Assembly: GCA_949282265.1 (NCBI GenBank)
Contig: CASDOZ010000014.1
Coordinates: forward strand, 1 to 53,146
Origin: an uncultured Bacteroidales bacterium
Lineage (GTDB): Bacteria; Bacteroidota; Bacteroidia; Bacteroidales; Paludibacteraceae
Direction of reading: 5' to 3'
Length of the DNA stretch: 53,146 bases
The first letter of the stretch is position 1, and every line of letters begins with the position of its first letter. Position numbers and translations under genes: made by a program. The notes under the pieces were generated by a model. It had not been told where the DNA came from. It ran no database searches and saw nothing but the letters and a program-made list of their open reading frames with translations. This document shows, piece by piece, positions 1 through 53,146 of this stretch.

Positions 1-138
1 ACTATGACGCATAACTCTATATTCCTTTGCAGCTTCTAAATATTCTGCTGAAAGGAATTCCTTCTTTACTTGTCCTTTGCGATTTGATTGCATAAAGACG
101 GTGTTGATTGTATCATAGCTAAAAGATTGATCAAGCAT
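1..138 (-). CDS. N-terminal fragment, possible reverse-transcriptase-type defence protein
   Basis: The minus-strand frame opens with an ATG at 138 and runs 46 codons off the left edge without a stop. The visible start reads MLDQSFSYDTINTVF, followed by an NRKG motif and a Lys-rich turn. Openings of the type (L)DQSF...F..(E/S)NRKG occur at the N-terminus of some reverse transcriptases of the DRT/unknown-group defence class. That is recalled family resemblance only, because no palm-domain motif lies inside the window. It points the same way as the restriction-modification genes next to it, which would fit a defence island. It could equally be an unrelated protein. Confidence 0.4.
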   Translation of the reverse strand, partial: MLDQSFSYDTINTVFMQSNRKGQVKKEFLSAEYLEAAKEYRVMRHS

Positions 139-437
139 AATTTTCCTCGTTATTTTGTACAAAAATAGCGATAACATCGCAATTATTTCGTTATCAACAC
201 AAAACAAATCCCAATATACATAAAAAACATCTGCAGCGTATTGCTGCAAAAAAACCAAACAACAATAGGTTAAACAAATTATTGGCTACAACTACCTATA
301 ACACCAAATACAAAGGTTCTCTTTCAGCAAAACTATATAGTTACATGCTTACTACACCAAAATATCAAGTTTTCACAATAATCCACATAAAAGCATCTAT
401 TTCTACATATTCCCCAAAAAAATAAGACTCTTAAATT
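139..437. other. AT-rich intergenic gap
   Basis: About 300 bases between the leftmost gene fragment and the restriction endonuclease stop codon. Very AT-rich with several A runs. I see no convincing reading frame, terminator hairpin or repeat. The promoter of the leftward gene should lie here, but no clear TTTG / TAnnTTTG pair stands out. Confidence 0.5.
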
Positions 438-1526
438 CTATTTTAGCCTTACTTGAAAATTTAGTTTGAATGAGAAGGTTCCATCGCCTTCTTTTATTAT
501 TGAAGCATATTCATGACGTGAGGTACTCGAACGCTCCAAATAAGCATTAGAAAAAAGATAATCCTCTAATCTATTGCGATCATAGAAATGGTAACATAAG
601 ATTTCACCATCCTTTTTTACTACCAAATAGCCACCATTTGCATCAAACCGGCCGCTCCAAGCTGTAGCTGGCATCATACCTAATGCTGCCGATGTCAAAA
701 GATGTTTGATCTTATACTCATAAAAAGGTGAGTCCTGTGCCAGATCATATTGCAAGGGATTGCTCTCTGTAAGTTTCTCCACTAATTCTTGTAGTGTAGA
801 AACGCCTGAATTGAGTTGTTCTAAAAGCAAATTCGCAATTATGCCTGACAAATCTCCATCTAGCAGAATAAGATTATTGCGAAATGTAGTGTTTTCTACT
901 TTATCGAACACCAATCTACCTCCTTTTTTCTTAATAGCATTAACCCTGTCAATAACTTTATTTCGTTTGGGATTCAATGAATTTATAGTAGCAATATCTT
1001 CATCTGAAAGGGAAATACCCTCTATTTTAAAATTAAAGTTAGTCGCTTTGCTTGCGTTCAACAAAGTTGAATCTCCACCAAGTTGGGACTTTATACTAAA
1101 TCCCATTTCAGAATTTATTTTGGTTCTGCGATCATGCAAAATAATTCTTATATCAGTTTTATCTGACGATTTTGCTTTTAAGGAATGGCAATAAATTCTA
1201 TGCATAAATTTCTCAATTTGCGGAATGACAAATGCGCCGTCATTTTCATTAATAGCCTTCAACAACTGCTCTGCTTCCACTAAAAAAACGGCTGCAGGAA
1301 TCCTTAACAGTTCTTCTCTCTCTGGAGTCTGGATCACAACATCTGTATCTTGCAATTTATAATTAAAGCTACCCTCCTTTTCTTGACGAAGAATCATTAT
1401 GATAGGATAAAACAAATCTTGGATTTTATTCAAGTTTTGATCTCCAGCATAGACCTTACCTTCACCTAACAATTTGAGCAAAGTATATATTTCACTCCAT
1501 TCTCCTTTATTTCCTGCCAATGCCAT
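438..1526 (-). CDS. HpaII-family type II restriction endonuclease
   Basis: A 362-aa protein that opens with the GNKGEWSE segment followed by IYTLLKLLGEGKVYAGD, the characteristic N-terminus of R.HpaII-like enzymes, and has close to the usual HpaII length of about 360 aa. The family cleaves CCGG; that specificity is inferred from family membership. Its ATG lies inside the end of the upstream cytosine methyltransferase gene (20-bp overlap), so the two are translationally coupled with the methyltransferase first, a safe order for establishing a restriction system. The block is clearly more AT-rich than the housekeeping genes further right, consistent with acquisition by transfer. No frameshift or truncation is seen. 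Confidence 0.85.
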   Translation of the reverse strand: MALAGNKGEWSEIYTLLKLLGEGKVYAGDQNLNKIQDLFYPIIMILRQEKEGSFNYKLQDTDVVIQTPEREELLRIPAAVFLVEAEQLLKAINENDGAFVIPQIEKFMHRIYCHSLKAKSSDKTDIRIILHDRRTKINSEMGFSIKSQLGGDSTLLNASKATNFNFKIEGISLSDEDIATINSLNPKRNKVIDRVNAIKKKGGRLVFDKVENTTFRNNLILLDGDLSGIIANLLLEQLNSGVSTLQELVEKLTESNPLQYDLAQDSPFYEYKIKHLLTSAALGMMPATAWSGRFDANGGYLVVKKDGEILCYHFYDRNRLEDYLFSNAYLERSSTSRHEYASIIKEGDGTFSFKLNFQVRLK

Positions 1527-2850
1527 ATGCTTTAGATTTTAAGAAATTAATTCTTTTGATTATTTCCTGCGCAGTAGCTTGAACTGCAGGGACAGCGACA
1601 GAATTTCCAAACTGTTTATAAGCAGAAGCATCTGCAACCCCAATGATAAAATCATCCGGAAAACCTTGCAAACGAGCCCACTCACGTGGTGTCATTCGCC
1701 TCAATCCATCGCGATTGATCTCTCCCTTTATATTTGTAACTGGAGTAAAATCCTCAAGGCGATTATCTATTACTAAATTACGTTCCCTACCCATACCTCC
1801 AACTACAATGGCATTTGCGATACCGTTATCAGGGATTATTTCATAACCGAAACCATTACCCTTTGCCGCATGACGCTCTTTGTGAGCGACAAGGGTTTTT
1901 ACATATTGAGTAGATAGATAATATTTTGCAGAAACCGTATTCTCTTCTTTTATATCTGCAAATGTTTTACTTTTATCCGTGGGCTCTGGATATGTAAATT
2001 CATTTACATTCTGATCTTTTCGAAATCCCACTATATAAACCCTTTCACGATGTTGTGGTACCCCAAAATTCATAGCATTCACAATTTGCGGCTCTGGGAC
2101 ATAATAATCCAAATCTTCTCTTAATACCTTTAAAATGGTTTGAATGGTTTTGCCTTTATCATGAATAAGTAGTCCCTTAACATTTTCTAAAAATAAGGCT
2201 TTGGGACGCTTACGACGTATTATTTCTGCAACATCAAAAAACAAAGTTCCTCTGGTCTCCTCAAACCCGAGGCGTTTTCCCGCCAAAGAAAAAGCTTGAC
2301 ATGGAAAACCAGCACACAGCACATCAAAATCATCTGGAATAAATGATTTTGTATATTCTTGGGTAATATCACCAAAAGGGACTTCTCCATAATTCAACAA
2401 ATAAGTTTTTTGTGCCTGGACATCCCATTCAGAAGAAAAAACACACTTCCCACCAAGATTTTGCATAGCCAATCTGAATCCACCAATACCTGCAAATAAA
2501 TCAATGAATGTAAATTTAGGTTCTTTCACAGGCAAGAACGGAACAGAAAACAAATCAGAAAATAATGAGTATTGTGCACAAGAATCAGAAATACTATGAT
2601 TCTCATTTTCTTTTTGATACAAACTATATATATCTTCTATCAATCCTTCTGCTTTTTTCTCATATGGTTTTGCATATTTATAGCCTTGATTGTGCAAATA
2701 GTGAGACACTATCGCCAACTGTTCTTCAAATGGCATTATGCTCCCATCTTTATTTAAGGAGTGAGGTCCGTACATTTGCATTGAAATTTTTCCTCCACAA
2801 TACATTTTAGTAATGGTCATTGTGGTATCTGTTATTGATTTTCTATTCAT
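1507..2850 (-). CDS. DNA (cytosine-5)-methyltransferase of the HpaII-like system
   Basis: A 447-aa C5-methyltransferase. The SAM-binding motif FIDLFAGIGGFRLA lies at about residue 115, the catalytic PCQ loop (GFPCQAFSLAGKR) at 181-193, the ENVKG motif at about 222, and the C-terminal RMTPRE..RLQGFP and QFGNSVAVP motifs near 385 and 415. It should methylate the same site its partner cuts, probably CCGG. It is longer than a minimal enzyme such as M.HpaII (about 358 aa) because of a roughly 110-residue N-terminal extension of unknown role, which contains an EEQL..VSHYL segment. A later start is possible, but the extension has no internal stop and looks protein-like. It overlaps the endonuclease start by 20 bp. 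Confidence 0.9.
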   Translation of the reverse strand: MNRKSITDTTMTITKMYCGGKISMQMYGPHSLNKDGSIMPFEEQLAIVSHYLHNQGYKYAKPYEKKAEGLIEDIYSLYQKENENHSISDSCAQYSLFSDLFSVPFLPVKEPKFTFIDLFAGIGGFRLAMQNLGGKCVFSSEWDVQAQKTYLLNYGEVPFGDITQEYTKSFIPDDFDVLCAGFPCQAFSLAGKRLGFEETRGTLFFDVAEIIRRKRPKALFLENVKGLLIHDKGKTIQTILKVLREDLDYYVPEPQIVNAMNFGVPQHRERVYIVGFRKDQNVNEFTYPEPTDKSKTFADIKEENTVSAKYYLSTQYVKTLVAHKERHAAKGNGFGYEIIPDNGIANAIVVGGMGRERNLVIDNRLEDFTPVTNIKGEINRDGLRRMTPREWARLQGFPDDFIIGVADASAYKQFGNSVAVPAVQATAQEIIKRINFLKSKAYGIGRK

Positions 2851-2991
2851 AAAATTTAAAATCTTATTTAAACATATATCTGGATTTTTAATGCACTCTC
2901 AAGTTTTATCCCTTTGCTTTTATTTGCAACCATATTCTTGTGCGTTGTTCGTTCGTCATATGTCCATACAGCAATATCAAATCATTAAAAT

Positions 2992-3279
2992 TTATCTCAC
3001 GAAACAAAGAATCCCTATGGCTAAAACTTTTTTTGTATAGCCATAAGGACTGTTCTTGTATTTTCTTTGGAGTTCAGCCAGTTTGCGCTTGAGTATGACT
3101 GACAGGGAATTGCCATCACCGCAAGCCAGCTCCAGAAAACGGGAATCAGGACGGATGCACTTGTGCTTCACAAGGTCGCACATGGCATTCACCTCATGCT
3201 CTGCCATGAACACCTCGCCCCGTTGCACCACCCGCTCTTTCGATTTGGTTTGCAGGCTGCCTTGTTTGGTTGCAGACAT
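2992..3279 (-). pseudogene. N-terminal stump of an N6-adenine-type DNA methyltransferase
   Basis: The 95-aa reading frame resembles the first part of Bacteroidales restriction-system methyltransferases: a Lys/Arg-rich start, RGEVF.AE.EVNAMCDLV, then a degraded SAM-binding motif (FLELACGDGNSLS where FLEPACGDGNFL is expected) and a Lys-rich helix. The frame ends soon afterwards in unrelated sequence, so the catalytic NPPY part is missing. It lies just upstream of the HpaII-like pair on the same strand and is probably a leftover of another restriction-modification locus. It is unlikely to be active. Confidence 0.6.
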
Positions 3280-3932
3280 ATAGCCTCTTTACACATTGCG
3301 CGGCCAAGGGCTACGAATACCGCAAACTGACATTTGTTTTTTCAAGACATAAAAAAAGCGTGAAGCCCTGCACTGTCGCTCGCTCCACGTTCTGAGGCCC
3401 TGAGAATTGCCCTGTTTGTCGAAACGAGCAACGCCAAAGCCCCACGCCGATATGTATAACAACCCCACACCAGCTATCCATCAGGCATACAAGTACACCC
3501 ATGGACGCACGGCACATGTGAGGCATGCATATAACATACCCACGGGACATTCACGTTGCTTTGTTTTTGACAAACAATTTGAAATTTTCTCAGGATTTCA
3601 GAACGTCAAAACCAAAGCGTAGTAAACGCCTTTTCAATATGTCTTGCCCTACCCTACCGCTTTTCCCTTGCAGGAAAAACCATCGGCGCAGGGCTATGCA
3701 ACAGCCACCCGGCAGGCGGGAAACAGAAAATTTCACACACCGGCACGCCGCCGGCCATTGCACTTATCGGCCGCAAATTTAAAAAAATATTGCCAACCGG
3801 TCAAAACGCATCCAGCCAAATGCAGAAGCACACACAAGACCACCGTCCAAAACGCCATAGGCATGCCCGTCCGGCATTGCCGGCCACGCACACCACAAAC
3901 AAGCATAAAACCTGCATTTACGGAAAAGGAAT
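3280..3932. other. Gene-free stretch with no convincing coding sequence
   Basis: About 650 bases. Short open frames exist on both strands but have no recognisable motifs, no ribosome binding sites and unnatural residue composition (Arg, His and Pro rich). The stretch looks like decayed sequence between the methyltransferase stump and the degenerate addB-like copy that follows. Confidence 0.5.
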
Positions 3933-3993
3933 AAAATGCCGGAAGCATGGACTCATATCAGGCCGACTTGCACGACTGCTTATATGACAACAG
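3933..3993 (+). repeat. Degenerate copy A of the addB-like 5' end
   Basis: About 60 bases resemble the region around the start codon of the intact addB-like gene at 24191: a TGCCGGAA-ATGGA start context, then TTGCACGACTG, a TTATatg segment and ACAACAGG. The reading frame is destroyed. Downstream, 4052-4128 resembles 8872-8933, so both degenerate copies sit in the same position relative to the two paralogous minus-strand genes. Confidence 0.55.
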
Positions 3994-4128
3994 GTAAAAC
4001 GGAGTTAGCGGCACGGAAGCCGCACGGGGAGTTTAAATTACGGAAAGGACAAAAAAGTGGTTCAACAACCATTTGCCTGCGGCCGCTGGCTTTGCCAGGC
4101 TGCCTTGCCTGTTTGCCGGCACAGGCCA

Positions 4129-4731
4129 TTACTGCACAGCTTCATGGCTTGTCGAAGCAGACTTGACAAGCTCCAGCAACGTAAGGCCGGTTTTGTTCCC
4201 GACAACAAAAGCGACGGGCGGCCGCCCTTCCTGTATCAGGTTATCCATGTAAAGCGGCTCGCCCATTATGAACAGGTTGCACATAAACGTATCCCCCACC
4301 TTGAGCTTTGAATTGCTTGACTTTTCCACCTTGAAAACGGAATTTCCCAGATAGCGGAACAGGCAATAACGGTTAGGCTGCCAACCCACCTCAATCATGT
4401 CGGCCGGCTGGAGGTCCTGGGTCAGGATATGCCGGCTCAGGATAGGAGCCGACTGGATTTCATTGTTGTTTTCCAGCTCTTTCAGGAAACCGTCCCAGTC
4501 CTTGTAGCCAACAAACTTCGACAGCAGGTTCAACGTGCTGTTACGTGTCGTGTCCGCCCCATCAATATAGCCCCACAGCCGCTTGAGTGTCGTAGGGCTG
4601 ATTGTTTCATGCAAACGTTCCCACACGACACCAGCCAGAAAATCAAAATCTGCCGGAGTCTTTACCTTCCTGCTGATGGATAACTCTATCCTGTGGCGTA
4701 ATTCAATAATTTCGGGGCTTTTCTTGTTCAT
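4129..4731 (-). CDS. Conserved 200-aa protein of unknown function, paralogue 1
   Basis: The start at 4731 (MNKKSPEIIELRHRIE) is chosen because the paralogue at 8934-9536 aligns from exactly there and gives the same 200-aa length. The N-terminal half contains KTPADFDFLAGVVWERLHE followed by ISPTTLKRLWGYI, a segment seen in many uncharacterised Bacteroidales proteins and perhaps DNA- or partner-binding. The C-terminal half is a beta-rich region with DMIEVGWQPNRYCLFRYLG and VGDTFMCNLF. There is no signal peptide or membrane segment, so it should be cytoplasmic. It is divergent from the kinase gene, an arrangement often used by local regulators; that role is inference. Confidence 0.75.
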   Translation of the reverse strand: MNKKSPEIIELRHRIELSISRKVKTPADFDFLAGVVWERLHETISPTTLKRLWGYIDGADTTRNSTLNLLSKFVGYKDWDGFLKELENNNEIQSAPILSRHILTQDLQPADMIEVGWQPNRYCLFRYLGNSVFKVEKSSNSKLKVGDTFMCNLFIMGEPLYMDNLIQEGRPPVAFVVGNKTGLTLLELVKSASTSHEAVQ

Positions 4732-4824
4732 CGTTTCATTTTTTTCATATGCAAAAGTGATAAAATTTTGGTTAAGCTCCAAATACCTTCTTGGTTCTTT
4801 TAAGCCGGTTCTCCCTGCCCCATG

Positions 4825-4856
4825 CTTGCCAGTTCATGCAAAAGGTCTTATTTTTG
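4825..4856 (+). promoter_or_regulatory. Bacteroidales-type promoter of the kinase gene
   Basis: A perfect -7 box TATTTTTG lies at 4849-4856 and a near-consensus -33 element CTTG at 4825-4828, 20 bases apart. The kinase start codon follows 11 bases after the -7 box, which implies a very short or absent 5' leader. A TTGGTTC element, also seen in an array upstream of the second module, lies at 4791-4797. Confidence 0.55.
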
Positions 4857-4867
4857 CAAAAAAGTCT

Positions 4868-6157
4868 ATGGATTCGACAACATCTATTTCATCATCAAAT
4901 ATCCTGGAAGCGGAGTTTTCCACTCCCGACAGGGGTTTTACCGAGTATAACGAGATGCCTTGCAATGGCTTTAACCGTTTGTTCAAGGTGAAACGTTATG
5001 GACGCTGGTTCGTGCTGAAAGGCTTGAAAGCGGAATATGTGAACCAGGCTTTTTATTTGGAACTGCTCCGGAAAGAATTCGATTTGACCATACAGCTCGA
5101 CCACCCGAACATCGTCAGGGTTTTCACCCGGGAAAATGACCCGGTGGCGGGCCCTTCCTTGCTGATGGAATATATCGACGGTTGCACATTGTCCGAATTC
5201 CTCAAGACCAAGCCATCACCCACGATACGTCGGAAAATCCTTTTCGAATTGTTGGATGCGATGCGTTATTTTCATTCCAAGCAGATCATACACCGTGATT
5301 TAAAACCATCCAACATACTAATTACCCACAATGGCAACAATGTAAAGATTATCGACTTCGGCCTTTCCGATGCCGATGACTATGCTGTCCTTAAACAGCC
5401 CGCCGGTACGGTGAAATATGCTGCACCCGAACAGATGCAACGGGGAATGAAAATAGATGCACGTGCGGACATTTATGCCTTCGGCAAATTACTGCAACTC
5501 CTCTTCCCTACGCAATACAAGGCCATAGCCCGCAAATGCCAAAGCACAAACCCCGATTCGCGTTACCAGACCGAAAATGATATCGCCACGCAGTTGAAAC
5601 GGACAAGGATATTGAAATGGACGGTTGCTGCAATTTTTAGTGTGTTGTTTCTGGTTGTCATACCTTTGGCCTGGCTTTTTACACAATATTCACTTGTTAC
5701 GGAAGATGTTGTGGAGCGGTTGAAGAATGAGGATGAGGAGAAAAAAAAATCTCAGTCGATTATGCAAGAATATCAACAACGTGCTGACTCTGCATTTGCA
5801 GCGGTAGAAGAAAAATTGAAAAAAATGCAATATAGAGAATTTGGGCAAATTGTCCTAAGTAAATGTTACTCTTCTTTGTTTTACGACTGGAATCTTCATT
5901 ACAAAGAGAAATTACAAGTGGAAAAATCTCTTCGTGTGCAGTGCTATGATGAATATATGCATTATTTGTATGAACCTAATCTCCGGCTTCAGGCATTTAT
6001 TGACCGTATGCCGTCTTTCATGGAGTACTATCGTGAAGGTCGGATATCGCAAGATGAATATCTTCGCCTGTATGATTTGTATAACCAGGAATCGGAGAGT
6101 TATAATGAACTTTTAAGAGAAATGAATCAGATGCAAGCTCAGCAGGCATCAGAATAA
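4868..6157 (+). CDS. Transmembrane Ser/Thr protein kinase
   Basis: The start at 4868 (MDSTTSISSS) directly follows the promoter and gives 429 aa. A eukaryote-like kinase domain spans about residues 35-245: candidate ATP-binding Lys51, catalytic HRDLKPSN at 142-149, DFG at 163-165, APEQ at 186-189. The catalytic residues all appear intact. One membrane helix (about 250-271) follows, then a charged, Glu/Lys-rich coiled-coil region and a helical C-terminus, presumably periplasmic. The layout resembles receptor-type bacterial Hanks kinases but lacks PASTA repeats. It opens a locus of lipoproteins and small membrane proteins, which may be substrates or sensors; that link is inferred from position only. 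Confidence 0.88.
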   Translation: MDSTTSISSSNILEAEFSTPDRGFTEYNEMPCNGFNRLFKVKRYGRWFVLKGLKAEYVNQAFYLELLRKEFDLTIQLDHPNIVRVFTRENDPVAGPSLLMEYIDGCTLSEFLKTKPSPTIRRKILFELLDAMRYFHSKQIIHRDLKPSNILITHNGNNVKIIDFGLSDADDYAVLKQPAGTVKYAAPEQMQRGMKIDARADIYAFGKLLQLLFPTQYKAIARKCQSTNPDSRYQTENDIATQLKRTRILKWTVAAIFSVLFLVVIPLAWLFTQYSLVTEDVVERLKNEDEEKKKSQSIMQEYQQRADSAFAAVEEKLKKMQYREFGQIVLSKCYSSLFYDWNLHYKEKLQVEKSLRVQCYDEYMHYLYEPNLRLQAFIDRMPSFMEYYREGRISQDEYLRLYDLYNQESESYNELLREMNQMQAQQASE

Positions 6158-6337
6158 GGATATATGGATTCTTTGTGATTGCCTACAAGTCAAATGGAGC
6201 TGCAGTGACTTTCTTTTGCTTTTTTCTTCTCTTGCTTTTTTACATGTAGTATGAGCACACTTTGTTCATACTGTTTTTTTCATACATTCCTGGTTTATAA
6301 TCCGTTATCATTTTTCTTGACGCCATAGAACAAACAA

Positions 6338-6383
6338 GGATTAAAAAGGACTTTGCACGTTTGTTTATTTACATTTTACTTTG
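6338..6383 (+). promoter_or_regulatory. Promoter with upstream shared motif, lipoprotein operon
   Basis: The 305-base gap after the kinase holds a -33 TTTG at 6352-6355 and a -7 like TTACTTTG at 6376-6383. Immediately upstream, 6338-6356 reads GGATTAAAAAGGACTTTGC. This matches 15 of 19 positions of the GAACCAAAAAGAA-type element in front of the channel operon (9869) and the 14.5-kb operon (14442), with identical distances to both promoter boxes. The rest of the gap shows only T-rich sequence. Confidence 0.5.
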
Positions 6384-6462
6384 CAGCGCAAAATGTTAAA
6401 GGAAGACAATGTTTTGCGTGGGCCCATTTTGGAAGTTTTCCATTAGTTCAACTTAATTCAAA

Positions 6463-6687
6463 ATGAATAAAATGAAAAAAATCTTATTTGCCGCCTTAAT
6501 GGTGGTTGGCTTGTCAAGCTGTTCCACTGACAGCCTGTTGAATCAATATGAAAAAGCTTGCCGGAACAAGGATTATGACAAGATGGCAAAAATCGCCTTG
6601 AAGTTGGAGAAAAAAGAACTCACCACTGAACAACAGAAACGTATGGTGGAAATTTCCGAAAACTGCATGGATGATTTCAATTTCTAA
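6463..6687 (+). CDS. Small lipoprotein of unknown function
   Basis: A 74-aa protein with a Lys-rich start, a hydrophobic stretch and a lipobox ending LSSC at about residue 20, so it is probably lipidated and exported. The mature part of about 54 residues is charged and helical (NQYEKACRNKDYDKMAKIA...KKELTTEQQKRM) and has no domain I recognise. A second in-frame ATG at 6472 (MKKILFAALM) is an equally good start. The next lipoprotein begins 28 bases after its stop, so they are probably cotranscribed. Confidence 0.7.
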   Translation: MNKMKKILFAALMVVGLSSCSTDSLLNQYEKACRNKDYDKMAKIALKLEKKELTTEQQKRMVEISENCMDDFNF

Positions 6688-6715
6688 CAAGTTAAACTTT
6701 AAAATTCCAATTGCA

Positions 6716-7114
6716 ATGAAAACAATAAAATTTGCAGCGGCCTCGATATTGGCCGCAATACTACTGGCTTCATGTGGAGGCAAATCAACCGAATCTGCCG
6801 AAAACGAAGATAACACGGTGGGAATAATATCCGTCACCACACCGGAGGCAACGTCAGAGTCAGCTTCGGATAGCCCAAGCAAAACGGTTGACGATGTTGT
6901 AGACGATTACAATGCTGCCGTCTCAGAAGCTGTCGATGAATATGAAAAAGCAGTGGAAGAAGTAGCTGACGAATATGAAGCAGCAACCAAAGCAGCCAAA
7001 AGCGCCATGAAAGCCTACGAAGAAGTGGCCGACAAATCGGTGGAAGATTATGAAAAAGCTGTGGAAAAATCCATGCAAGACTACGAGAATGCATTACAAG
7101 AATTAGGTTTTTAA
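6716..7114 (+). CDS. Coiled-coil lipoprotein with DYEKAVE-type repeats
   Basis: The start at 6716 (MKTIKFAAAS) gives a clean signal peptide with lipobox LLASC and a 132-aa product; in-frame sequence upstream lacks signal-peptide features. After a Ser/Thr/Glu-rich linker, the C-terminal half is a regular helix with repeated YEKAVE, YEAATKAA and YEEVADKS units, probably an extended coiled coil. It lies between two other lipoprotein genes. No enzymatic motif is seen. A structural or spacer role at the envelope is plausible but unproven. Confidence 0.7.
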   Translation: MKTIKFAAASILAAILLASCGGKSTESAENEDNTVGIISVTTPEATSESASDSPSKTVDDVVDDYNAAVSEAVDEYEKAVEEVADEYEAATKAAKSAMKAYEEVADKSVEDYEKAVEKSMQDYENALQELGF

Positions 7115-7124
7115 AATTGAGCAC

Positions 7125-8009
7125 ATGAAACGGACAATTAAGTTTTTAGCAATTCTGCCCATTGTATGCATAGCTTTGTCGGCTTGTGGCGGAAAAGGAG
7201 AAGGTTCACCCATGGAAGTAATGTCAAAAAAGGCTTATCAGCAGGTTGACAAAAAATATAAGACAATCTATGACTTTCACGACGGCCTGGCATGCGTTGT
7301 ATGCGATGTGGACGGCAAATCCCAATCGGGTTTCATTAACAAAAAGGGCAAAGAGGTGATTCCATGCAAATATGATTATGCAGGTTCGTTCTCGGAAGGG
7401 CTTGCCATAGTCCAGAAAGACCTGAAAAAAGGGGCAATCAACAAGAAAGGCGAAATTATAGTACCTTTGGAATATTATGATATCAGCGAGTGTGAAGACG
7501 GAGTCATGGTGGCAGAAAAAAACATGATGGAATACGGCGCTTTCAACGCCAAGGGTGAAACTATAATTCCTTTTGAGTACAAATTTCTCGGAAGTGTTTT
7601 TGACGGTATGATTTTGGCCAAAAACAGTGAATATATGTATGGCTATTTCGACACAAAGGGAAAACTGGTCGTAGATTTCATTTACGATGGTGCTTCATCT
7701 TTCTCGGAAGGCATTGCCATCGTCGAAGATGGAGATGATGAAATCTGTATCGACACAAAAGGAAAAGAAGTGTTCCGCTTGCCTTCCAGATATTATTTTG
7801 AAGGCAACTTCAACGACGGGTTGGCTTTGGTCTACGACAAAACAAACGATCTATATGGCTACGTCAACAAAAAAGGCGATATGGCAATCTCCTGCAAATA
7901 CGCCGATGCCGACGATTTCTGGGATGGCTATGCCGATGTCGAGGATGAGAACGGAAATGAATTCCTGATTGACACAAAAGGAGAACGTGCATATAGCCGT
8001 TACAAATAA
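7125..8009 (+). CDS. WG-repeat lipoprotein
   Basis: A 294-aa protein with signal peptide and lipobox ALSAC at about residue 21. The mature part consists of about seven WG-type beta repeats, each with the pattern G-(F/Y)-(I/F)-(N/D)-x-K-G-(K/E)-hydrophobic-hydrophobic-P followed by Y....F.(E/D)G.A (for example INKKGKEVIPCKYDYAGSFS). Such repeats build a beta-propeller-like surface thought to bind other proteins or glycans. It starts 10 bases after the previous lipoprotein, so it shares its operon. No catalytic motif is visible. Confidence 0.85.
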   Translation: MKRTIKFLAILPIVCIALSACGGKGEGSPMEVMSKKAYQQVDKKYKTIYDFHDGLACVVCDVDGKSQSGFINKKGKEVIPCKYDYAGSFSEGLAIVQKDLKKGAINKKGEIIVPLEYYDISECEDGVMVAEKNMMEYGAFNAKGETIIPFEYKFLGSVFDGMILAKNSEYMYGYFDTKGKLVVDFIYDGASSFSEGIAIVEDGDDEICIDTKGKEVFRLPSRYYFEGNFNDGLALVYDKTNDLYGYVNKKGDMAISCKYADADDFWDGYADVEDENGNEFLIDTKGERAYSRYK

Positions 8010-8043
8010 AAACATATCATTAATCTCAAAAAAAATAAATACT

Positions 8044-8352
8044 ATGTCAACTGAAATCAAACAAACGGCTCCTTATGCCGTTGCAACACTGATCTTAGGA
8101 ATATGTTCTATCGTATTCGGGTGCTTCTTTGTCGGACTTATCTGCGGTATCATAGGCCTCGTGCTTGGAGGTAAAGGCAAACGGGTTTATTACGGATCTC
8201 CTGCCTCCTATACAGGATATGGCATGTTGAGCGCAGGACGCATCTTATCCATCATAGGAGTCATTTTCGGCGCTTTATATGTGATATATTACATTATCGC
8301 AGTTGTCGTTTTAGGCTCGACAGGACTTTTGGCCCTCTTATTGGATTTGTAG
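8044..8352 (+). CDS. Two-helix membrane protein, DUF4190-like
   Basis: The start at 8044 (MSTEIKQTAPYAV) gives 102 aa. Two hydrophobic regions are seen: a first Gly-rich helix pair (LILGICSIVFGCFFVGLICGIIGLVLG), then a Lys/Arg turn, a GYGMLSAGRILSIIG element and a long second hydrophobic stretch. This A..LG..S...(C/F)...G.I.GI..L pattern is typical of DUF4190 and related small membrane proteins in Bacteroidota. It follows the WG protein closely and precedes a DUF2752 gene by 4 bases; DUF4190-like and DUF2752 genes are often neighbours. The function is unknown. Confidence 0.75.
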   Translation: MSTEIKQTAPYAVATLILGICSIVFGCFFVGLICGIIGLVLGGKGKRVYYGSPASYTGYGMLSAGRILSIIGVIFGALYVIYYIIAVVVLGSTGLLALLLDL

Positions 8353-8356
8353 TAAC

Positions 8357-8641
8357 ATGCCTTGGGTTGGTTGGCTGGAGAATCATCTCCTTCCTTGTTC
8401 CTACAAACAGTTTTTAGGGGTTAGTTGCCCGTTGTGTGGTACACAACGGGCACTCATCTCCCTGCTCAAGGGCGATTTCATCATGGCAGTAAAAATATTC
8501 CCGCCTATCGCACTATGGGCAGCGACTATACTGGTGCTGCTGTTTGGATTCCCTTTTTTGCAAAAAAGACATTACAAAATAATTATAGCAATTAACTTGC
8601 TCGCTTTATTTTTTAATGCCATTTATCAGAATATCGTTTAA
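8357..8641 (+). CDS. DUF2752 membrane protein
   Basis: A 94-aa membrane protein with the diagnostic CPLCGTQRA motif near residue 24, followed by two hydrophobic helices. The family (PF10825-type DUF2752) has the motif C-P-x-C-G-x-T/Q-R-(A/S) and no established biochemical role. The start ATG lies 4 bases after the DUF4190-like stop, so translation is probably coupled. It is the last gene of module 1; a decayed insertion-sequence end begins 15 bases later. Confidence 0.85.
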   Translation: MPWVGWLENHLLPCSYKQFLGVSCPLCGTQRALISLLKGDFIMAVKIFPPIALWAATILVLLFGFPFLQKRHYKIIIAINLLALFFNAIYQNIV

Positions 8642-8656
8642 CGGAAAATATAAATT

Positions 8657-8679
8657 AACGTGAGTTCGATAAATCCAGA
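8657..8679 (+). mobile_element. Solitary end of an IS982-like element
   Basis: The first 13 bases (AACGTGAGTTCGA) are identical to the left end of the MITE consensus seen at 34908 and 43904, then the match fades. The rest of the element is missing. It lies directly between the module 1 operon and degenerate addB-like copy B. Confidence 0.5.
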
Positions 8680-8696
8680 AAATACACAAGCTTGTT

Positions 8697-8825
8697 TTGC
8701 TGGTTCCCCACTCTCTCCATACCAAACAAAAAACATACACTGGCAAATGTGAATTTGAAAATGGAAGTATGGGACCTTATCTGAGACGCCTTACACGACT
8801 GTTTATGCAACAACAGGCCGTTGGA
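8697..8825 (+). repeat. Degenerate copy B of the addB-like promoter and 5' end
   Basis: It resembles 24113-24250: the CACTCTCTCCATACCAAACA upstream segment, an A-rich run, a mutated -7 box (TACACTGG in place of TACATTTG), then an ATG at 8769 opening MGPYLRRLTRLFMQQQA, very close to the intact N-terminus MEPYLKRLARLFMQQQA. Similarity stops after about 20 codons. This is a 5' fragment and not a gene. Confidence 0.75.
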
Positions 8826-8933
8826 TTGGTATATGGAGGTATTGCAAAAAACAAAGGAAACACGGCTCAACAACCATTTGCCAGCGACCGCTGGCTTTAC
8901 ATGACAGCTTTGCCTGCTTGCCAGCACCGAAAA

Positions 8934-9536
8934 TCACCGCATATCTTCATGGCTTGTCGAACCAGACTTAATAAGCTCTAACAGCGTGAGGCCATTTTTG
9001 TTACCAACAACAAAAGCTATGGGAGGATGTCCCTCCTGGATAAGGTTCTCAATATAAATCGGTTCTCCAAAAACAAAAAGGCTGCACATAAACGTGTTAC
9101 CAACCCTCAACTTCGAATTGCTTGCTTTTTCCACAACAAATGTACGGTTTCCCATATAGCGGAACAGGCAATGGCGGTTAGGCAGCCAGCCCACCTCAAT
9201 CATATCCCCCTCTTTCAAGTGCTGGCTCTCTATGTGTTGTGTCAATATCATTTCTGATTGGACATCATTTTCGTTATCCAGCTCTTTTAAAAAATCATCC
9301 CAATCACCATAACCGATAAACCTGGACAATAGATTTAGAGTACTGTTACGCGTTCGCGAAGCACCGTCCACATAACCCCATAGGCGTTTTAAGGTACTCG
9401 TGCTAATAGTTTCGTGCAATTGTTCCCACACGGCCCCAGAAAGATAATCAAAATCAGTCGGAGTTTTGACCTTACGATTAATAGAAAGTTCTATTCTATG
9501 TCGCAGTTCTGTTATTTCAGGGCTCTTTTTGTCCAT
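8934..9536 (-). CDS. Conserved 200-aa protein of unknown function, paralogue 2
   Basis: The start at 9536 (MDKKSPEITELRHRIE) matches paralogue 1 (4129-4731) position for position, and both are 200 aa. Most residues are shared, including FDYLSGAVWEQLHE, STLKRLWGYVDGA, the RNSTLNLLSRFIGYGDWDDFLKEL region and the beta-rich C-terminus with DMIEVGWLPNRHC and VGNTFMCSLF. No signal peptide or membrane segment. It is divergent from the ion-channel operon, and the intervening region carries a five-unit 10-bp repeat that could be its operator. A regulatory role is inferred from arrangement only. Confidence 0.75.
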   Translation of the reverse strand: MDKKSPEITELRHRIELSINRKVKTPTDFDYLSGAVWEQLHETISTSTLKRLWGYVDGASRTRNSTLNLLSRFIGYGDWDDFLKELDNENDVQSEMILTQHIESQHLKEGDMIEVGWLPNRHCLFRYMGNRTFVVEKASNSKLRVGNTFMCSLFVFGEPIYIENLIQEGHPPIAFVVGNKNGLTLLELIKSGSTSHEDMR

Positions 9537-9594
9537 TCTTTTTCTTTTCAAATTACAAAATTGCTAAAATTCCATTCTCTTGCCAAGCATTTGT

Positions 9595-9641
9595 TTGGTT
9601 CTTATTGGTTCATGTTGGTTCATATTGGTTCTTTTTGGGTC
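9595..9641. repeat. Five-unit TTGGTTC array with exact 10-bp period
   Basis: TTGGTTC occurs at 9595, 9605, 9615 and 9625, and a degenerate TTGGGTC at 9635, so every unit starts exactly 10 bases after the previous one, close to one helical turn. On the other strand the core is GAACCAA, which also begins the elements at 9869 and 14442, just upstream of -33 boxes. It lies between a divergent gene pair. It is probably an operator array; otherwise the 430-base gap shows only the channel promoter. Confidence 0.6.
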
Positions 9642-9868
9642 TTGCTATCCGATGTGTTTGGATGTTGTTGCCTTTTACCTTACATTTGCAATTTAGCGTT
9701 GCCATATCAACCAACCCGCAGCTTCTATTCACATTTTTTTTGCAGAAACTCCAATCATTTCACCTTGCATATCCAATCAAAACCAATCACGTTTTTGTCG
9801 GATTACGAAAAATCACATCCCCTCCCTGCTAAAAACAAGCATTTTATACCTGCTTTCCTTGCAGATAT

Positions 9869-9914
9869 GAACCAAAAAGAATTTTGGTTGGTTATGGTAA
9901 GATGTTTAATTTTG
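9869..9914 (+). promoter_or_regulatory. Promoter with GAACCAAAAAGAA element, channel operon
   Basis: The element GAACCAAAAAGAA occupies 9869-9881. It is followed by -33 TTTG at 9883-9886 and a perfect -7 TAATTTTG at 9907-9914 (20-base spacer). The element starts 14 bases before the -33 box and the two TTTG cores are 28 bases apart, exactly as at 6338 and 14442. Confidence 0.65.
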
Positions 9915-9979
9915 CAAACCTGTTATTAACGGGCAAACAATCATTTGCATATTCCAACAACCATAACCAATTGAATTTC

Positions 9980-10765
9980 ATGAAAAAAGACAGCTTCTTT
10001 TTAAAATTGTTCATGAATGACAAGTTCATTCTGTTTTTCATTCTATTGAATACAACCATGATTTATCTGCAGGAAAGCAACCTGCATGATTTGTGGATTG
10101 TCATTGTTGATGTTGTTTGCACCTGTGTCTTTGTGGTGGAAATGGTTTGCAAACATATAGTGCTTGGAGTCAAAAAATACTGGTCGTCCGGTTGGAACCG
10201 CCTGGATGGTATCTTGGTCATTCTCTCTTTGCCCTCTTTGATATCACTGGTTTTGCCAATTGAAATGATGAGCCTTTCATTCCTGTTGGCTTTGCGCGTA
10301 TTGCGCGTATTCCGTTTTTTCCGCATATTCCATTTCTTCCCCAATTTTTCCCAGATAGCACGGGGGTTCGCAAATGCAATGAAACAGTCCTATGCCGTAT
10401 TCGCTGGACTTATGATTATCATTTTGCTCTTTGCCTTGATCAGTTGTGCCATCTATAAAGACGTAGCCCCTGAGTTTTTTGCAACCCCCACCGATTCCAT
10501 TTATTCCATTTTCCGGCTTTTTACCATAGAGGGATGGTATGAAATTCCAGATACAATAGCAAATAACGCTTCTCCTGCCTTGGCGCGCTTCACCCGCATT
10601 TATTTCAGCGCACTGTTAGTTTTGGGAGGCATCATAGGGGTTTCTTTGGTCAATTCTGTTTTCGTAGATGCCATGGTGAGCGATAATAATGATAACCTGG
10701 AAAAAAAGATAGATGCCTTGGAAAAGAAAATAGACCAATTGATTGAAAAGAAAAAGAATGATTAA
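9980..10765 (+). CDS. NaChBac-like voltage-sensing cation channel
   Basis: The start at 9980 (MKKDSFFLKLF) gives 261 aa, the usual size for single-domain bacterial sodium channels. Four helices are followed by an S4-like segment (residues 104-118, LALRVLRVFRFFRIF, with Arg at 106, 109, 112 and 115). A pore loop then carries TIEGW at 182-186, corresponding to the TLESW filter of NaChBac, with S6 to about 232. The C-terminal heptad helix (238-260, LEKKIDALEKKIDQLIEKK) matches the tetramerising coiled coil of this family. Gly replaces the filter Ser, so ion selectivity is uncertain. It opens an operon with a lipoprotein, a Sel1-repeat protein and a peptidase. Confidence 0.88.
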   Translation: MKKDSFFLKLFMNDKFILFFILLNTTMIYLQESNLHDLWIVIVDVVCTCVFVVEMVCKHIVLGVKKYWSSGWNRLDGILVILSLPSLISLVLPIEMMSLSFLLALRVLRVFRFFRIFHFFPNFSQIARGFANAMKQSYAVFAGLMIIILLFALISCAIYKDVAPEFFATPTDSIYSIFRLFTIEGWYEIPDTIANNASPALARFTRIYFSALLVLGGIIGVSLVNSVFVDAMVSDNNDNLEKKIDALEKKIDQLIEKKKND

Positions 10766-10774
10766 CTTGATAAA

Positions 10775-12088
10775 ATGATGGATAAAACACTGCATGCCAT
10801 GACAAAATCGTTTGCAATAATAAGTATGGCTTTGGTTTTACTGACAGCCTGTGCCAACACCGGTAAACCAAGAATGCCGGAAGAAGAAAGAAACCGTTAT
10901 GACAGTACGTTAACACAAGTACAAGAACTGGAAAGGACACTGGATGGAATTCATCTGGCCGGTTTGTCGGAACAAAGAAAACTATGGGATGCAAGACAAG
11001 AGTTGCATTATGATTATAATCCCATGGATATGGATTCGACGGCAATCGCATTATGCCAGCAACTGAAAGACAGAACACAGGCCGTACGTTCCGCAATAGA
11101 TGTAGCCATGCAAGACATTGTCAAAAACCAGGTGTTGGTAGTTATGGAAAAAGACGACTATCTAATGGAAGCAATCGAAAGTTTTCCAGTCTATCTGCAT
11201 AAAGGCGATGTCCTGAAATTCAACATTTACATGGAGAAACCGTGCGATGTCCGCATTTATAACGCTGACAGCCGTTCCATGGTTAAGTCCTATATCGGAA
11301 GAACCACAATCGAGGACAGTTTGCCTATTAAGAACAAAGCCATTTATCTGGTAGAGGTGAATCCGCGCACAACCCAATACGCATCATTGGATATTGTTTA
11401 TTCTGCGCCAACTGTGGAACGGTACATGCACCCCCAATTAGTCAAAACAGAAATAGTGGAAGGCAAAAAAGGAGGATTCCGCGTTTTGTCGGCAAAAGGA
11501 ATTGATATGAGAAATATCTTTGACGAACCGCGTTCATTTACCCTTCGAAGCCAGTTCAAATCGGTTTTCTCAGGTAATAGCCGCGCCGTGGTAGCCTTAC
11601 AGATACCGAAAGGTGCAACCGACGTCATGTATAACCTGCGTATCTCCACAAGCGAACAGGCACGTAATGCCGACGGAAAATTCTATGATAACATGTCCAC
11701 ATCTTATCGCAAAATACGTTTCCTGGGATTGCCGCTCTATGAATCACAAAGAGGCATAGGGCTCCTTTCCCAACTGCTGGATGACAACAGGCCTTTACGT
11801 GAAGAGGATGTCTATTGTGACATGTATGTGTTTGCCGACCCTGCACAGGCAAGACGGTTCCAGAATGGAGAACCCACATCCGCACTAAGGTATAATGTTG
11901 ATTATTCTACCATGGGGACACAATCATGCAACGGACGCATTCCCACCCAAGGGCTTCGTACCATCTATCTCGGATTTGAAAATGCACGCATGCGCTATAC
12001 CACCTACATATGGATTGAGGCCGTTGCAGCCATTCCTGTTACCGAATATTTCCAGGCAGAATACACCGTAGTGGATATGCCGTTATAA
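10775..12088 (+). CDS. Lipoprotein of unknown function
   Basis: A 437-aa protein beginning 10 bases after the channel stop. The signal peptide ends in lipobox LLTAC at about residue 26. The mature protein begins with a helical, charged segment (RYDSTLTQVQELERTLDG). Beta-rich segments follow, including a region around residues 130-200 (VYLHKGDVLKFNIYMEKPCDVRIYNAD) that looks like a jelly-roll or Ig-like fold, and a second beta region near the C-terminus. No catalytic motif or known family is recognised. Its place directly behind the ion channel suggests an envelope-side partner, which is inference. Confidence 0.75.
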   Translation: MMDKTLHAMTKSFAIISMALVLLTACANTGKPRMPEEERNRYDSTLTQVQELERTLDGIHLAGLSEQRKLWDARQELHYDYNPMDMDSTAIALCQQLKDRTQAVRSAIDVAMQDIVKNQVLVVMEKDDYLMEAIESFPVYLHKGDVLKFNIYMEKPCDVRIYNADSRSMVKSYIGRTTIEDSLPIKNKAIYLVEVNPRTTQYASLDIVYSAPTVERYMHPQLVKTEIVEGKKGGFRVLSAKGIDMRNIFDEPRSFTLRSQFKSVFSGNSRAVVALQIPKGATDVMYNLRISTSEQARNADGKFYDNMSTSYRKIRFLGLPLYESQRGIGLLSQLLDDNRPLREEDVYCDMYVFADPAQARRFQNGEPTSALRYNVDYSTMGTQSCNGRIPTQGLRTIYLGFENARMRYTTYIWIEAVAAIPVTEYFQAEYTVVDMPL

Positions 12089-12116
12089 TTTATAAACAAA
12101 AAAAACACATTTCATC

Positions 12117-13580
12117 ATGAAAAATAAGTGGGTACTCTTTTTAATGTCTTTTTTGTCTTTCACCCAAAGCCACGCACAAGGTTTTACGTTGGAAGAACTT
12201 CCTGTCTCGGCTATTATAGAGCGAGGCAATGCAGGCAATGTTGCTTCCCAGTATTATTTGGCCTACTCCTATTATACGGGGCAACGGGTCGGACAAGACT
12301 TTGAAAAGGCCGTATATTGGGCCACAAAAGCCGCTGAGAAAGGAAATGCACAGGCACAACTTCTTTTGGGCAACTGTTATAGGGACGGGAAAGGAGTGAG
12401 GCAAGACAAACTGAATACAGTATATTGGTATACCAAAGCTGCTGAACAAGGATTAGCCAGTGCCCAATTTGAATTGGCCAATTGTTATTTTTATGGCAAG
12501 GGACTCAAAGAAAATCCCCAGAAAGCTGTAGAACTGTATAAAAAAGCGGCAGAGGCAGGAATGGTAGAGGCACAATATAACCTTGCTTCCTGTTATTATA
12601 ACGGAACGGGAGCATCTCTTGATTTTTCCGAAGCCATCAAATGGTTTACGAAAGCAGCCAACCAGGGCGACAAGAATGCGCAGTTTAACCTGGGTGTATG
12701 CTATTCGGAAGGAAATGGCTGTGTACCCGACTTACAGAAAGCTGCATATTGGTACAAAAAATCAGGCAAGGCACAAGCAGAATTAGCCCGTTTGTACGAA
12801 TGGGAAGAATATAACAAAGATGTCCAGGAATATTACCGGCAAACCCTGCACGATGCCTATTTGGGCAACGAAAAGGCACAGCTTGCCATTGCACAGGCCT
12901 ATGCAATGGGAATAGCAAGAAAACAGGAACCGGATAAGGCCATTTATTGGTACGCCAAGGCCGCCGAGCAAGGGAATGCAACGGCCATCAATAACTTAGG
13001 CATTATTTATATGACTGGCAATATCGTTCCAAAAGATCTGAAAAAGGCCATTTTATGGTTTGAAAAAGGTACACATTTGGACAATCCAAAGTTTGATTAT
13101 TTACTGGCAACCTGCTACAAAGAAGACGGCCAATACGAAAAAGCAGTTGAACATTACACAAAAGCAGCCGCCAAACAGCATCCGGAAGCTATCCGCTGTC
13201 TGGCTGACTGTTATTATTTTGGCAAAGGCGTTGAACAGAACCAGGAACTGGCGGCCCAAGGCTATTTTGATGCCACCCAGCTTGACGATGACTACGCCTT
13301 TTTCTTGTTGGCCAATTGTTTCTTGGAAGGACATGGCGTACCGCAGGATTATGCAGCGGCCTTGGAGTTGCTCCAAATAGCATCCGACAGGGGAATCACA
13401 CCGGCGCAATACAGATTAGGGCGTTGTTATGAAGAAGGGACTGGTACAGCAAAAAACCTGCAGTCGGCCATTTATTACTACACCAAAGCTGCCGAGAGCG
13501 GGGATTTAAGGTCACAGGAAACACTCAAAGCCATTAATGATTCCATAGAAATGGAAATGAAAAAAAATGGCGATTTGTAA
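12117..13580 (+). CDS. Exported Sel1-like repeat protein
   Basis: A 487-aa protein with a cleavable signal peptide (ending SHAQG near residue 22) and no lipobox. The rest is made of about a dozen Sel1-like repeats of 36 residues with the pattern A...LG.CY..G.GV..D...A..WY.KAAEQG.A.AQ (clear units at 12290-12470 and 13390-13510). Sel1 solenoids bind partner proteins, often at the bacterial surface. It lies 28 bases downstream of the lipoprotein, in the channel operon. No enzymatic function is expected. A scaffold for the channel or lipoprotein is a reasonable guess. Confidence 0.88.
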   Translation: MKNKWVLFLMSFLSFTQSHAQGFTLEELPVSAIIERGNAGNVASQYYLAYSYYTGQRVGQDFEKAVYWATKAAEKGNAQAQLLLGNCYRDGKGVRQDKLNTVYWYTKAAEQGLASAQFELANCYFYGKGLKENPQKAVELYKKAAEAGMVEAQYNLASCYYNGTGASLDFSEAIKWFTKAANQGDKNAQFNLGVCYSEGNGCVPDLQKAAYWYKKSGKAQAELARLYEWEEYNKDVQEYYRQTLHDAYLGNEKAQLAIAQAYAMGIARKQEPDKAIYWYAKAAEQGNATAINNLGIIYMTGNIVPKDLKKAILWFEKGTHLDNPKFDYLLATCYKEDGQYEKAVEHYTKAAAKQHPEAIRCLADCYYFGKGVEQNQELAAQGYFDATQLDDDYAFFLLANCFLEGHGVPQDYAAALELLQIASDRGITPAQYRLGRCYEEGTGTAKNLQSAIYYYTKAAESGDLRSQETLKAINDSIEMEMKKNGDL

Positions 13581-13591
13581 TCTTGTGCCGT

Positions 13592-14218
13592 ATGCCAGCC
13601 TCAGTAACAGTTGGTCCCAACATATTGTTAACGGGTTTTGAACCTTTCGGGCAGTGTAATGTCAATACCTCATGGGAGATAGTCGCAGCCATACCCGGAT
13701 TGCCGGGCATGTCGCTAACAAAACTTTTGCTTCCCGTTGCTTTTAAAGCCTCTGTGGATATTCTCCTACAGAAAATAGATGAACTGCAACCGGATTTCGT
13801 TGTTAGTTTGGGACAGGCTTCTTCTCGAGATACTTTTTCTTTGGAGCGTGTGGCGGTCAATATAGCCGACGCCAGACAACCGGATAATGAAGTATATCGT
13901 CCACAAAATCTTGTCATTTCTCCGGCAGGACAAAGACAATATGCTTCCACCTTGCCAATTTTTGATATCTTCCATACATTGCAATCGCATGGCATACCCG
14001 TAAGCCTGTCCGACAGTGCTGGCACCTATGTCTGCAACCATTTGATGTATAACACATTGCATTATATCACCGTGAAAGAACTGCCTGTGAAAGCAGGCTT
14101 CATCCATGTCCCTGGAATTGCCAGACTCTCAGCAGCAAATGCAACGCTGAATATGGAGGCTATGCAAAAGGCATTGGTGCTAACGCTTGAAACCTTGCGT
14201 GATGGATTTGCACGCTAA
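13592..14218 (+). CDS. pcp: Pyroglutamyl-peptidase I-like protein (peptidase family C15)
   Basis: The start at 13592 (MPASVTVGPNILLTGFEPFG) is the first ATG; a TTG nine bases earlier is possible. At 208 aa it is close to the usual length of about 215. It has the family signature LLTGFEPFG, the ERVAVN segment with the catalytic Glu, SAGTYVCNHLMY with the nucleophilic Cys, and GFIHVPGI with the catalytic His, so the triad is complete. The enzyme removes N-terminal pyroglutamate from peptides in the cytoplasm. Its gene ends the channel/Sel1 operon, only 11 bases after the Sel1 stop, which is an unusual setting for a housekeeping peptidase. Confidence 0.82.
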   Translation: MPASVTVGPNILLTGFEPFGQCNVNTSWEIVAAIPGLPGMSLTKLLLPVAFKASVDILLQKIDELQPDFVVSLGQASSRDTFSLERVAVNIADARQPDNEVYRPQNLVISPAGQRQYASTLPIFDIFHTLQSHGIPVSLSDSAGTYVCNHLMYNTLHYITVKELPVKAGFIHVPGIARLSAANATLNMEAMQKALVLTLETLRDGFAR

Positions 14219-14441
14219 GTGGCTTCATTTCCATTAAGCACCGTTTTATGCCATTTCGTTTCTTGTTGTTTCTTTTTTTTCATTGATTATTGTTGTAATT
14301 TTTCAGTCGTTTGTTGTTGATATGCCGTTTTCTCGCAGGCAAACAACAACCCCAATATAGCCATAACATATTATATACCAACAATATACAAACACACCCT
14401 TATAACCTATCCACAGATAATTTCCATACCGATAAAAATAA

Positions 14442-14487
14442 GAACCAAAAAGAACTTTGCAAAAATTAATAGAATACTTTTATTTTG
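14442..14487 (+). promoter_or_regulatory. Promoter with GAACCAAAAAGAA element, third accessory operon
   Basis: GAACCAAAAAGAA at 14442-14454 is identical to 9869-9881. The -33 TTTG is at 14456-14459 and a near-consensus -7 TTATTTTG at 14480-14487. The distances (14 bases from element to -33; 28 between the TTTG cores) equal those at the channel promoter. The remainder of the 350-base gap after the peptidase gene is AT-rich without a gene. Confidence 0.6.
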
Positions 14488-14565
14488 TGAAATCTTAAAA
14501 ACAAGGAGGTCTCTGACCTTTTATAATGTAAATGACATTCACAAGAATTATTAATCGGCTTTACC

Positions 14566-14739
14566 ATGGGATTGATTAAAGGACTTTCTTTTTCTCTTTC
14601 GAGAGCAGTCGGCATTTCCGGACTCAAAACCAAAATTGCCCGCAAGACGGGCATACCCACTACCCGCCAAGGATTGGAGCGCAAGATAGGAGCTTCTGTT
14701 TTGAATGCAGCAACAGGAAAAAAACAGAAAAGAAGATAA
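14566..14739 (+). CDS. 57-aa basic protein of unknown function
   Basis: A small gene beginning MGLIKGLSFSLSRAVGISGL, continuing KTKIARKTGIPTTRQG and ending in a Lys/Arg-rich tail (GKKQKRR). I recall similar short Bacteroidota proteins with a K.KI.RKTGIP.TR.G core, but no function is known to me. The strong positive charge suggests nucleic-acid or membrane binding. It is the first gene after the shared promoter element at 14442, 78 bases downstream of its -7 box, and precedes the PD-(D/E)XK gene by 54 bases, so a common transcript is likely. Confidence 0.6.
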   Translation: MGLIKGLSFSLSRAVGISGLKTKIARKTGIPTTRQGLERKIGASVLNAATGKKQKRR

Positions 14740-14793
14740 TAAACCTCTGTGAGACATGTTCAACCAATTAAAGATTCAGCAATAATAGTGAGT

Positions 14794-16158
14794 ATGGGAA
14801 AAAATGGTATTGTTCTTAATAGAATGTATGTTGGGGAATACATTTTTAAAAATCTCGGTCACGAGATAATCAATATGTATGCAGCTGACAATGGCAAACA
14901 TTATTTGTATCTGAACGCTACGGGTAACTACGAAAAAAAGCATAAGGGACGGATTGATACCATGTTGCTTACAAAATCGCACAAGCAAAATGTGGTAGAA
15001 GTTATTGGTCTGGCTACGGGGCTGGAAGATGTTCCTGGGGCAAACCTGCCACTCGAGAGAGATAAAAAAAAGACGAACGAAGCCATATTGGATGCCCAAA
15101 AGAAGTATATCAATGAGCAAGATGGCGGTATAACTTATGGTGGCGTATCAATACTCCAGATATTCAACGATGCCGAGCAACAGAGTATCTTTATTACATA
15201 TCAGGCAAAGAATTTTTACAAACCAAATGGCCAAGTATTTATAGCTTTTGATAGTAAATATACCAATAAAGATATACCACATGGTGCACTATTGGTAAAA
15301 TTAAGCCAACTTAATTGGGCAAAGACCTCACTTAAACAATATATCTACCCGGAAAGTGCAGATAAGGATTATCAAACAATTAGGGATTTGGTAAATAATA
15401 GCGATTTATGGAAAGAAAACAAAACAAAAGTTAATAGTAATGCAGATATTGCCAAACGCGAAATTTCGTTGATTGATATTTGCCATCTACAAAACGATGA
15501 AAATTGTTTCTCTGATATGCTTGCATATTTTATGGAGCAGGAACGTTATAGAGGGTTATGGGAGGAATTTTTCGAAAAGGCGAAATGCTACTCCAACGGT
15601 TGTTCACTTGGTATTAAATTGAAGGGAAGTTACTCTGTCACTCGTGAAAAAGAAGCAAAAATTGATGGTGTTGATAGCAAAAAGTGTCCCAATGGTGGCC
15701 GCATAGATTTGTTTATTCGTGACCAAGGGAAAAATATCGTGGTTATTGAAAATAAAATCAAGTCGGATATTAATAGCATCAGTACGGACAAGAATCATAG
15801 CAACCAGTTAAGAAGATATTATAATTATGTTAACTGGCTGATTAAAAAGGAAGGTAATGGCAATGAAATAACTCCTCATTTCTTGATTATGGCACCTAAC
15901 TATAACATTCCTGATGTGGAAGAAGAGAGGGATAAAAATCAAGAATTGTTAGTTCCTCAGATGAGCGACATATATAAAATTATTACATACAAAGAGTTGT
16001 ACGATTTTTTGAGTACCAAGAAAAAAGAATTCGAAAACGATGCAAATTTCGTAGCTTTTTATGGGTCAATGCGACGGCATACTTATTCGAATGTAAATGC
16101 CTATCTGTATTATGAAATGGAAAAAAAATTCATTCGTCGTATAAAGGAATTTTTGTGA
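14794..16158 (+). CDS. PD-(D/E)XK nuclease-superfamily protein
   Basis: The ATG at 14794 (MGKNGIVLNRMYVGEYI) is preferred; an in-frame ATG at 14749 adds 15 weakly protein-like residues. The product is 454 aa. The N-terminal half is a beta-rich unknown domain with YLYLNATG and ITYGGVSILQIF. The C-terminal half carries the nuclease core: Glu-rich ISLIDICHLQNDENCFSDMLAYF, then GGRIDLFI (Asp), then IVVIENKIKSD (Glu-x-Lys) and a QL.RYYNYV helix, as in the PDDEXK_4-like group. The acidic and Lys residues of the active site are present. It is probably a DNA nuclease acting in defence; the target is unknown. Confidence 0.72.
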   Translation: MGKNGIVLNRMYVGEYIFKNLGHEIINMYAADNGKHYLYLNATGNYEKKHKGRIDTMLLTKSHKQNVVEVIGLATGLEDVPGANLPLERDKKKTNEAILDAQKKYINEQDGGITYGGVSILQIFNDAEQQSIFITYQAKNFYKPNGQVFIAFDSKYTNKDIPHGALLVKLSQLNWAKTSLKQYIYPESADKDYQTIRDLVNNSDLWKENKTKVNSNADIAKREISLIDICHLQNDENCFSDMLAYFMEQERYRGLWEEFFEKAKCYSNGCSLGIKLKGSYSVTREKEAKIDGVDSKKCPNGGRIDLFIRDQGKNIVVIENKIKSDINSISTDKNHSNQLRRYYNYVNWLIKKEGNGNEITPHFLIMAPNYNIPDVEEERDKNQELLVPQMSDIYKIITYKELYDFLSTKKKEFENDANFVAFYGSMRRHTYSNVNAYLYYEMEKKFIRRIKEFL

Positions 16159-16226
16159 TAAAAAAGGTCGGATATGCATGGTCGTAAAAGGTGAGTTGTT
16201 TCCCTCCTGCATATTAAATGATTGCA

Positions 16227-16337
16227 ATGGAAAAACATAATTTCCTCTACGATAACGAGCTTTTGGATAAAACCAAGGAGTGCTTTGTGCTGGCATTCCA
16301 CAAAAAAAACAGACAAAATAAATTATCTAATTATTAA
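16227..16337 (+). CDS. Possible 36-aa peptide or gene remnant
   Basis: A short frame MEKHNFLYDNELLDKTKECF ending with a Lys/Asn-rich tail. Residue composition looks natural (no rare-codon runs), and it sits 69 bases after the nuclease gene and 49 bases before the LRR gene. It could be a real small protein or the start of a gene that decayed; nothing similar is known to me. Confidence 0.3.
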   Translation: MEKHNFLYDNELLDKTKECFVLAFHKKNRQNKLSNY

Positions 16338-16386
16338 CCAATCTGCATTGCTTTGTGATGAAGCGGATAATAAAGAGAAAAATAAT

Positions 16387-18120
16387 ATGGGCTTAACTTT
16401 ATCAGAAGACAAGAAGACATTGTTGAAGTGTTCAGAGGATGTAACCAATTGTATCATCCCCAATGGAGTAGTGATTATTGGGGATGGTCACTGTGTATTT
16501 CCTAGCTATCGAACGGAAACTTACACGGAGAATCATGGTAGAAATGGGAAAGAAACTAAAACTCGTACTGAGCAAGTAGATAATACCCGCCTTGTGTCTG
16601 TAGCAATCCCCCAAACAGTGAGGTATGTTAGGAGCTATGCGTTTAATAGATGTACTTCATTAAGGGCCATTTCATTTCCTGATGGTGTGTTGTCAATTGA
16701 TGGACATGCCTTTTCGGGGTGCAAAAACTTACTTGCTATTCGTATGCCTTCGACTATCTTGAGTTTGTCTAACATGTGGCTATTTCAAACCGCCTTGTAT
16801 AACAATGAATCCAATTGGAAAGATGGGGTGCTTTATATAGGTACAAATTTGGTCGCATCGAAACAAGAAATTACAAACTGCAAAATAATTGAAGGGACAC
16901 GTGTGATTGCAGCTGACGCATTTTATAGATTTCTTTCTTATAAATGTTCAAATTCTCAATTAGCTTCTGTATCTATTCCGGATAGTGTAGTTTCTATTGG
17001 ATACAACGCATTTAAAGATACTGCACTTTATAAAGACGCCTCTAAATGGAAGGACAATGTCTTGTATATAGACCATTGCTTGATTGATGTCAAGCAGAAA
17101 CTGCTTGTTGGGGATTATCAAATAGAGAAGGGTACTCGCGTCATAGCGGATGGAGCTTTTGCGTATAGCGGTGCGCTTATGAATGTTATTTTGCCGGATA
17201 GCTTGCAGACTATTGGTCGTCTTGCTTTTGAAAGTTGTTTTGCTCTTTCTTCTATCGAAGTGCCTTATGGCGTATTTTATATTGGAGCATGGGCTTTTCT
17301 ACGTTGTTCCTTGTTGACATCTGTGACGTTGCCTAGTTCACTGGAGTATATGGGAGGTAACGTTTTTAAGGATTGTGGCATTTTGAGCGAAATTAAAGTT
17401 TTTGCAGTGAAGCCTCCTGTAGTGGATACTACATTGGGAAGCAATTTGGATAAATCCATTCCTGTTTATGTTCCTGAGGAATCGATTGAGGCTTATAAGG
17501 CGGCTGATGGTTGGTGTGAGTTTACGAATTTCCTGCCTTTAAAAGACAAGGAAAAGAAAAAAACGGCATCCGTCATAGAAGAAAAGGTGGAAGTAACAAC
17601 CAAACCAACAGCTTCTAAAACAGCGAAAGCAGAACCGAAACCGGAAAAAACAGCAGCCCCAGTTGTTGAGAAAGCGGAAACTGTTGTGGATACGGCTGTC
17701 CCAGAAGTACCGAAAGCAGAACCGAAAGCAGAAAAAACAGCAGCCCCAGTTGTTGAGAAAGTGGAAACTGTTGTGGATACGGTTGCTCCAGAAGCTCCAA
17801 AAGCAGAACCAAAGCACGAAAAACCGACTGCTCCTGCAGCTGAAGAACCTAAAACGGCGGCGGCATCTGCAACTTCCCCAGCCAAACCCAATTTATCGGA
17901 CGTGAAAAAATCGGCAGAAACAAAGGACTATCTCGTTACACAAGGCAACGATGGCAGCATTACGGTATATCGCAAGAATGGAAACGAATGGGAGGAATCG
18001 GACAATGCTAAAGGTTCTTTGCGTGAATTGGCAGCTCAAGTATCGTTTGACTATGACAAATCTTGGACTACCCGACAATTTGGCGCAAAACTGATTGATT
18101 TTGTTAATAAACTCTCGTAA
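16387..18120 (+). CDS. Signal-less leucine-rich-repeat protein with C-terminal domain shared with the OmpA protein
   Basis: The start at 16387 (MGLTLSEDKKTLLKC) begins the repeat domain and gives 577 aa; upstream in-frame sequence is not protein-like. Residues up to about 375 are LRR_5/BspA-like repeats (IPDSVVSIGYNAF, LPDSLQTIGRLAF, VPYGVFYIGAWAF, LPSSLEYMGGNVF) ending in a typical VDTTLG...IPVYVPEESIEAYKAA cap. A Pro/Glu/Ala/Lys linker with two 29-residue repeats follows. The last 65 residues (KDYLVTQGNDGSITVY...TRQFGAKLIDFVN) match the N-terminus of the next gene product. Unlike most BspA-like proteins it has no signal peptide, so it should act in the cytoplasm. Confidence 0.82.
   Translation: MGLTLSEDKKTLLKCSEDVTNCIIPNGVVIIGDGHCVFPSYRTETYTENHGRNGKETKTRTEQVDNTRLVSVAIPQTVRYVRSYAFNRCTSLRAISFPDGVLSIDGHAFSGCKNLLAIRMPSTILSLSNMWLFQTALYNNESNWKDGVLYIGTNLVASKQEITNCKIIEGTRVIAADAFYRFLSYKCSNSQLASVSIPDSVVSIGYNAFKDTALYKDASKWKDNVLYIDHCLIDVKQKLLVGDYQIEKGTRVIADGAFAYSGALMNVILPDSLQTIGRLAFESCFALSSIEVPYGVFYIGAWAFLRCSLLTSVTLPSSLEYMGGNVFKDCGILSEIKVFAVKPPVVDTTLGSNLDKSIPVYVPEESIEAYKAADGWCEFTNFLPLKDKEKKKTASVIEEKVEVTTKPTASKTAKAEPKPEKTAAPVVEKAETVVDTAVPEVPKAEPKAEKTAAPVVEKVETVVDTVAPEAPKAEPKHEKPTAPAAEEPKTAAASATSPAKPNLSDVKKSAETKDYLVTQGNDGSITVYRKNGNEWEESDNAKGSLRELAAQVSFDYDKSWTTRQFGAKLIDFVNKLS
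17644..17817 (+). repeat. Two tandem 87-bp repeats in the LRR-protein linker
   Basis: Units 17644-17730 and 17731-17817 are nearly identical and encode EKTAAPVVEK(A/V)ETVVDT followed by a P/K/A/E stretch; a shortened third unit starts at 17818. Such in-frame repeats can change copy number and so alter linker length. Confidence 0.85.
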
Positions 18121-18202
18121 TAAGAGACGGAAGATATAGAAAGTACAGCCTTCAAGACTCATTGATAAATCGGATTAGTCATTCATATTAAAAGTTTTTC
18201 CT

Positions 18203-19447
18203 ATGATAAAGAAATCGGCAAATTTTGAAAACTACATTATAGAGCAGGAAGAAAGTGGCTCTATCATGGTATATAGTACCTCAAGTGGAAGCAAACAATC
18301 CATAAACAATGCCAAAGGTGCATTGCGTGAACTTTCGGAAAAGACCGGTTTCACGTATGACGAAGATTGGAACACAAGGCAGTTTGGCTCAAAATTGATT
18401 GACTACTTGAACAGTCATGTGAAACAATCAGCCGCATCTGCCCCTGCTGCAGAAACAGTTGCCACCCCACAACCTGTAGAGAAACCGGCTTCCGAAAGCA
18501 AGCCGGAACCGGCACTGAAAGTAGAGGGCACGGATGCAGAACTGGCCAATGCCAAAATTCGTGTATATGGAAAGGCGCAAAACCGTACGGCTTTAGGTAT
18601 CATGCATGCCTATATGACCATGTATCCGCACGCCACTCTGGAAGACATGAAAAAAGCATTTCCCGATTCATTGAATCCGGATAGTGGCGTAAAAACTAAT
18701 TTGGTTGATATGAAGGAGATCAAATCGGCACAGGGCGAAGATTGGAATGGCTTTTTTACGGCTGAAGAATGTCTGCTCCATTTGCAAGACGGACGCAAGG
18801 TGGCAGTCGTCTCTATGTGGACCAAACCAAGCTTTGAACGATTGGTCAACTGGGCAAAGCAATACGGCATTGTAGTTGCCAAATTTGAGGCGGCCGATAA
18901 GGGCGGAAAGAAAGGCGGCTATCGACTGGAATACCTCAATGGGTATGTACCGCCAGTACCGGAAGAAAAAAAGAGCAAACTCTGGGTAATTATTCTGGTA
19001 TTAGCTCTAATAGTAGCCATATTGCTGGGTTGGCTGTTCATGCGTCCCAAGCAAGTGCAAGTAGTTGAAAAAGTTGTGGTGGACACTGTTTATGTACAGC
19101 AGATTGCTGAAATAGAAGCCCATTTCAATGCGGCGCAATTTGAACAGGGCAAAGCTGAATTAAGCCAGGATGCCAAGTTCGTGTTGCACGATTTGGCGAA
19201 AGTACTGAAACAGAATCCGCAATTGCGTTTGCGCATCGAAGGGCACACCTCTGCAGAAGGCAATGCCGACTTGAACAGAAAACTGAGCGAAGAACGCGCA
19301 CAAGCGGCTGTTGACTTCCTGGTGAACTATGAAGGTGTGGATGCCGACCGTTTGGAAGCAGCGGGTTATGGTTCCAGCAAACCTAAAAACACAGAAAATC
19401 CGATATCGCCGGAGAATCGTCGTACGGAATTTATTGTTATCAAATAA
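18203..19447 (+). CDS. Membrane-anchored OmpA-domain protein with cytoplasmic shared domain
   Basis: A 414-aa protein. Residues 8-70 (YIIEQEESGSIMVY...NAKGALREL...DWNTRQFGSKLIDYLN) are homologous to the C-terminus of the LRR protein. After a Pro-rich linker comes an unrecognised domain at about 115-250 (RTALGIMHAYMTMYPHATL, then VAVVSMWTKPSFERLVNWA). A single membrane helix lies at 260-280, and a C-terminal OmpA domain at about 305-414 carries the peptidoglycan-binding pattern (IEGHTSAEG, LSEERAQAAVDFL, ENRRTEF). The absence of a signal peptide implies N-terminus in the cytoplasm and OmpA domain in the periplasm. It could therefore connect cytoplasmic partners to the cell wall. Confidence 0.85.
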   Translation: MIKKSANFENYIIEQEESGSIMVYSTSSGSKQSINNAKGALRELSEKTGFTYDEDWNTRQFGSKLIDYLNSHVKQSAASAPAAETVATPQPVEKPASESKPEPALKVEGTDAELANAKIRVYGKAQNRTALGIMHAYMTMYPHATLEDMKKAFPDSLNPDSGVKTNLVDMKEIKSAQGEDWNGFFTAEECLLHLQDGRKVAVVSMWTKPSFERLVNWAKQYGIVVAKFEAADKGGKKGGYRLEYLNGYVPPVPEEKKSKLWVIILVLALIVAILLGWLFMRPKQVQVVEKVVVDTVYVQQIAEIEAHFNAAQFEQGKAELSQDAKFVLHDLAKVLKQNPQLRLRIEGHTSAEGNADLNRKLSEERAQAAVDFLVNYEGVDADRLEAAGYGSSKPKNTENPISPENRRTEFIVIK

Positions 19448-19459
19448 ACAAAATACATT

Positions 19460-19825
19460 ATGGGATTGCTCAATAACATTAAGGACCACTTTACGAATGC
19501 GGAATTCAGCGTGGCTCCCAACAAAAAACTGAAAACAATTTGTGCCGACTTTAAAGAGGCATTTGGATGTACATTGGCTGTTTATAAAGGCGTAAAACTG
19601 GCAGACCCGGAAATGGCCATCAAGCAGCTCAATGATAAAACCTCCAAAACAGTAAATACCCGTAGCAGTGAGGAACTGAAAATAAAAGCCTCCATGAAAG
19701 TGGGTGAAGTGGAAAAATTGTTTGATTCTGTTTACGGGCTTACCGTGCAAATCAAAGACCCGGCCGGAAAAACCTGTGTGGACAATAAACTAACCTTGGG
19801 CCAGGCTGCCCGTGGCGAAAAATAA
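19460..19825 (+). CDS. Small tandem-paralogue protein 1 (two half-repeats)
   Basis: A 121-aa cytoplasmic protein starting 12 bases after the OmpA gene. It aligns with the next gene product over LKTICADFKEAFGCTLAVYKG and MKVGEVEKLFDSVYGLTVQI. These two segments also resemble each other (pattern K(V/T)...EK.F...(Y/F)G..(L/V).(V/I)), so the protein looks like two copies of a helix-strand unit separated by an acidic/Lys-rich loop. No catalytic motif is visible. Such proteins occur as unannotated genes in several phyla as far as I recall. Close spacing suggests cotranslation with the OmpA protein and a role in the same complex. Confidence 0.72.
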   Translation: MGLLNNIKDHFTNAEFSVAPNKKLKTICADFKEAFGCTLAVYKGVKLADPEMAIKQLNDKTSKTVNTRSSEELKIKASMKVGEVEKLFDSVYGLTVQIKDPAGKTCVDNKLTLGQAARGEK

Positions 19826-19887
19826 AAGAATGGAGGTAGCCGAAAATCCTTGAAGAGTAGGCATGTAACTTTAAATCATTATTTATT

Positions 19888-20202
19888 ATGGCAGAATTTA
19901 AATTGGATGGCCGCATGAAGGTCAAAACATTGAAGGAAAAGTTCAAAGAAAACTTTGGCTCTACTTTGCGTGTATATAAAAGTGCTTCTTGCAAAGGTGC
20001 ATTTGCTGACGATGATGCAACTCTGGCATCTATCCGTGCAGAAGGGGCAAAGGGTGGCGAATTGGTTGTAAAAGGCAACATCAAAGTGGGTAACTTTGAG
20101 AAGAAAATAGCTGAATTGTATGGAATCGGCGTGCAAGTGGCAAATGCCGATGACAGCAAACTGGCAGACAACGATGTAACTATTTCTGCAGCAGGAAAAT
20201 AA
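19888..20202 (+). CDS. Small tandem-paralogue protein 2 (two half-repeats)
   Basis: A 104-aa protein, paralogous to its neighbour. The first unit is GRMKVKTLKEKFKENFGSTLRVYKSA, then an acidic loop (ADDDATLASIRAEGAKGGELVV), then the second unit GNIKVGNFEKKIAELYGIGVQV and a short LADNDVTISAAG tail. The GG-EL-V-KG centre and the two units are conserved between the two proteins. There is no signal peptide or membrane segment. It may be a small adaptor that forms oligomers with its paralogue. The Gly-Lys end has no di-Gly, so a ubiquitin-like conjugating role is not supported. Confidence 0.72.
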   Translation: MAEFKLDGRMKVKTLKEKFKENFGSTLRVYKSASCKGAFADDDATLASIRAEGAKGGELVVKGNIKVGNFEKKIAELYGIGVQVANADDSKLADNDVTISAAGK

Positions 20203-20324
20203 TCTTGCATACAGAAGCAATCACTGACTATCGTTTTTACAATTAAACCCAATTCGGTCATTGGATTTGGAAGATAAAGATACTTGCATTCCAATGACCG
20301 ATTGGATAAAAAAACACTCAATAT

Positions 20325-20567
20325 ATGAGTAAGGAATTTTATAAGAAAAAAATCATCGATTTGCGCGCTGATTTAGCCAAAGAAAAGGAAGCCAAGAAAA
20401 GAGACAATGCGTCTTATGCAGATTCGATTAAAAGGGCTTCCTCTCCTTCCTCGAAAGCTTCATATAGGAAAGCAAAAATCGATAAGGCAGCAGCGCACGA
20501 CAGGAAAATCGAATACATTAAAAAACAAATTGAAAGTGCAAAAGAAGCACTCAAACGGGAGAAATAA
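20325..20567 (+). CDS. 80-aa coiled-coil protein
   Basis: MSKEFYKKKIIDLRADLAKE followed by an almost continuous Lys/Glu/Ala-rich helix with a central Ser-rich break (KRASSPSSKASYRKAK) and a second helix ending EALKREK. It probably forms a helical hairpin or coiled coil. There is no signal peptide or known domain. It lies on the same strand 122 bases after the tandem paralogues. A function is not recognised. The codon use and lack of internal breaks support a real gene. Confidence 0.6.
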   Translation: MSKEFYKKKIIDLRADLAKEKEAKKRDNASYADSIKRASSPSSKASYRKAKIDKAAAHDRKIEYIKKQIESAKEALKREK

Positions 20568-20641
20568 ATCAAAGGAAGCAGCATAGGTTTATACTTGTGC
20601 TGCATTTCTGTTTATGATATGATTTTGAAAATTACGGAACT

Positions 20642-20779
20642 GTGAGATTAGGCATTATCGATATACAATGTATATACATTAAGAACTGGCCAACAACCGT
20701 ACAAGGTAAACCGGGTGCTTTCATGAAGTTTATAGACGTCGTACAGAAGAATCTTGGTTATAAGATTGAAAGCTGCTAA
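20642..20779 (+). pseudogene. Possible remnant of the C-terminal end of a gene
   Basis: The frame from a GTG at 20642 gives 45 residues (VRLGIIDIQCIYIKNWPTTV, then a GKPGAFMKFID...NLGYKIESC end) and is open only from a stop at 20615. The composition is that of a folded protein, but there is no ATG start near its beginning. It looks more like a leftover gene end than a complete gene. No family is recognised. Confidence 0.3.
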
Positions 20780-20796
20780 ACTATCTCCGTGTTTAA

Positions 20797-21552
20797 ATGA
20801 GAATTTTTAGTATCGTGTTTCTACTGTCTCTTCTTGGTTTTTTACACTCGTCAGCCCAGGAAGAGATTGTCGTAATTTCCAGCCGTGCCGGTAGGTCTAC
20901 TGGAGTAGATGTGATGCCATATCGTTCATTGCAGTTGGAATCACGCATTGAATATGAAAATGGAGACTTCGATCAAATATTGTTGCCTGCCATGATGTTA
21001 CGTTATGGACTAACTAATTTTGCAGAGGTATGGCTGGAATATGCGGGTTTTTATGGGAACGAAAACAAGGCTTTTGCCTATCAGGTAAATCCTTTGATGA
21101 TTGGGACAAAGGTAAGGGTTTCCAGTCCGCATAGATGGTTGCCCGAAACGAGCCTGCAAACGGCATTGTCAGTTCCTTTGGTTCAAGGCGAAAAACATGC
21201 ATGCCCTGCACCTTCTTTGCTTTTGCTTTTTGACAACAAATTGTTGCCTTGGTTAAATCTCGGTTACAACGTGGGAGTGGAATGGGACGGAACCACCGTT
21301 CATCCGCTTACCCACTTTTCTTTTTGTTTTGATGTGAGTTTGTCTGAACGGGTAGGATTTTTTTGCGAGAATTACAATGCCTTCCAGAAAACTGATAATA
21401 CTCCTATGTCAATTAAGGATTGTCTGATAGGATCTGGAATCAATGTTTTTCCACATAGAAACGTGCAAATCGACCTGTACAGTTCATGCAGTGTCCTTAA
21501 AACCAATTTTCATGTATTGGCAGGAATAGGCGTTTCGTGGCTTATCCGCTAA
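20797..21552 (+). CDS. Outer membrane beta-barrel protein, MetA-pathway/transporter-like
   Basis: A 251-aa protein with signal peptide MRIFSIVFLLSLLGFLHSSAQ. The mature part has the alternating pattern of a 10- to 12-strand barrel and includes SRIEYENGDFDQILLPAMMLRYGLTNFAEVWLEYAGF and a late VGFFCENYNAF strand followed by GSGINVFPHRNVQIDLYSS. This is the layout of the Phenol_MetA_deg-like outer membrane proteins found widely in Bacteroidota, whose substrates are mostly unknown. It ends at WLIR, an acceptable barrel terminus. The channel gene follows 59 bases later on the same strand. Confidence 0.72.
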   Translation: MRIFSIVFLLSLLGFLHSSAQEEIVVISSRAGRSTGVDVMPYRSLQLESRIEYENGDFDQILLPAMMLRYGLTNFAEVWLEYAGFYGNENKAFAYQVNPLMIGTKVRVSSPHRWLPETSLQTALSVPLVQGEKHACPAPSLLLLFDNKLLPWLNLGYNVGVEWDGTTVHPLTHFSFCFDVSLSERVGFFCENYNAFQKTDNTPMSIKDCLIGSGINVFPHRNVQIDLYSSCSVLKTNFHVLAGIGVSWLIR

Positions 21553-21611
21553 AAGTTTATGAACAGGAAAATAATTATAGACAAACAAAATTATAGAATA
21601 GCAATGATATT

Positions 21612-23312
21612 ATGAAGATAAGTATTCATGAGTTTAAAAAAAATTTAGCGCGGGTTTTTGATGATAAACTTCATACACGCCAGTGGGAGAATATAGTCGA
21701 TTATGTGATTATAGGCTTCATATTGTTGAGTACCATTGAAATCTTTTTGGCCACTTTTGAAGGCGTCGTGGAAAGGTACGGTACATGGTTGAATTTGATA
21801 GATATCATTACGACTGTATTTTTCACTATTGAAGTTACCCTTCGTATATGGTGTGCAGATTTACTAGATGACCGCTACAAGGGTTTTTGGGGAAGAATAA
21901 GGTACTGTTTCAGTTTTTATGGGCTGATTGATGTGTTGGCTACTTATCCGTTCTATTTGCATTTCTTCTTACCGTTTTCTTATACGTCGCTGAAGGCTTT
22001 GCGTATCATGCGCCTGTTGCGGATATTCCGGTTTATGCGTTCATTCCGACTTTTACGGAATGCAGTGAACTCCAAGCGGAATGAGATGTTTGTGTCACTC
22101 CAGTTTTTGTGTATTGTTACAGTTATACTGTCCTTTATATTGTATTTTCTTGAGCATGAAGCCCAGCCAGAAGTTTATGTAAATGGAGTTGATTCGGTAG
22201 TTTGGGCATTTGCACAATACATTGGCGATCCGGGAGGTTTTGCAGACAATCCGCCAATTACTTTTTGGGGAAGAATTATTGCTTGCATTGTCGGTATATT
22301 GGGTATCGCTATTTTCGCTGTTCCAGCAGGACTGATTGGGGCGGGTTTTACAGAATCACTGGAAGAAGAGGTACATGCGGAGACCTGCAAGGCAAATGCT
22401 GCTAAAATTTATACCACATTCGAACGGAAATTGGACCGGTATTCAGGTTATCAAATTATACCAAAGTTTCAATCGATTGTAGATATTCAATATCAAATGG
22501 GATTGAAAACAGATGATATTTTGGATGGTGTGGCTGCAGCTGATAATTTGCGTCTGATTAATTTGGCTTCTACCCGCCCTTTGGAAGAAAAAGCAGAGGA
22601 TAAATTGGCGGTGGAATGCTTTCTAAAAAACCGTTCTTATGGATGTTGCATTGATAGAGGGTCGAAAGTGACCATAGTTGCTCCGAGTGCTTTTAGTGAA
22701 GTTGTAATGGGCTCTTTTGCATTTTATATTGCCAAATTCGGAGGATTTAATTTTATAAGCAAGGAGGTTGGTACAATCCGCCCCTATAAGTCTTTTTATC
22801 TTTTAAGCGGTGAGCAGATGGAGGGGCTGGATGACTATATGGCGGATTTACAAAAGTTGGCACCCACAAAGGATCATTGGCTTATCACTATTTTGGCAGC
22901 AAGCGGTGCCCAGGAACCAGCTTTGCCAACCCAGTTCCATTTTGGCTTTGGTGGTAAAAAAAGAGACGAATCGTTTGGAGCAGAAGATTTGTTGGTCAAT
23001 GATGTAGATACAGCCCAAAAGCTATATGATGATTTTGCTCATACGATGGAAGAAGAATATCAACTGTATTCTGATTGTCAGCGTTATCATGACTCAAGCA
23101 ATCCAAAGATTTATGTTCGTCATTTGGAGGTACGTCCGAATGCGATTGTAATACGTACTGCTTGGAGCGCAGCTTGTTGGGATGCACGTAGCTTCTGCAT
23201 TGCCCGTTCAATGGCTGAGGTTTTCAATAAACATCTGGAAGCCGATAAAAACAAAGAACTTCCAGCCGATTTAAAAGTCAAAGGCATCGGCTACGATAAT
23301 TATTTACTATAA
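21612..23312 (+). CDS. Voltage-sensor channel with atypical pore and a large unknown cytoplasmic domain
   Basis: A 566-aa protein. The N-terminal 250 residues form an ion-channel module: S1 at about 30-48, S2 at 62-80, S3 at 100-120, and an S4 with Arg at 131, 134, 137, 140, 143, 146 and 149, a textbook i+3 ladder. S5 is at 163-180, a pore loop at 195-215 and S6 at 222-245. The pore reads AQYIGDPGGFADNP where potassium channels have TVGYGD, so selectivity cannot be assigned. Residues 260-566 form a soluble domain with no family I know, including a PSAFSEVVMGSFAFYIAKFGG segment and a conserved-looking WSAACWDARSFCIAR near the end. Ligand gating or effector activity is inference. Confidence 0.8.
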   Translation: MKISIHEFKKNLARVFDDKLHTRQWENIVDYVIIGFILLSTIEIFLATFEGVVERYGTWLNLIDIITTVFFTIEVTLRIWCADLLDDRYKGFWGRIRYCFSFYGLIDVLATYPFYLHFFLPFSYTSLKALRIMRLLRIFRFMRSFRLLRNAVNSKRNEMFVSLQFLCIVTVILSFILYFLEHEAQPEVYVNGVDSVVWAFAQYIGDPGGFADNPPITFWGRIIACIVGILGIAIFAVPAGLIGAGFTESLEEEVHAETCKANAAKIYTTFERKLDRYSGYQIIPKFQSIVDIQYQMGLKTDDILDGVAAADNLRLINLASTRPLEEKAEDKLAVECFLKNRSYGCCIDRGSKVTIVAPSAFSEVVMGSFAFYIAKFGGFNFISKEVGTIRPYKSFYLLSGEQMEGLDDYMADLQKLAPTKDHWLITILAASGAQEPALPTQFHFGFGGKKRDESFGAEDLLVNDVDTAQKLYDDFAHTMEEEYQLYSDCQRYHDSSNPKIYVRHLEVRPNAIVIRTAWSAACWDARSFCIARSMAEVFNKHLEADKNKELPADLKVKGIGYDNYLL

Positions 23313-23322
23313 AGAAAAAGAG

Positions 23323-23394
23323 ATGGGAATAATTGACAAAAGTAAACTATTGGACAAACTGAACCAGACAAAAGAAATTATTGGCAGACCTTAG
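23323..23394 (+). pseudogene. Truncated gene start (23 codons)
   Basis: MGIIDKSKLLDKLNQTKEIIG followed by RP and a TAG. It begins 10 bases after the channel stop with a good AAGAGATG context, so it looks like the first codons of the next operon gene, cut off by the sequence that follows, which resembles insertion-sequence ends. Confidence 0.45.
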
Positions 23395-23405
23395 TTTTAT
23401 GTAAC

Positions 23406-23622
23406 CACTGTCCAAAATTTGTGTAAATAATTTGATTTCAGGAAGATTATAATTCGTATCTATGAAGAAAACAATCACATCAAATCTATGGAGACAGTGA
23501 ACTTTTATTTGACCAAGATATCAATGAATACATAAGAACCATCATTATATGGGAATGGATTTGCTAATCCAAAACAACAGTTGCCTATCAATTTAAAGGC
23601 ACTATAAAATTTTTGTGTAAAT
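23406..23622. mobile_element. Possible insertion-sequence remnant
   Basis: Two 23-base segments in direct orientation, 23406-23428 and 23600-23622, both start CACT and end TTTGTGTAAAT and match at 18 of 23 positions. They enclose about 170 bases of AT-rich sequence with a short broken frame (MKKTITSNLWRQ). The TTTGTGTAAAT end resembles ends of mutator/IS256-type elements of Bacteroidales as far as I recall; no transposase part remains. Confidence 0.35.
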
Positions 23623-23624
23623 GG

Positions 23625-23667
23625 AAACAGGATTCAGTTGTAAGTTTTATGACTGAATCCTGTTTTT
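23625..23667 (+). terminator. Hairpin terminator
   Basis: Perfect 14-bp stem (AAACAGGATTCAGT with its complement), 13-base loop and a run of five T. It lies downstream of the channel operon and truncated gene and would end transcription before the addB-like gene. Confidence 0.75.
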
Positions 23668-23694
23668 ACAAATCAGCCTACATTAGCCCATAGC

Positions 23695-23782
23695 TATGCC
23701 AGCTTTACAAAACAATCCCCCACCCTTTCCATACCAAACACAAAAAAAACACGTACACTGGAAAATGCGAATTTGAAACAAC
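23695..23782 (+). repeat. Degenerate copy E of the addB-like promoter region
   Basis: It resembles 24103-24180 (TTTACAAAACAATCCCCCAC, the CCTTTC-AT-CCAAACACAAAAAA segment, CACGTACA, AATTTGAAA) but has the -7 box mutated to TACACTGG, as in copy B, and breaks off before the start codon. It is a direct partial duplication about 410 bases upstream of the genuine promoter. The 410 bases between show no gene. Confidence 0.7.
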
Positions 23783-24131
23783 ACCTTAATAAATTACCCA
23801 CTCTCCAGATATCCTCATTGTAAACACAGCGGGAAAATAAATTTCTTGTGCCAAGTTGCACTGCCACGCACAGCACAAATAACCACGAAATATATTTTAA
23901 CAAACAAATCGCTAAAAAAACATAAAAACACGCCAAATATTCGAACAACCACTTGGTCCATGTTTGCGCCCTATTTGCGCCTTATTTGCTCCATATTAAA
24001 TCCGTATACCCTAAAAGTTATTTTTTGTTAATCGTAATAGCCTCACCACACCCTTATTCATAGCAATACATGAAAAATCCCCAAACCTGTTTTTGACAAG
24101 CGATTTTTACAAAACAATCCCCCACCCTTTC

Positions 24132-24162
24132 TATGACAAACACAAAAAAACACGTACATTTG
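24132..24162 (+). promoter_or_regulatory. Promoter of the addB-like gene
   Basis: A perfect -7 box TACATTTG lies at 24155-24162, with a T-rich TTTC -33-like element at about 24128. The start codon follows 28 bases later. This box is intact also in the inverted copy at 34672-34679 but mutated in the copies at 8.7 and 23.7 kb. Confidence 0.55.
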
Positions 24163-24190
24163 CAAATGTGAATTTAAAAATGCCGGAAAT

Positions 24191-27070
24191 ATGGAACCTT
24201 ATCTGAAACGCCTTGCACGACTGTTTATGCAACAACAGGCTGCGGAATTGCCGCACCTTACATTCGTTTTTCCGAACCGCCGTGCGGGTCTTTTTTTCCG
24301 CAAGTATCTGGGACAGGCAGCAGGAAAACCTGTTCTTGCGCCGGAAACCATCACCATAAACCAATGTTTTGAGATGCTGTCGGGCATGCAGCCAGCCGAC
24401 CATTTGGGCCTGCTGTTCAAACTGTACCGCATCTATAAAGCCGAGACCGGCACGAACGAAGCGTTCGACAAATTCGCATATTGGGGAAACATGCTGCTGT
24501 CCGATTTCGACGAGATAGACAAATATCTGATACCGGCCAAACAGCTGTTCGGCAATCTGAGCGACCTAAAACGCCTGGACAACAGCTTCGACTACCTGAC
24601 ACCGGTACAAAAAGAAGCCATAGAGCGTTTCTGGAACGGTTTCAACGCAGACGAGAAGCGCGAAAACCGCCGTAAATTCCTGCATGTGTGGCAACATCTC
24701 TACCCCGTTTACCAAACCCTGCAACAGGAAATGACAGCCGAAGGCCGTGCATACGAAGGATGCCTGCAACGCCGCGTTGCGGAAAACGCAAAGAACGGCA
24801 CCCTGGAAACCTCAACGGCCGGAAAACGGTTCGTGTTTATCGGCTTCAACGCCCTGACGCCATGCGAAACCGCCTTAATGGCATTCCTGCAAAAAAACGG
24901 CCAGGCCGATTTCTACTGGGACAACGAAGCACCCGAAACAAACGACCCGCAAAACCTGGCATCCCGGTTTATCGGAGAGAACCAGCGACGTTTCCCTTCG
25001 CTTATGGAACTACCCGCGAGCAAAGCTGATGGCTGTCCGCACGGCCGCAACGGCAATATCAACTTGATTCCCATCCCGTCGAATATCGGACAGACGACCT
25101 GCATATATAACCTGCTGCACAACCTGCATCCGGCCGGACAGCCAACCGACTGGACACGCACAGCCGTTGTGTTGCCTGACGAGAACCTGCTGATGCCCAT
25201 GCTGCACGCCATTCCCGCGCATATCGGCCAAGTGAATGTAACCATGGGATATCCGCTGAAAAACACTGCCGTTTTCGCACTGATGGAGCACTTGTACGAA
25301 TTGCAGCAGAAAATCCGTAGCGACAAGAACGGGAAAACACGTTTTTACCACAAGTGCGTGCTGAAAATACTGCAACATCCATACATGCAGGCTTTATGCC
25401 CGGAACAGGCAAACCGGCTGACAAACACAATTGTGGAACACAATTTAAGCTATATCCCACAGGAGTATTTTGCCGATGGGTCGCTGCTTGAAACCATTTT
25501 TTCCCCGCAACAGACAGCCGGAGAAGCCATTGCATACGTGCAAACCCTATTGAAAAGCCTACTGCAACAACCTTTTGAGGACAAGAACGAAAAAAACTAC
25601 ATTTACCAATACTATGCGACCGTAAACCGCACGCGCGACATACTGGAACAGCAAGATATGCCCGGAAATATCAGCGTCCAAACCTTGTTCATGCTGCTGC
25701 GCGAACTGTCCGCAAGCGTGAATATCCCGTTCTCCGGCGAACCACTTAACGGGCTGCAAATCATGGGAACATTGGAAACACGCGGTCTGGATTTCGACAA
25801 CCTCATTATCACTTCCATGAACGAGGGAAAGTTTCCCAAAAACCAAGCAGGAAACAGTTTCATTCCATACGAACTGCGCTGCGGCTTCGGCTTGCCTACA
25901 ACGGAACAGCAAAACGCCGTATTCGCCTATAATTTTTACCGGCTCATATACCGCGCAAAAAACATTTATTTCCTGTATGATACACGCACCGACGGCTTGA
26001 ACAATAACGAGCCCAGCCGTTTCATACATCAGTTACAATTCCAATACGGCTGCCAGCCGAATATCATCAACATTTCGCGACAGCCCGCCACGGAAGAAGC
26101 CCATGAAATCCAAGTGGAAAAAACCCCCGAAGTACAGGCGATGCTCGCAAACTTCACCACACAAGACAGTACATCGGGAATGCGCCACTTGTCGGCCAGC
26201 GCACTGAACACGTACCTGAATTGCCCGCTACAGTTTTACCTGCTCTACGTGAAACGTATCGGCGAAACGCCACAAGTGCGGGAAACCATCGAAGCGGACA
26301 TGTTCGGCACAATACTGCATGCCGCCATGCAGCAAATATACCTGCCATACGAAGGCAAAATCATTGAAGAAGGGACGCTGACGCGAATACTCGGCAACGA
26401 GCAAGCCATTGACCGCACAATAAACGAAACCTATACGCGCGAATACCTTGCCGACGACAGCGGGGAAACCATCATACCCGAAGGACGCGACAAACTGATT
26501 ATGGACGTCATTGGAAAATACGTGCGCCTGCTGCTCAAATACGACAGGACACTGACACCGTTTGCCTACGTGCAATCGGAATGCAAGTGCATGAACACCA
26601 TCAGTCTGGCCGACGGCCGCAAAGTGAATATCAAAGGTTTTATCGACCGCGTGGACTGCAAGGACGGCATGATACGCATTATCGATTACAAGACAGGGAA
26701 AGGCGACCTCAATTTCCGCAACATAGACAGCCTGTTCGACCGCGATAATCCGAAAAGGCCCAAATACGCTTTGCAGACCTTCCTGTACGCTTGGATGTAC
26801 CGCAGGCAACACATGCCCCAACAACCAATTGCCCCACACATATATTATTTGAAGAACATATCAACGGAAAATTTCCAGACACAGATATGCCAAAAAGAAA
26901 GCAGGATGCCGGCAGTACCCGTGAACGATTTTGAAACCTATCAGGATGACTTCCTGCAAAGGCTCACCGGATTGCTGGAAGAGATTTTCAATCCGGACAT
27001 AGCATTCACACAGTGCAACAACGCCAAGCAATGCGAGCATTGCGCTTTCCGCCCCATCTGCAACCGTTAA
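24191..27070 (+). CDS. AddB-like PD-(D/E)XK nuclease with inactivated helicase fold
   Basis: A 959-aa protein. The N-terminal part (HLTFVFPNRRAGLFFRKYL, ITINQCFEMLSG) and middle (LETRGLDFDNLIITSMNEGKFP) are the degenerate UvrD-like regions of AddB. The C-terminal nuclease has GFIDRVD then IRIIDYKTGK near residues 815-837. Cysteines occur at CPLQFYLLYV (about 677) and in the CEHCAFRPIC tail, the arrangement that holds a 4Fe-4S cluster in AddB-type nucleases. It acts in DNA end resection and recombinational repair. No addA-like partner lies in the window. The 5' end of this gene is copied at four other places nearby. Confidence 0.82.
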   Translation: MEPYLKRLARLFMQQQAAELPHLTFVFPNRRAGLFFRKYLGQAAGKPVLAPETITINQCFEMLSGMQPADHLGLLFKLYRIYKAETGTNEAFDKFAYWGNMLLSDFDEIDKYLIPAKQLFGNLSDLKRLDNSFDYLTPVQKEAIERFWNGFNADEKRENRRKFLHVWQHLYPVYQTLQQEMTAEGRAYEGCLQRRVAENAKNGTLETSTAGKRFVFIGFNALTPCETALMAFLQKNGQADFYWDNEAPETNDPQNLASRFIGENQRRFPSLMELPASKADGCPHGRNGNINLIPIPSNIGQTTCIYNLLHNLHPAGQPTDWTRTAVVLPDENLLMPMLHAIPAHIGQVNVTMGYPLKNTAVFALMEHLYELQQKIRSDKNGKTRFYHKCVLKILQHPYMQALCPEQANRLTNTIVEHNLSYIPQEYFADGSLLETIFSPQQTAGEAIAYVQTLLKSLLQQPFEDKNEKNYIYQYYATVNRTRDILEQQDMPGNISVQTLFMLLRELSASVNIPFSGEPLNGLQIMGTLETRGLDFDNLIITSMNEGKFPKNQAGNSFIPYELRCGFGLPTTEQQNAVFAYNFYRLIYRAKNIYFLYDTRTDGLNNNEPSRFIHQLQFQYGCQPNIINISRQPATEEAHEIQVEKTPEVQAMLANFTTQDSTSGMRHLSASALNTYLNCPLQFYLLYVKRIGETPQVRETIEADMFGTILHAAMQQIYLPYEGKIIEEGTLTRILGNEQAIDRTINETYTREYLADDSGETIIPEGRDKLIMDVIGKYVRLLLKYDRTLTPFAYVQSECKCMNTISLADGRKVNIKGFIDRVDCKDGMIRIIDYKTGKGDLNFRNIDSLFDRDNPKRPKYALQTFLYAWMYRRQHMPQQPIAPHIYYLKNISTENFQTQICQKESRMPAVPVNDFETYQDDFLQRLTGLLEEIFNPDIAFTQCNNAKQCEHCAFRPICNR

Positions 27071-27075
27071 AAAAA

Positions 27076-27107
27076 ATCGGGAGCATGCTTCACAGCATAC
27101 TCCCGAT
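27076..27107. terminator. Bidirectional terminator between convergent genes
   Basis: A 14-bp stem with one mismatch (ATCGGGAGCATGCT with its partner) and a 4-base loop, with an A run on the left side that serves the minus strand. It lies in the 56-base space between the addB-like and NigD-like genes. Confidence 0.75.
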
Positions 27108-27126
27108 ACATACAAAAACAACATGA

Positions 27127-27831
27127 CTAATTCAACGTAACCTCAAAACTCCGGGTGGAATATGCATCCGGCCGATAGGTTACGTATAGCGTAACACTTT
27201 CACCATCCGTGGGGAAGTAATCTGAAATATCGAACGATGACACACTGACAAAACGTTGCATATAAACCTCATCGCGGTCGTTGTGCCGGAACTCCAAATG
27301 GATTTTTCCATCATCGGTGGCTTCAGAATTATACTCGTTTTTGACAAGATTGATATAATGAGGCTCATTGCCCGTACCCATATAGCTTGCTACGACATGC
27401 AGATATTTGCCTGTTATCCAAGCTACATTCACAATAGCCGGGTCATTGCCTATGCTGTCATTCTGGGCTTCTGTTTCAACGACGAAATAAGGTTTAGTCA
27501 GGACATAATTCCCGAAATTGAACAAATAGGCAGTCATGTCATAACCAGGTTCAGCTTTCGCATCCAGATATCTGTAGAACTCGAACCAAACCCGTTTGCC
27601 AACCAATGTGTCCGAAAGAGCCTGGAAATTTTTCGGGAAAATAGTCGTACTGTCATCCTCAACAAAATAGAATTGGCCGTTATCAGCCTGTTGCACTGTT
27701 CCGACTGCAATATATGAACCGGGCTGCAAATCATCCATCCAATCATCCTGGTCTTTATTGCAAGATGTAAAAGCAAGTGCCATAACCACAAAGGCAGGCA
27801 ACCAAAATTTCAAGCATCCAATCTGTTTCAT
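27127..27831 (-). CDS. NigD-like lipoprotein
   Basis: The start at 27831 (MKQIGCLKFWLPAFV) follows a GAGG-like ribosome binding site; a TTG three codons earlier is less likely. The product is 234 aa with lipobox ALAFTSC. The N-terminal part has the family's VGTVQ..DNGQFYFVEDDSTTIFP and GKRVWFEFYRYLDAK; the C-terminal part has the beta-rich HLEFRHNDRDEVYMQRFVSVSSFDIS. NigD-like proteins are common in Bacteroidales; the name comes from a bacteriocin-linked locus, but the function is not established. It stands alone between convergent and divergent genes. Confidence 0.82.
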   Translation of the reverse strand: MKQIGCLKFWLPAFVVMALAFTSCNKDQDDWMDDLQPGSYIAVGTVQQADNGQFYFVEDDSTTIFPKNFQALSDTLVGKRVWFEFYRYLDAKAEPGYDMTAYLFNFGNYVLTKPYFVVETEAQNDSIGNDPAIVNVAWITGKYLHVVASYMGTGNEPHYINLVKNEYNSEATDDGKIHLEFRHNDRDEVYMQRFVSVSSFDISDYFPTDGESVTLYVTYRPDAYSTRSFEVTLN

Positions 27832-27957
27832 AATCCTCAATTTTAGTTTAAAACGTAGTTCTTATGCAAAGAGTATGCCAGATGCACAAAAAAAATCATT
27901 GTCAACTGTGTATAACAACGACTGTATTATCATGTCGGAAATCTGCCATATTTTTCC

Positions 27958-27965
27958 TACTTTTG
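27958..27965 (+). promoter_or_regulatory. Promoter -7 box of ribE
   Basis: TACTTTTG matches the TAnnTTTG consensus and lies 24 bases before the ribE start codon. No good TTTG -33 element is seen. The 150-base leader region shows no FMN-riboswitch-like structure. Confidence 0.45.
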
Positions 27966-27989
27966 CAACCGTAAAAAGAACCAGTCATT

Positions 27990-28589
27990 ATGTTTTCAGG
28001 AATCGTAGAAGAAGCGGCCACTGTTGTCGCGCTGAAAAAAGAACAGGAAAACCTGCATATCACCATGACGTGCAGTTTTGTCAATGAGTTGAAAATAGAC
28101 CAAAGCGTGGCGCATAACGGCGTTTGCCTGACAGTAGTCAGCAAAACCAATGACACCTATACCGTAACCGCCATCAAAGAAACACTCGACCGCACAAATC
28201 TCGGGTTGCTACAAATAGGTAGCAAAGTAAATCTGGAACGCAGCATGTTGATGAACGGCCGGCTTGACGGGCATATCGTGCAAGGCCACGTAGACCAGAC
28301 CGCCGTATGCAAAGCCATAGAAGAAACAGACGGAAGCTGGTATTACACATTTGAATATAAATTCGACGCCGAAAAGGCCAAACACGGCTACCTGACCGTA
28401 GACAAAGGTTCCATCACCGTAAACGGTGTCAGCCTGACGGTATGCAACCCAACACGCAACAGCTTCCAAGTTGCCATAATCCCCTATACGCACGAGCACA
28501 CCAATTTCCACCAAATCAAGGTCGGCAGCATCGTGAATTTGGAGTTCGACATTATCGGCAAATATGTCAGCCGCCTGGCCTTGTTGTAA
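27990..28589 (+). CDS. ribE: Riboflavin synthase, alpha chain
   Basis: A 199-aa protein of the expected length with the family N-terminus MFSGIVEE. It has two homologous barrel halves: HNGVCLTVVSK with GSKVNLERSMLMNGRLDGHIVQGHVD in the first, and VNGVSLTVCNP with IPYTHEHTNF and GSIVNLEFDIIGKYV in the second. The enzyme dismutates two 6,7-dimethyl-8-ribityllumazine molecules to riboflavin in the cytoplasm. It precedes murB by 23 bases on the same strand, so the two are probably cotranscribed although functionally unrelated. Confidence 0.95.
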   Translation: MFSGIVEEAATVVALKKEQENLHITMTCSFVNELKIDQSVAHNGVCLTVVSKTNDTYTVTAIKETLDRTNLGLLQIGSKVNLERSMLMNGRLDGHIVQGHVDQTAVCKAIEETDGSWYYTFEYKFDAEKAKHGYLTVDKGSITVNGVSLTVCNPTRNSFQVAIIPYTHEHTNFHQIKVGSIVNLEFDIIGKYVSRLALL

Positions 28590-28612
28590 AATTGTCAGCT
28601 GATTACAAATAC

Positions 28613-29623
28613 ATGATACGGGAAAACATATCGCTGTTGCCCTACAATACATTCGGGATAGATGTCAAGACGCGCTATTTTGCCACATTCGGTTCGTTGG
28701 CAGAATTGCATGGATTGTGCGGACAAGTAACGGCATCCGGCTTGCCCTATTTAATCATCGGCGGCGGCAGCAACCTGCTGTTCACACACGATTTTGATGG
28801 CTGGATTATCAAATCGGACATGCAAGACATCCGAGTGCTGGAAACCGATGCCGGCTCCTGCCTTATAGAAGTTGATGCCGGCGTCGTATGGGATGATTTC
28901 GTCGCCTATTGTGTCCAACATCAACTGTACGGGGCGGAAAACCTGTCGCTGATACCCGGCACGACAGGAGCAAGTGCCGTGCAAAACATTGGCGCCTATG
29001 GAGCGGAAGCCAAAGACATCATTGAAACAGTGAACTGCATGGAAATCAATACCGGCAACATTTTCTGCTTCCGGAACGAAGAATTGCAATACGGCTACCG
29101 CACCAGCCGGTTCAAAACGGAATGGCAGGGGCGTTTTGCCATCACATCTGTACGCTACCGCCTCAGCCGCATCCCCAAACTGAACCTGGATTACAAAGGT
29201 TTGTGCGAAGCGGTGGAACAGCAGGACAATCCTGACCGGCTAGCTGCCGTGCGCCAGGCTGTCATCTGCATACGGCGCGCCAAACTACCCGACCCAGCCG
29301 AAACCGGCAACGCCGGTAGTTTCTTCATGAACCCGGTGATTCCAAAAACTCATTTTGAACACCTGCAAGCGCAATATCCAGCCATTCCGCACTACCTTCT
29401 GCCCGACGGGCAAGTAAAAATTCCGGCGGCATGGCTGATTGAACAGTGCGGCTGGAAAGGCAAAACATTTGGCAAGGCCGGCGTGCATCCCAAACAGCCG
29501 CTCGTCCTTATCAATACGGGAGGTGCTTGTGGAACAGACATAGCCGCATTGGCCGACCGCATCATAAACGATGTGTACGGGCGATTCAACATAAAACTGC
29601 ACCCGGAAGTAATTTTTTTGTAA
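28613..29623 (+). CDS. murB: UDP-N-acetylenolpyruvoylglucosamine reductase
   Basis: The start at 28613 (MIRENISLLPYNTFGID) matches the usual murB beginning; the open frame continues upstream into ribE only by overlap. The product is 336 aa. FAD-binding segments are YLIIGGGSNLLF and LSLIPGTTGASAVQNIGAYG; the active-site region has YGYRTSRFK and AGSFFMNPVI, and the late IPAAWLIEQCGWKGK is typical of type I enzymes. It reduces UDP-GlcNAc-enolpyruvate to UDP-MurNAc for peptidoglycan synthesis in the cytoplasm. Confidence 0.95.
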   Translation: MIRENISLLPYNTFGIDVKTRYFATFGSLAELHGLCGQVTASGLPYLIIGGGSNLLFTHDFDGWIIKSDMQDIRVLETDAGSCLIEVDAGVVWDDFVAYCVQHQLYGAENLSLIPGTTGASAVQNIGAYGAEAKDIIETVNCMEINTGNIFCFRNEELQYGYRTSRFKTEWQGRFAITSVRYRLSRIPKLNLDYKGLCEAVEQQDNPDRLAAVRQAVICIRRAKLPDPAETGNAGSFFMNPVIPKTHFEHLQAQYPAIPHYLLPDGQVKIPAAWLIEQCGWKGKTFGKAGVHPKQPLVLINTGGACGTDIAALADRIINDVYGRFNIKLHPEVIFL

Positions 29624-29655
29624 ATAGCATTACCTTTGCCGCCCTGAAAAAAGAA

Positions 29656-30051
29656 ATGTTCAAAAAGCAACTACATACCCGCCAAGCCATCCGTTTCCGC
29701 GCATTCTCACGGAAACGCTATGCCGCATTCCGGTCCATGCACCGCGAAGTAACGCTCGGGCACGTAGCATCATACATTTGTGACTTGGAACTTGCCAAAT
29801 CGGGCAAACAGACCGAACGACAATACCGCCGCGCGGCATCCGTTCCCGTATCGACAGATGACGCTGTCCCGAATGAGCCGGAATATGCAGCAAACCTGCT
29901 GTCTTTGGCGAAAATGCTTCCACTGCAAACAGACTATGTTTGTGCCGCTGCGGCACAAGCCGATATACATTATCCAACCATAAGAGCGGGATTGGCGATA
30001 CTGCAACGTATCAGCCAATCCCGTTTTTTTTATCAATTCAATTTTTATTTT
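29656..30051 (+). other. Leader reading frame continuous with the TonB-receptor gene
   Basis: From ATG 29656 the frame reads MFKKQLHTRQAIRFRAFSRK, then RYAAFRSMHREVTLGHVASYI and a less ordered stretch. It continues without a stop into the receptor start at 30052. The (F/W)SRK.YA.F.S..(R/K)EV..G segment resembles conserved short leaders I recall upstream of, or at the start of, BtuB-like receptors in Bacteroidales. A -7-like TACCTTTG lies at 29631-29638. The receptor's own signal peptide begins at 30052, so this part is probably a separate leader or regulatory peptide. The two hairpins at its end could form an attenuator. Confidence 0.5.
29940..30031 (+). terminator. Hairpin pair with T-run, possible attenuator
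   Basis: The first hairpin, at 29940-29958, has an 8-bp stem (TTGTGCCG) and 3-base loop. The second, at 29987-30023, has the stem CGGGATTGGC plus GATAC with one bulged base, followed by eight T. It has the form of an intrinsic terminator but lies inside an open frame, 20 bases before the receptor start codon. Confidence 0.65.
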
Positions 30052-31965
30052 ATGAAAAAGACATTTTTTACATTATGCCTCGGGCTGGCATGTTTGCCCA
30101 TTCTTGCCGTCGAAGAAAAGGAAATGGACATCGAAGAAATCACCGTAACCGCCCAACGGGCACAAATAGCCTCCGAGTCGCTACGTGTCATAACATCGCT
30201 CACCCGCGATGACATCGAAGCCTTGCCCGTGCAGAACATCAACGAACTGTTGGACTACCTGCCGGGGATAGACATACGCCAACGCGGCAGCAACGGCGCG
30301 CAAGCCGACATTTCCATGCGCGGAGGCACATTTGACCAAGTGCTCATCCTGCTCAACGGTGTCAACATAACCGACGTGCAAAGCGGGCACCACAACCTGG
30401 ATCTGCCTATCGAACTGGGCATGATAGACCGCATAGAAATCCTGCAAGGTACAAGCATGAACCTGTTCGGATTGTCGGCATTCAGCGGTGCCATCAACAT
30501 AATCACCGGCCAAAGCAAGCCCGATGCCCCGCCCGTGCAAGCCAACGCCTCGCTCACTGCCGGACAATATGGCCTGTTCAATCCCGCCCTCGGCGGCAAA
30601 TTCAAAGCTGGTACTTGGAACATCAGCGCATCCGCATCCTACAACGAAAGCAGCGGATACACCTATAACACCGGCTATGAGTACGGAAACATTTTCATGC
30701 AGGCACGAACCGAGGAGAGCCGCAGCGGCCGCTGGAACATACAACTCGGCGGGCAGTTGAAAGAATTCGGCGCAAACGCTTTTTATTCCCTCTCCTACCC
30801 CGACCAGTTTGAAGCCACAAAAACCCTTTTGGGCTCTGTCGGCTGGGACAAGACCTTCGGCCAATGGAACATTTCCGCATCGGCCTATTTCCGCACGCAC
30901 TATGACCGCTTCGAACTTATCCACGACCTGAGCACCGCACCGGCGTGGTACACAGGCCACAATTACCATTTGAACCGCACGCTCGGCGCAAACTTGAAAG
31001 CGAGCTATTTTTCGCGCATAGGCAAAAGCACCATCGGCATTGAAGTTCGCGACGACCATATTCTAAGCACCGTGCTCGGCGATTCGCTCGACACGCCCAA
31101 GCCTGTACCGTTCACACAAGACAGCGTCATGTTCCTGTTCTCAAAAGACCGGCTGAACCTGAATTATTTTGCCGAACAGGCCTTCTATTTCGGGAATTGG
31201 GCCGCATCTGTCGGAATATCAGGAAACTATAACAACATGTTCAAACACAATTTCTGTTTCGGGGCAAACATAGGCTACCAGTTTACGCGCGAAGGCAACG
31301 TGTATGCCAACATAAACCGTTCGCTGCGCCTGCCGACCTACACCGACCTGTACTACAAAAGCGCGACCCAGATTGCCAATCCCGGACTAAAACCGGAAAC
31401 GGCACTCACCACCGAAATCGGGGCAAAATGGGCATATAAAGGCTTACGGACGCAGATATCCGCCTATTACCGCATGGGAGAAAACATTATCGACTGGATA
31501 AAACTGCCCGAAGAAGAACAATGGCGCAGCATGAACCACACACGTGTGGACGGCATGGGCGGCGAAGCCTCTGTATCCTACCGTTACGGATACTGGCTCA
31601 AAAATATCGGCGTTTCCTACTCATTCTGCCATCTGGACAAAGATGCCGGCGAATACATGTCGAAATATGCGCTGGATTATCTGAAACACAAATTGGTCTT
31701 CAGCCTGGAACACGGCATATACAAAGGTTTCGGTGCCAGCTGGCAACTCAGCTACCAGTCGCGTGTGGGCACATATACCGACCGCAGCGGCGTTACAACC
31801 GCCTACCGGCCTTTCTGGCTGCTCGATGGACGCATTTACTGGACAAACAAGCAAATCACCGTCTATGCAGAAGCCACGAACCAGACCGACTGCACTTATT
31901 ATGACTATGGCGGCATATTACAACCGCAACGGTGGGTCAAAACAGGCATACAGGTAAAACTCTGA
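30052..31965 (+). CDS. TonB-dependent outer membrane receptor, BtuB-like
   Basis: The start at 30052 (MKKTFFTLCLGLACL) gives a signal peptide and a 637-aa protein, the size of BtuB-type receptors; longer frames include the leader described separately. A TonB-box-like EEITVTAQ follows the signal, then the plug domain (LPVQNINELLDYLPGIDIRQRG, ISMRGGTFDQVLILLNGVNI, IDRIEILQG). The barrel has GLKPETALTTEIG, and the last residues (WVKTGIQVKL) are a normal outer membrane sorting end. The substrate may be cobalamin or a related compound, but no B12 riboswitch core is seen upstream. Confidence 0.88.
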   Translation: MKKTFFTLCLGLACLPILAVEEKEMDIEEITVTAQRAQIASESLRVITSLTRDDIEALPVQNINELLDYLPGIDIRQRGSNGAQADISMRGGTFDQVLILLNGVNITDVQSGHHNLDLPIELGMIDRIEILQGTSMNLFGLSAFSGAINIITGQSKPDAPPVQANASLTAGQYGLFNPALGGKFKAGTWNISASASYNESSGYTYNTGYEYGNIFMQARTEESRSGRWNIQLGGQLKEFGANAFYSLSYPDQFEATKTLLGSVGWDKTFGQWNISASAYFRTHYDRFELIHDLSTAPAWYTGHNYHLNRTLGANLKASYFSRIGKSTIGIEVRDDHILSTVLGDSLDTPKPVPFTQDSVMFLFSKDRLNLNYFAEQAFYFGNWAASVGISGNYNNMFKHNFCFGANIGYQFTREGNVYANINRSLRLPTYTDLYYKSATQIANPGLKPETALTTEIGAKWAYKGLRTQISAYYRMGENIIDWIKLPEEEQWRSMNHTRVDGMGGEASVSYRYGYWLKNIGVSYSFCHLDKDAGEYMSKYALDYLKHKLVFSLEHGIYKGFGASWQLSYQSRVGTYTDRSGVTTAYRPFWLLDGRIYWTNKQITVYAEATNQTDCTYYDYGGILQPQRWVKTGIQVKL

Positions 31966-32002
31966 ATGACAAACTTTTGTACATAAACAATCATAAAAAA
32001 AA

Positions 32003-32030
32003 TCGGTTTGCAGGAATTCCTGCAAACCGA
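32003..32030. terminator. Bidirectional terminator, perfect 28-bp palindrome
   Basis: TCGGTTTGCAGGA and its exact complement around a central AT, flanked by A runs on both sides. It lies between the convergent receptor and mannosidase genes. Confidence 0.85.
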
Positions 32031-32080
32031 AAAAACATAAAAGCAACACATTTTTAAAACGCCCATAGAATCCGAAACTA

Positions 32081-34357
32081 TCAATCGGACATGGACGAAG
32101 GACGATCCGACATGGACGTGCCTCTTTCATATTCCGGGACATCTGACATCCGGAAACGCAGTTTCATGCCTTTTTGCAAATCTTGATAATCCAAATAGTT
32201 CCGCGAATACTGTTTCCCATCCGCAACCAATTCCTTGACATACGGAGTTTTTGCACTGTTGCCGGGTGCCTCGATACTGACAGTTTTACCATTCTGCAAA
32301 TGGACACGTATGTCCTCAAACAAGGGTGAACCGACAGCATATTCGCCGCTTACCGGATTGACCGGATAAAAGCCCATGGCCGAAAAAACGAACCATGCCG
32401 ATGTCTGGCCGTTGTCTTCATCGCCGCAATAACCATCAGGTGTCGGCCGGTAAAAATCCTCCATGACACGCCGCACCCAATATTGCGTTTTCCAAGGGCA
32501 TCCGGCATAATCGTACAGGTAGATGGCGTGTTGCACCGGCTGGTTGCCATGCGCATAATTGCCGACACCCATAATCTGCATTTCGCGTATTTCATGAATG
32601 GTGAAACCGTAATAACTGTCGTCAAACACGGGCGGCAAGGCAAAAACCGAATCCAGCATGTGTACAAACACGCTGTCGCCTCCCATCAGACCAATCAATC
32701 CTTTTACATCATGGAAAACCGACCATGTATAATGCCAGCTGTTCCCTTCCGTGAACGCATCACCCCATTTGAGCGGGTTGAACGGAGCCTGGAAACTGCC
32801 ATCCGCATTCCGGCCACGCATGAGTTTATGCTGCGCATCAAACAAATTCCTGTAATTAGCCGCCCTTTCCTTGTAAACGGCTATTTTTTCCTCCGGATAC
32901 CCAATCGCTTTTCCCATCTGGTAGATGCACCAGTCATCATAAGCATATTCAAGTGTCCGTGCAGCACTTTCATTATACTTGTCGTATGGAACATAGCCCA
33001 ACGTATTGTATTCCTCCCATCCGAGACGTCCCGTCGCCTTGACCGTAGGATGATTGGCATTGGCACATGCCATCAATCCTTCAAACATGCCAAACGAATC
33101 CGATACGCCGAGACCTTTCAGGTACGCATCCGCCACAATGGAAGCCGAGTTGTTGCCTATCATGCAATCCCGATGGCCGGGACTTGCCCATTCAGGGAAA
33201 AAACCGCTCTCCTTGTACGTATTATAAAAACCTTCCTGCATTTTGGCCGCCATGTCCGGATACAACAAGTTGACCAAAGGCATCAAGCCCCGGAAAATAT
33301 CCCACGTGCCCATGTCAGTGAACATGTATCCTTGATGGACTTTGCCGTTATAAGGACTGTAATGCCAGATTTTGCCAGCGGCATCATACTCATAAAACAT
33401 ACGCGGGAACAACGTAGAACGGTACAGGCAAGAATAAAATGTCCGCACATGATCCAGATTTCCATCCCTGACTTCCACCACGCCCAACACATCATTCCAG
33501 CGTCCGCGTCCTTCCGCTTGCAAGGTTGCAAAATCTTTGCTTCCAAGTTCACGCATATTCAGGACAGCCTGTTCCATGCTTATGAACGAAGACGATGCTT
33601 TGACTGTAATAACCTCACCCCTGCATGTCTTGAAACCGACAGCAGCCATGGCATGTTCAGCCTTGACCGAATCCCCAGCCGGCAGACGAGTATCTCCATC
33701 ATAAAGCGATATTTCCGAAAACGGCCTGTCAAACTCCAACACAAAATAATTCTTGAAATTTTCCAGCACGCCGCCACTGTTCTTAGTCGTATAACCGACA
33801 ATCCTGTTTTCTTCCGGTACGACCTTTATGTATGAACCGCTGTCGAAAGCGTCAATGATTACGCGGGCCGAATCAGTGTCCGGATAAGTAATTCGAAACA
33901 TGGCACACCGTTCCGTCGGAACAAGTTCCGTTGTTACATCATAATCGGCAAGATAAACTTTATAATAATAGGGCGAAGCCGTTTCGGCCTTATGTGAGAA
34001 CCATGATGCACGGCTTTTTTCATCCGGCGGGACATTTCCAACCACCGGCATGATGGCAAACTGCCCGTAATCGTTCATCCACGGACTGGGCTGATGGGTC
34101 TGGCGGAATCCCCTGATCTTTCGGGCCGAATAGCCGTAAATCCAGCCATCGCCCATCAATCCGGTTTGCGGCGTCCAGAAGTTCATTCCCCACGGCATTC
34201 CTATGACCGGATAGGTGTTCCCGTTGGACAACGAAAAATCCGAATCGGTTCCCATAAGCACGTTCACATAATCCACATTGAACACAGTCTGCTCGGATGT
34301 TGAACAAGACAATAAACCAGACAAGACAAAAATCAACGGCAAAATCTTTTTTCTCAT
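32081..34357 (-). CDS. GH92 alpha-mannosidase lipoprotein
   Basis: The start at MRKKILPLIFVL gives a signal peptide with lipobox GLLSC and a 758-aa protein; longer in-frame starts lack a signal. Family GH92 motifs are clear: VNVLMGTDSDFSLSNGNTYPVIGMPWGMNFWTP near the N-terminus, GNNSASIVADAYLKG, a GNQPVQHAIYLYDYAG segment, and GDEDNGQTSAWFVFSAMGFYP with the catalytic acidic residues. These calcium-dependent exo-alpha-mannosidases trim host or yeast mannans; the exact linkage cannot be read here. The C-terminus ends with an odd duplicated SMSDRPSSMSD tail. No polysaccharide-utilisation genes surround it. Confidence 0.93.
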   Translation of the reverse strand: MRKKILPLIFVLSGLLSCSTSEQTVFNVDYVNVLMGTDSDFSLSNGNTYPVIGMPWGMNFWTPQTGLMGDGWIYGYSARKIRGFRQTHQPSPWMNDYGQFAIMPVVGNVPPDEKSRASWFSHKAETASPYYYKVYLADYDVTTELVPTERCAMFRITYPDTDSARVIIDAFDSGSYIKVVPEENRIVGYTTKNSGGVLENFKNYFVLEFDRPFSEISLYDGDTRLPAGDSVKAEHAMAAVGFKTCRGEVITVKASSSFISMEQAVLNMRELGSKDFATLQAEGRGRWNDVLGVVEVRDGNLDHVRTFYSCLYRSTLFPRMFYEYDAAGKIWHYSPYNGKVHQGYMFTDMGTWDIFRGLMPLVNLLYPDMAAKMQEGFYNTYKESGFFPEWASPGHRDCMIGNNSASIVADAYLKGLGVSDSFGMFEGLMACANANHPTVKATGRLGWEEYNTLGYVPYDKYNESAARTLEYAYDDWCIYQMGKAIGYPEEKIAVYKERAANYRNLFDAQHKLMRGRNADGSFQAPFNPLKWGDAFTEGNSWHYTWSVFHDVKGLIGLMGGDSVFVHMLDSVFALPPVFDDSYYGFTIHEIREMQIMGVGNYAHGNQPVQHAIYLYDYAGCPWKTQYWVRRVMEDFYRPTPDGYCGDEDNGQTSAWFVFSAMGFYPVNPVSGEYAVGSPLFEDIRVHLQNGKTVSIEAPGNSAKTPYVKELVADGKQYSRNYLDYQDLQKGMKLRFRMSDVPEYERGTSMSDRPSSMSD

Positions 34358-34486
34358 AATACACATATTCCTATTAATTAACATGTTGCTGCAACAATTG
34401 CATGGTTTCATTTTTGCGATATTTCATACGTATACGCCATATCAACTCGTTGATGGGAACCGGCCAGATACTACCAAGCAACAGTC

Positions 34487-34872
34487 TTTCCGAAGCAAGA
34501 ACAGGTTTTTCCTGCTACCTGTCCTAGATACTTGTGAAAAAAAGACCTGCACGGCGGTTCGGAAAAACGAATGTAAGGTGCGGCAATTCCGCAGCCTGTT
34601 GTCGCATAAACAGTCGTGCAAGGCGTTTCAGATAAGGTTCCATATTTCCGGCATTTTCAAATTCGCTTTTGCAAATGTACGTGTTTTTTTGTGTTTGGCA
34701 TAGAAAGGAGGGGGAGTAAAAATCGCCTGCAAAAAATGGACTTGTTTTTCTTCATGTATTGTTGCGAACAAGGGTGTGACGAGGCTACCTTGTTTAACAA
34801 ACAAAACCTTTTAGGATATACGGATTTAATACGGAGCAAATAGGACGCAAACATGGAGCAAGCGACTGTGCA
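34487..34872 (-). repeat. Inverted copy D of the addB-like promoter and 5' end
   Basis: On the minus strand it reproduces about 385 bases of 23955-24350: the GTTTGCG...CTATTTGCTCC segment, an intact -7 box TACATTTG (34672-34679), an ATG at 34643 opening MEPYLKRLARLFMRQQAAEL, and the FPNRRAGLFF region, where a small deletion breaks the frame. It ends at about residue 50 of the gene. It is a pseudogene fragment with a promoter that looks functional. Confidence 0.8.
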
Positions 34873-34907
34873 GGACTTCATACTTGAACCGCCAGTAATT
34901 GTATATC

Positions 34908-35210
34908 AACGTGAGTTCAACGAATTCAGGATAAGGCAGGCTATGTGTCAATCATTCATGAAACGATTGATACAAGGCTTTTTTGAGTAGCAGCAGTATG
35001 CGGTGATGGTACTCAAAAGGTTGACTATAAAATTATCCAAGGTTCTGTGCCTTGAATGCTCTACTTGTACCATACAAAACAATTCTGTAACTTTGTCCTC
35101 AGTGAGCATAGCGATTATGGTTTTTAATTAATTCAGTGGTATAAAAATACGATAAACAATTTTTATAATCACCATATAATCAACTGTTTATGTTACGTAT
35201 GACTCGGGTT
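34908..35210 (-). mobile_element. MITE-like element 1 (IS982-type internal deletion)
   Basis: A 303-bp element nearly repeated at 43904-44206 in the same orientation. It has imperfect terminal inverted repeats: AACGTGAGTTCAACG on the left and a CGTAT-GACTC end on the right. The minus strand encodes MLTEDKVTELFCM, the start of an IS982-like transposase. This is joined directly to a RHRTLDNFIVNLLSTITAYC segment resembling its C-terminal end, so the catalytic middle is deleted. It cannot move by itself but could be mobilised by a full-length relative. Confidence 0.7.
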
Positions 35211-35255
35211 AAAATAAGGCTATATGCTAATCATAAATAAAAATAACAATGAAGA

Positions 35256-38200
35256 ATGGCTAATAAACTAAATATATCTCAACTTGCATCAATCAAAGGA
35301 TGTACAATAGAGGAAATATATGAGCTTGCCACAAATAAAGGAGTGATACTGCCCAGTAATTCTGAATACATCCTTACGGCATCTCAACTTAATGCTATCG
35401 ACCCTAAACTTGCGTGGAATATAAAATATGGGAGGATTGTATCTACCCAAGTTGAGGACTCAGAAAAAAAGTCAGAGGAAAAAGTTGAAGTCATCTCGCC
35501 TAAAGTTTGTCATCTAATAAAGAGTGATAAAAACAATTTGCCTCCATTAAAAGTTGTAGGTAAGATAGATTTATCGCAAATTGATCTTTTGAACCTGTTA
35601 GAATCATCGACAGCTACGCCTACCCCTGTAAAAGAGTTTAGCGGCAACAATAATAGAAAAGAGAAGAAACCGAAGATTCCCGAGCGTGTAATAGGTATTA
35701 TCAAGTTCTTTGATTCATTTAAGGGTTGGGGATTTGTTATATCTGGAAGTAAAGGCATAAGCGGTAAATCAGAGGATGAAGGGCGATTGTTCAGTTTGCA
35801 TCTGACAAGTTCTGAATGGAACTCATCCTCTTCACCCAAAGATGGTGAGTGGATTATTTTTACCCCTCACAAAACTCAAAGAGGTTGGAGTGCCCTTAAT
35901 GCTGAACGCATGGAATTTAACCGAGAGACATTGCTTTTTGCAATGAAATACCGAGGAAAGTATGCTAAGATAAAAGGTACCGATAGCAAAGGCGACAGCT
36001 ACGATGAGGATATTTTATATCAAATCATACGAAAACTAGTAGAAATAAGAACTAGTTATGGCCATATTTCATATGATCAATCTAAATTTTCTGAAGTTAT
36101 TGACGTTTTCTGTGAGTTCATCGCTAATATACCAACTGAGAGACAAGAGTCAACTATAAAGCAGTTTATAGATGACCCACTCCTTGAACATCTCCTATTT
36201 CAAATTTTCACGGAAAGTGATTATTCTTCTGAAAACAACTCACATATGGCGGTCTATACGCTATACAACAAAATATTATTAAACCGAATTTTTGAAACAG
36301 GTACAATTAATGACCTTTCCAAAATACCTGACACATTTGACTTTAGCTCATACATAGAAGGCCTGACGAATCTACTGGTCACAAATGCGGAAAAAGAGCC
36401 TTCCTCTGTCGAATCATGGCTCGATGTACATAATATTCAAAACAAGCTAAATCTGGATAGGACAGATCCCAAAACTATACCATTGCGCTTGATTCTGGCT
36501 AAACTGTCGTCAGATGAAAGTTGGATAAATACCCTTAATGTAGAATGGGAAGTACTTAGAGAATATCTTAAGGAAAAACCTTCAAATGCTTATGATTTTT
36601 GTATTCATTACTTTGCCGATAAAGATGAGAACTTTATAAGAAATCATAAAGTTGCAGACTTATTAGGGGATAGCACTTTCAATGAGTGGTGTAAGGACAT
36701 GATTGATGACGAACATGCCCCTAAAATTTTCTTGCGAATCCTTATGGAATATAAGGTTGAAGGAAACCTGGACATGTGGAAGCAATATATAGAGACAGGG
36801 CATGATGTGCTTCCTTCTTACAGAATATTACGAACAGCACTTAGTAACGAGATAAAAGATAACGCAGAAAGTGTACGTGGCTTTTTCAAATCATGCCAAG
36901 ATCACGGGTTTAGTGTAGTAGACTTAATGGGTAATGATAAATGTCTTAGTGATGAAATGTATGTTGAGATGTTCGTTCAAACAGGAGATTTTGAATATCT
37001 CAATAATATGGAAGACTTTGATGCAAGCGCAACATGGGTCTCACTACAGCCGTCAGAATTTGTCGTTCAATTTATCAAATACTATGGTGCTTTAATTGAA
37101 CATGAAGAAGGCATTGAAGAAGATTCCTACATAAAATCTTTAGGCGATGATGCTGTTGTTAATGCTCTGAAATCCATTTCAGATGATGATGAACAAATTC
37201 AGTTACTTCGTTTCTTCCCCAAACAATTCGCTACAAATATCGTGTCTAGGCATTTTGCTGACACCAAACTTTTTGATTTGTATATAGGAGAACAATGGGC
37301 TGAATTGAAAAGTAAGTTGCCCTATATGGTGTTCGATTTGGAGAGTGATGGCGATTCCGTTAGAGAATTTGCCTTCCGCTCTGGCGATTACACGCATTAC
37401 TATGAAGATGAAGGCCGGTTGGGAATTCTTATAGCTGAAATCAATTTAAAGCCAATTGTGGTTGGTCATAGGGTCAAGCAGTGGGATTTGAAAGTACTGG
37501 AAAAGCATGGTAATATTTCCCCTGAATTTGTCTGGGATACACTTGAAATAGAAATACTTCTCAATCCTTGTCGATATGCATATTCGCTTCATACGGCACA
37601 TAATGCCAAAGACGATACAGAACTGACAGACCGTTTATTCTGGAATCAACTATATCGTTTATCGTTGGATGAGCAGCTGTGCACCCAACTGGCTGATTTC
37701 TTGCCGATAAATATAAAGTCAATATTAGATGAATTGCGTCAGCCAAACTTCTCTCAATTTTTCAAGAAGTCTGGCGGTACAGAAGATTCCTTCTATCAAA
37801 ATCTTCATGATATTGATGATACTCTCATTTGTAAATTAAGAGTTATTGAGGAAGAATGTGATGGAAAATCCCTTATTATTGCACCTCAAAGGCTATGGAA
37901 TAGAATTGCAGAACATTTGCCAGTATCATTCATCCGAGAAGAATCCGACATTGATTATCTACAGATTTCAGAAGAAAAACTAAAAGACAAGCCTTTGGAG
38001 AATACTTACCTTCAAACTGTATTGCTACGTTTTAGTCAAATTTCTAAGACACCAATAGTGTCCAATCTTGCTGCATACCTTAGAATCCAATATTTTAGTG
38101 ATAACATGTTGCTTGATTACCTGACTGTTGTGCCGTCTAATATAGTATGTGCAGATTTAAGGTATATCGATGCAACTCAGGGACTTCTCAATTACAATAA

Positions 38201-41200
38201 GATATACTTTGTTGGCTGCGAATTAGAAAATCGTTTGAATCAGTACACTCTGCCAACTCAACTTCGACCAGCTGATTTCTGGGGCGAAAAGAGTTCTATT
38301 CCTATGCGTCTTGGCGGTTCAAGTTTCACATATGTAACAAAAGAAGACCGGAAGTCTAAGTTGTTTGCCGAAATTCCCTCAGATGCTGCAAATGTGTGGA
38401 TAGAACGGACAAGAGATGGCAAATATATCGTAAACTATAATTTCAATTTTATAAGAAAGCTAAAAAACTTATATTCTGAACTGCACTCAGACGTTATTAT
38501 TAATAATATCGCCTGGACTCAAGAGGATGCAAACAATCGTTGTATATCACTCGTCAGGAGCGGACGTCCAAGGAAATTCGACTTCCAACAAAAGCGTGTA
38601 AACTCTACATCAAGATATCGATCAATGTATTGGATGTATCAGCTTGCATTGTTAAGTGAAGTACATTCTCATGAAAGTCGAATGCCAATCATCTACATTT
38701 TGGAGAATGACCTCGAATTAGATCAAGTCATTAAATATGCGCAGCATTTGGGCTATTATGTTCCTACGGAAGGAACACTAATTTCAAAATTGGAAAAGAT
38801 TGCTCAAAGAGCCGATGGTTTACTTGTTGTTTCAAGAGATAAATTCTTCGACATTATAGAGAAAAGACTTTATACAGCATACTGCTTTGTCTGGGATCAA
38901 ATGGCAGTCGAAAAGCATATGATGATGTGGCAGAATGAGGGAACTGTAGAAGATGGAATCTTAAGTGATGGTGTAGATGAAACTGGTATAGAATTAAAAA
39001 GTGGTTCTATAAAGGACACCTATCAGGCAATGTTGCTCTCTTTGTGGCCCATTTATCAATATTATAATCGCTTTATACAAGCGAATAATGGCTCATCCAA
39101 AATGTATATCCTTGACAGTTTCTTAGAAGACTATCATACCCTGAGCAGTATATGGAATTCAAGTACCTTAACTTCTAGTCAACTATGGAATAGTGAGAAA
39201 GAGTTTAATGATTGCTTGTCTAAAGCTCAAACTTTCTTCAAGGAAGATCTTTCTAACAATGTTCAACAAGATGCTGAAGATGTAAAAAGAGCGATGGATG
39301 TGATTTTAACGACAATGGTTCCAGAAAGGGATGGCGTGCGAAAATGGTCTGATATCCAAGAGAAAGTACTACCAGAAATCCTTAGCAAGAAGGAAAATTA
39401 TCTTATATCAATTCCAACAGGTGGAGGTAAATCTGTTCTTTTCCAAGGACCTGCCCTTTACAATGCTTCATACACGAACCGTTTGTCTTTGGTTGTCACG
39501 CCATTAAAAGCTCTTATGCAAGACCAAGTACGAGAACTTGCAGATAAAGGTTTTTACACCAATGTCGATTTTCTGAATGGAGATCGAACCTATCAAGAAA
39601 CAAGGAGTATATACAGGAAAATTAATAGCGGTGAATTAGCGTTGCTTTATGTTACTCCAGAAAGATTTCGTTCTCGTGCTTTTCTGAATGCTTTAATGAC
39701 CAGAATGATGAATGACAAAGGGTTAGAATACATGATATTCGATGAAGCCCATTGTATATCTCAATGGGGCATGGAATTCAGGCCAGAGTATTTGAATGTC
39801 ATTAATAAGTGCAAGTGCTTTTCAGAGACATTTACAGGTGGCATGTGCATTGCTATGTTCTCTGCCACTGTAACGGACATGATTTATAACCAAATCAATG
39901 AGACAGTTCCAGTAAAGAGACTTGGACAGGATAATGATAAGAAAATTTACAATCCGATTCGGAGTCACATCGGCACCTCATTTAGGCTGGTTTCCCATGA
40001 TATGAATTCTAGAATTGAAGCCATCATTGAATATATTGATGAGAATAATATTGATTTTGGTAAGAGCCGGATGCTCATTTTCTGCAAAACTCGCAGCCAG
40101 TGTGAGGAATTGGCAGCTTCTTTACCCTCACTACTTGTGAATAAAGGATTACTTCCGGATAGAGATGCTTCTGAGCGGGTGGGCTATTTCCACGCTGGAC
40201 TTGATGCCGACGATAGAGACGATGCTTATAGTCGTTTTAAGTCAGACGATGATCCAATTTATATTCTGTGTGCAACGAAGGCGTTTGGTATGGGCATGGA
40301 TATTCCCAATATTCATTATATCATTCATTTGTCACCACCAAATGTTTTAGAAGATTATTTACAGGAAGTCGGACGTGCAGGCAGGAATAAAGGCATGTAT
40401 CAGCTTGCTGGGTTTAGTGAAGACAATCCTATTCCCACCGTATGTCTTTATTCTACTGAGGATATAAAACATTCTCGTGAACAATTATTGCAAAGTATGC
40501 TCAGTTGGAATAACCTCGAAGAGATAAGAGCTGATATTCTCGATTATATATCAAATATTCAATCAATTGAGAAGACAAAAGAAATACCTGTTGTTGTTCC
40601 TAATACATTATGGTCAAGTTCTCCTTTTGATTTTGAGCATACAGATTTCAAACTCGGTGAATATTGGCTCGAACGTATGGACAGAATAAAGATGGGGTAT
40701 CTTAGTCCTGCTCATATTACCGTTACCATCCAAGAAATAAATGTTCCCAATTCACCCTTGCTCTCCTCAAAAGAGGGTATGTATGCTAAACTCATAGAAA
40801 GTTTGTTGAATATTTCAAGAGAGAAAGGTACAAACACTATCCAGATTTCACCACAGAAACTGGCTGGTGATATGTCTATTCATCCAACCAAAGTTCTAGA
40901 TTTGCTCATAAAATGTGCTAAGTATAGGTTGTTAGTCATTAATCAAGAAGTAAGGTGTCGAGTAGCAAATACTCGTAGAGATGAAGTGGCATACATGCTT
41001 ACGCACCCTTCATTGGATGTAGCTTTCCATATTATCATAAATGCGACTGAGAAACTGCTTCAAGAAAATGTAGTTAACAAAGAAAAAACGTATTTAGACA
41101 AAGAAATACGGGCTTTCATGGATACATCTTCTCTTGACCATGTTCTAAAAAAAGTTGAAAGAGAATTAGAAAATGGTCAAATGGAATCCAGGTATTACAT

Positions 41201-42659
41201 GCCATGGTACAATAAAGAAGACAGAACACGTAACATGGGGTTATCTGTTGCAAAAAATTATAAGAAAGACTTAATGGGTAAGCGTTTTAGGCAGATTTTC
41301 TCCACGTTGCTTGACATAATTCCTGATGTTAAGTGTAAGTCTTACATTGACAGGGAAGCAAAGTGTGTGAAACAGTCTATTCTTGTAGAAAAAACAACAT
41401 GGAAAGACTTCCTCCCACAATTCAAAGAAGACTGTTTACGAACCCTTACATATATATATGAAAGTCAACAGGCTAACAAAACAACTTTAAATTGGGCTGA
41501 AGCTGTTAACCATTTGGAATTGGGACAAAAGGGGTTTACCTATTTTGAAAACATTATGCGATACCTTTCAGGTATGGCCTATATTGCTTCAGATAATCTG
41601 CTTCCAACAGGAGTTGAGGTTTACACGACAGATATTTCTGAACAGGTAATCCTTGAAGAGACTAAGTCTGATAGTCGGGATTATAATGATAAATTGGCGT
41701 TTGATGAAATTTTGCAGATTCGTAATCTTAGATTATGTGTGATGGATGCCCTAACTTCTAAAGTTGGGAATAACAAGGAGGCTTTTCAGGAATTGATAAG
41801 TGCGTATTTCAGTAAAACGGATGCCAATGGTTTTATTGAATTATTGGGAAAATACTATGATGAAAACGATGAAATTTGGGGAGCTATACGAGAAACGGCA
41901 ATCAAGAATGCTGAAGAGAAAATGAAGGATAACCCTGAACAATGGGCAATATATAATGAAAACTCAAATGTAAACATCAATGTAGAGGCAGGTCCAGGTT
42001 CGGGAAAAACACATGTCTTGACAATGAGATGTGCAAAACTTATATATCGTCAAGGAGTTAATCCACGGCAGATTCTCGTTTTGGCATATAACCGGGCAGT
42101 CGTTATTGAGTTAAAATCCCGTTTAAGTAAGCTTTTTACCTCATTAGGATTGAGCCGATCTGCTAGTCAGCTTCATGTCTACACTTTTCATGGACTTGCA
42201 AAAAAAGTTTGTGGAAAAGACCAGTTGGAAGGATTGGAAATGAATGAATGGGAGGAGCAACTTTTAAGATTATTACAAAGTAATCCCGTTGAAGTGACCA
42301 AGATTTTAGGAGACATAAAGTATATACTCATCGACGAGTTTCAGGACATAACGCAAACTCGCTTGGAAGCAATGTTTGAATTGAATAAGATATATAATCA
42401 CCCTGCATTCTTTACCATTGGTGACAGAGACCAAAGTATTTACGGCTTTGAAAAAGAAGAATCTATGGATCCTGAGTATTATTACCGCCAATTACTTGAT
42501 AAGTTGGATCCAAAGACTATGAGTATGAGAACAAATTACAGGTCATTTCCAAAGATTTTGACAGAAGCCTCAAGATACTTATCTGATACTTCTAGGTTGC
42601 CTGTAGCTTGTAAAAAAAATCTGGAGGAAGAGCCTAAAGAAGCCTATACATATATATAA
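35256..42659 (+). CDS. Giant cold-shock / DEDDh exonuclease / RecQ / UvrD protein, first part
   Basis: 2467 codons. The N-terminal 60 residues form a small helical domain (NISQLASIKGCTIEEIYELA). A cold-shock-like domain follows at about 143-225 (RVIGIIKFFDSFKGWGFVIS), then a long helical region. A DEDDh 3'-5' exonuclease lies at about 688-800 with all acidic residues (VFDLESDGD, VGHRVKQWDL, HTAHNAKDDTEL). A RecQ helicase has Walker A IPTGGGKS at about 1387, DEAHCISQWG at 1496 and QEVGRAGRN at 1703. The UvrD/Rep N-terminal half has EAGPGSGKT at about 2243, LIDEFQDIT and IGDRDQSIYGF. The frame then stops at 42657; the rest continues in another frame. The gene is AT-rich and flanked by MITEs. 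Probably anti-phage or genome-maintenance. Confidence 0.88.
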   Translation: MANKLNISQLASIKGCTIEEIYELATNKGVILPSNSEYILTASQLNAIDPKLAWNIKYGRIVSTQVEDSEKKSEEKVEVISPKVCHLIKSDKNNLPPLKVVGKIDLSQIDLLNLLESSTATPTPVKEFSGNNNRKEKKPKIPERVIGIIKFFDSFKGWGFVISGSKGISGKSEDEGRLFSLHLTSSEWNSSSSPKDGEWIIFTPHKTQRGWSALNAERMEFNRETLLFAMKYRGKYAKIKGTDSKGDSYDEDILYQIIRKLVEIRTSYGHISYDQSKFSEVIDVFCEFIANIPTERQESTIKQFIDDPLLEHLLFQIFTESDYSSENNSHMAVYTLYNKILLNRIFETGTINDLSKIPDTFDFSSYIEGLTNLLVTNAEKEPSSVESWLDVHNIQNKLNLDRTDPKTIPLRLILAKLSSDESWINTLNVEWEVLREYLKEKPSNAYDFCIHYFADKDENFIRNHKVADLLGDSTFNEWCKDMIDDEHAPKIFLRILMEYKVEGNLDMWKQYIETGHDVLPSYRILRTALSNEIKDNAESVRGFFKSCQDHGFSVVDLMGNDKCLSDEMYVEMFVQTGDFEYLNNMEDFDASATWVSLQPSEFVVQFIKYYGALIEHEEGIEEDSYIKSLGDDAVVNALKSISDDDEQIQLLRFFPKQFATNIVSRHFADTKLFDLYIGEQWAELKSKLPYMVFDLESDGDSVREFAFRSGDYTHYYEDEGRLGILIAEINLKPIVVGHRVKQWDLKVLEKHGNISPEFVWDTLEIEILLNPCRYAYSLHTAHNAKDDTELTDRLFWNQLYRLSLDEQLCTQLADFLPINIKSILDELRQPNFSQFFKKSGGTEDSFYQNLHDIDDTLICKLRVIEEECDGKSLIIAPQRLWNRIAEHLPVSFIREESDIDYLQISEEKLKDKPLENTYLQTVLLRFSQISKTPIVSNLAAYLRIQYFSDNMLLDYLTVVPSNIVCADLRYIDATQGLLNYNKIYFVGCELENRLNQYTLPTQLRPADFWGEKSSIPMRLGGSSFTYVTKEDRKSKLFAEIPSDAANVWIERTRDGKYIVNYNFNFIRKLKNLYSELHSDVIINNIAWTQEDANNRCISLVRSGRPRKFDFQQKRVNSTSRYRSMYWMYQLALLSEVHSHESRMPIIYILENDLELDQVIKYAQHLGYYVPTEGTLISKLEKIAQRADGLLVVSRDKFFDIIEKRLYTAYCFVWDQMAVEKHMMMWQNEGTVEDGILSDGVDETGIELKSGSIKDTYQAMLLSLWPIYQYYNRFIQANNGSSKMYILDSFLEDYHTLSSIWNSSTLTSSQLWNSEKEFNDCLSKAQTFFKEDLSNNVQQDAEDVKRAMDVILTTMVPERDGVRKWSDIQEKVLPEILSKKENYLISIPTGGGKSVLFQGPALYNASYTNRLSLVVTPLKALMQDQVRELADKGFYTNVDFLNGDRTYQETRSIYRKINSGELALLYVTPERFRSRAFLNALMTRMMNDKGLEYMIFDEAHCISQWGMEFRPEYLNVINKCKCFSETFTGGMCIAMFSATVTDMIYNQINETVPVKRLGQDNDKKIYNPIRSHIGTSFRLVSHDMNSRIEAIIEYIDENNIDFGKSRMLIFCKTRSQCEELAASLPSLLVNKGLLPDRDASERVGYFHAGLDADDRDDAYSRFKSDDDPIYILCATKAFGMGMDIPNIHYIIHLSPPNVLEDYLQEVGRAGRNKGMYQLAGFSEDNPIPTVCLYSTEDIKHSREQLLQSMLSWNNLEEIRADILDYISNIQSIEKTKEIPVVVPNTLWSSSPFDFEHTDFKLGEYWLERMDRIKMGYLSPAHITVTIQEINVPNSPLLSSKEGMYAKLIESLLNISREKGTNTIQISPQKLAGDMSIHPTKVLDLLIKCAKYRLLVINQEVRCRVANTRRDEVAYMLTHPSLDVAFHIIINATEKLLQENVVNKEKTYLDKEIRAFMDTSSLDHVLKKVERELENGQMESRYYMPWYNKEDRTRNMGLSVAKNYKKDLMGKRFRQIFSTLLDIIPDVKCKSYIDREAKCVKQSILVEKTTWKDFLPQFKEDCLRTLTYIYESQQANKTTLNWAEAVNHLELGQKGFTYFENIMRYLSGMAYIASDNLLPTGVEVYTTDISEQVILEETKSDSRDYNDKLAFDEILQIRNLRLCVMDALTSKVGNNKEAFQELISAYFSKTDANGFIELLGKYYDENDEIWGAIRETAIKNAEEKMKDNPEQWAIYNENSNVNINVEAGPGSGKTHVLTMRCAKLIYRQGVNPRQILVLAYNRAVVIELKSRLSKLFTSLGLSRSASQLHVYTFHGLAKKVCGKDQLEGLEMNEWEEQLLRLLQSNPVEVTKILGDIKYILIDEFQDITQTRLEAMFELNKIYNHPAFFTIGDRDQSIYGFEKEESMDPEYYYRQLLDKLDPKTMSMRTNYRSFPKILTEASRYLSDTSRLPVACKKNLEEEPKEAYTYI

Positions 42660-42723
42660 TAACCAGAGGAATTGGGCAGAGGATTTCCAACATACAATTT
42701 CTTTTTTAAGACAGCATCAAATA

Positions 42724-43905
42724 ATGGATGTGGCAGTATTCTTCCGCACAAATAGCGAGGTATATCATGGATATTCGCTAATAAGAACCTTGGATATTCC
42801 CAATGTAAGAATTAGAATACAGGGTGTTTCTGAATGTGAACTTTTTAGGAAACGTGAAATCTATGCCGTTATCCACCTAATAGAGAAAGAAGGTGACAAG
42901 CAACTGAAATTAGAGAATGATGAAACCAAAAATTGGGTGAGAAACAAAGTTTCTACATTGATCTCCAAACTTAATAATTGGGATAGTTTCTATTTGGACT
43001 TTGCTTATACCCTCGTCTTAGACTATCTTGACTTTGCAGAAAGTGATGATGAAAGGCACACATATAAAGAGATGGCTGAATTTTTAAAATCATCTTTAGC
43101 AGAGGATAATCCACAGTTATATAAGTTGTATGATAAATATCAAAGCCAAAGGATTCTTCAAGGACAACAAATGAACGTAGTCCTTACCACTATGCACAAA
43201 GTGAAGGGGCTTGAATTTGATGCTGTAATAGTCACACCTTCTATTGCCTCTTTGCCATTTGACCCAACCCAAGAGATTTATGAAGATATCCCTCTTTCCG
43301 AACACGAGAAAGAGTGCATAGAAGAAGAGCGTCGATTATTATATGTAGCATTCACTCGCGCCAAGAAGTTCCTTATGGCATATCTCGGTAAACGAGAGAA
43401 TGCCGTAATGAATATGGTGAAATATGCTGGTGATGACATTTCGCTTGGCATTTGTGAAAGAAATTCGGGATTAGATAACTATAATATTGGTTTTAATGCT
43501 GGCAGTTACGGCTTTGGAAGCAACCGCAATATAGTTAATCAAGTGGAAAAGAATGCACCTGTTGTCATTAGAAAAGAGCGTAAAAGAGGGCAAAATGGGG
43601 CATTTACGGTCTTTAATATAATATGCAATGGAACTATTGTGGGACAATTATCAAAATCTAGTTCCATAAGACAGACAATGGAAGAAATGGATATATCCCA
43701 ATTGCAGGGCTTTTTTGTGAGTGATGTTTTTTATTGGACATATAAAGATACACTCGCTGCGGACGAAAGACGAAGAAGAGATTATGATCTTAATCCGTGG
43801 AAATATGGATATACCCCTCCAGAACCATTCGCAATAAGATGGTGTGAAGATGCAAGGAAACAGAGGTTTGTGTTTATAGTTAGTATATCTGGATATGGTA
43901 ATTAA
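42724..43905 (+). pseudogene. C-terminal UvrD part of the giant helicase, separated by a frameshift
   Basis: 393 codons from the first ATG, but the frame is open from before 42640 and reads on naturally from the first part (HIYNNQRNWAEDFQHTISFL). It holds the remaining UvrD motifs: VAVFFRTNSE, VVLTTMHKVKGLEFDAVIV and EERRLLYVAFTRAKKFLM. Adding one TA unit to the TATATATA tract at 42650-42658 restores a single frame of about 2,880 codons. The C-terminus runs into the MITE, which supplies the stop codon, so a few native residues may be lost. It could also be expressed alone from the internal ATG, but it would lack Walker A. Confidence 0.75.
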
Positions 43906-44206
43906 CGTAAGTTCGACGAATTAAGGATAAGGCAGGCTGTGTGTCAATCGTTCTTGAAACATTGATACAGGGATTTTGGGGGCAGCAGCAGTATGCAGCG
44001 ATGATACTCAAGAGGTTGACTATAAAATTATCCAAAATTCTGTGCCATGAATGCTCCACTTGTGCCATACAAGACAATTCTATAACTTTGTTCTCAGTGA
44101 GCATAGCGATTATGGTTTTTAATTAATTCAGTGGTACAAAAATACGATAAATAATTTTTTCTAATCACCAAATAATCAACTGCTTATATTGCGTCGGACT
44201 CATATT
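43904..44206 (-). mobile_element. MITE-like element 2 (IS982-type internal deletion)
   Basis: A second 303-bp copy, same orientation as the first and roughly 85-90% identical by eye. Ends are AACGTAAGTTCGACG and CGTCGGACTCATATT, which are inverted to each other. The minus strand gives MLTENKVIELSCM joined to the HSWHRILDNFIVNLLSIIAAYC and PCINVSRTIDTQPALSLI region. It begins at the stop codon of the helicase gene. The 260 bases that follow, up to the gdhA stop, hold no gene apart from the gdhA terminator. Confidence 0.7.
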
Positions 44207-44411
44207 CTATAGGTACGGATATATTGAACAAGGTATCTGTTGCCAGAACTTCCACTGAAAGTACAATAAAGAAAGAAGTAAGAAATAAAAAACAAATGTG
44301 GATAGGTATAATTGCTATATATTATTGTTTTTATTACCATTATTCTTCATTTCGTATTAATTGCCATCTGTCAGACAAAATTCATGTCATGACAATGTAC
44401 CTACAAAAAAT

Positions 44412-44442
44412 TGCGGGTTACCTGAAATTCAGGTAACCCGCA
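44412..44442 (-). terminator. Terminator of gdhA
   Basis: A perfect 15-bp stem (TGCGGGTTACCTGAA) with a 1-base centre; A-rich sequence on the left gives a U-run in the minus-strand transcript. It lies 26 bases past the gdhA stop. Confidence 0.82.
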
Positions 44443-44467
44443 CACCAAACAATCCAAAATATATCAA

Positions 44468-45802
44468 TTAAATTATTCCCTGTGCCATCATGGCCTTGGC
44501 CACTTTCATGAATCCGGCAATGTTTGCGCCTTTCACATAGTTGATATAGCCATCAGGTTCCGTACCGTATTTCACGCAATTGGCGTGGATGTCGGCCATG
44601 ATACCTTTCAGTTTGGCATCCACTTCTTCTGCACTCCAGCTCAGGCGGGCCGAGTTCTGCGACATTTCCAAGCCGGAAGTTGCCACGCCACCGGCATTGG
44701 CTGCTTTACCCGGAGCATACAGGATTTTCGCATTCTGGAATACTTCAATGGCTTCAGGGGTAGACGGCATGTTTGCACCTTCCGAAACGGCAATTACGCC
44801 ATTGGCAACCAAAGCCTTCGCATCATCGCCATTCAGTTCGTTCTGTGTAGCCGAAGGCAGCGCAATGTCGGCTTTTTCATTCCATGGACGCGCGCCGGCA
44901 ACATATTTGCAACCATATTTTTCGGCATATTCGCGGATACGGCCACGATAAACGTTTTTCAATTCCATAACGTAATCGAGTTTTTCGCGCGTAATGCCAT
45001 CAGGATCATAAATATAACCATCCGAGTCGGACAAAGTTACAGGAATTGCGCCTAATTGCAACAGTTTTTCGCAAGTGTACTGGGCAACGTTTCCTGAACC
45101 GGAAACCAGACACTTCTTGCCCTTGATATCGATGCCGCGGGTTGCCAGCATGTTCAGCAAGAAATAAATGTTTCCGTAGCCGGTAGCTTCGGGACGGATC
45201 AGCGAACCGCCGAATTCCAAGCCTTTCCCGGTGAACGTTCCGGTAAATTCGTGCGACAATTTTTTGTACATGCCGAACATATAACCCACTTCACGGCCGC
45301 CTACGCCGATATCGCCGGCGGGAACATCCGTATCGGGACCGATGTGGCGGAACAATTCCAGCATATATGCCTGGCAGAAACGCATTACCTCAGCATTGGA
45401 TTTGCCTCTCGGCGAGAAATCCGAACCACCTTTTGCACCACCCATAGGCAATGTAGTCAACGCATTTTTGAAAGTCTGCTCGAAAGCCAAGAATTTCAAA
45501 ATGGAAGGATTTACGGAAGCATGGAAACGTATGCCGCCTTTGTATGGGCCGATAGCCATATTATGTTGTACGCGATATGCCATATTGGTCTGGACATTGC
45601 CTTTGTCATCCACCCAAGAAACGCGGAATGTAAAAATACGATCCGGAATGCAAAGACGCTCAATCAAGTTCTGTTTTTCAAATTCGGGATGTGCATTATA
45701 TACATCCTCAATCGAATTCAAAACTTCTTCTACTGCCTGAAGATATTCAGGTTCATTCGGGAAACGACGTCTCAGGTCGTTCATTACTTTTTCTACTTTC
45801 AT
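44468..45802 (-). CDS. gdhA: NADP-type glutamate dehydrogenase
   Basis: A 444-aa protein, the standard length of the hexameric class. The substrate-binding part has YKGGIRFHASVNPS, the catalytic PMGGAKGGSDFSPRGKS and DVPAGDIGVGGREVGYM; the nucleotide-binding part has KCLVSGSGNVAQYTCEKL followed by SDSDGYI. The ending GFMKVAKAMMAQGII is typical. It makes glutamate from ammonium and 2-oxoglutarate and is the main ammonium-assimilating enzyme in many Bacteroidales. The coenzyme is inferred from family length and not from a decisive residue. It stands alone with its own promoter and terminator. Confidence 0.95.
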   Translation of the reverse strand: MKVEKVMNDLRRRFPNEPEYLQAVEEVLNSIEDVYNAHPEFEKQNLIERLCIPDRIFTFRVSWVDDKGNVQTNMAYRVQHNMAIGPYKGGIRFHASVNPSILKFLAFEQTFKNALTTLPMGGAKGGSDFSPRGKSNAEVMRFCQAYMLELFRHIGPDTDVPAGDIGVGGREVGYMFGMYKKLSHEFTGTFTGKGLEFGGSLIRPEATGYGNIYFLLNMLATRGIDIKGKKCLVSGSGNVAQYTCEKLLQLGAIPVTLSDSDGYIYDPDGITREKLDYVMELKNVYRGRIREYAEKYGCKYVAGARPWNEKADIALPSATQNELNGDDAKALVANGVIAVSEGANMPSTPEAIEVFQNAKILYAPGKAANAGGVATSGLEMSQNSARLSWSAEEVDAKLKGIMADIHANCVKYGTEPDGYINYVKGANIAGFMKVAKAMMAQGII

Positions 45803-45888
45803 TGTCTAAATGTTATTGGAGTTAACAATATTCCTTTGATACCTTAAAAACAACCGGAACCCAACGGAACCGTTCTTCTTTTCGGCGG

Positions 45889-45918
45889 CAAAGATATAAT
45901 AAAAAATTCAATTGCAAA
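45889..45918 (-). promoter_or_regulatory. Promoter of gdhA
   Basis: On the minus strand TTTG at 45918-45915 and TATCTTTG at 45896-45889 are separated by 18 bases, a good consensus pair. The start codon lies about 87 bases downstream, leaving a leader long enough for regulation. Confidence 0.65.
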
Positions 45919-46147
45919 ACCATTTGTTAGAAAAATCTCTATTTTTCTTGTTTTTGTTCAGATAAAACGCATTTTTTGCGACTTTTTATCACAAGCACCC
46001 ATTCAAAGGCAAAACAACCGTCCATATGCAGCCCTGCTTCCCGAAACCCATCTCCTGTATATGAAACGAAAAAAGGTGAAAAGACACTACACAGGAAGTG
46101 AATCGCATGTTTTTTAGCCGTCCCTTTTACGCTACCAATAAATTTAG

Positions 46148-46155
46148 TAATTTTG
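46148..46155 (+). promoter_or_regulatory. Promoter -7 box of the heptose/glycosyltransferase operon
   Basis: TAATTTTG matches TAnnTTTG; a TTTT element 19 bases further upstream may serve as -33. The glycosyltransferase start codon lies 36 bases downstream. The remaining 340 bases back to gdhA hold only its promoter. Confidence 0.5.
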
Positions 46156-46190
46156 CAAACCGTTGCATCATAGTCGTTGCAATATATCGT

Positions 46191-47324
46191 ATGAAAATAA
46201 TAATTGTAGGAACAGCATATCCATACCGCGGCGGCCTGTCTGCCTTTAACGAACGATTGGCACGCCAGCTTGTATCAGAAGGGCATGATGTGGAAACATA
46301 TACGTTTACACTTCAATACCCCGATTTCCTCTTCCCTGGGAAAACGCAATATTCCGACAGTCCAGCTCCCGACGGGCTACGGATTGTGCGCAAGGTAAAT
46401 TCGGTAAATCCGTTCAACTGGCTGCGTGTAGGAAACGAAATCCGCAAGAAACGCCCTGATTTGGTGATTATCAAATTCTGGTTGCCGTTCATGGCCCCAT
46501 GTCTGGGAACCATTGCACGCCTTGCACGCAAGAATGGACACACACGCGTCGTTTCCATTCTGGACAACGTCATCCCGCACGAAAAAAGAATTGCCGACAA
46601 ACTGTTCGCGCACTATTTCATCGGTTCTGCTGATGGTTTTGTCGCCATGTCCGACTCTGTCATGCACGATGTTGAACTGTTCGATCGCAAAAAGCTGAAA
46701 GCATTCTGCCCGCACCCGCTCTATGATCATTTCGGAGAAAAAACAGACCGGCAGAAAGCGGCAACACACCTCGGACTGGATACCGGCACACACTACATGC
46801 TGTTTTTCGGGTTTATCCGCGATTACAAAGGACTTGACCTGCTGATGCATGCATTGGCCGACAAACGATTTGACAAAATGAACGTGCGACTAATTGTAGC
46901 CGGCGAGTTCTACAACAATTCCGAGAAATACCACACACTGGAAAAAGAGCTCGGATTGGCAGACAAGATTATCTGGCACAGCGATTTCATTGCCGACGAT
47001 GAAGTCAAATATTATTTCAATGCGGCCGACATAATCGTGCAGCCCTACAAATCGGCCACGCAAAGCGGCGTGACACAGATTGCCTACCATTTCGAGAAAC
47101 CCATGCTGGTAACGAATGTGGGCGGTCTGGCGGAAATCGTGCCGGATGGCAAGGTCGGTTATGTGACACCGGTTGATGCACAAAGCATCGCGGATGCATT
47201 GTGCGACTTTTTCCAGAACAATAAACAAGACACGTTCCATGCGCATATTGTGGAAGAAAAACAGAAATATGCGTGGAACAGAATGACACAAACCATCACG
47301 GACGTTTTGCACGCAGTCAAATAA
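46191..47324 (+). CDS. GT4-type glycosyltransferase
   Basis: The start at 46191 (MKIIIVGTAYPYRGGLSAF) begins the first beta strand of a GT-B fold and gives 377 aa; the longer frame includes promoter sequence. The donor-binding half has FFGFIRDYKGLDLLMHAL, KMNVRLIVAGEFY, then DIIVQPYKSATQSGVTQIAYHFEKPMLVTNVGGLAE, the E-x7-E-like region of family GT4. It probably adds a sugar to a surface glycan. Because heptose-nucleotide genes follow in the same operon, a heptosyl or related transfer is possible, but neither donor nor acceptor can be read from the sequence. Confidence 0.85.
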   Translation: MKIIIVGTAYPYRGGLSAFNERLARQLVSEGHDVETYTFTLQYPDFLFPGKTQYSDSPAPDGLRIVRKVNSVNPFNWLRVGNEIRKKRPDLVIIKFWLPFMAPCLGTIARLARKNGHTRVVSILDNVIPHEKRIADKLFAHYFIGSADGFVAMSDSVMHDVELFDRKKLKAFCPHPLYDHFGEKTDRQKAATHLGLDTGTHYMLFFGFIRDYKGLDLLMHALADKRFDKMNVRLIVAGEFYNNSEKYHTLEKELGLADKIIWHSDFIADDEVKYYFNAADIIVQPYKSATQSGVTQIAYHFEKPMLVTNVGGLAEIVPDGKVGYVTPVDAQSIADALCDFFQNNKQDTFHAHIVEEKQKYAWNRMTQTITDVLHAVK

Positions 47325-47332
47325 ACAAGCCT

Positions 47333-48361
47333 ATGTATATCAGAAGCAAAGCACCTTTACGGTTGGGTCTGGCCGGCGGCGGCACTGATGTTTCGCCCTA
47401 TTCCGACCTGTACGGAGGCGCCATACTGAACGCCACCATCAGCCTCTATGCCTACACAACGATAGAACCCACGGAAGACGGCAACATCACCTTCGAAATG
47501 CCGGACAGCGGAGTACGCGAAGTATTCCCTGCAGCCGAAGAACTGATACCGGAAGGACCGTTCATCCTGCACAAGGGCGTTTACAACCGTATTGTACGCG
47601 ACTTCGTGCACAAACCGCTTTCATTCCGGATTGCAACGCATGTGGATGCACCCGCTGGCTCCGGACTGGGCACATCATCCACATTGGTCGTTTCATTGCT
47701 GGGTGCATTCGTGGAATGGCTCAAACTCCCTCTGGGCGAATACGACATTGCACAACTGGCCTACCGGATAGAACGCATTGACCTGAACATGGCCGGCGGC
47801 AAGCAAGACCAGTATGCAGCCACCTTCGGCGGATTCAACTTCATGGAATTCTATGCAGAAAACAAAGTTATCGTCAATCCGTTACGCATCCGGCGACACT
47901 TGCAGGATGAACTGGCACACAACCTGTTGCTTTTCTACACGCAGACAAGCCGCCAATCGGCAAAAATCATAGAATCGCAGGCACGCAATGTAACGGAAAA
48001 AAAATCCGATTCCATAGAAGCCATGCACAAACTCAAGGAGCAGGCCATTTGGATGAAAGAAGCCATCCTGAAAGGCGAACTGGGCAAAATGGGTGAGATT
48101 CTGAATTTCGGCTGGGAACACAAGAAACGCATGACGCAAGGCATTACCAATGCGCTGCTGGATGACATCTACGAAACGGCACTTTCCGCCGGAGCCACCG
48201 GCGGAAAGGTGTCTGGAGCCGGCGGCGGCGGATTCATGTCGTTCTACTGCCCTGGAATCAGCCGTTATCAGGTAGAAAGCGCCCTGATGAAATTCGGCGG
48301 ACAAGTGAAACGCTATGAATTCACCCAGGAAGGACTGCAAACCTGGCGTTCGACAAACTGA
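47333..48361 (+). CDS. hddA: D-glycero-alpha-D-manno-heptose 7-phosphate kinase
   Basis: The start at 47333 (MYIRSKAPLRLGLAGGGTD) is 8 bases after the glycosyltransferase stop and gives 342 aa. GHMP-kinase features are the N-terminal RLGLAGGGTDVSPYSD, the ATP loop DAPAGSGLGTSSTLVVSLLGAF, and the C-terminal GATGGKVSGAGGGGFMSFYC. The GGGTD-type start is typical of sugar kinases of the HddA/FKP group. In this operon it should phosphorylate heptose 7-phosphate at C1 to the alpha-1,7-bisphosphate for GDP-heptose synthesis in the cytoplasm. Confidence 0.88.
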   Translation: MYIRSKAPLRLGLAGGGTDVSPYSDLYGGAILNATISLYAYTTIEPTEDGNITFEMPDSGVREVFPAAEELIPEGPFILHKGVYNRIVRDFVHKPLSFRIATHVDAPAGSGLGTSSTLVVSLLGAFVEWLKLPLGEYDIAQLAYRIERIDLNMAGGKQDQYAATFGGFNFMEFYAENKVIVNPLRIRRHLQDELAHNLLLFYTQTSRQSAKIIESQARNVTEKKSDSIEAMHKLKEQAIWMKEAILKGELGKMGEILNFGWEHKKRMTQGITNALLDDIYETALSAGATGGKVSGAGGGGFMSFYCPGISRYQVESALMKFGGQVKRYEFTQEGLQTWRSTN

Positions 48362-48377
48362 CATAAGACGTGAAATC

Positions 48378-48968
48378 ATGATACAGACAAAAATACAATC
48401 ATCCATTGCGGTCAAGCAAGCCATTCTGACCGATAAAGACCTGCTCCGGCGTACGGAAGCCGTGGCCGCCTGCATGGTCCGGGCACTCCGGACCGGACAC
48501 CGCGTGCTGTTCTGCGGAAACGGAGGCAGCGCCGCCGATGCGCAACATTTGGCTGCCGAACTGTCCGGGCGTTTCTATTTTGACCGCGCACCGCTGAACG
48601 CGGAAGCACTGCACTGCAACACATCCTATCTGACAGCCGTAGCCAACGACTACGGTTATGATCATATCTATTCACGCATGATTAACGGCGCATGCACACG
48701 CGGCGATGTGCTGGTAGGACTGTCCACCTCCGGAAACTCGGCAAACATACTCAACGCCTTTGAGACTGCACGCAATATCGGTGTCATTACCGTAGCGTTT
48801 ACCGGCAGCACCGGCGGCAAGTTGAAAACACTGGCCGACTACCTGATAAATGTACCGTCGGACGACACGCCCCGCATCCAGGAAGCCCACATCATGCTCG
48901 GGCACATTATCTGCGAAATGGTGGAAGAAACCATTTTCGGCAAATCCGGTAACGACCAAAACCCGTAG
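48378..48968 (+). CDS. gmhA: Sedoheptulose-7-phosphate (phosphoheptose) isomerase
   Basis: The start at 48378 (MIQTKIQSSIAVKQAIL) gives 196 aa, as expected. A SIS domain is present with VLFCGNGGSAADAQHLAAELSGRF, a hallmark of GmhA, then ALHCNTSYLTAVANDYGYDHIYSR, LVGLSTSGNSANILNAF and IQEAHIMLGHIICEMVE with the metal and catalytic Glu/His positions. It converts sedoheptulose 7-phosphate to D-glycero-D-manno-heptose 7-phosphate, the first step of nucleotide-heptose synthesis. It sits between the kinase and the fused transferase-phosphatase genes with gaps of 16 and 4 bases. Confidence 0.94.
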   Translation: MIQTKIQSSIAVKQAILTDKDLLRRTEAVAACMVRALRTGHRVLFCGNGGSAADAQHLAAELSGRFYFDRAPLNAEALHCNTSYLTAVANDYGYDHIYSRMINGACTRGDVLVGLSTSGNSANILNAFETARNIGVITVAFTGSTGGKLKTLADYLINVPSDDTPRIQEAHIMLGHIICEMVEETIFGKSGNDQNP

Positions 48969-48972
48969 CAAC

Positions 48973-50193
48973 ATGAAAGAAGCAATTGTACTGGCAGGAG
49001 GATTCGGTACACGCCTGCAACAAGCAGTCAGCGACGTGCCCAAACCCATGGCGCCCATCAACGGGAGGCCTTTTCTGGCATACCTGCTGGACAAATTGCA
49101 GGCGGAAGGTATCGGTCACGTCATCCTGTGTACCGGTTACAAGCACGAACAGATAGCCGGTTTTTTCGGCAACCGGTACGGGAAGATACGCCTGTCCTAT
49201 TCGCAGGAGACGACGCCCCTTTTTACGGGAGGCGCCATCCGGAAAGCCCTGCCGCTGGCCGGAAGCGAACAGGTTGTCGTGCTGAACGGCGACACATTCT
49301 TCGACATTCCGCTGGAGGCGTTCATGCAGTTCCACAACAGCCGCAAAAGCCCGCTTTCCGTTGCACTGCGCCCCGTGGATGACACAAGCCGCTACGGTGC
49401 CGTGATGCTGGACAACACGCAACACATAACCGGTTTCCGCGAGAAAGGAAACCAGAGCGGAGCCGGACTGATAAACGGCGGAATCTATTGCCTGGACAGG
49501 GAATGGCTCCTGCAAAAACAACTGCCCGAGAAATTCTCCTTCGAGCGAGAAATCCTCGAAAAAAAACATTCGGAGCCCTTTTCCGGCATGGTGTGCGAAA
49601 ACTATTTCATCGACATCGGCATACCCGACGACTATGCACGCGCACAAACCGAGCTACCGCTCAAAACAGCAAAGACACTTTTTCTGGACCGCGACGGTGT
49701 CATTAACCGGCGTATTGCAGGTGACTACGTCAAGACACCCGCCGAGTTCGAATTCCTACCCCACGTATTGGAAGCCATGCCGAAGCTGGCCAGACGCTTC
49801 GGGCATATCTTTGTGGCGACCAACCAACAAGGCATATCCAAAGGACGGTTCACGGAACAGGACCTGAGCCAAGTGCACGAATACATGTGCCGGAACATTG
49901 AAAATGCAGGAGGACGGATAGACAAGATATATTACTGCCCGGAAGGCGAAGGCAGCCCCAACAGAAAGCCGGCCACAGGAATGGCCATACAGGCACAAGC
50001 CGATTATCCCGACCTTGTTCTCGGAAACGCGCTCATGGTCGGCGATGCCATCAGCGACCTGCAGTTTGGCCGGAACGCAGGCATGACGCCGGTATTCCTG
50101 ACCAACGGCACGGACTGTCCCGAAGCGGAAACATATACACAGCTCATATTTCATGACCTGAACGATTTTACAGAAAAACTGACAAAGAAATAA
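48973..50193 (+). CDS. hddC-gmhB: Fused heptose-1-phosphate guanylyltransferase and heptose-bisphosphate phosphatase
   Basis: The start at 48973 ([19 protein letters not shown]) gives 406 aa. Residues 1-225 are a nucleotidyltransferase: [41 protein letters not shown]. Residues 232-406 are a HAD phosphatase of the GmhB type: [43 protein letters not shown] and [12 protein letters not shown]. In many bacteria HddC and GmhB are separate; here one chain would dephosphorylate the 1,7-bisphosphate at C7 and then attach GMP. Guanosine as the nucleotide is inferred from the hddA-type kinase next door. Confidence 0.88.
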
Positions 50194-50209
50194 CCCCCAA
50201 AGACTCGAT

Positions 50210-52816
50210 ATGGCAAAACAGGAAGTAACCCCCATGATGCGGCAGTTCTACGAAATCAAGGAACGCTATCCCGATGCGATTCTGCTGTTCCGATGCGGCG
50301 ATTTTTATGAAACCTACTGTGCCGATGCCATCCGCGCATCGGAGATATTGGGCATCACGCTGACACGGCGTTCCAACGGCGGCGCCGCCAACACGGAAAT
50401 GGCCGGTTTCCCCTACCATGCCCTGGACACCTACCTGCCCAAATTGGTGCGTGCCGGCCTGCGCGTGGCCATTTGCGACCAGCTGGAAGACCCCAAGTTG
50501 GCCAAGAAGCTGGTGAAACGCGGCGTAACGGAACTGGTCACCCCGGGCGTTTCCTACTCGGACACGGTGCTGAACAACCGCGAAAACAATTTCGTGGCCT
50601 GCGTCCATTTCGGCAAGACGCTGACGGGCATCGCATTCCTGGACATATCCACAGGCGAGTTCCTGCTGTCGGAAGGCACGCGGGAATATGCCGACAAGCT
50701 GCTGAGCAACTTCGCGCCCAAAGAGGTCCTGTTCGAGCGCGGCAAACGCAAGCTGTTTGAGGAGAGCTTCGGCAACAAATACTTCACCTACGAGCTGGAA
50801 GACTGGATGATGACGCCGGAAAGCACCCACGAACGGCTGCTCAAACAATTCGGCACGCTGACGCTGAAAGGTTTCGGCGTCGAGCAACTTAGCAACGGCA
50901 TTGTGGCGGCAGGCGCCATATTGCACTACCTGGACATTACGCAGCACCTGCAAACCAGCCACATATCGCACCTGTCGCGCATAGAGGAAGACAAATATGT
51001 ATGGCTCGACCGCTTCACGGTGCGCAACCTGGAGCTGTACGGCACAGCCAACGACGGCGCCAAAACCCTGGTCGATGTCATTGACAAGACCGTCAGCCCC
51101 ATGGGGGCACGCATGTTGCGCCGCTGGATTGCCTTCCCGTTGAAGAACGTCCGGCAAATAACCGACCGGCAGGAAGCCGTGGAATACTTCTACCGCCATC
51201 CCGCCGAAAGCGACGAACTGGCACGCCAGCTCACGCTGATAGGCGACCTGGAACGCATCATATCCAAGGTGGCCGTAAACCGCATCACGCCGCGCGAAAT
51301 GGTGCAGCTACGATATGCGCTCACAGCCATAGAACCCATAAAGGAGCTATGCACCCGCTCGGGTTGCGAACCGCTATGCAAGATTGCCGGACAACTGAAC
51401 CCATGCACCATCATACGCGACAAGATAGGACGCGAAATCTGCGACAATCCGCCTTCACTGATAGCCAAGACAGGCATCATAAACAACGGTGTGGACGAAG
51501 AACTGGACAAACTCCGCAACATGTCGGCCTCCGGCAAGGACTACCTGATGCAAATACAGGCCCGCGAAAGCCAGGCCACAGGCATACCGAGCCTGAAAAT
51601 AAGCTTCAACAACGTGTTCGGCTACTACATAGAAGTGCGCAACACCTACAAGGACCGCGTGCCCGAAAACTGGATACGCAAACAGACCCTGGTAAGCGCC
51701 GAGCGCTACATAACGCCGGAGCTGAAGGAATATGAAATACAGATACTCGGCGCGGAAGAACGCATTGCAAGCATCGAGTTCCGCATTTTCAACGACCTGG
51801 TCACCGCCGTAGGCGAATACGTGAACGCCATACAGGCCAATGCCAGCGCCATTGCGCAGATGGACTGCCTATTGTCGTTCGCCCGCGTGTCCGTAGCCAA
51901 CAAATACAACAGGCCCGTCATTAACGACGAGCTGCTCATCGACATCAAGGACGGGCGGCATCCCGTCATCGAGCGGCAGCTCCCCGACAACGAGCCATAC
52001 ATAGCCAACAACGTCCTGCTCGACAACGACGGGCAGCAAATCATCATCATCACCGGCCCGAACATGGCCGGCAAGTCGGCGCTGCTGCGCCAAACCGCCC
52101 TCATCGTGCTCATGGCACAAATAGGCTGTTTCGTGCCCGCACAAAGCGCCACCATAGGCGTGGTGGACAAGATATTCACCCGCGTCGGCGCAAGCGACAA
52201 CATATCGGCAGGGGAATCCACCTTCATGGTGGAAATGAACGAAGCCGCCAGCATACTGAACAACCTGTCGGAGCGAAGCCTCGTGCTCTTCGACGAGCTC
52301 GGGCGGGGCACCAGCACCTACGACGGCATCTCCATTGCATGGGCCATTGTGGAATACATACACGAAAGCAAATACCGCGCGAAAACCCTTTTCGCCACAC
52401 ACTACCACGAACTGAACGCCATGGAAAAGACCTTTGAGCGCATACGCAACTACAACGTGTCGGTCAAGGAAGTGGACAAGCAAGTCATTTTCCTGCGCAA
52501 GCTCGTGCGCGGCGGCAGCGAACACAGCTTCGGCATACACGTGGCCAAAATGGCGGGAATGCCACTGAGCATTGTACGCCGCGCCGAAGAGATACTGAAA
52601 CAGCTCGAAAAGGACAACAAACAGCAAGCCGTAAGCAAGCCCGTGGACACCATAGCAAGCAGCCGCACAGGTATGCAGCTCAGCATATTCCAGCTCAACG
52701 ACCCCGTGCTGGAACAAATCCGCGACGAAATAAACGGACTGAACATTGACAACCTCACGCCCATCGAAGCACTGAACAAACTGAACGACATCAAACGTAT
52801 CCTGCTCGGGAAATAG
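50210..52816 (+). CDS. mutS: DNA mismatch repair ATPase MutS
   Basis: An 868-aa protein of full family length. The N-terminal mismatch-recognition motif is in [12 protein letters not shown], with the Phe-x-Glu pair. The connector and clamp domains follow, then the ATPase with Walker [16 protein letters not shown] (about 615), [21 protein letters not shown], Walker [17 protein letters not shown] (about 690) and FATHYHEL. The C-terminal helical dimerisation region ends near [11 protein letters not shown]. It recognises mispairs and recruits MutL. It begins 17 bases after the heptose gene on the same strand and may be read through from that operon. Confidence 0.96.
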
Positions 52817-52875
52817 CGGCGATGGCAATGGCGCGGCAATGGCCGCAAGAGGCTTACGCGCTCGCTGCGCTTAGT

Positions 52876-52999
52876 GGATTCCGGCTCGGAGGCCGGAATG
52901 ACATGGTGAGAGTGCGGGCGGCCGTGCAGAGAGAGCACGAGGGTACAGCGCAATGCCCCGCACAAGCCGCCCAGGATTCCGGGTCAAGCCCGGAATGAC
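52876..52999. repeat. Pair of palindromic GGATTCCGG...CCGGAATGAC elements
   Basis: Two short hairpin-forming elements, 52876-52902 and 52974-52999, start GGATTCCGG and end CCGGAATGAC with a 5- to 8-base centre. Further on, ACGGCGC-GTTT-GCGCCGT (about 53096) and CCCCGTG-N6-CACGGGG (about 53116) are other hairpins. The 330-base stretch after mutS holds no gene. Such mobile-like intergenic palindromes are widespread in bacteria. With only two units, it is not a CRISPR array. Confidence 0.7.
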
Positions 53000-53146
53000 G
53001 AGAGGGAATGCTTGCACGAAATGACGAACCGCAGCCCGATTGGCGCGCAAGCGAATGACACCGTAGGGGTGTGGGCGACAGGCAAAAAAGCACAAACGGC
53101 GCGTTTGCGCCGTCACCCCGTGCTCCGACACGGGGCCCTGGGAGGC

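Follow-up and report, generated by a model that had tools for sequence, protein, structure and literature searches.

What might a bacterium do with a single gene in which an exonuclease is joined to helicases of two different superfamilies? Such a gene lies in the stretch of 53,146 nucleotides analysed here as a whole and termed the window, which is contig CASDOZ010000014.1 of an uncultured Bacteroidales bacterium from the family Paludibacteraceae (assembly GCA_949282265.1; 28 contigs, 89% completeness). Coordinates given below are positions in this contig; loci with relatives of the gene carry the letter L and compared genomes the letter G.

Parts of the gene and its frame change

The coding region consists of two open reading frames, ORF A and ORF B. 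In an alignment with the uninterrupted protein of L016 (3026 aa), which stems from another genus of the window's family, ORF A ends at residue 2614 and ORF B begins at residue 2639. Because the two align consecutively with this protein, they are one gene with a single frame change inside UvrD, which divides the UvrD/Rep SF1 core between two frames, while it lies in one frame in relatives. Uninterrupted relatives (L016, L017, L020, L023, L024, L037 and L038) comprise 2515-3026 aa. The frame change is located close to a short TA run (around 42,645-42,660) and is either real or, possibly, an assembly error at this dinucleotide run. The gene is composed as follows:

35256..42659, forward strand: ORF A, 2467 aa, with the N-terminal part, cold-shock, DEDDh, RecQ and the first half of UvrD
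35256..35420, forward strand: IF2_N-like N-terminal domain, residues 1-55 (hhalign, 72% against 23 IF2_N sequences)
35682..35900, forward strand: cold-shock-like domain, residues 143-215 approximately (aligned with the cold-shock domain of L023)
35913..37292, forward strand: about 450 poorly conserved residues (alignment; the predicted model spans the last 40 residues only)
37293..37742, forward strand: DEDDh 3'-5' exonuclease, residues 680-829 (catalytic residues, model, Foldseek)
37743..39290, forward strand: linker of about 500 residues, 830-1345 (strands and helices alternate in the model of 1122-1226)
39333..40499, forward strand: RecQ SF2 helicase core, residues 1360-1748 (TIGR01389 at 6.6e-68, under its cut-off; Pfam; motifs)
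41931..42656, forward strand: N-terminal half of the SF1 helicase UvrD, residues 2226-2467 (Pfam 1.3e-31; motifs I and II)
42724..43905, forward strand: ORF B, 393 aa, with the second half of UvrD and the C-terminal domain, in a frame different from that of ORF A
42724..43377, forward strand: C-terminal half of UvrD (Pfam UvrD_C 3.5e-16; motif VI)
43468..43899, forward strand: conserved C-terminal domain, the last 140 residues or so (alignment of 18; common to the sister clade described below)

The initial annotation had read the locus as a single gene with cold-shock, DEDDh, RecQ and UvrD parts in this order, and the coordinates, the alignments, the frame restoration with L016 and, for the helicase parts, Pfam agree with it. 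Its list of parts was correct in order, but passed over the C-terminal domain as well as the linker of some 500 residues that separates the exonuclease from RecQ. The exonuclease is complete, as had been claimed: D694, E696, D744, H782 and D787, the full DEDDh set, are invariant in 8 of 8 aligned sequences. Pfam finds no exonuclease in the window protein; Foldseek matches of the segment are exonuclease-bearing polymerases (best 7.5e-4), and an exonuclease profile matches L038 (7.5e-19) and the cold-shock protein of Rhodobacter (1.3e-17), as well as, at weaker scores, seven of the eleven tested proteins of a shorter form introduced below.

For the first motor, Pfam places DEAD at residues 1366-1541 (3.4e-33) and Helicase_C at 1602-1711 (1.4e-19) of ORF A. 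The best NCBIfam match by far is RecQ (6.6e-68), at scores below the cut-offs of both the recQ equivalog (229.6 vs 640.2 bits) and recQ_fam (197.6 vs 219.8). PADLOC returns local helicase matches for the window protein (DpdF, a possible alternative Cas3, PsyrT, GajB and others). In a motif census of 34 entries, UvrD motifs I and II are present in 31 of 31 entries holding a UvrD part. RecQ is likewise included in 31 entries, all of which have its DEAH motif (DEAHC in 29, DEAHT in two). The RecQ Walker motif follows the strict pattern in 25 of 31 and reads PTGTGKS in five more; an ORF from Deinococcus is without it owing to a later start. As the motifs are kept throughout this census, the helicase parts are, judged by their sequence, not degenerate across the family. 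Degenerate motifs had been named beforehand as an argument against the reading and were not encountered in the helicases, though L035 seems, by profile searches, to be without exonuclease and cold-shock parts.

Assignments outside the catalytic parts are less uniform. The IF2_N-like label comes from one profile-profile comparison; a reverse search with the IF2_N profile gave nothing at E < 1 in residues 1-55, where Pfam finds no such domain either. The cold-shock domain of the window is weak by itself (E 0.058 with the family profile) and is not found by Pfam in the window protein; it exceeds the Pfam cut-off in L023 only (1.1e-9), with matches under the cut-off in L037, L038, Hymenobacter and Rhodobacter. 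An S1 domain is found within the L016 chain (1e-10), and at L037 a gene with three S1 domains (2.2e-34) overlaps the start of the large gene. The C-terminal domain is modelled confidently (mean pLDDT 85.6). Foldseek against the PDB gave no match for it (best E 0.12), and no Pfam family of its own was found among the 18 members. A HIRAN-like identity, an idea prompted by the sequence pattern, is supported by neither of these searches, and PDB sequence matches fall in the UvrD motif region instead.

A profile of the linker (830-1345) matches eleven entries, which are without exception Bacteroidota, and finds nothing in L035, L038 or Rhodobacter. Residues 1122-1226 are possibly RecA2-like, as far as the model indicates. 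A degenerate DinG-like helicase was suggested by their strand-helix pattern and by Foldseek, which matched C-terminal domains of SF2 helicases and DinG weakly. This is opposed by a mean model confidence of 47.9, by hhalign values of at most 3.2% against the family's RecQ and UvrD profiles and by the absence of a useful match in PDB sequence searches; as the profile comparison covered RecQ and UvrD, we keep the DinG-like reading as a lead. As a separate observation, a search of 21 genomes returned Helicase_C_2 proteins.

An accessory gene and its relatives

How widespread is the gene? At a threshold of E 1e-60, relatives of the window protein were detected in four genomes of a family sample (299 others searched), in 3 of 392 of an order sample and in none of 394 of a phylum sample; these samples partly overlap and include incomplete genomes. 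In G018, the one other genome compared from the genus, the site is empty, with both flanks aligning at 90-91%:

34466..44401, no strand: segment of 9.9 kb in the window, replaced by about 170 bp in G018
34905..35205, no strand: upstream copy of a direct repeat of about 300 bp
34951..35109, reverse strand: short open frame in the upstream repeat
43883..44104, reverse strand: matching open frame in the downstream repeat
43901..44201, no strand: copy of the repeat on the downstream side, with 85-90% identity depending on the segment

Since relatives are rare and the G018 site is empty, the gene is accessory, in line with the setting proposed initially. Its G+C content is 36-38%, compared to 42-56% in most of the flanking 10 kb on each side. 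Low G+C is nevertheless weak evidence of transfer because two other stretches of the window, 1-3000 and 14001-17000, have similarly low values. Parts of the repeat recur at two further places in the window genome. The short frames in both copies, for which Pfam gives no match, resemble what we take to be a transposase remnant, and movement of the gene via the flanking repeats is our guess. The gene sits between conserved chromosomal-type genes; it is alone in the insert, in which no other system genes are found.

A midpoint-rooted tree of 30 proteins, calculated from the RecQ and UvrD parts (538 columns), separates two groups (split support 1.000). The window falls in a clade of the CSD-DEDDh-RecQ-UvrD type, together with L016, L017, L019, L020, L037, L035, Hymenobacter, L023-L025, L038 and Rhodobacter; L025 is truncated by a contig end and L019 begins about 90 nt from one. 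Kept outside the tree were the Deinococcus ORF (L029), the fragmented Hymenobacter cellulosilyticus locus (L027) and L036, which is the same locus as L020 and whose protein (a Bacteroidales record) is identical to that of G241, a genome of the window's family. L034, a weak match without RecQ or UvrD on a contig with phage-like genes, was dropped; of two sets of 80 loci, 75 and 68, respectively, showed no RecQ part at the thresholds applied and were left unused.

Members of the clade hold the parts in one chain, divide them among two or three neighbouring genes (Hymenobacter and Rhodobacter) or seem to lack some of them (L035). Rhodobacter sp. CZR27 encodes three proteins in succession: one of 550 aa with cold-shock and DEDDh parts, one of 134 aa and one of 1774 aa with RecQ and UvrD. 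In Hymenobacter swuensis, the chain is divided inside RecQ by two overlapping ORFs, which could be a frameshift. L038 belongs to Kiritimatiellota. L035 comes from a bin named Anaerobiospirillum (Gammaproteobacteria) and forms a long branch; because it groups among Bacteroidota, a transfer between phyla is suggested, with misbinning of the contig also possible.

The sister group consists of a shorter DEDDh-RecQ-UvrD form without the cold-shock part. This form is widespread on plasmids: a search of 72,556 plasmid records found it at a coverage of at least 80% in 23, one of which is the record of the query itself. The combination, described as rare in the initial annotation, is thus rare for the cold-shock clade with its few relatives, but not for the form without the cold-shock part. 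A phage-encoded origin was considered and rejected: neither the short-form query nor the window protein reached 80% coverage in any of 50,697 phage records.

Close relatives of the window gene have company. At L016, L017, L019, L020 (= L036) and L037, a gene for an SF1 helicase follows 6-12 nt downstream; these genes are mutually homologous, and Pfam, run on those of L016, L036 and L037, detects a NERD domain in L016. No SF1 helicase gene stands downstream of the window gene. Owing to this absence and the interrupted UvrD, the window copy is, by its sequence, probably inactive or impaired and may be dead. Could the gene then simply be decaying, stranded between repeats and without present function in the window genome? 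The frame change in UvrD, the repeats on both flanks and the lack of a helicase gene that is present in five relatives of the same family would fit. However, 2467 codons are still open with intact motifs, the break may be the assembly error mentioned above, and decay leaves the uninterrupted relatives unexplained. We consider it an improbable account.

Proposed function of the nuclease-helicase chain

A machine that unwinds and degrades DNA is favoured because the parts are linked in one chain, the motifs are kept and the distribution is accessory. RecQ and UvrD are 3'-5' motors that move on one strand and open duplex DNA, and DEDDh enzymes are 3'-5' exonucleases that remove nucleotides from 3' ends. 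Judging from these families, one chain may both unwind and degrade unprotected DNA, much as RecBCD/AddAB do, but with an SF2 and an SF1 motor. Its cold-shock and S1-type domains, perhaps with the C-terminal domain, would direct the machine to single strands or to structures of RNA and DNA. The neighbouring SF1 helicase of related loci, in one case with a NERD domain, would act as its partner. Our proposal, held with a probability of about 0.45, is that the gene was acquired horizontally and encodes an accessory machine of nuclease and helicases whose target is probably invading DNA; an anti-phage function is plausible.

If the machine acts in defence, other defence genes might be expected nearby. 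PADLOC was applied to selected neighbours at eight loci (L016, L036, L037, L038, L031, L241, L026 and L238), seven of them in the window's clade; for the window, L017, L019 and L035, the wider surroundings were inspected by eye. Restriction or candidate defence genes accompany three of the seven scanned clade loci as a raw count: a type IIG restriction-modification system at L038, a type III methyltransferase with DrmD-like and PDC-S68 genes at L026, and a type I methyltransferase with PDC-M19B at L241. At L016, L036, L037 and L238, PADLOC detects no restriction system among the selected neighbours. Models of GajB-type and NERD helicases are matched by the partner helicases at L016, L036 and L037. 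L037 also has an AlbA-type gene that fits a portion of Argonaute models, which was excluded from the defence count. We regard the defence-gene neighbours of the clade as a lead, not as a test. Conserved housekeeping positions, which would have spoken against the initial reading, were not seen: the relatives examined by eye share no position.

Annotated plasmid neighbourhoods of both clades (15 loci; three further plasmid records lacked annotation around the match) are mixed in content, with type I restriction at an Allochromatium plasmid locus, CRISPR type I-D at one from Thiothrix, HipA at two and ordinary genes at others. Taken over all loci, the neighbourhood thus varies: some copies lie beside restriction or candidate defence genes, others beside genes of plasmids or toxin-antitoxin systems, and the rest beside ordinary genes. 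Could the plasmid setting of the sister clade point to another role? A WRN-like exonuclease-helicase could instead process forks or transfer intermediates of its carrier element and so serve plasmid or mobile-element maintenance and repair. The plasmid records of the sister clade argue for this, as do parA/parB adjoining its Aliarcobacter copy, the SSB, ParA and ParG genes within about 8 kb of its Bacteroides finegoldii copy, and its presence in contigs classed as viral (12 of 80 loci picked by similarity). The window gene, in contrast, is flanked by conserved chromosomal-type genes, inspection by eye revealed neither replication nor transfer genes beside L016, L017, L020 or L037, and three loci of the cold-shock clade have the defence-type neighbours described above. 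On balance, a maintenance role seems less likely than defence.

The N-terminal parts may point in yet another direction. IF2_N-like, cold-shock and S1 domains would recognise RNA or RNA-DNA hybrids, and the nuclease and helicases might clear such R-loops or RNAs during foreign transcription or replication. The cold-shock domain of L023 with its weaker counterparts, the S1 domains at L016 and L037 and the IF2_N-like start are consistent with such a system. Cold-shock and S1 domains can bind single-stranded DNA as well, however; furthermore, no RNA-specific catalytic domain was found, and L035 seems to do without the cold-shock part. A precedent is B. subtilis DinG, with DEDD exonuclease and helicase domains, which is described as an exo(ribo)nuclease (PMC12525004). 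All in all, we judge an RNA-directed function to be rather unlikely.

Returning to the DNA-directed machine, we tentatively extend the proposal to an undescribed defence system in at least three phyla (Bacteroidota, Pseudomonadota and Kiritimatiellota), a suggestion that we hold with less than even confidence. In this system, a cold-shock/S1-guided DEDDh exonuclease would be coupled to two motors of different superfamilies. Rhodobacter would divide it among three neighbouring genes and Hymenobacter between two, and in Bacteroidales it would be fused into a single giant gene, to which one family of the order adds an SF1 helicase as a further partner, in one instance carrying a NERD nuclease domain.

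Comparison with known systems

In agreement with the initial annotation, no named system with this domain order was found in the literature searched, of which subscription papers were mostly outside coverage. Closest are the short DEDDh-RecQ-UvrD proteins annotated as 'RecQ family ATP-dependent DNA helicase' (plasmids of Sulfitobacter, Cereibacter, Allochromatium, Bacteroides finegoldii and others), which share the order exonuclease, RecQ, UvrD and C-terminal domain. They differ in size (1463-1763 aa) and tree group, and the cold-shock part and 500-residue linker were not found in them. RecBCD/AddAB are helicase-nucleases with a UvrD-type motor and a RecB-type nuclease; the UvrD-type motor is alike in the window protein, whereas an SF2 RecQ motor is present and DEDDh replaces the RecB-type nuclease. 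With GajB of Gabija and DpdF of Dpd, only the helicase cores are common (local matches, DpdF 1.6e-62 and GajB 3.3e-30), the DpdF equivalog NF041063 is not reached (139.6 vs 550 bits), and the window insert, unlike these systems, is without any other system gene.

A DEDD exonuclease fused to a helicase, there XPD-like, also occurs in DinG of Bacillus and Staphylococcus (PMC12525004). Foldseek matches DinG of S. aureus (9ii8) weakly, at E 0.1. DinG is not known to contain RecQ or UvrD. TOTE (TPR, OB, TBP, Effector) and TALON likewise combine an OB-type domain with nuclease or helicase effectors (PMC12458937). Membership in TOTE, raised by a weak match of the L023 cold-shock domain to Pfam S1CSD-TOTE-2, is unsupported: this match (0.014) is under the cut-off, PF00313 (CSD) fits far better (2.2e-10), and no TBP gene occurs among 10 scanned neighbours of L016, L036, L037 and L038. 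Polyvalent proteins of mobile elements resemble the window protein in that a single, very long chain carries several enzymatic domains, but in the consulted sections of PMC5512222 UvrD is paired with SWI2/SNF2 helicases and the present order is not found.

If our reading is true, the protein is the one-chain equivalent of end-processing machines built from several subunits, with SF2 and SF1 motors physically linked to a proofreading-type exonuclease, and it adds a candidate DNA-targeting defence in Bacteroidales for which uninterrupted homologues exist. The split and fused versions provide natural evidence for which subunits cooperate.

Loci of relatives of the fusion gene

In Hymenobacter swuensis, a relative in the clade of the window gene, the chain is divided within the RecQ part between two overlapping ORFs (13516-21673 of locus L026), and this division may represent either a frameshift or a true split. 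The large gene of a Kiritimatiellota relative (locus L038) is preceded by a run of genes on the same strand (2-4212), which comprises the terminal portion of a type IIG restriction-modification protein, a DUF6998 protein and three further proteins, none of the latter with a Pfam family above the cut-off. At a further locus, L241, small ORFs lie 3' of the RecQ-UvrD gene (8753-10465); one of them, 208 aa in length, matches a segment from the middle of DNA polymerase III alpha (2.5e-30), the remainder of the polymerase being absent.

Pieces of the flanking repeat elsewhere in the genome

Further pieces of the direct repeat flanking the window gene were found at two other places of the same genome. 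One is located on contig C5 (5980-6080 of stretch L021, C5:80000-92000), with an AAA ATPase-like gene directly downstream. Two are located on contig C13 (31368-31444 and 31527-31584), near two stretches that by eye resemble CRISPR arrays, with short peptides repeated in translation (approximately 3815-6800 of stretch L022, C13:24000-40000). Genes that look methyltransferase-like come after the C13 pieces.

Left edge of the insertion

Window positions 34487-34715 match G018, another genome of the same genus, at 17280-17509 of its stretch L198 and at one other place, while the syntenic site is not matched. As the matched places are non-syntenic, the insertion has one more small repeat at its left edge.
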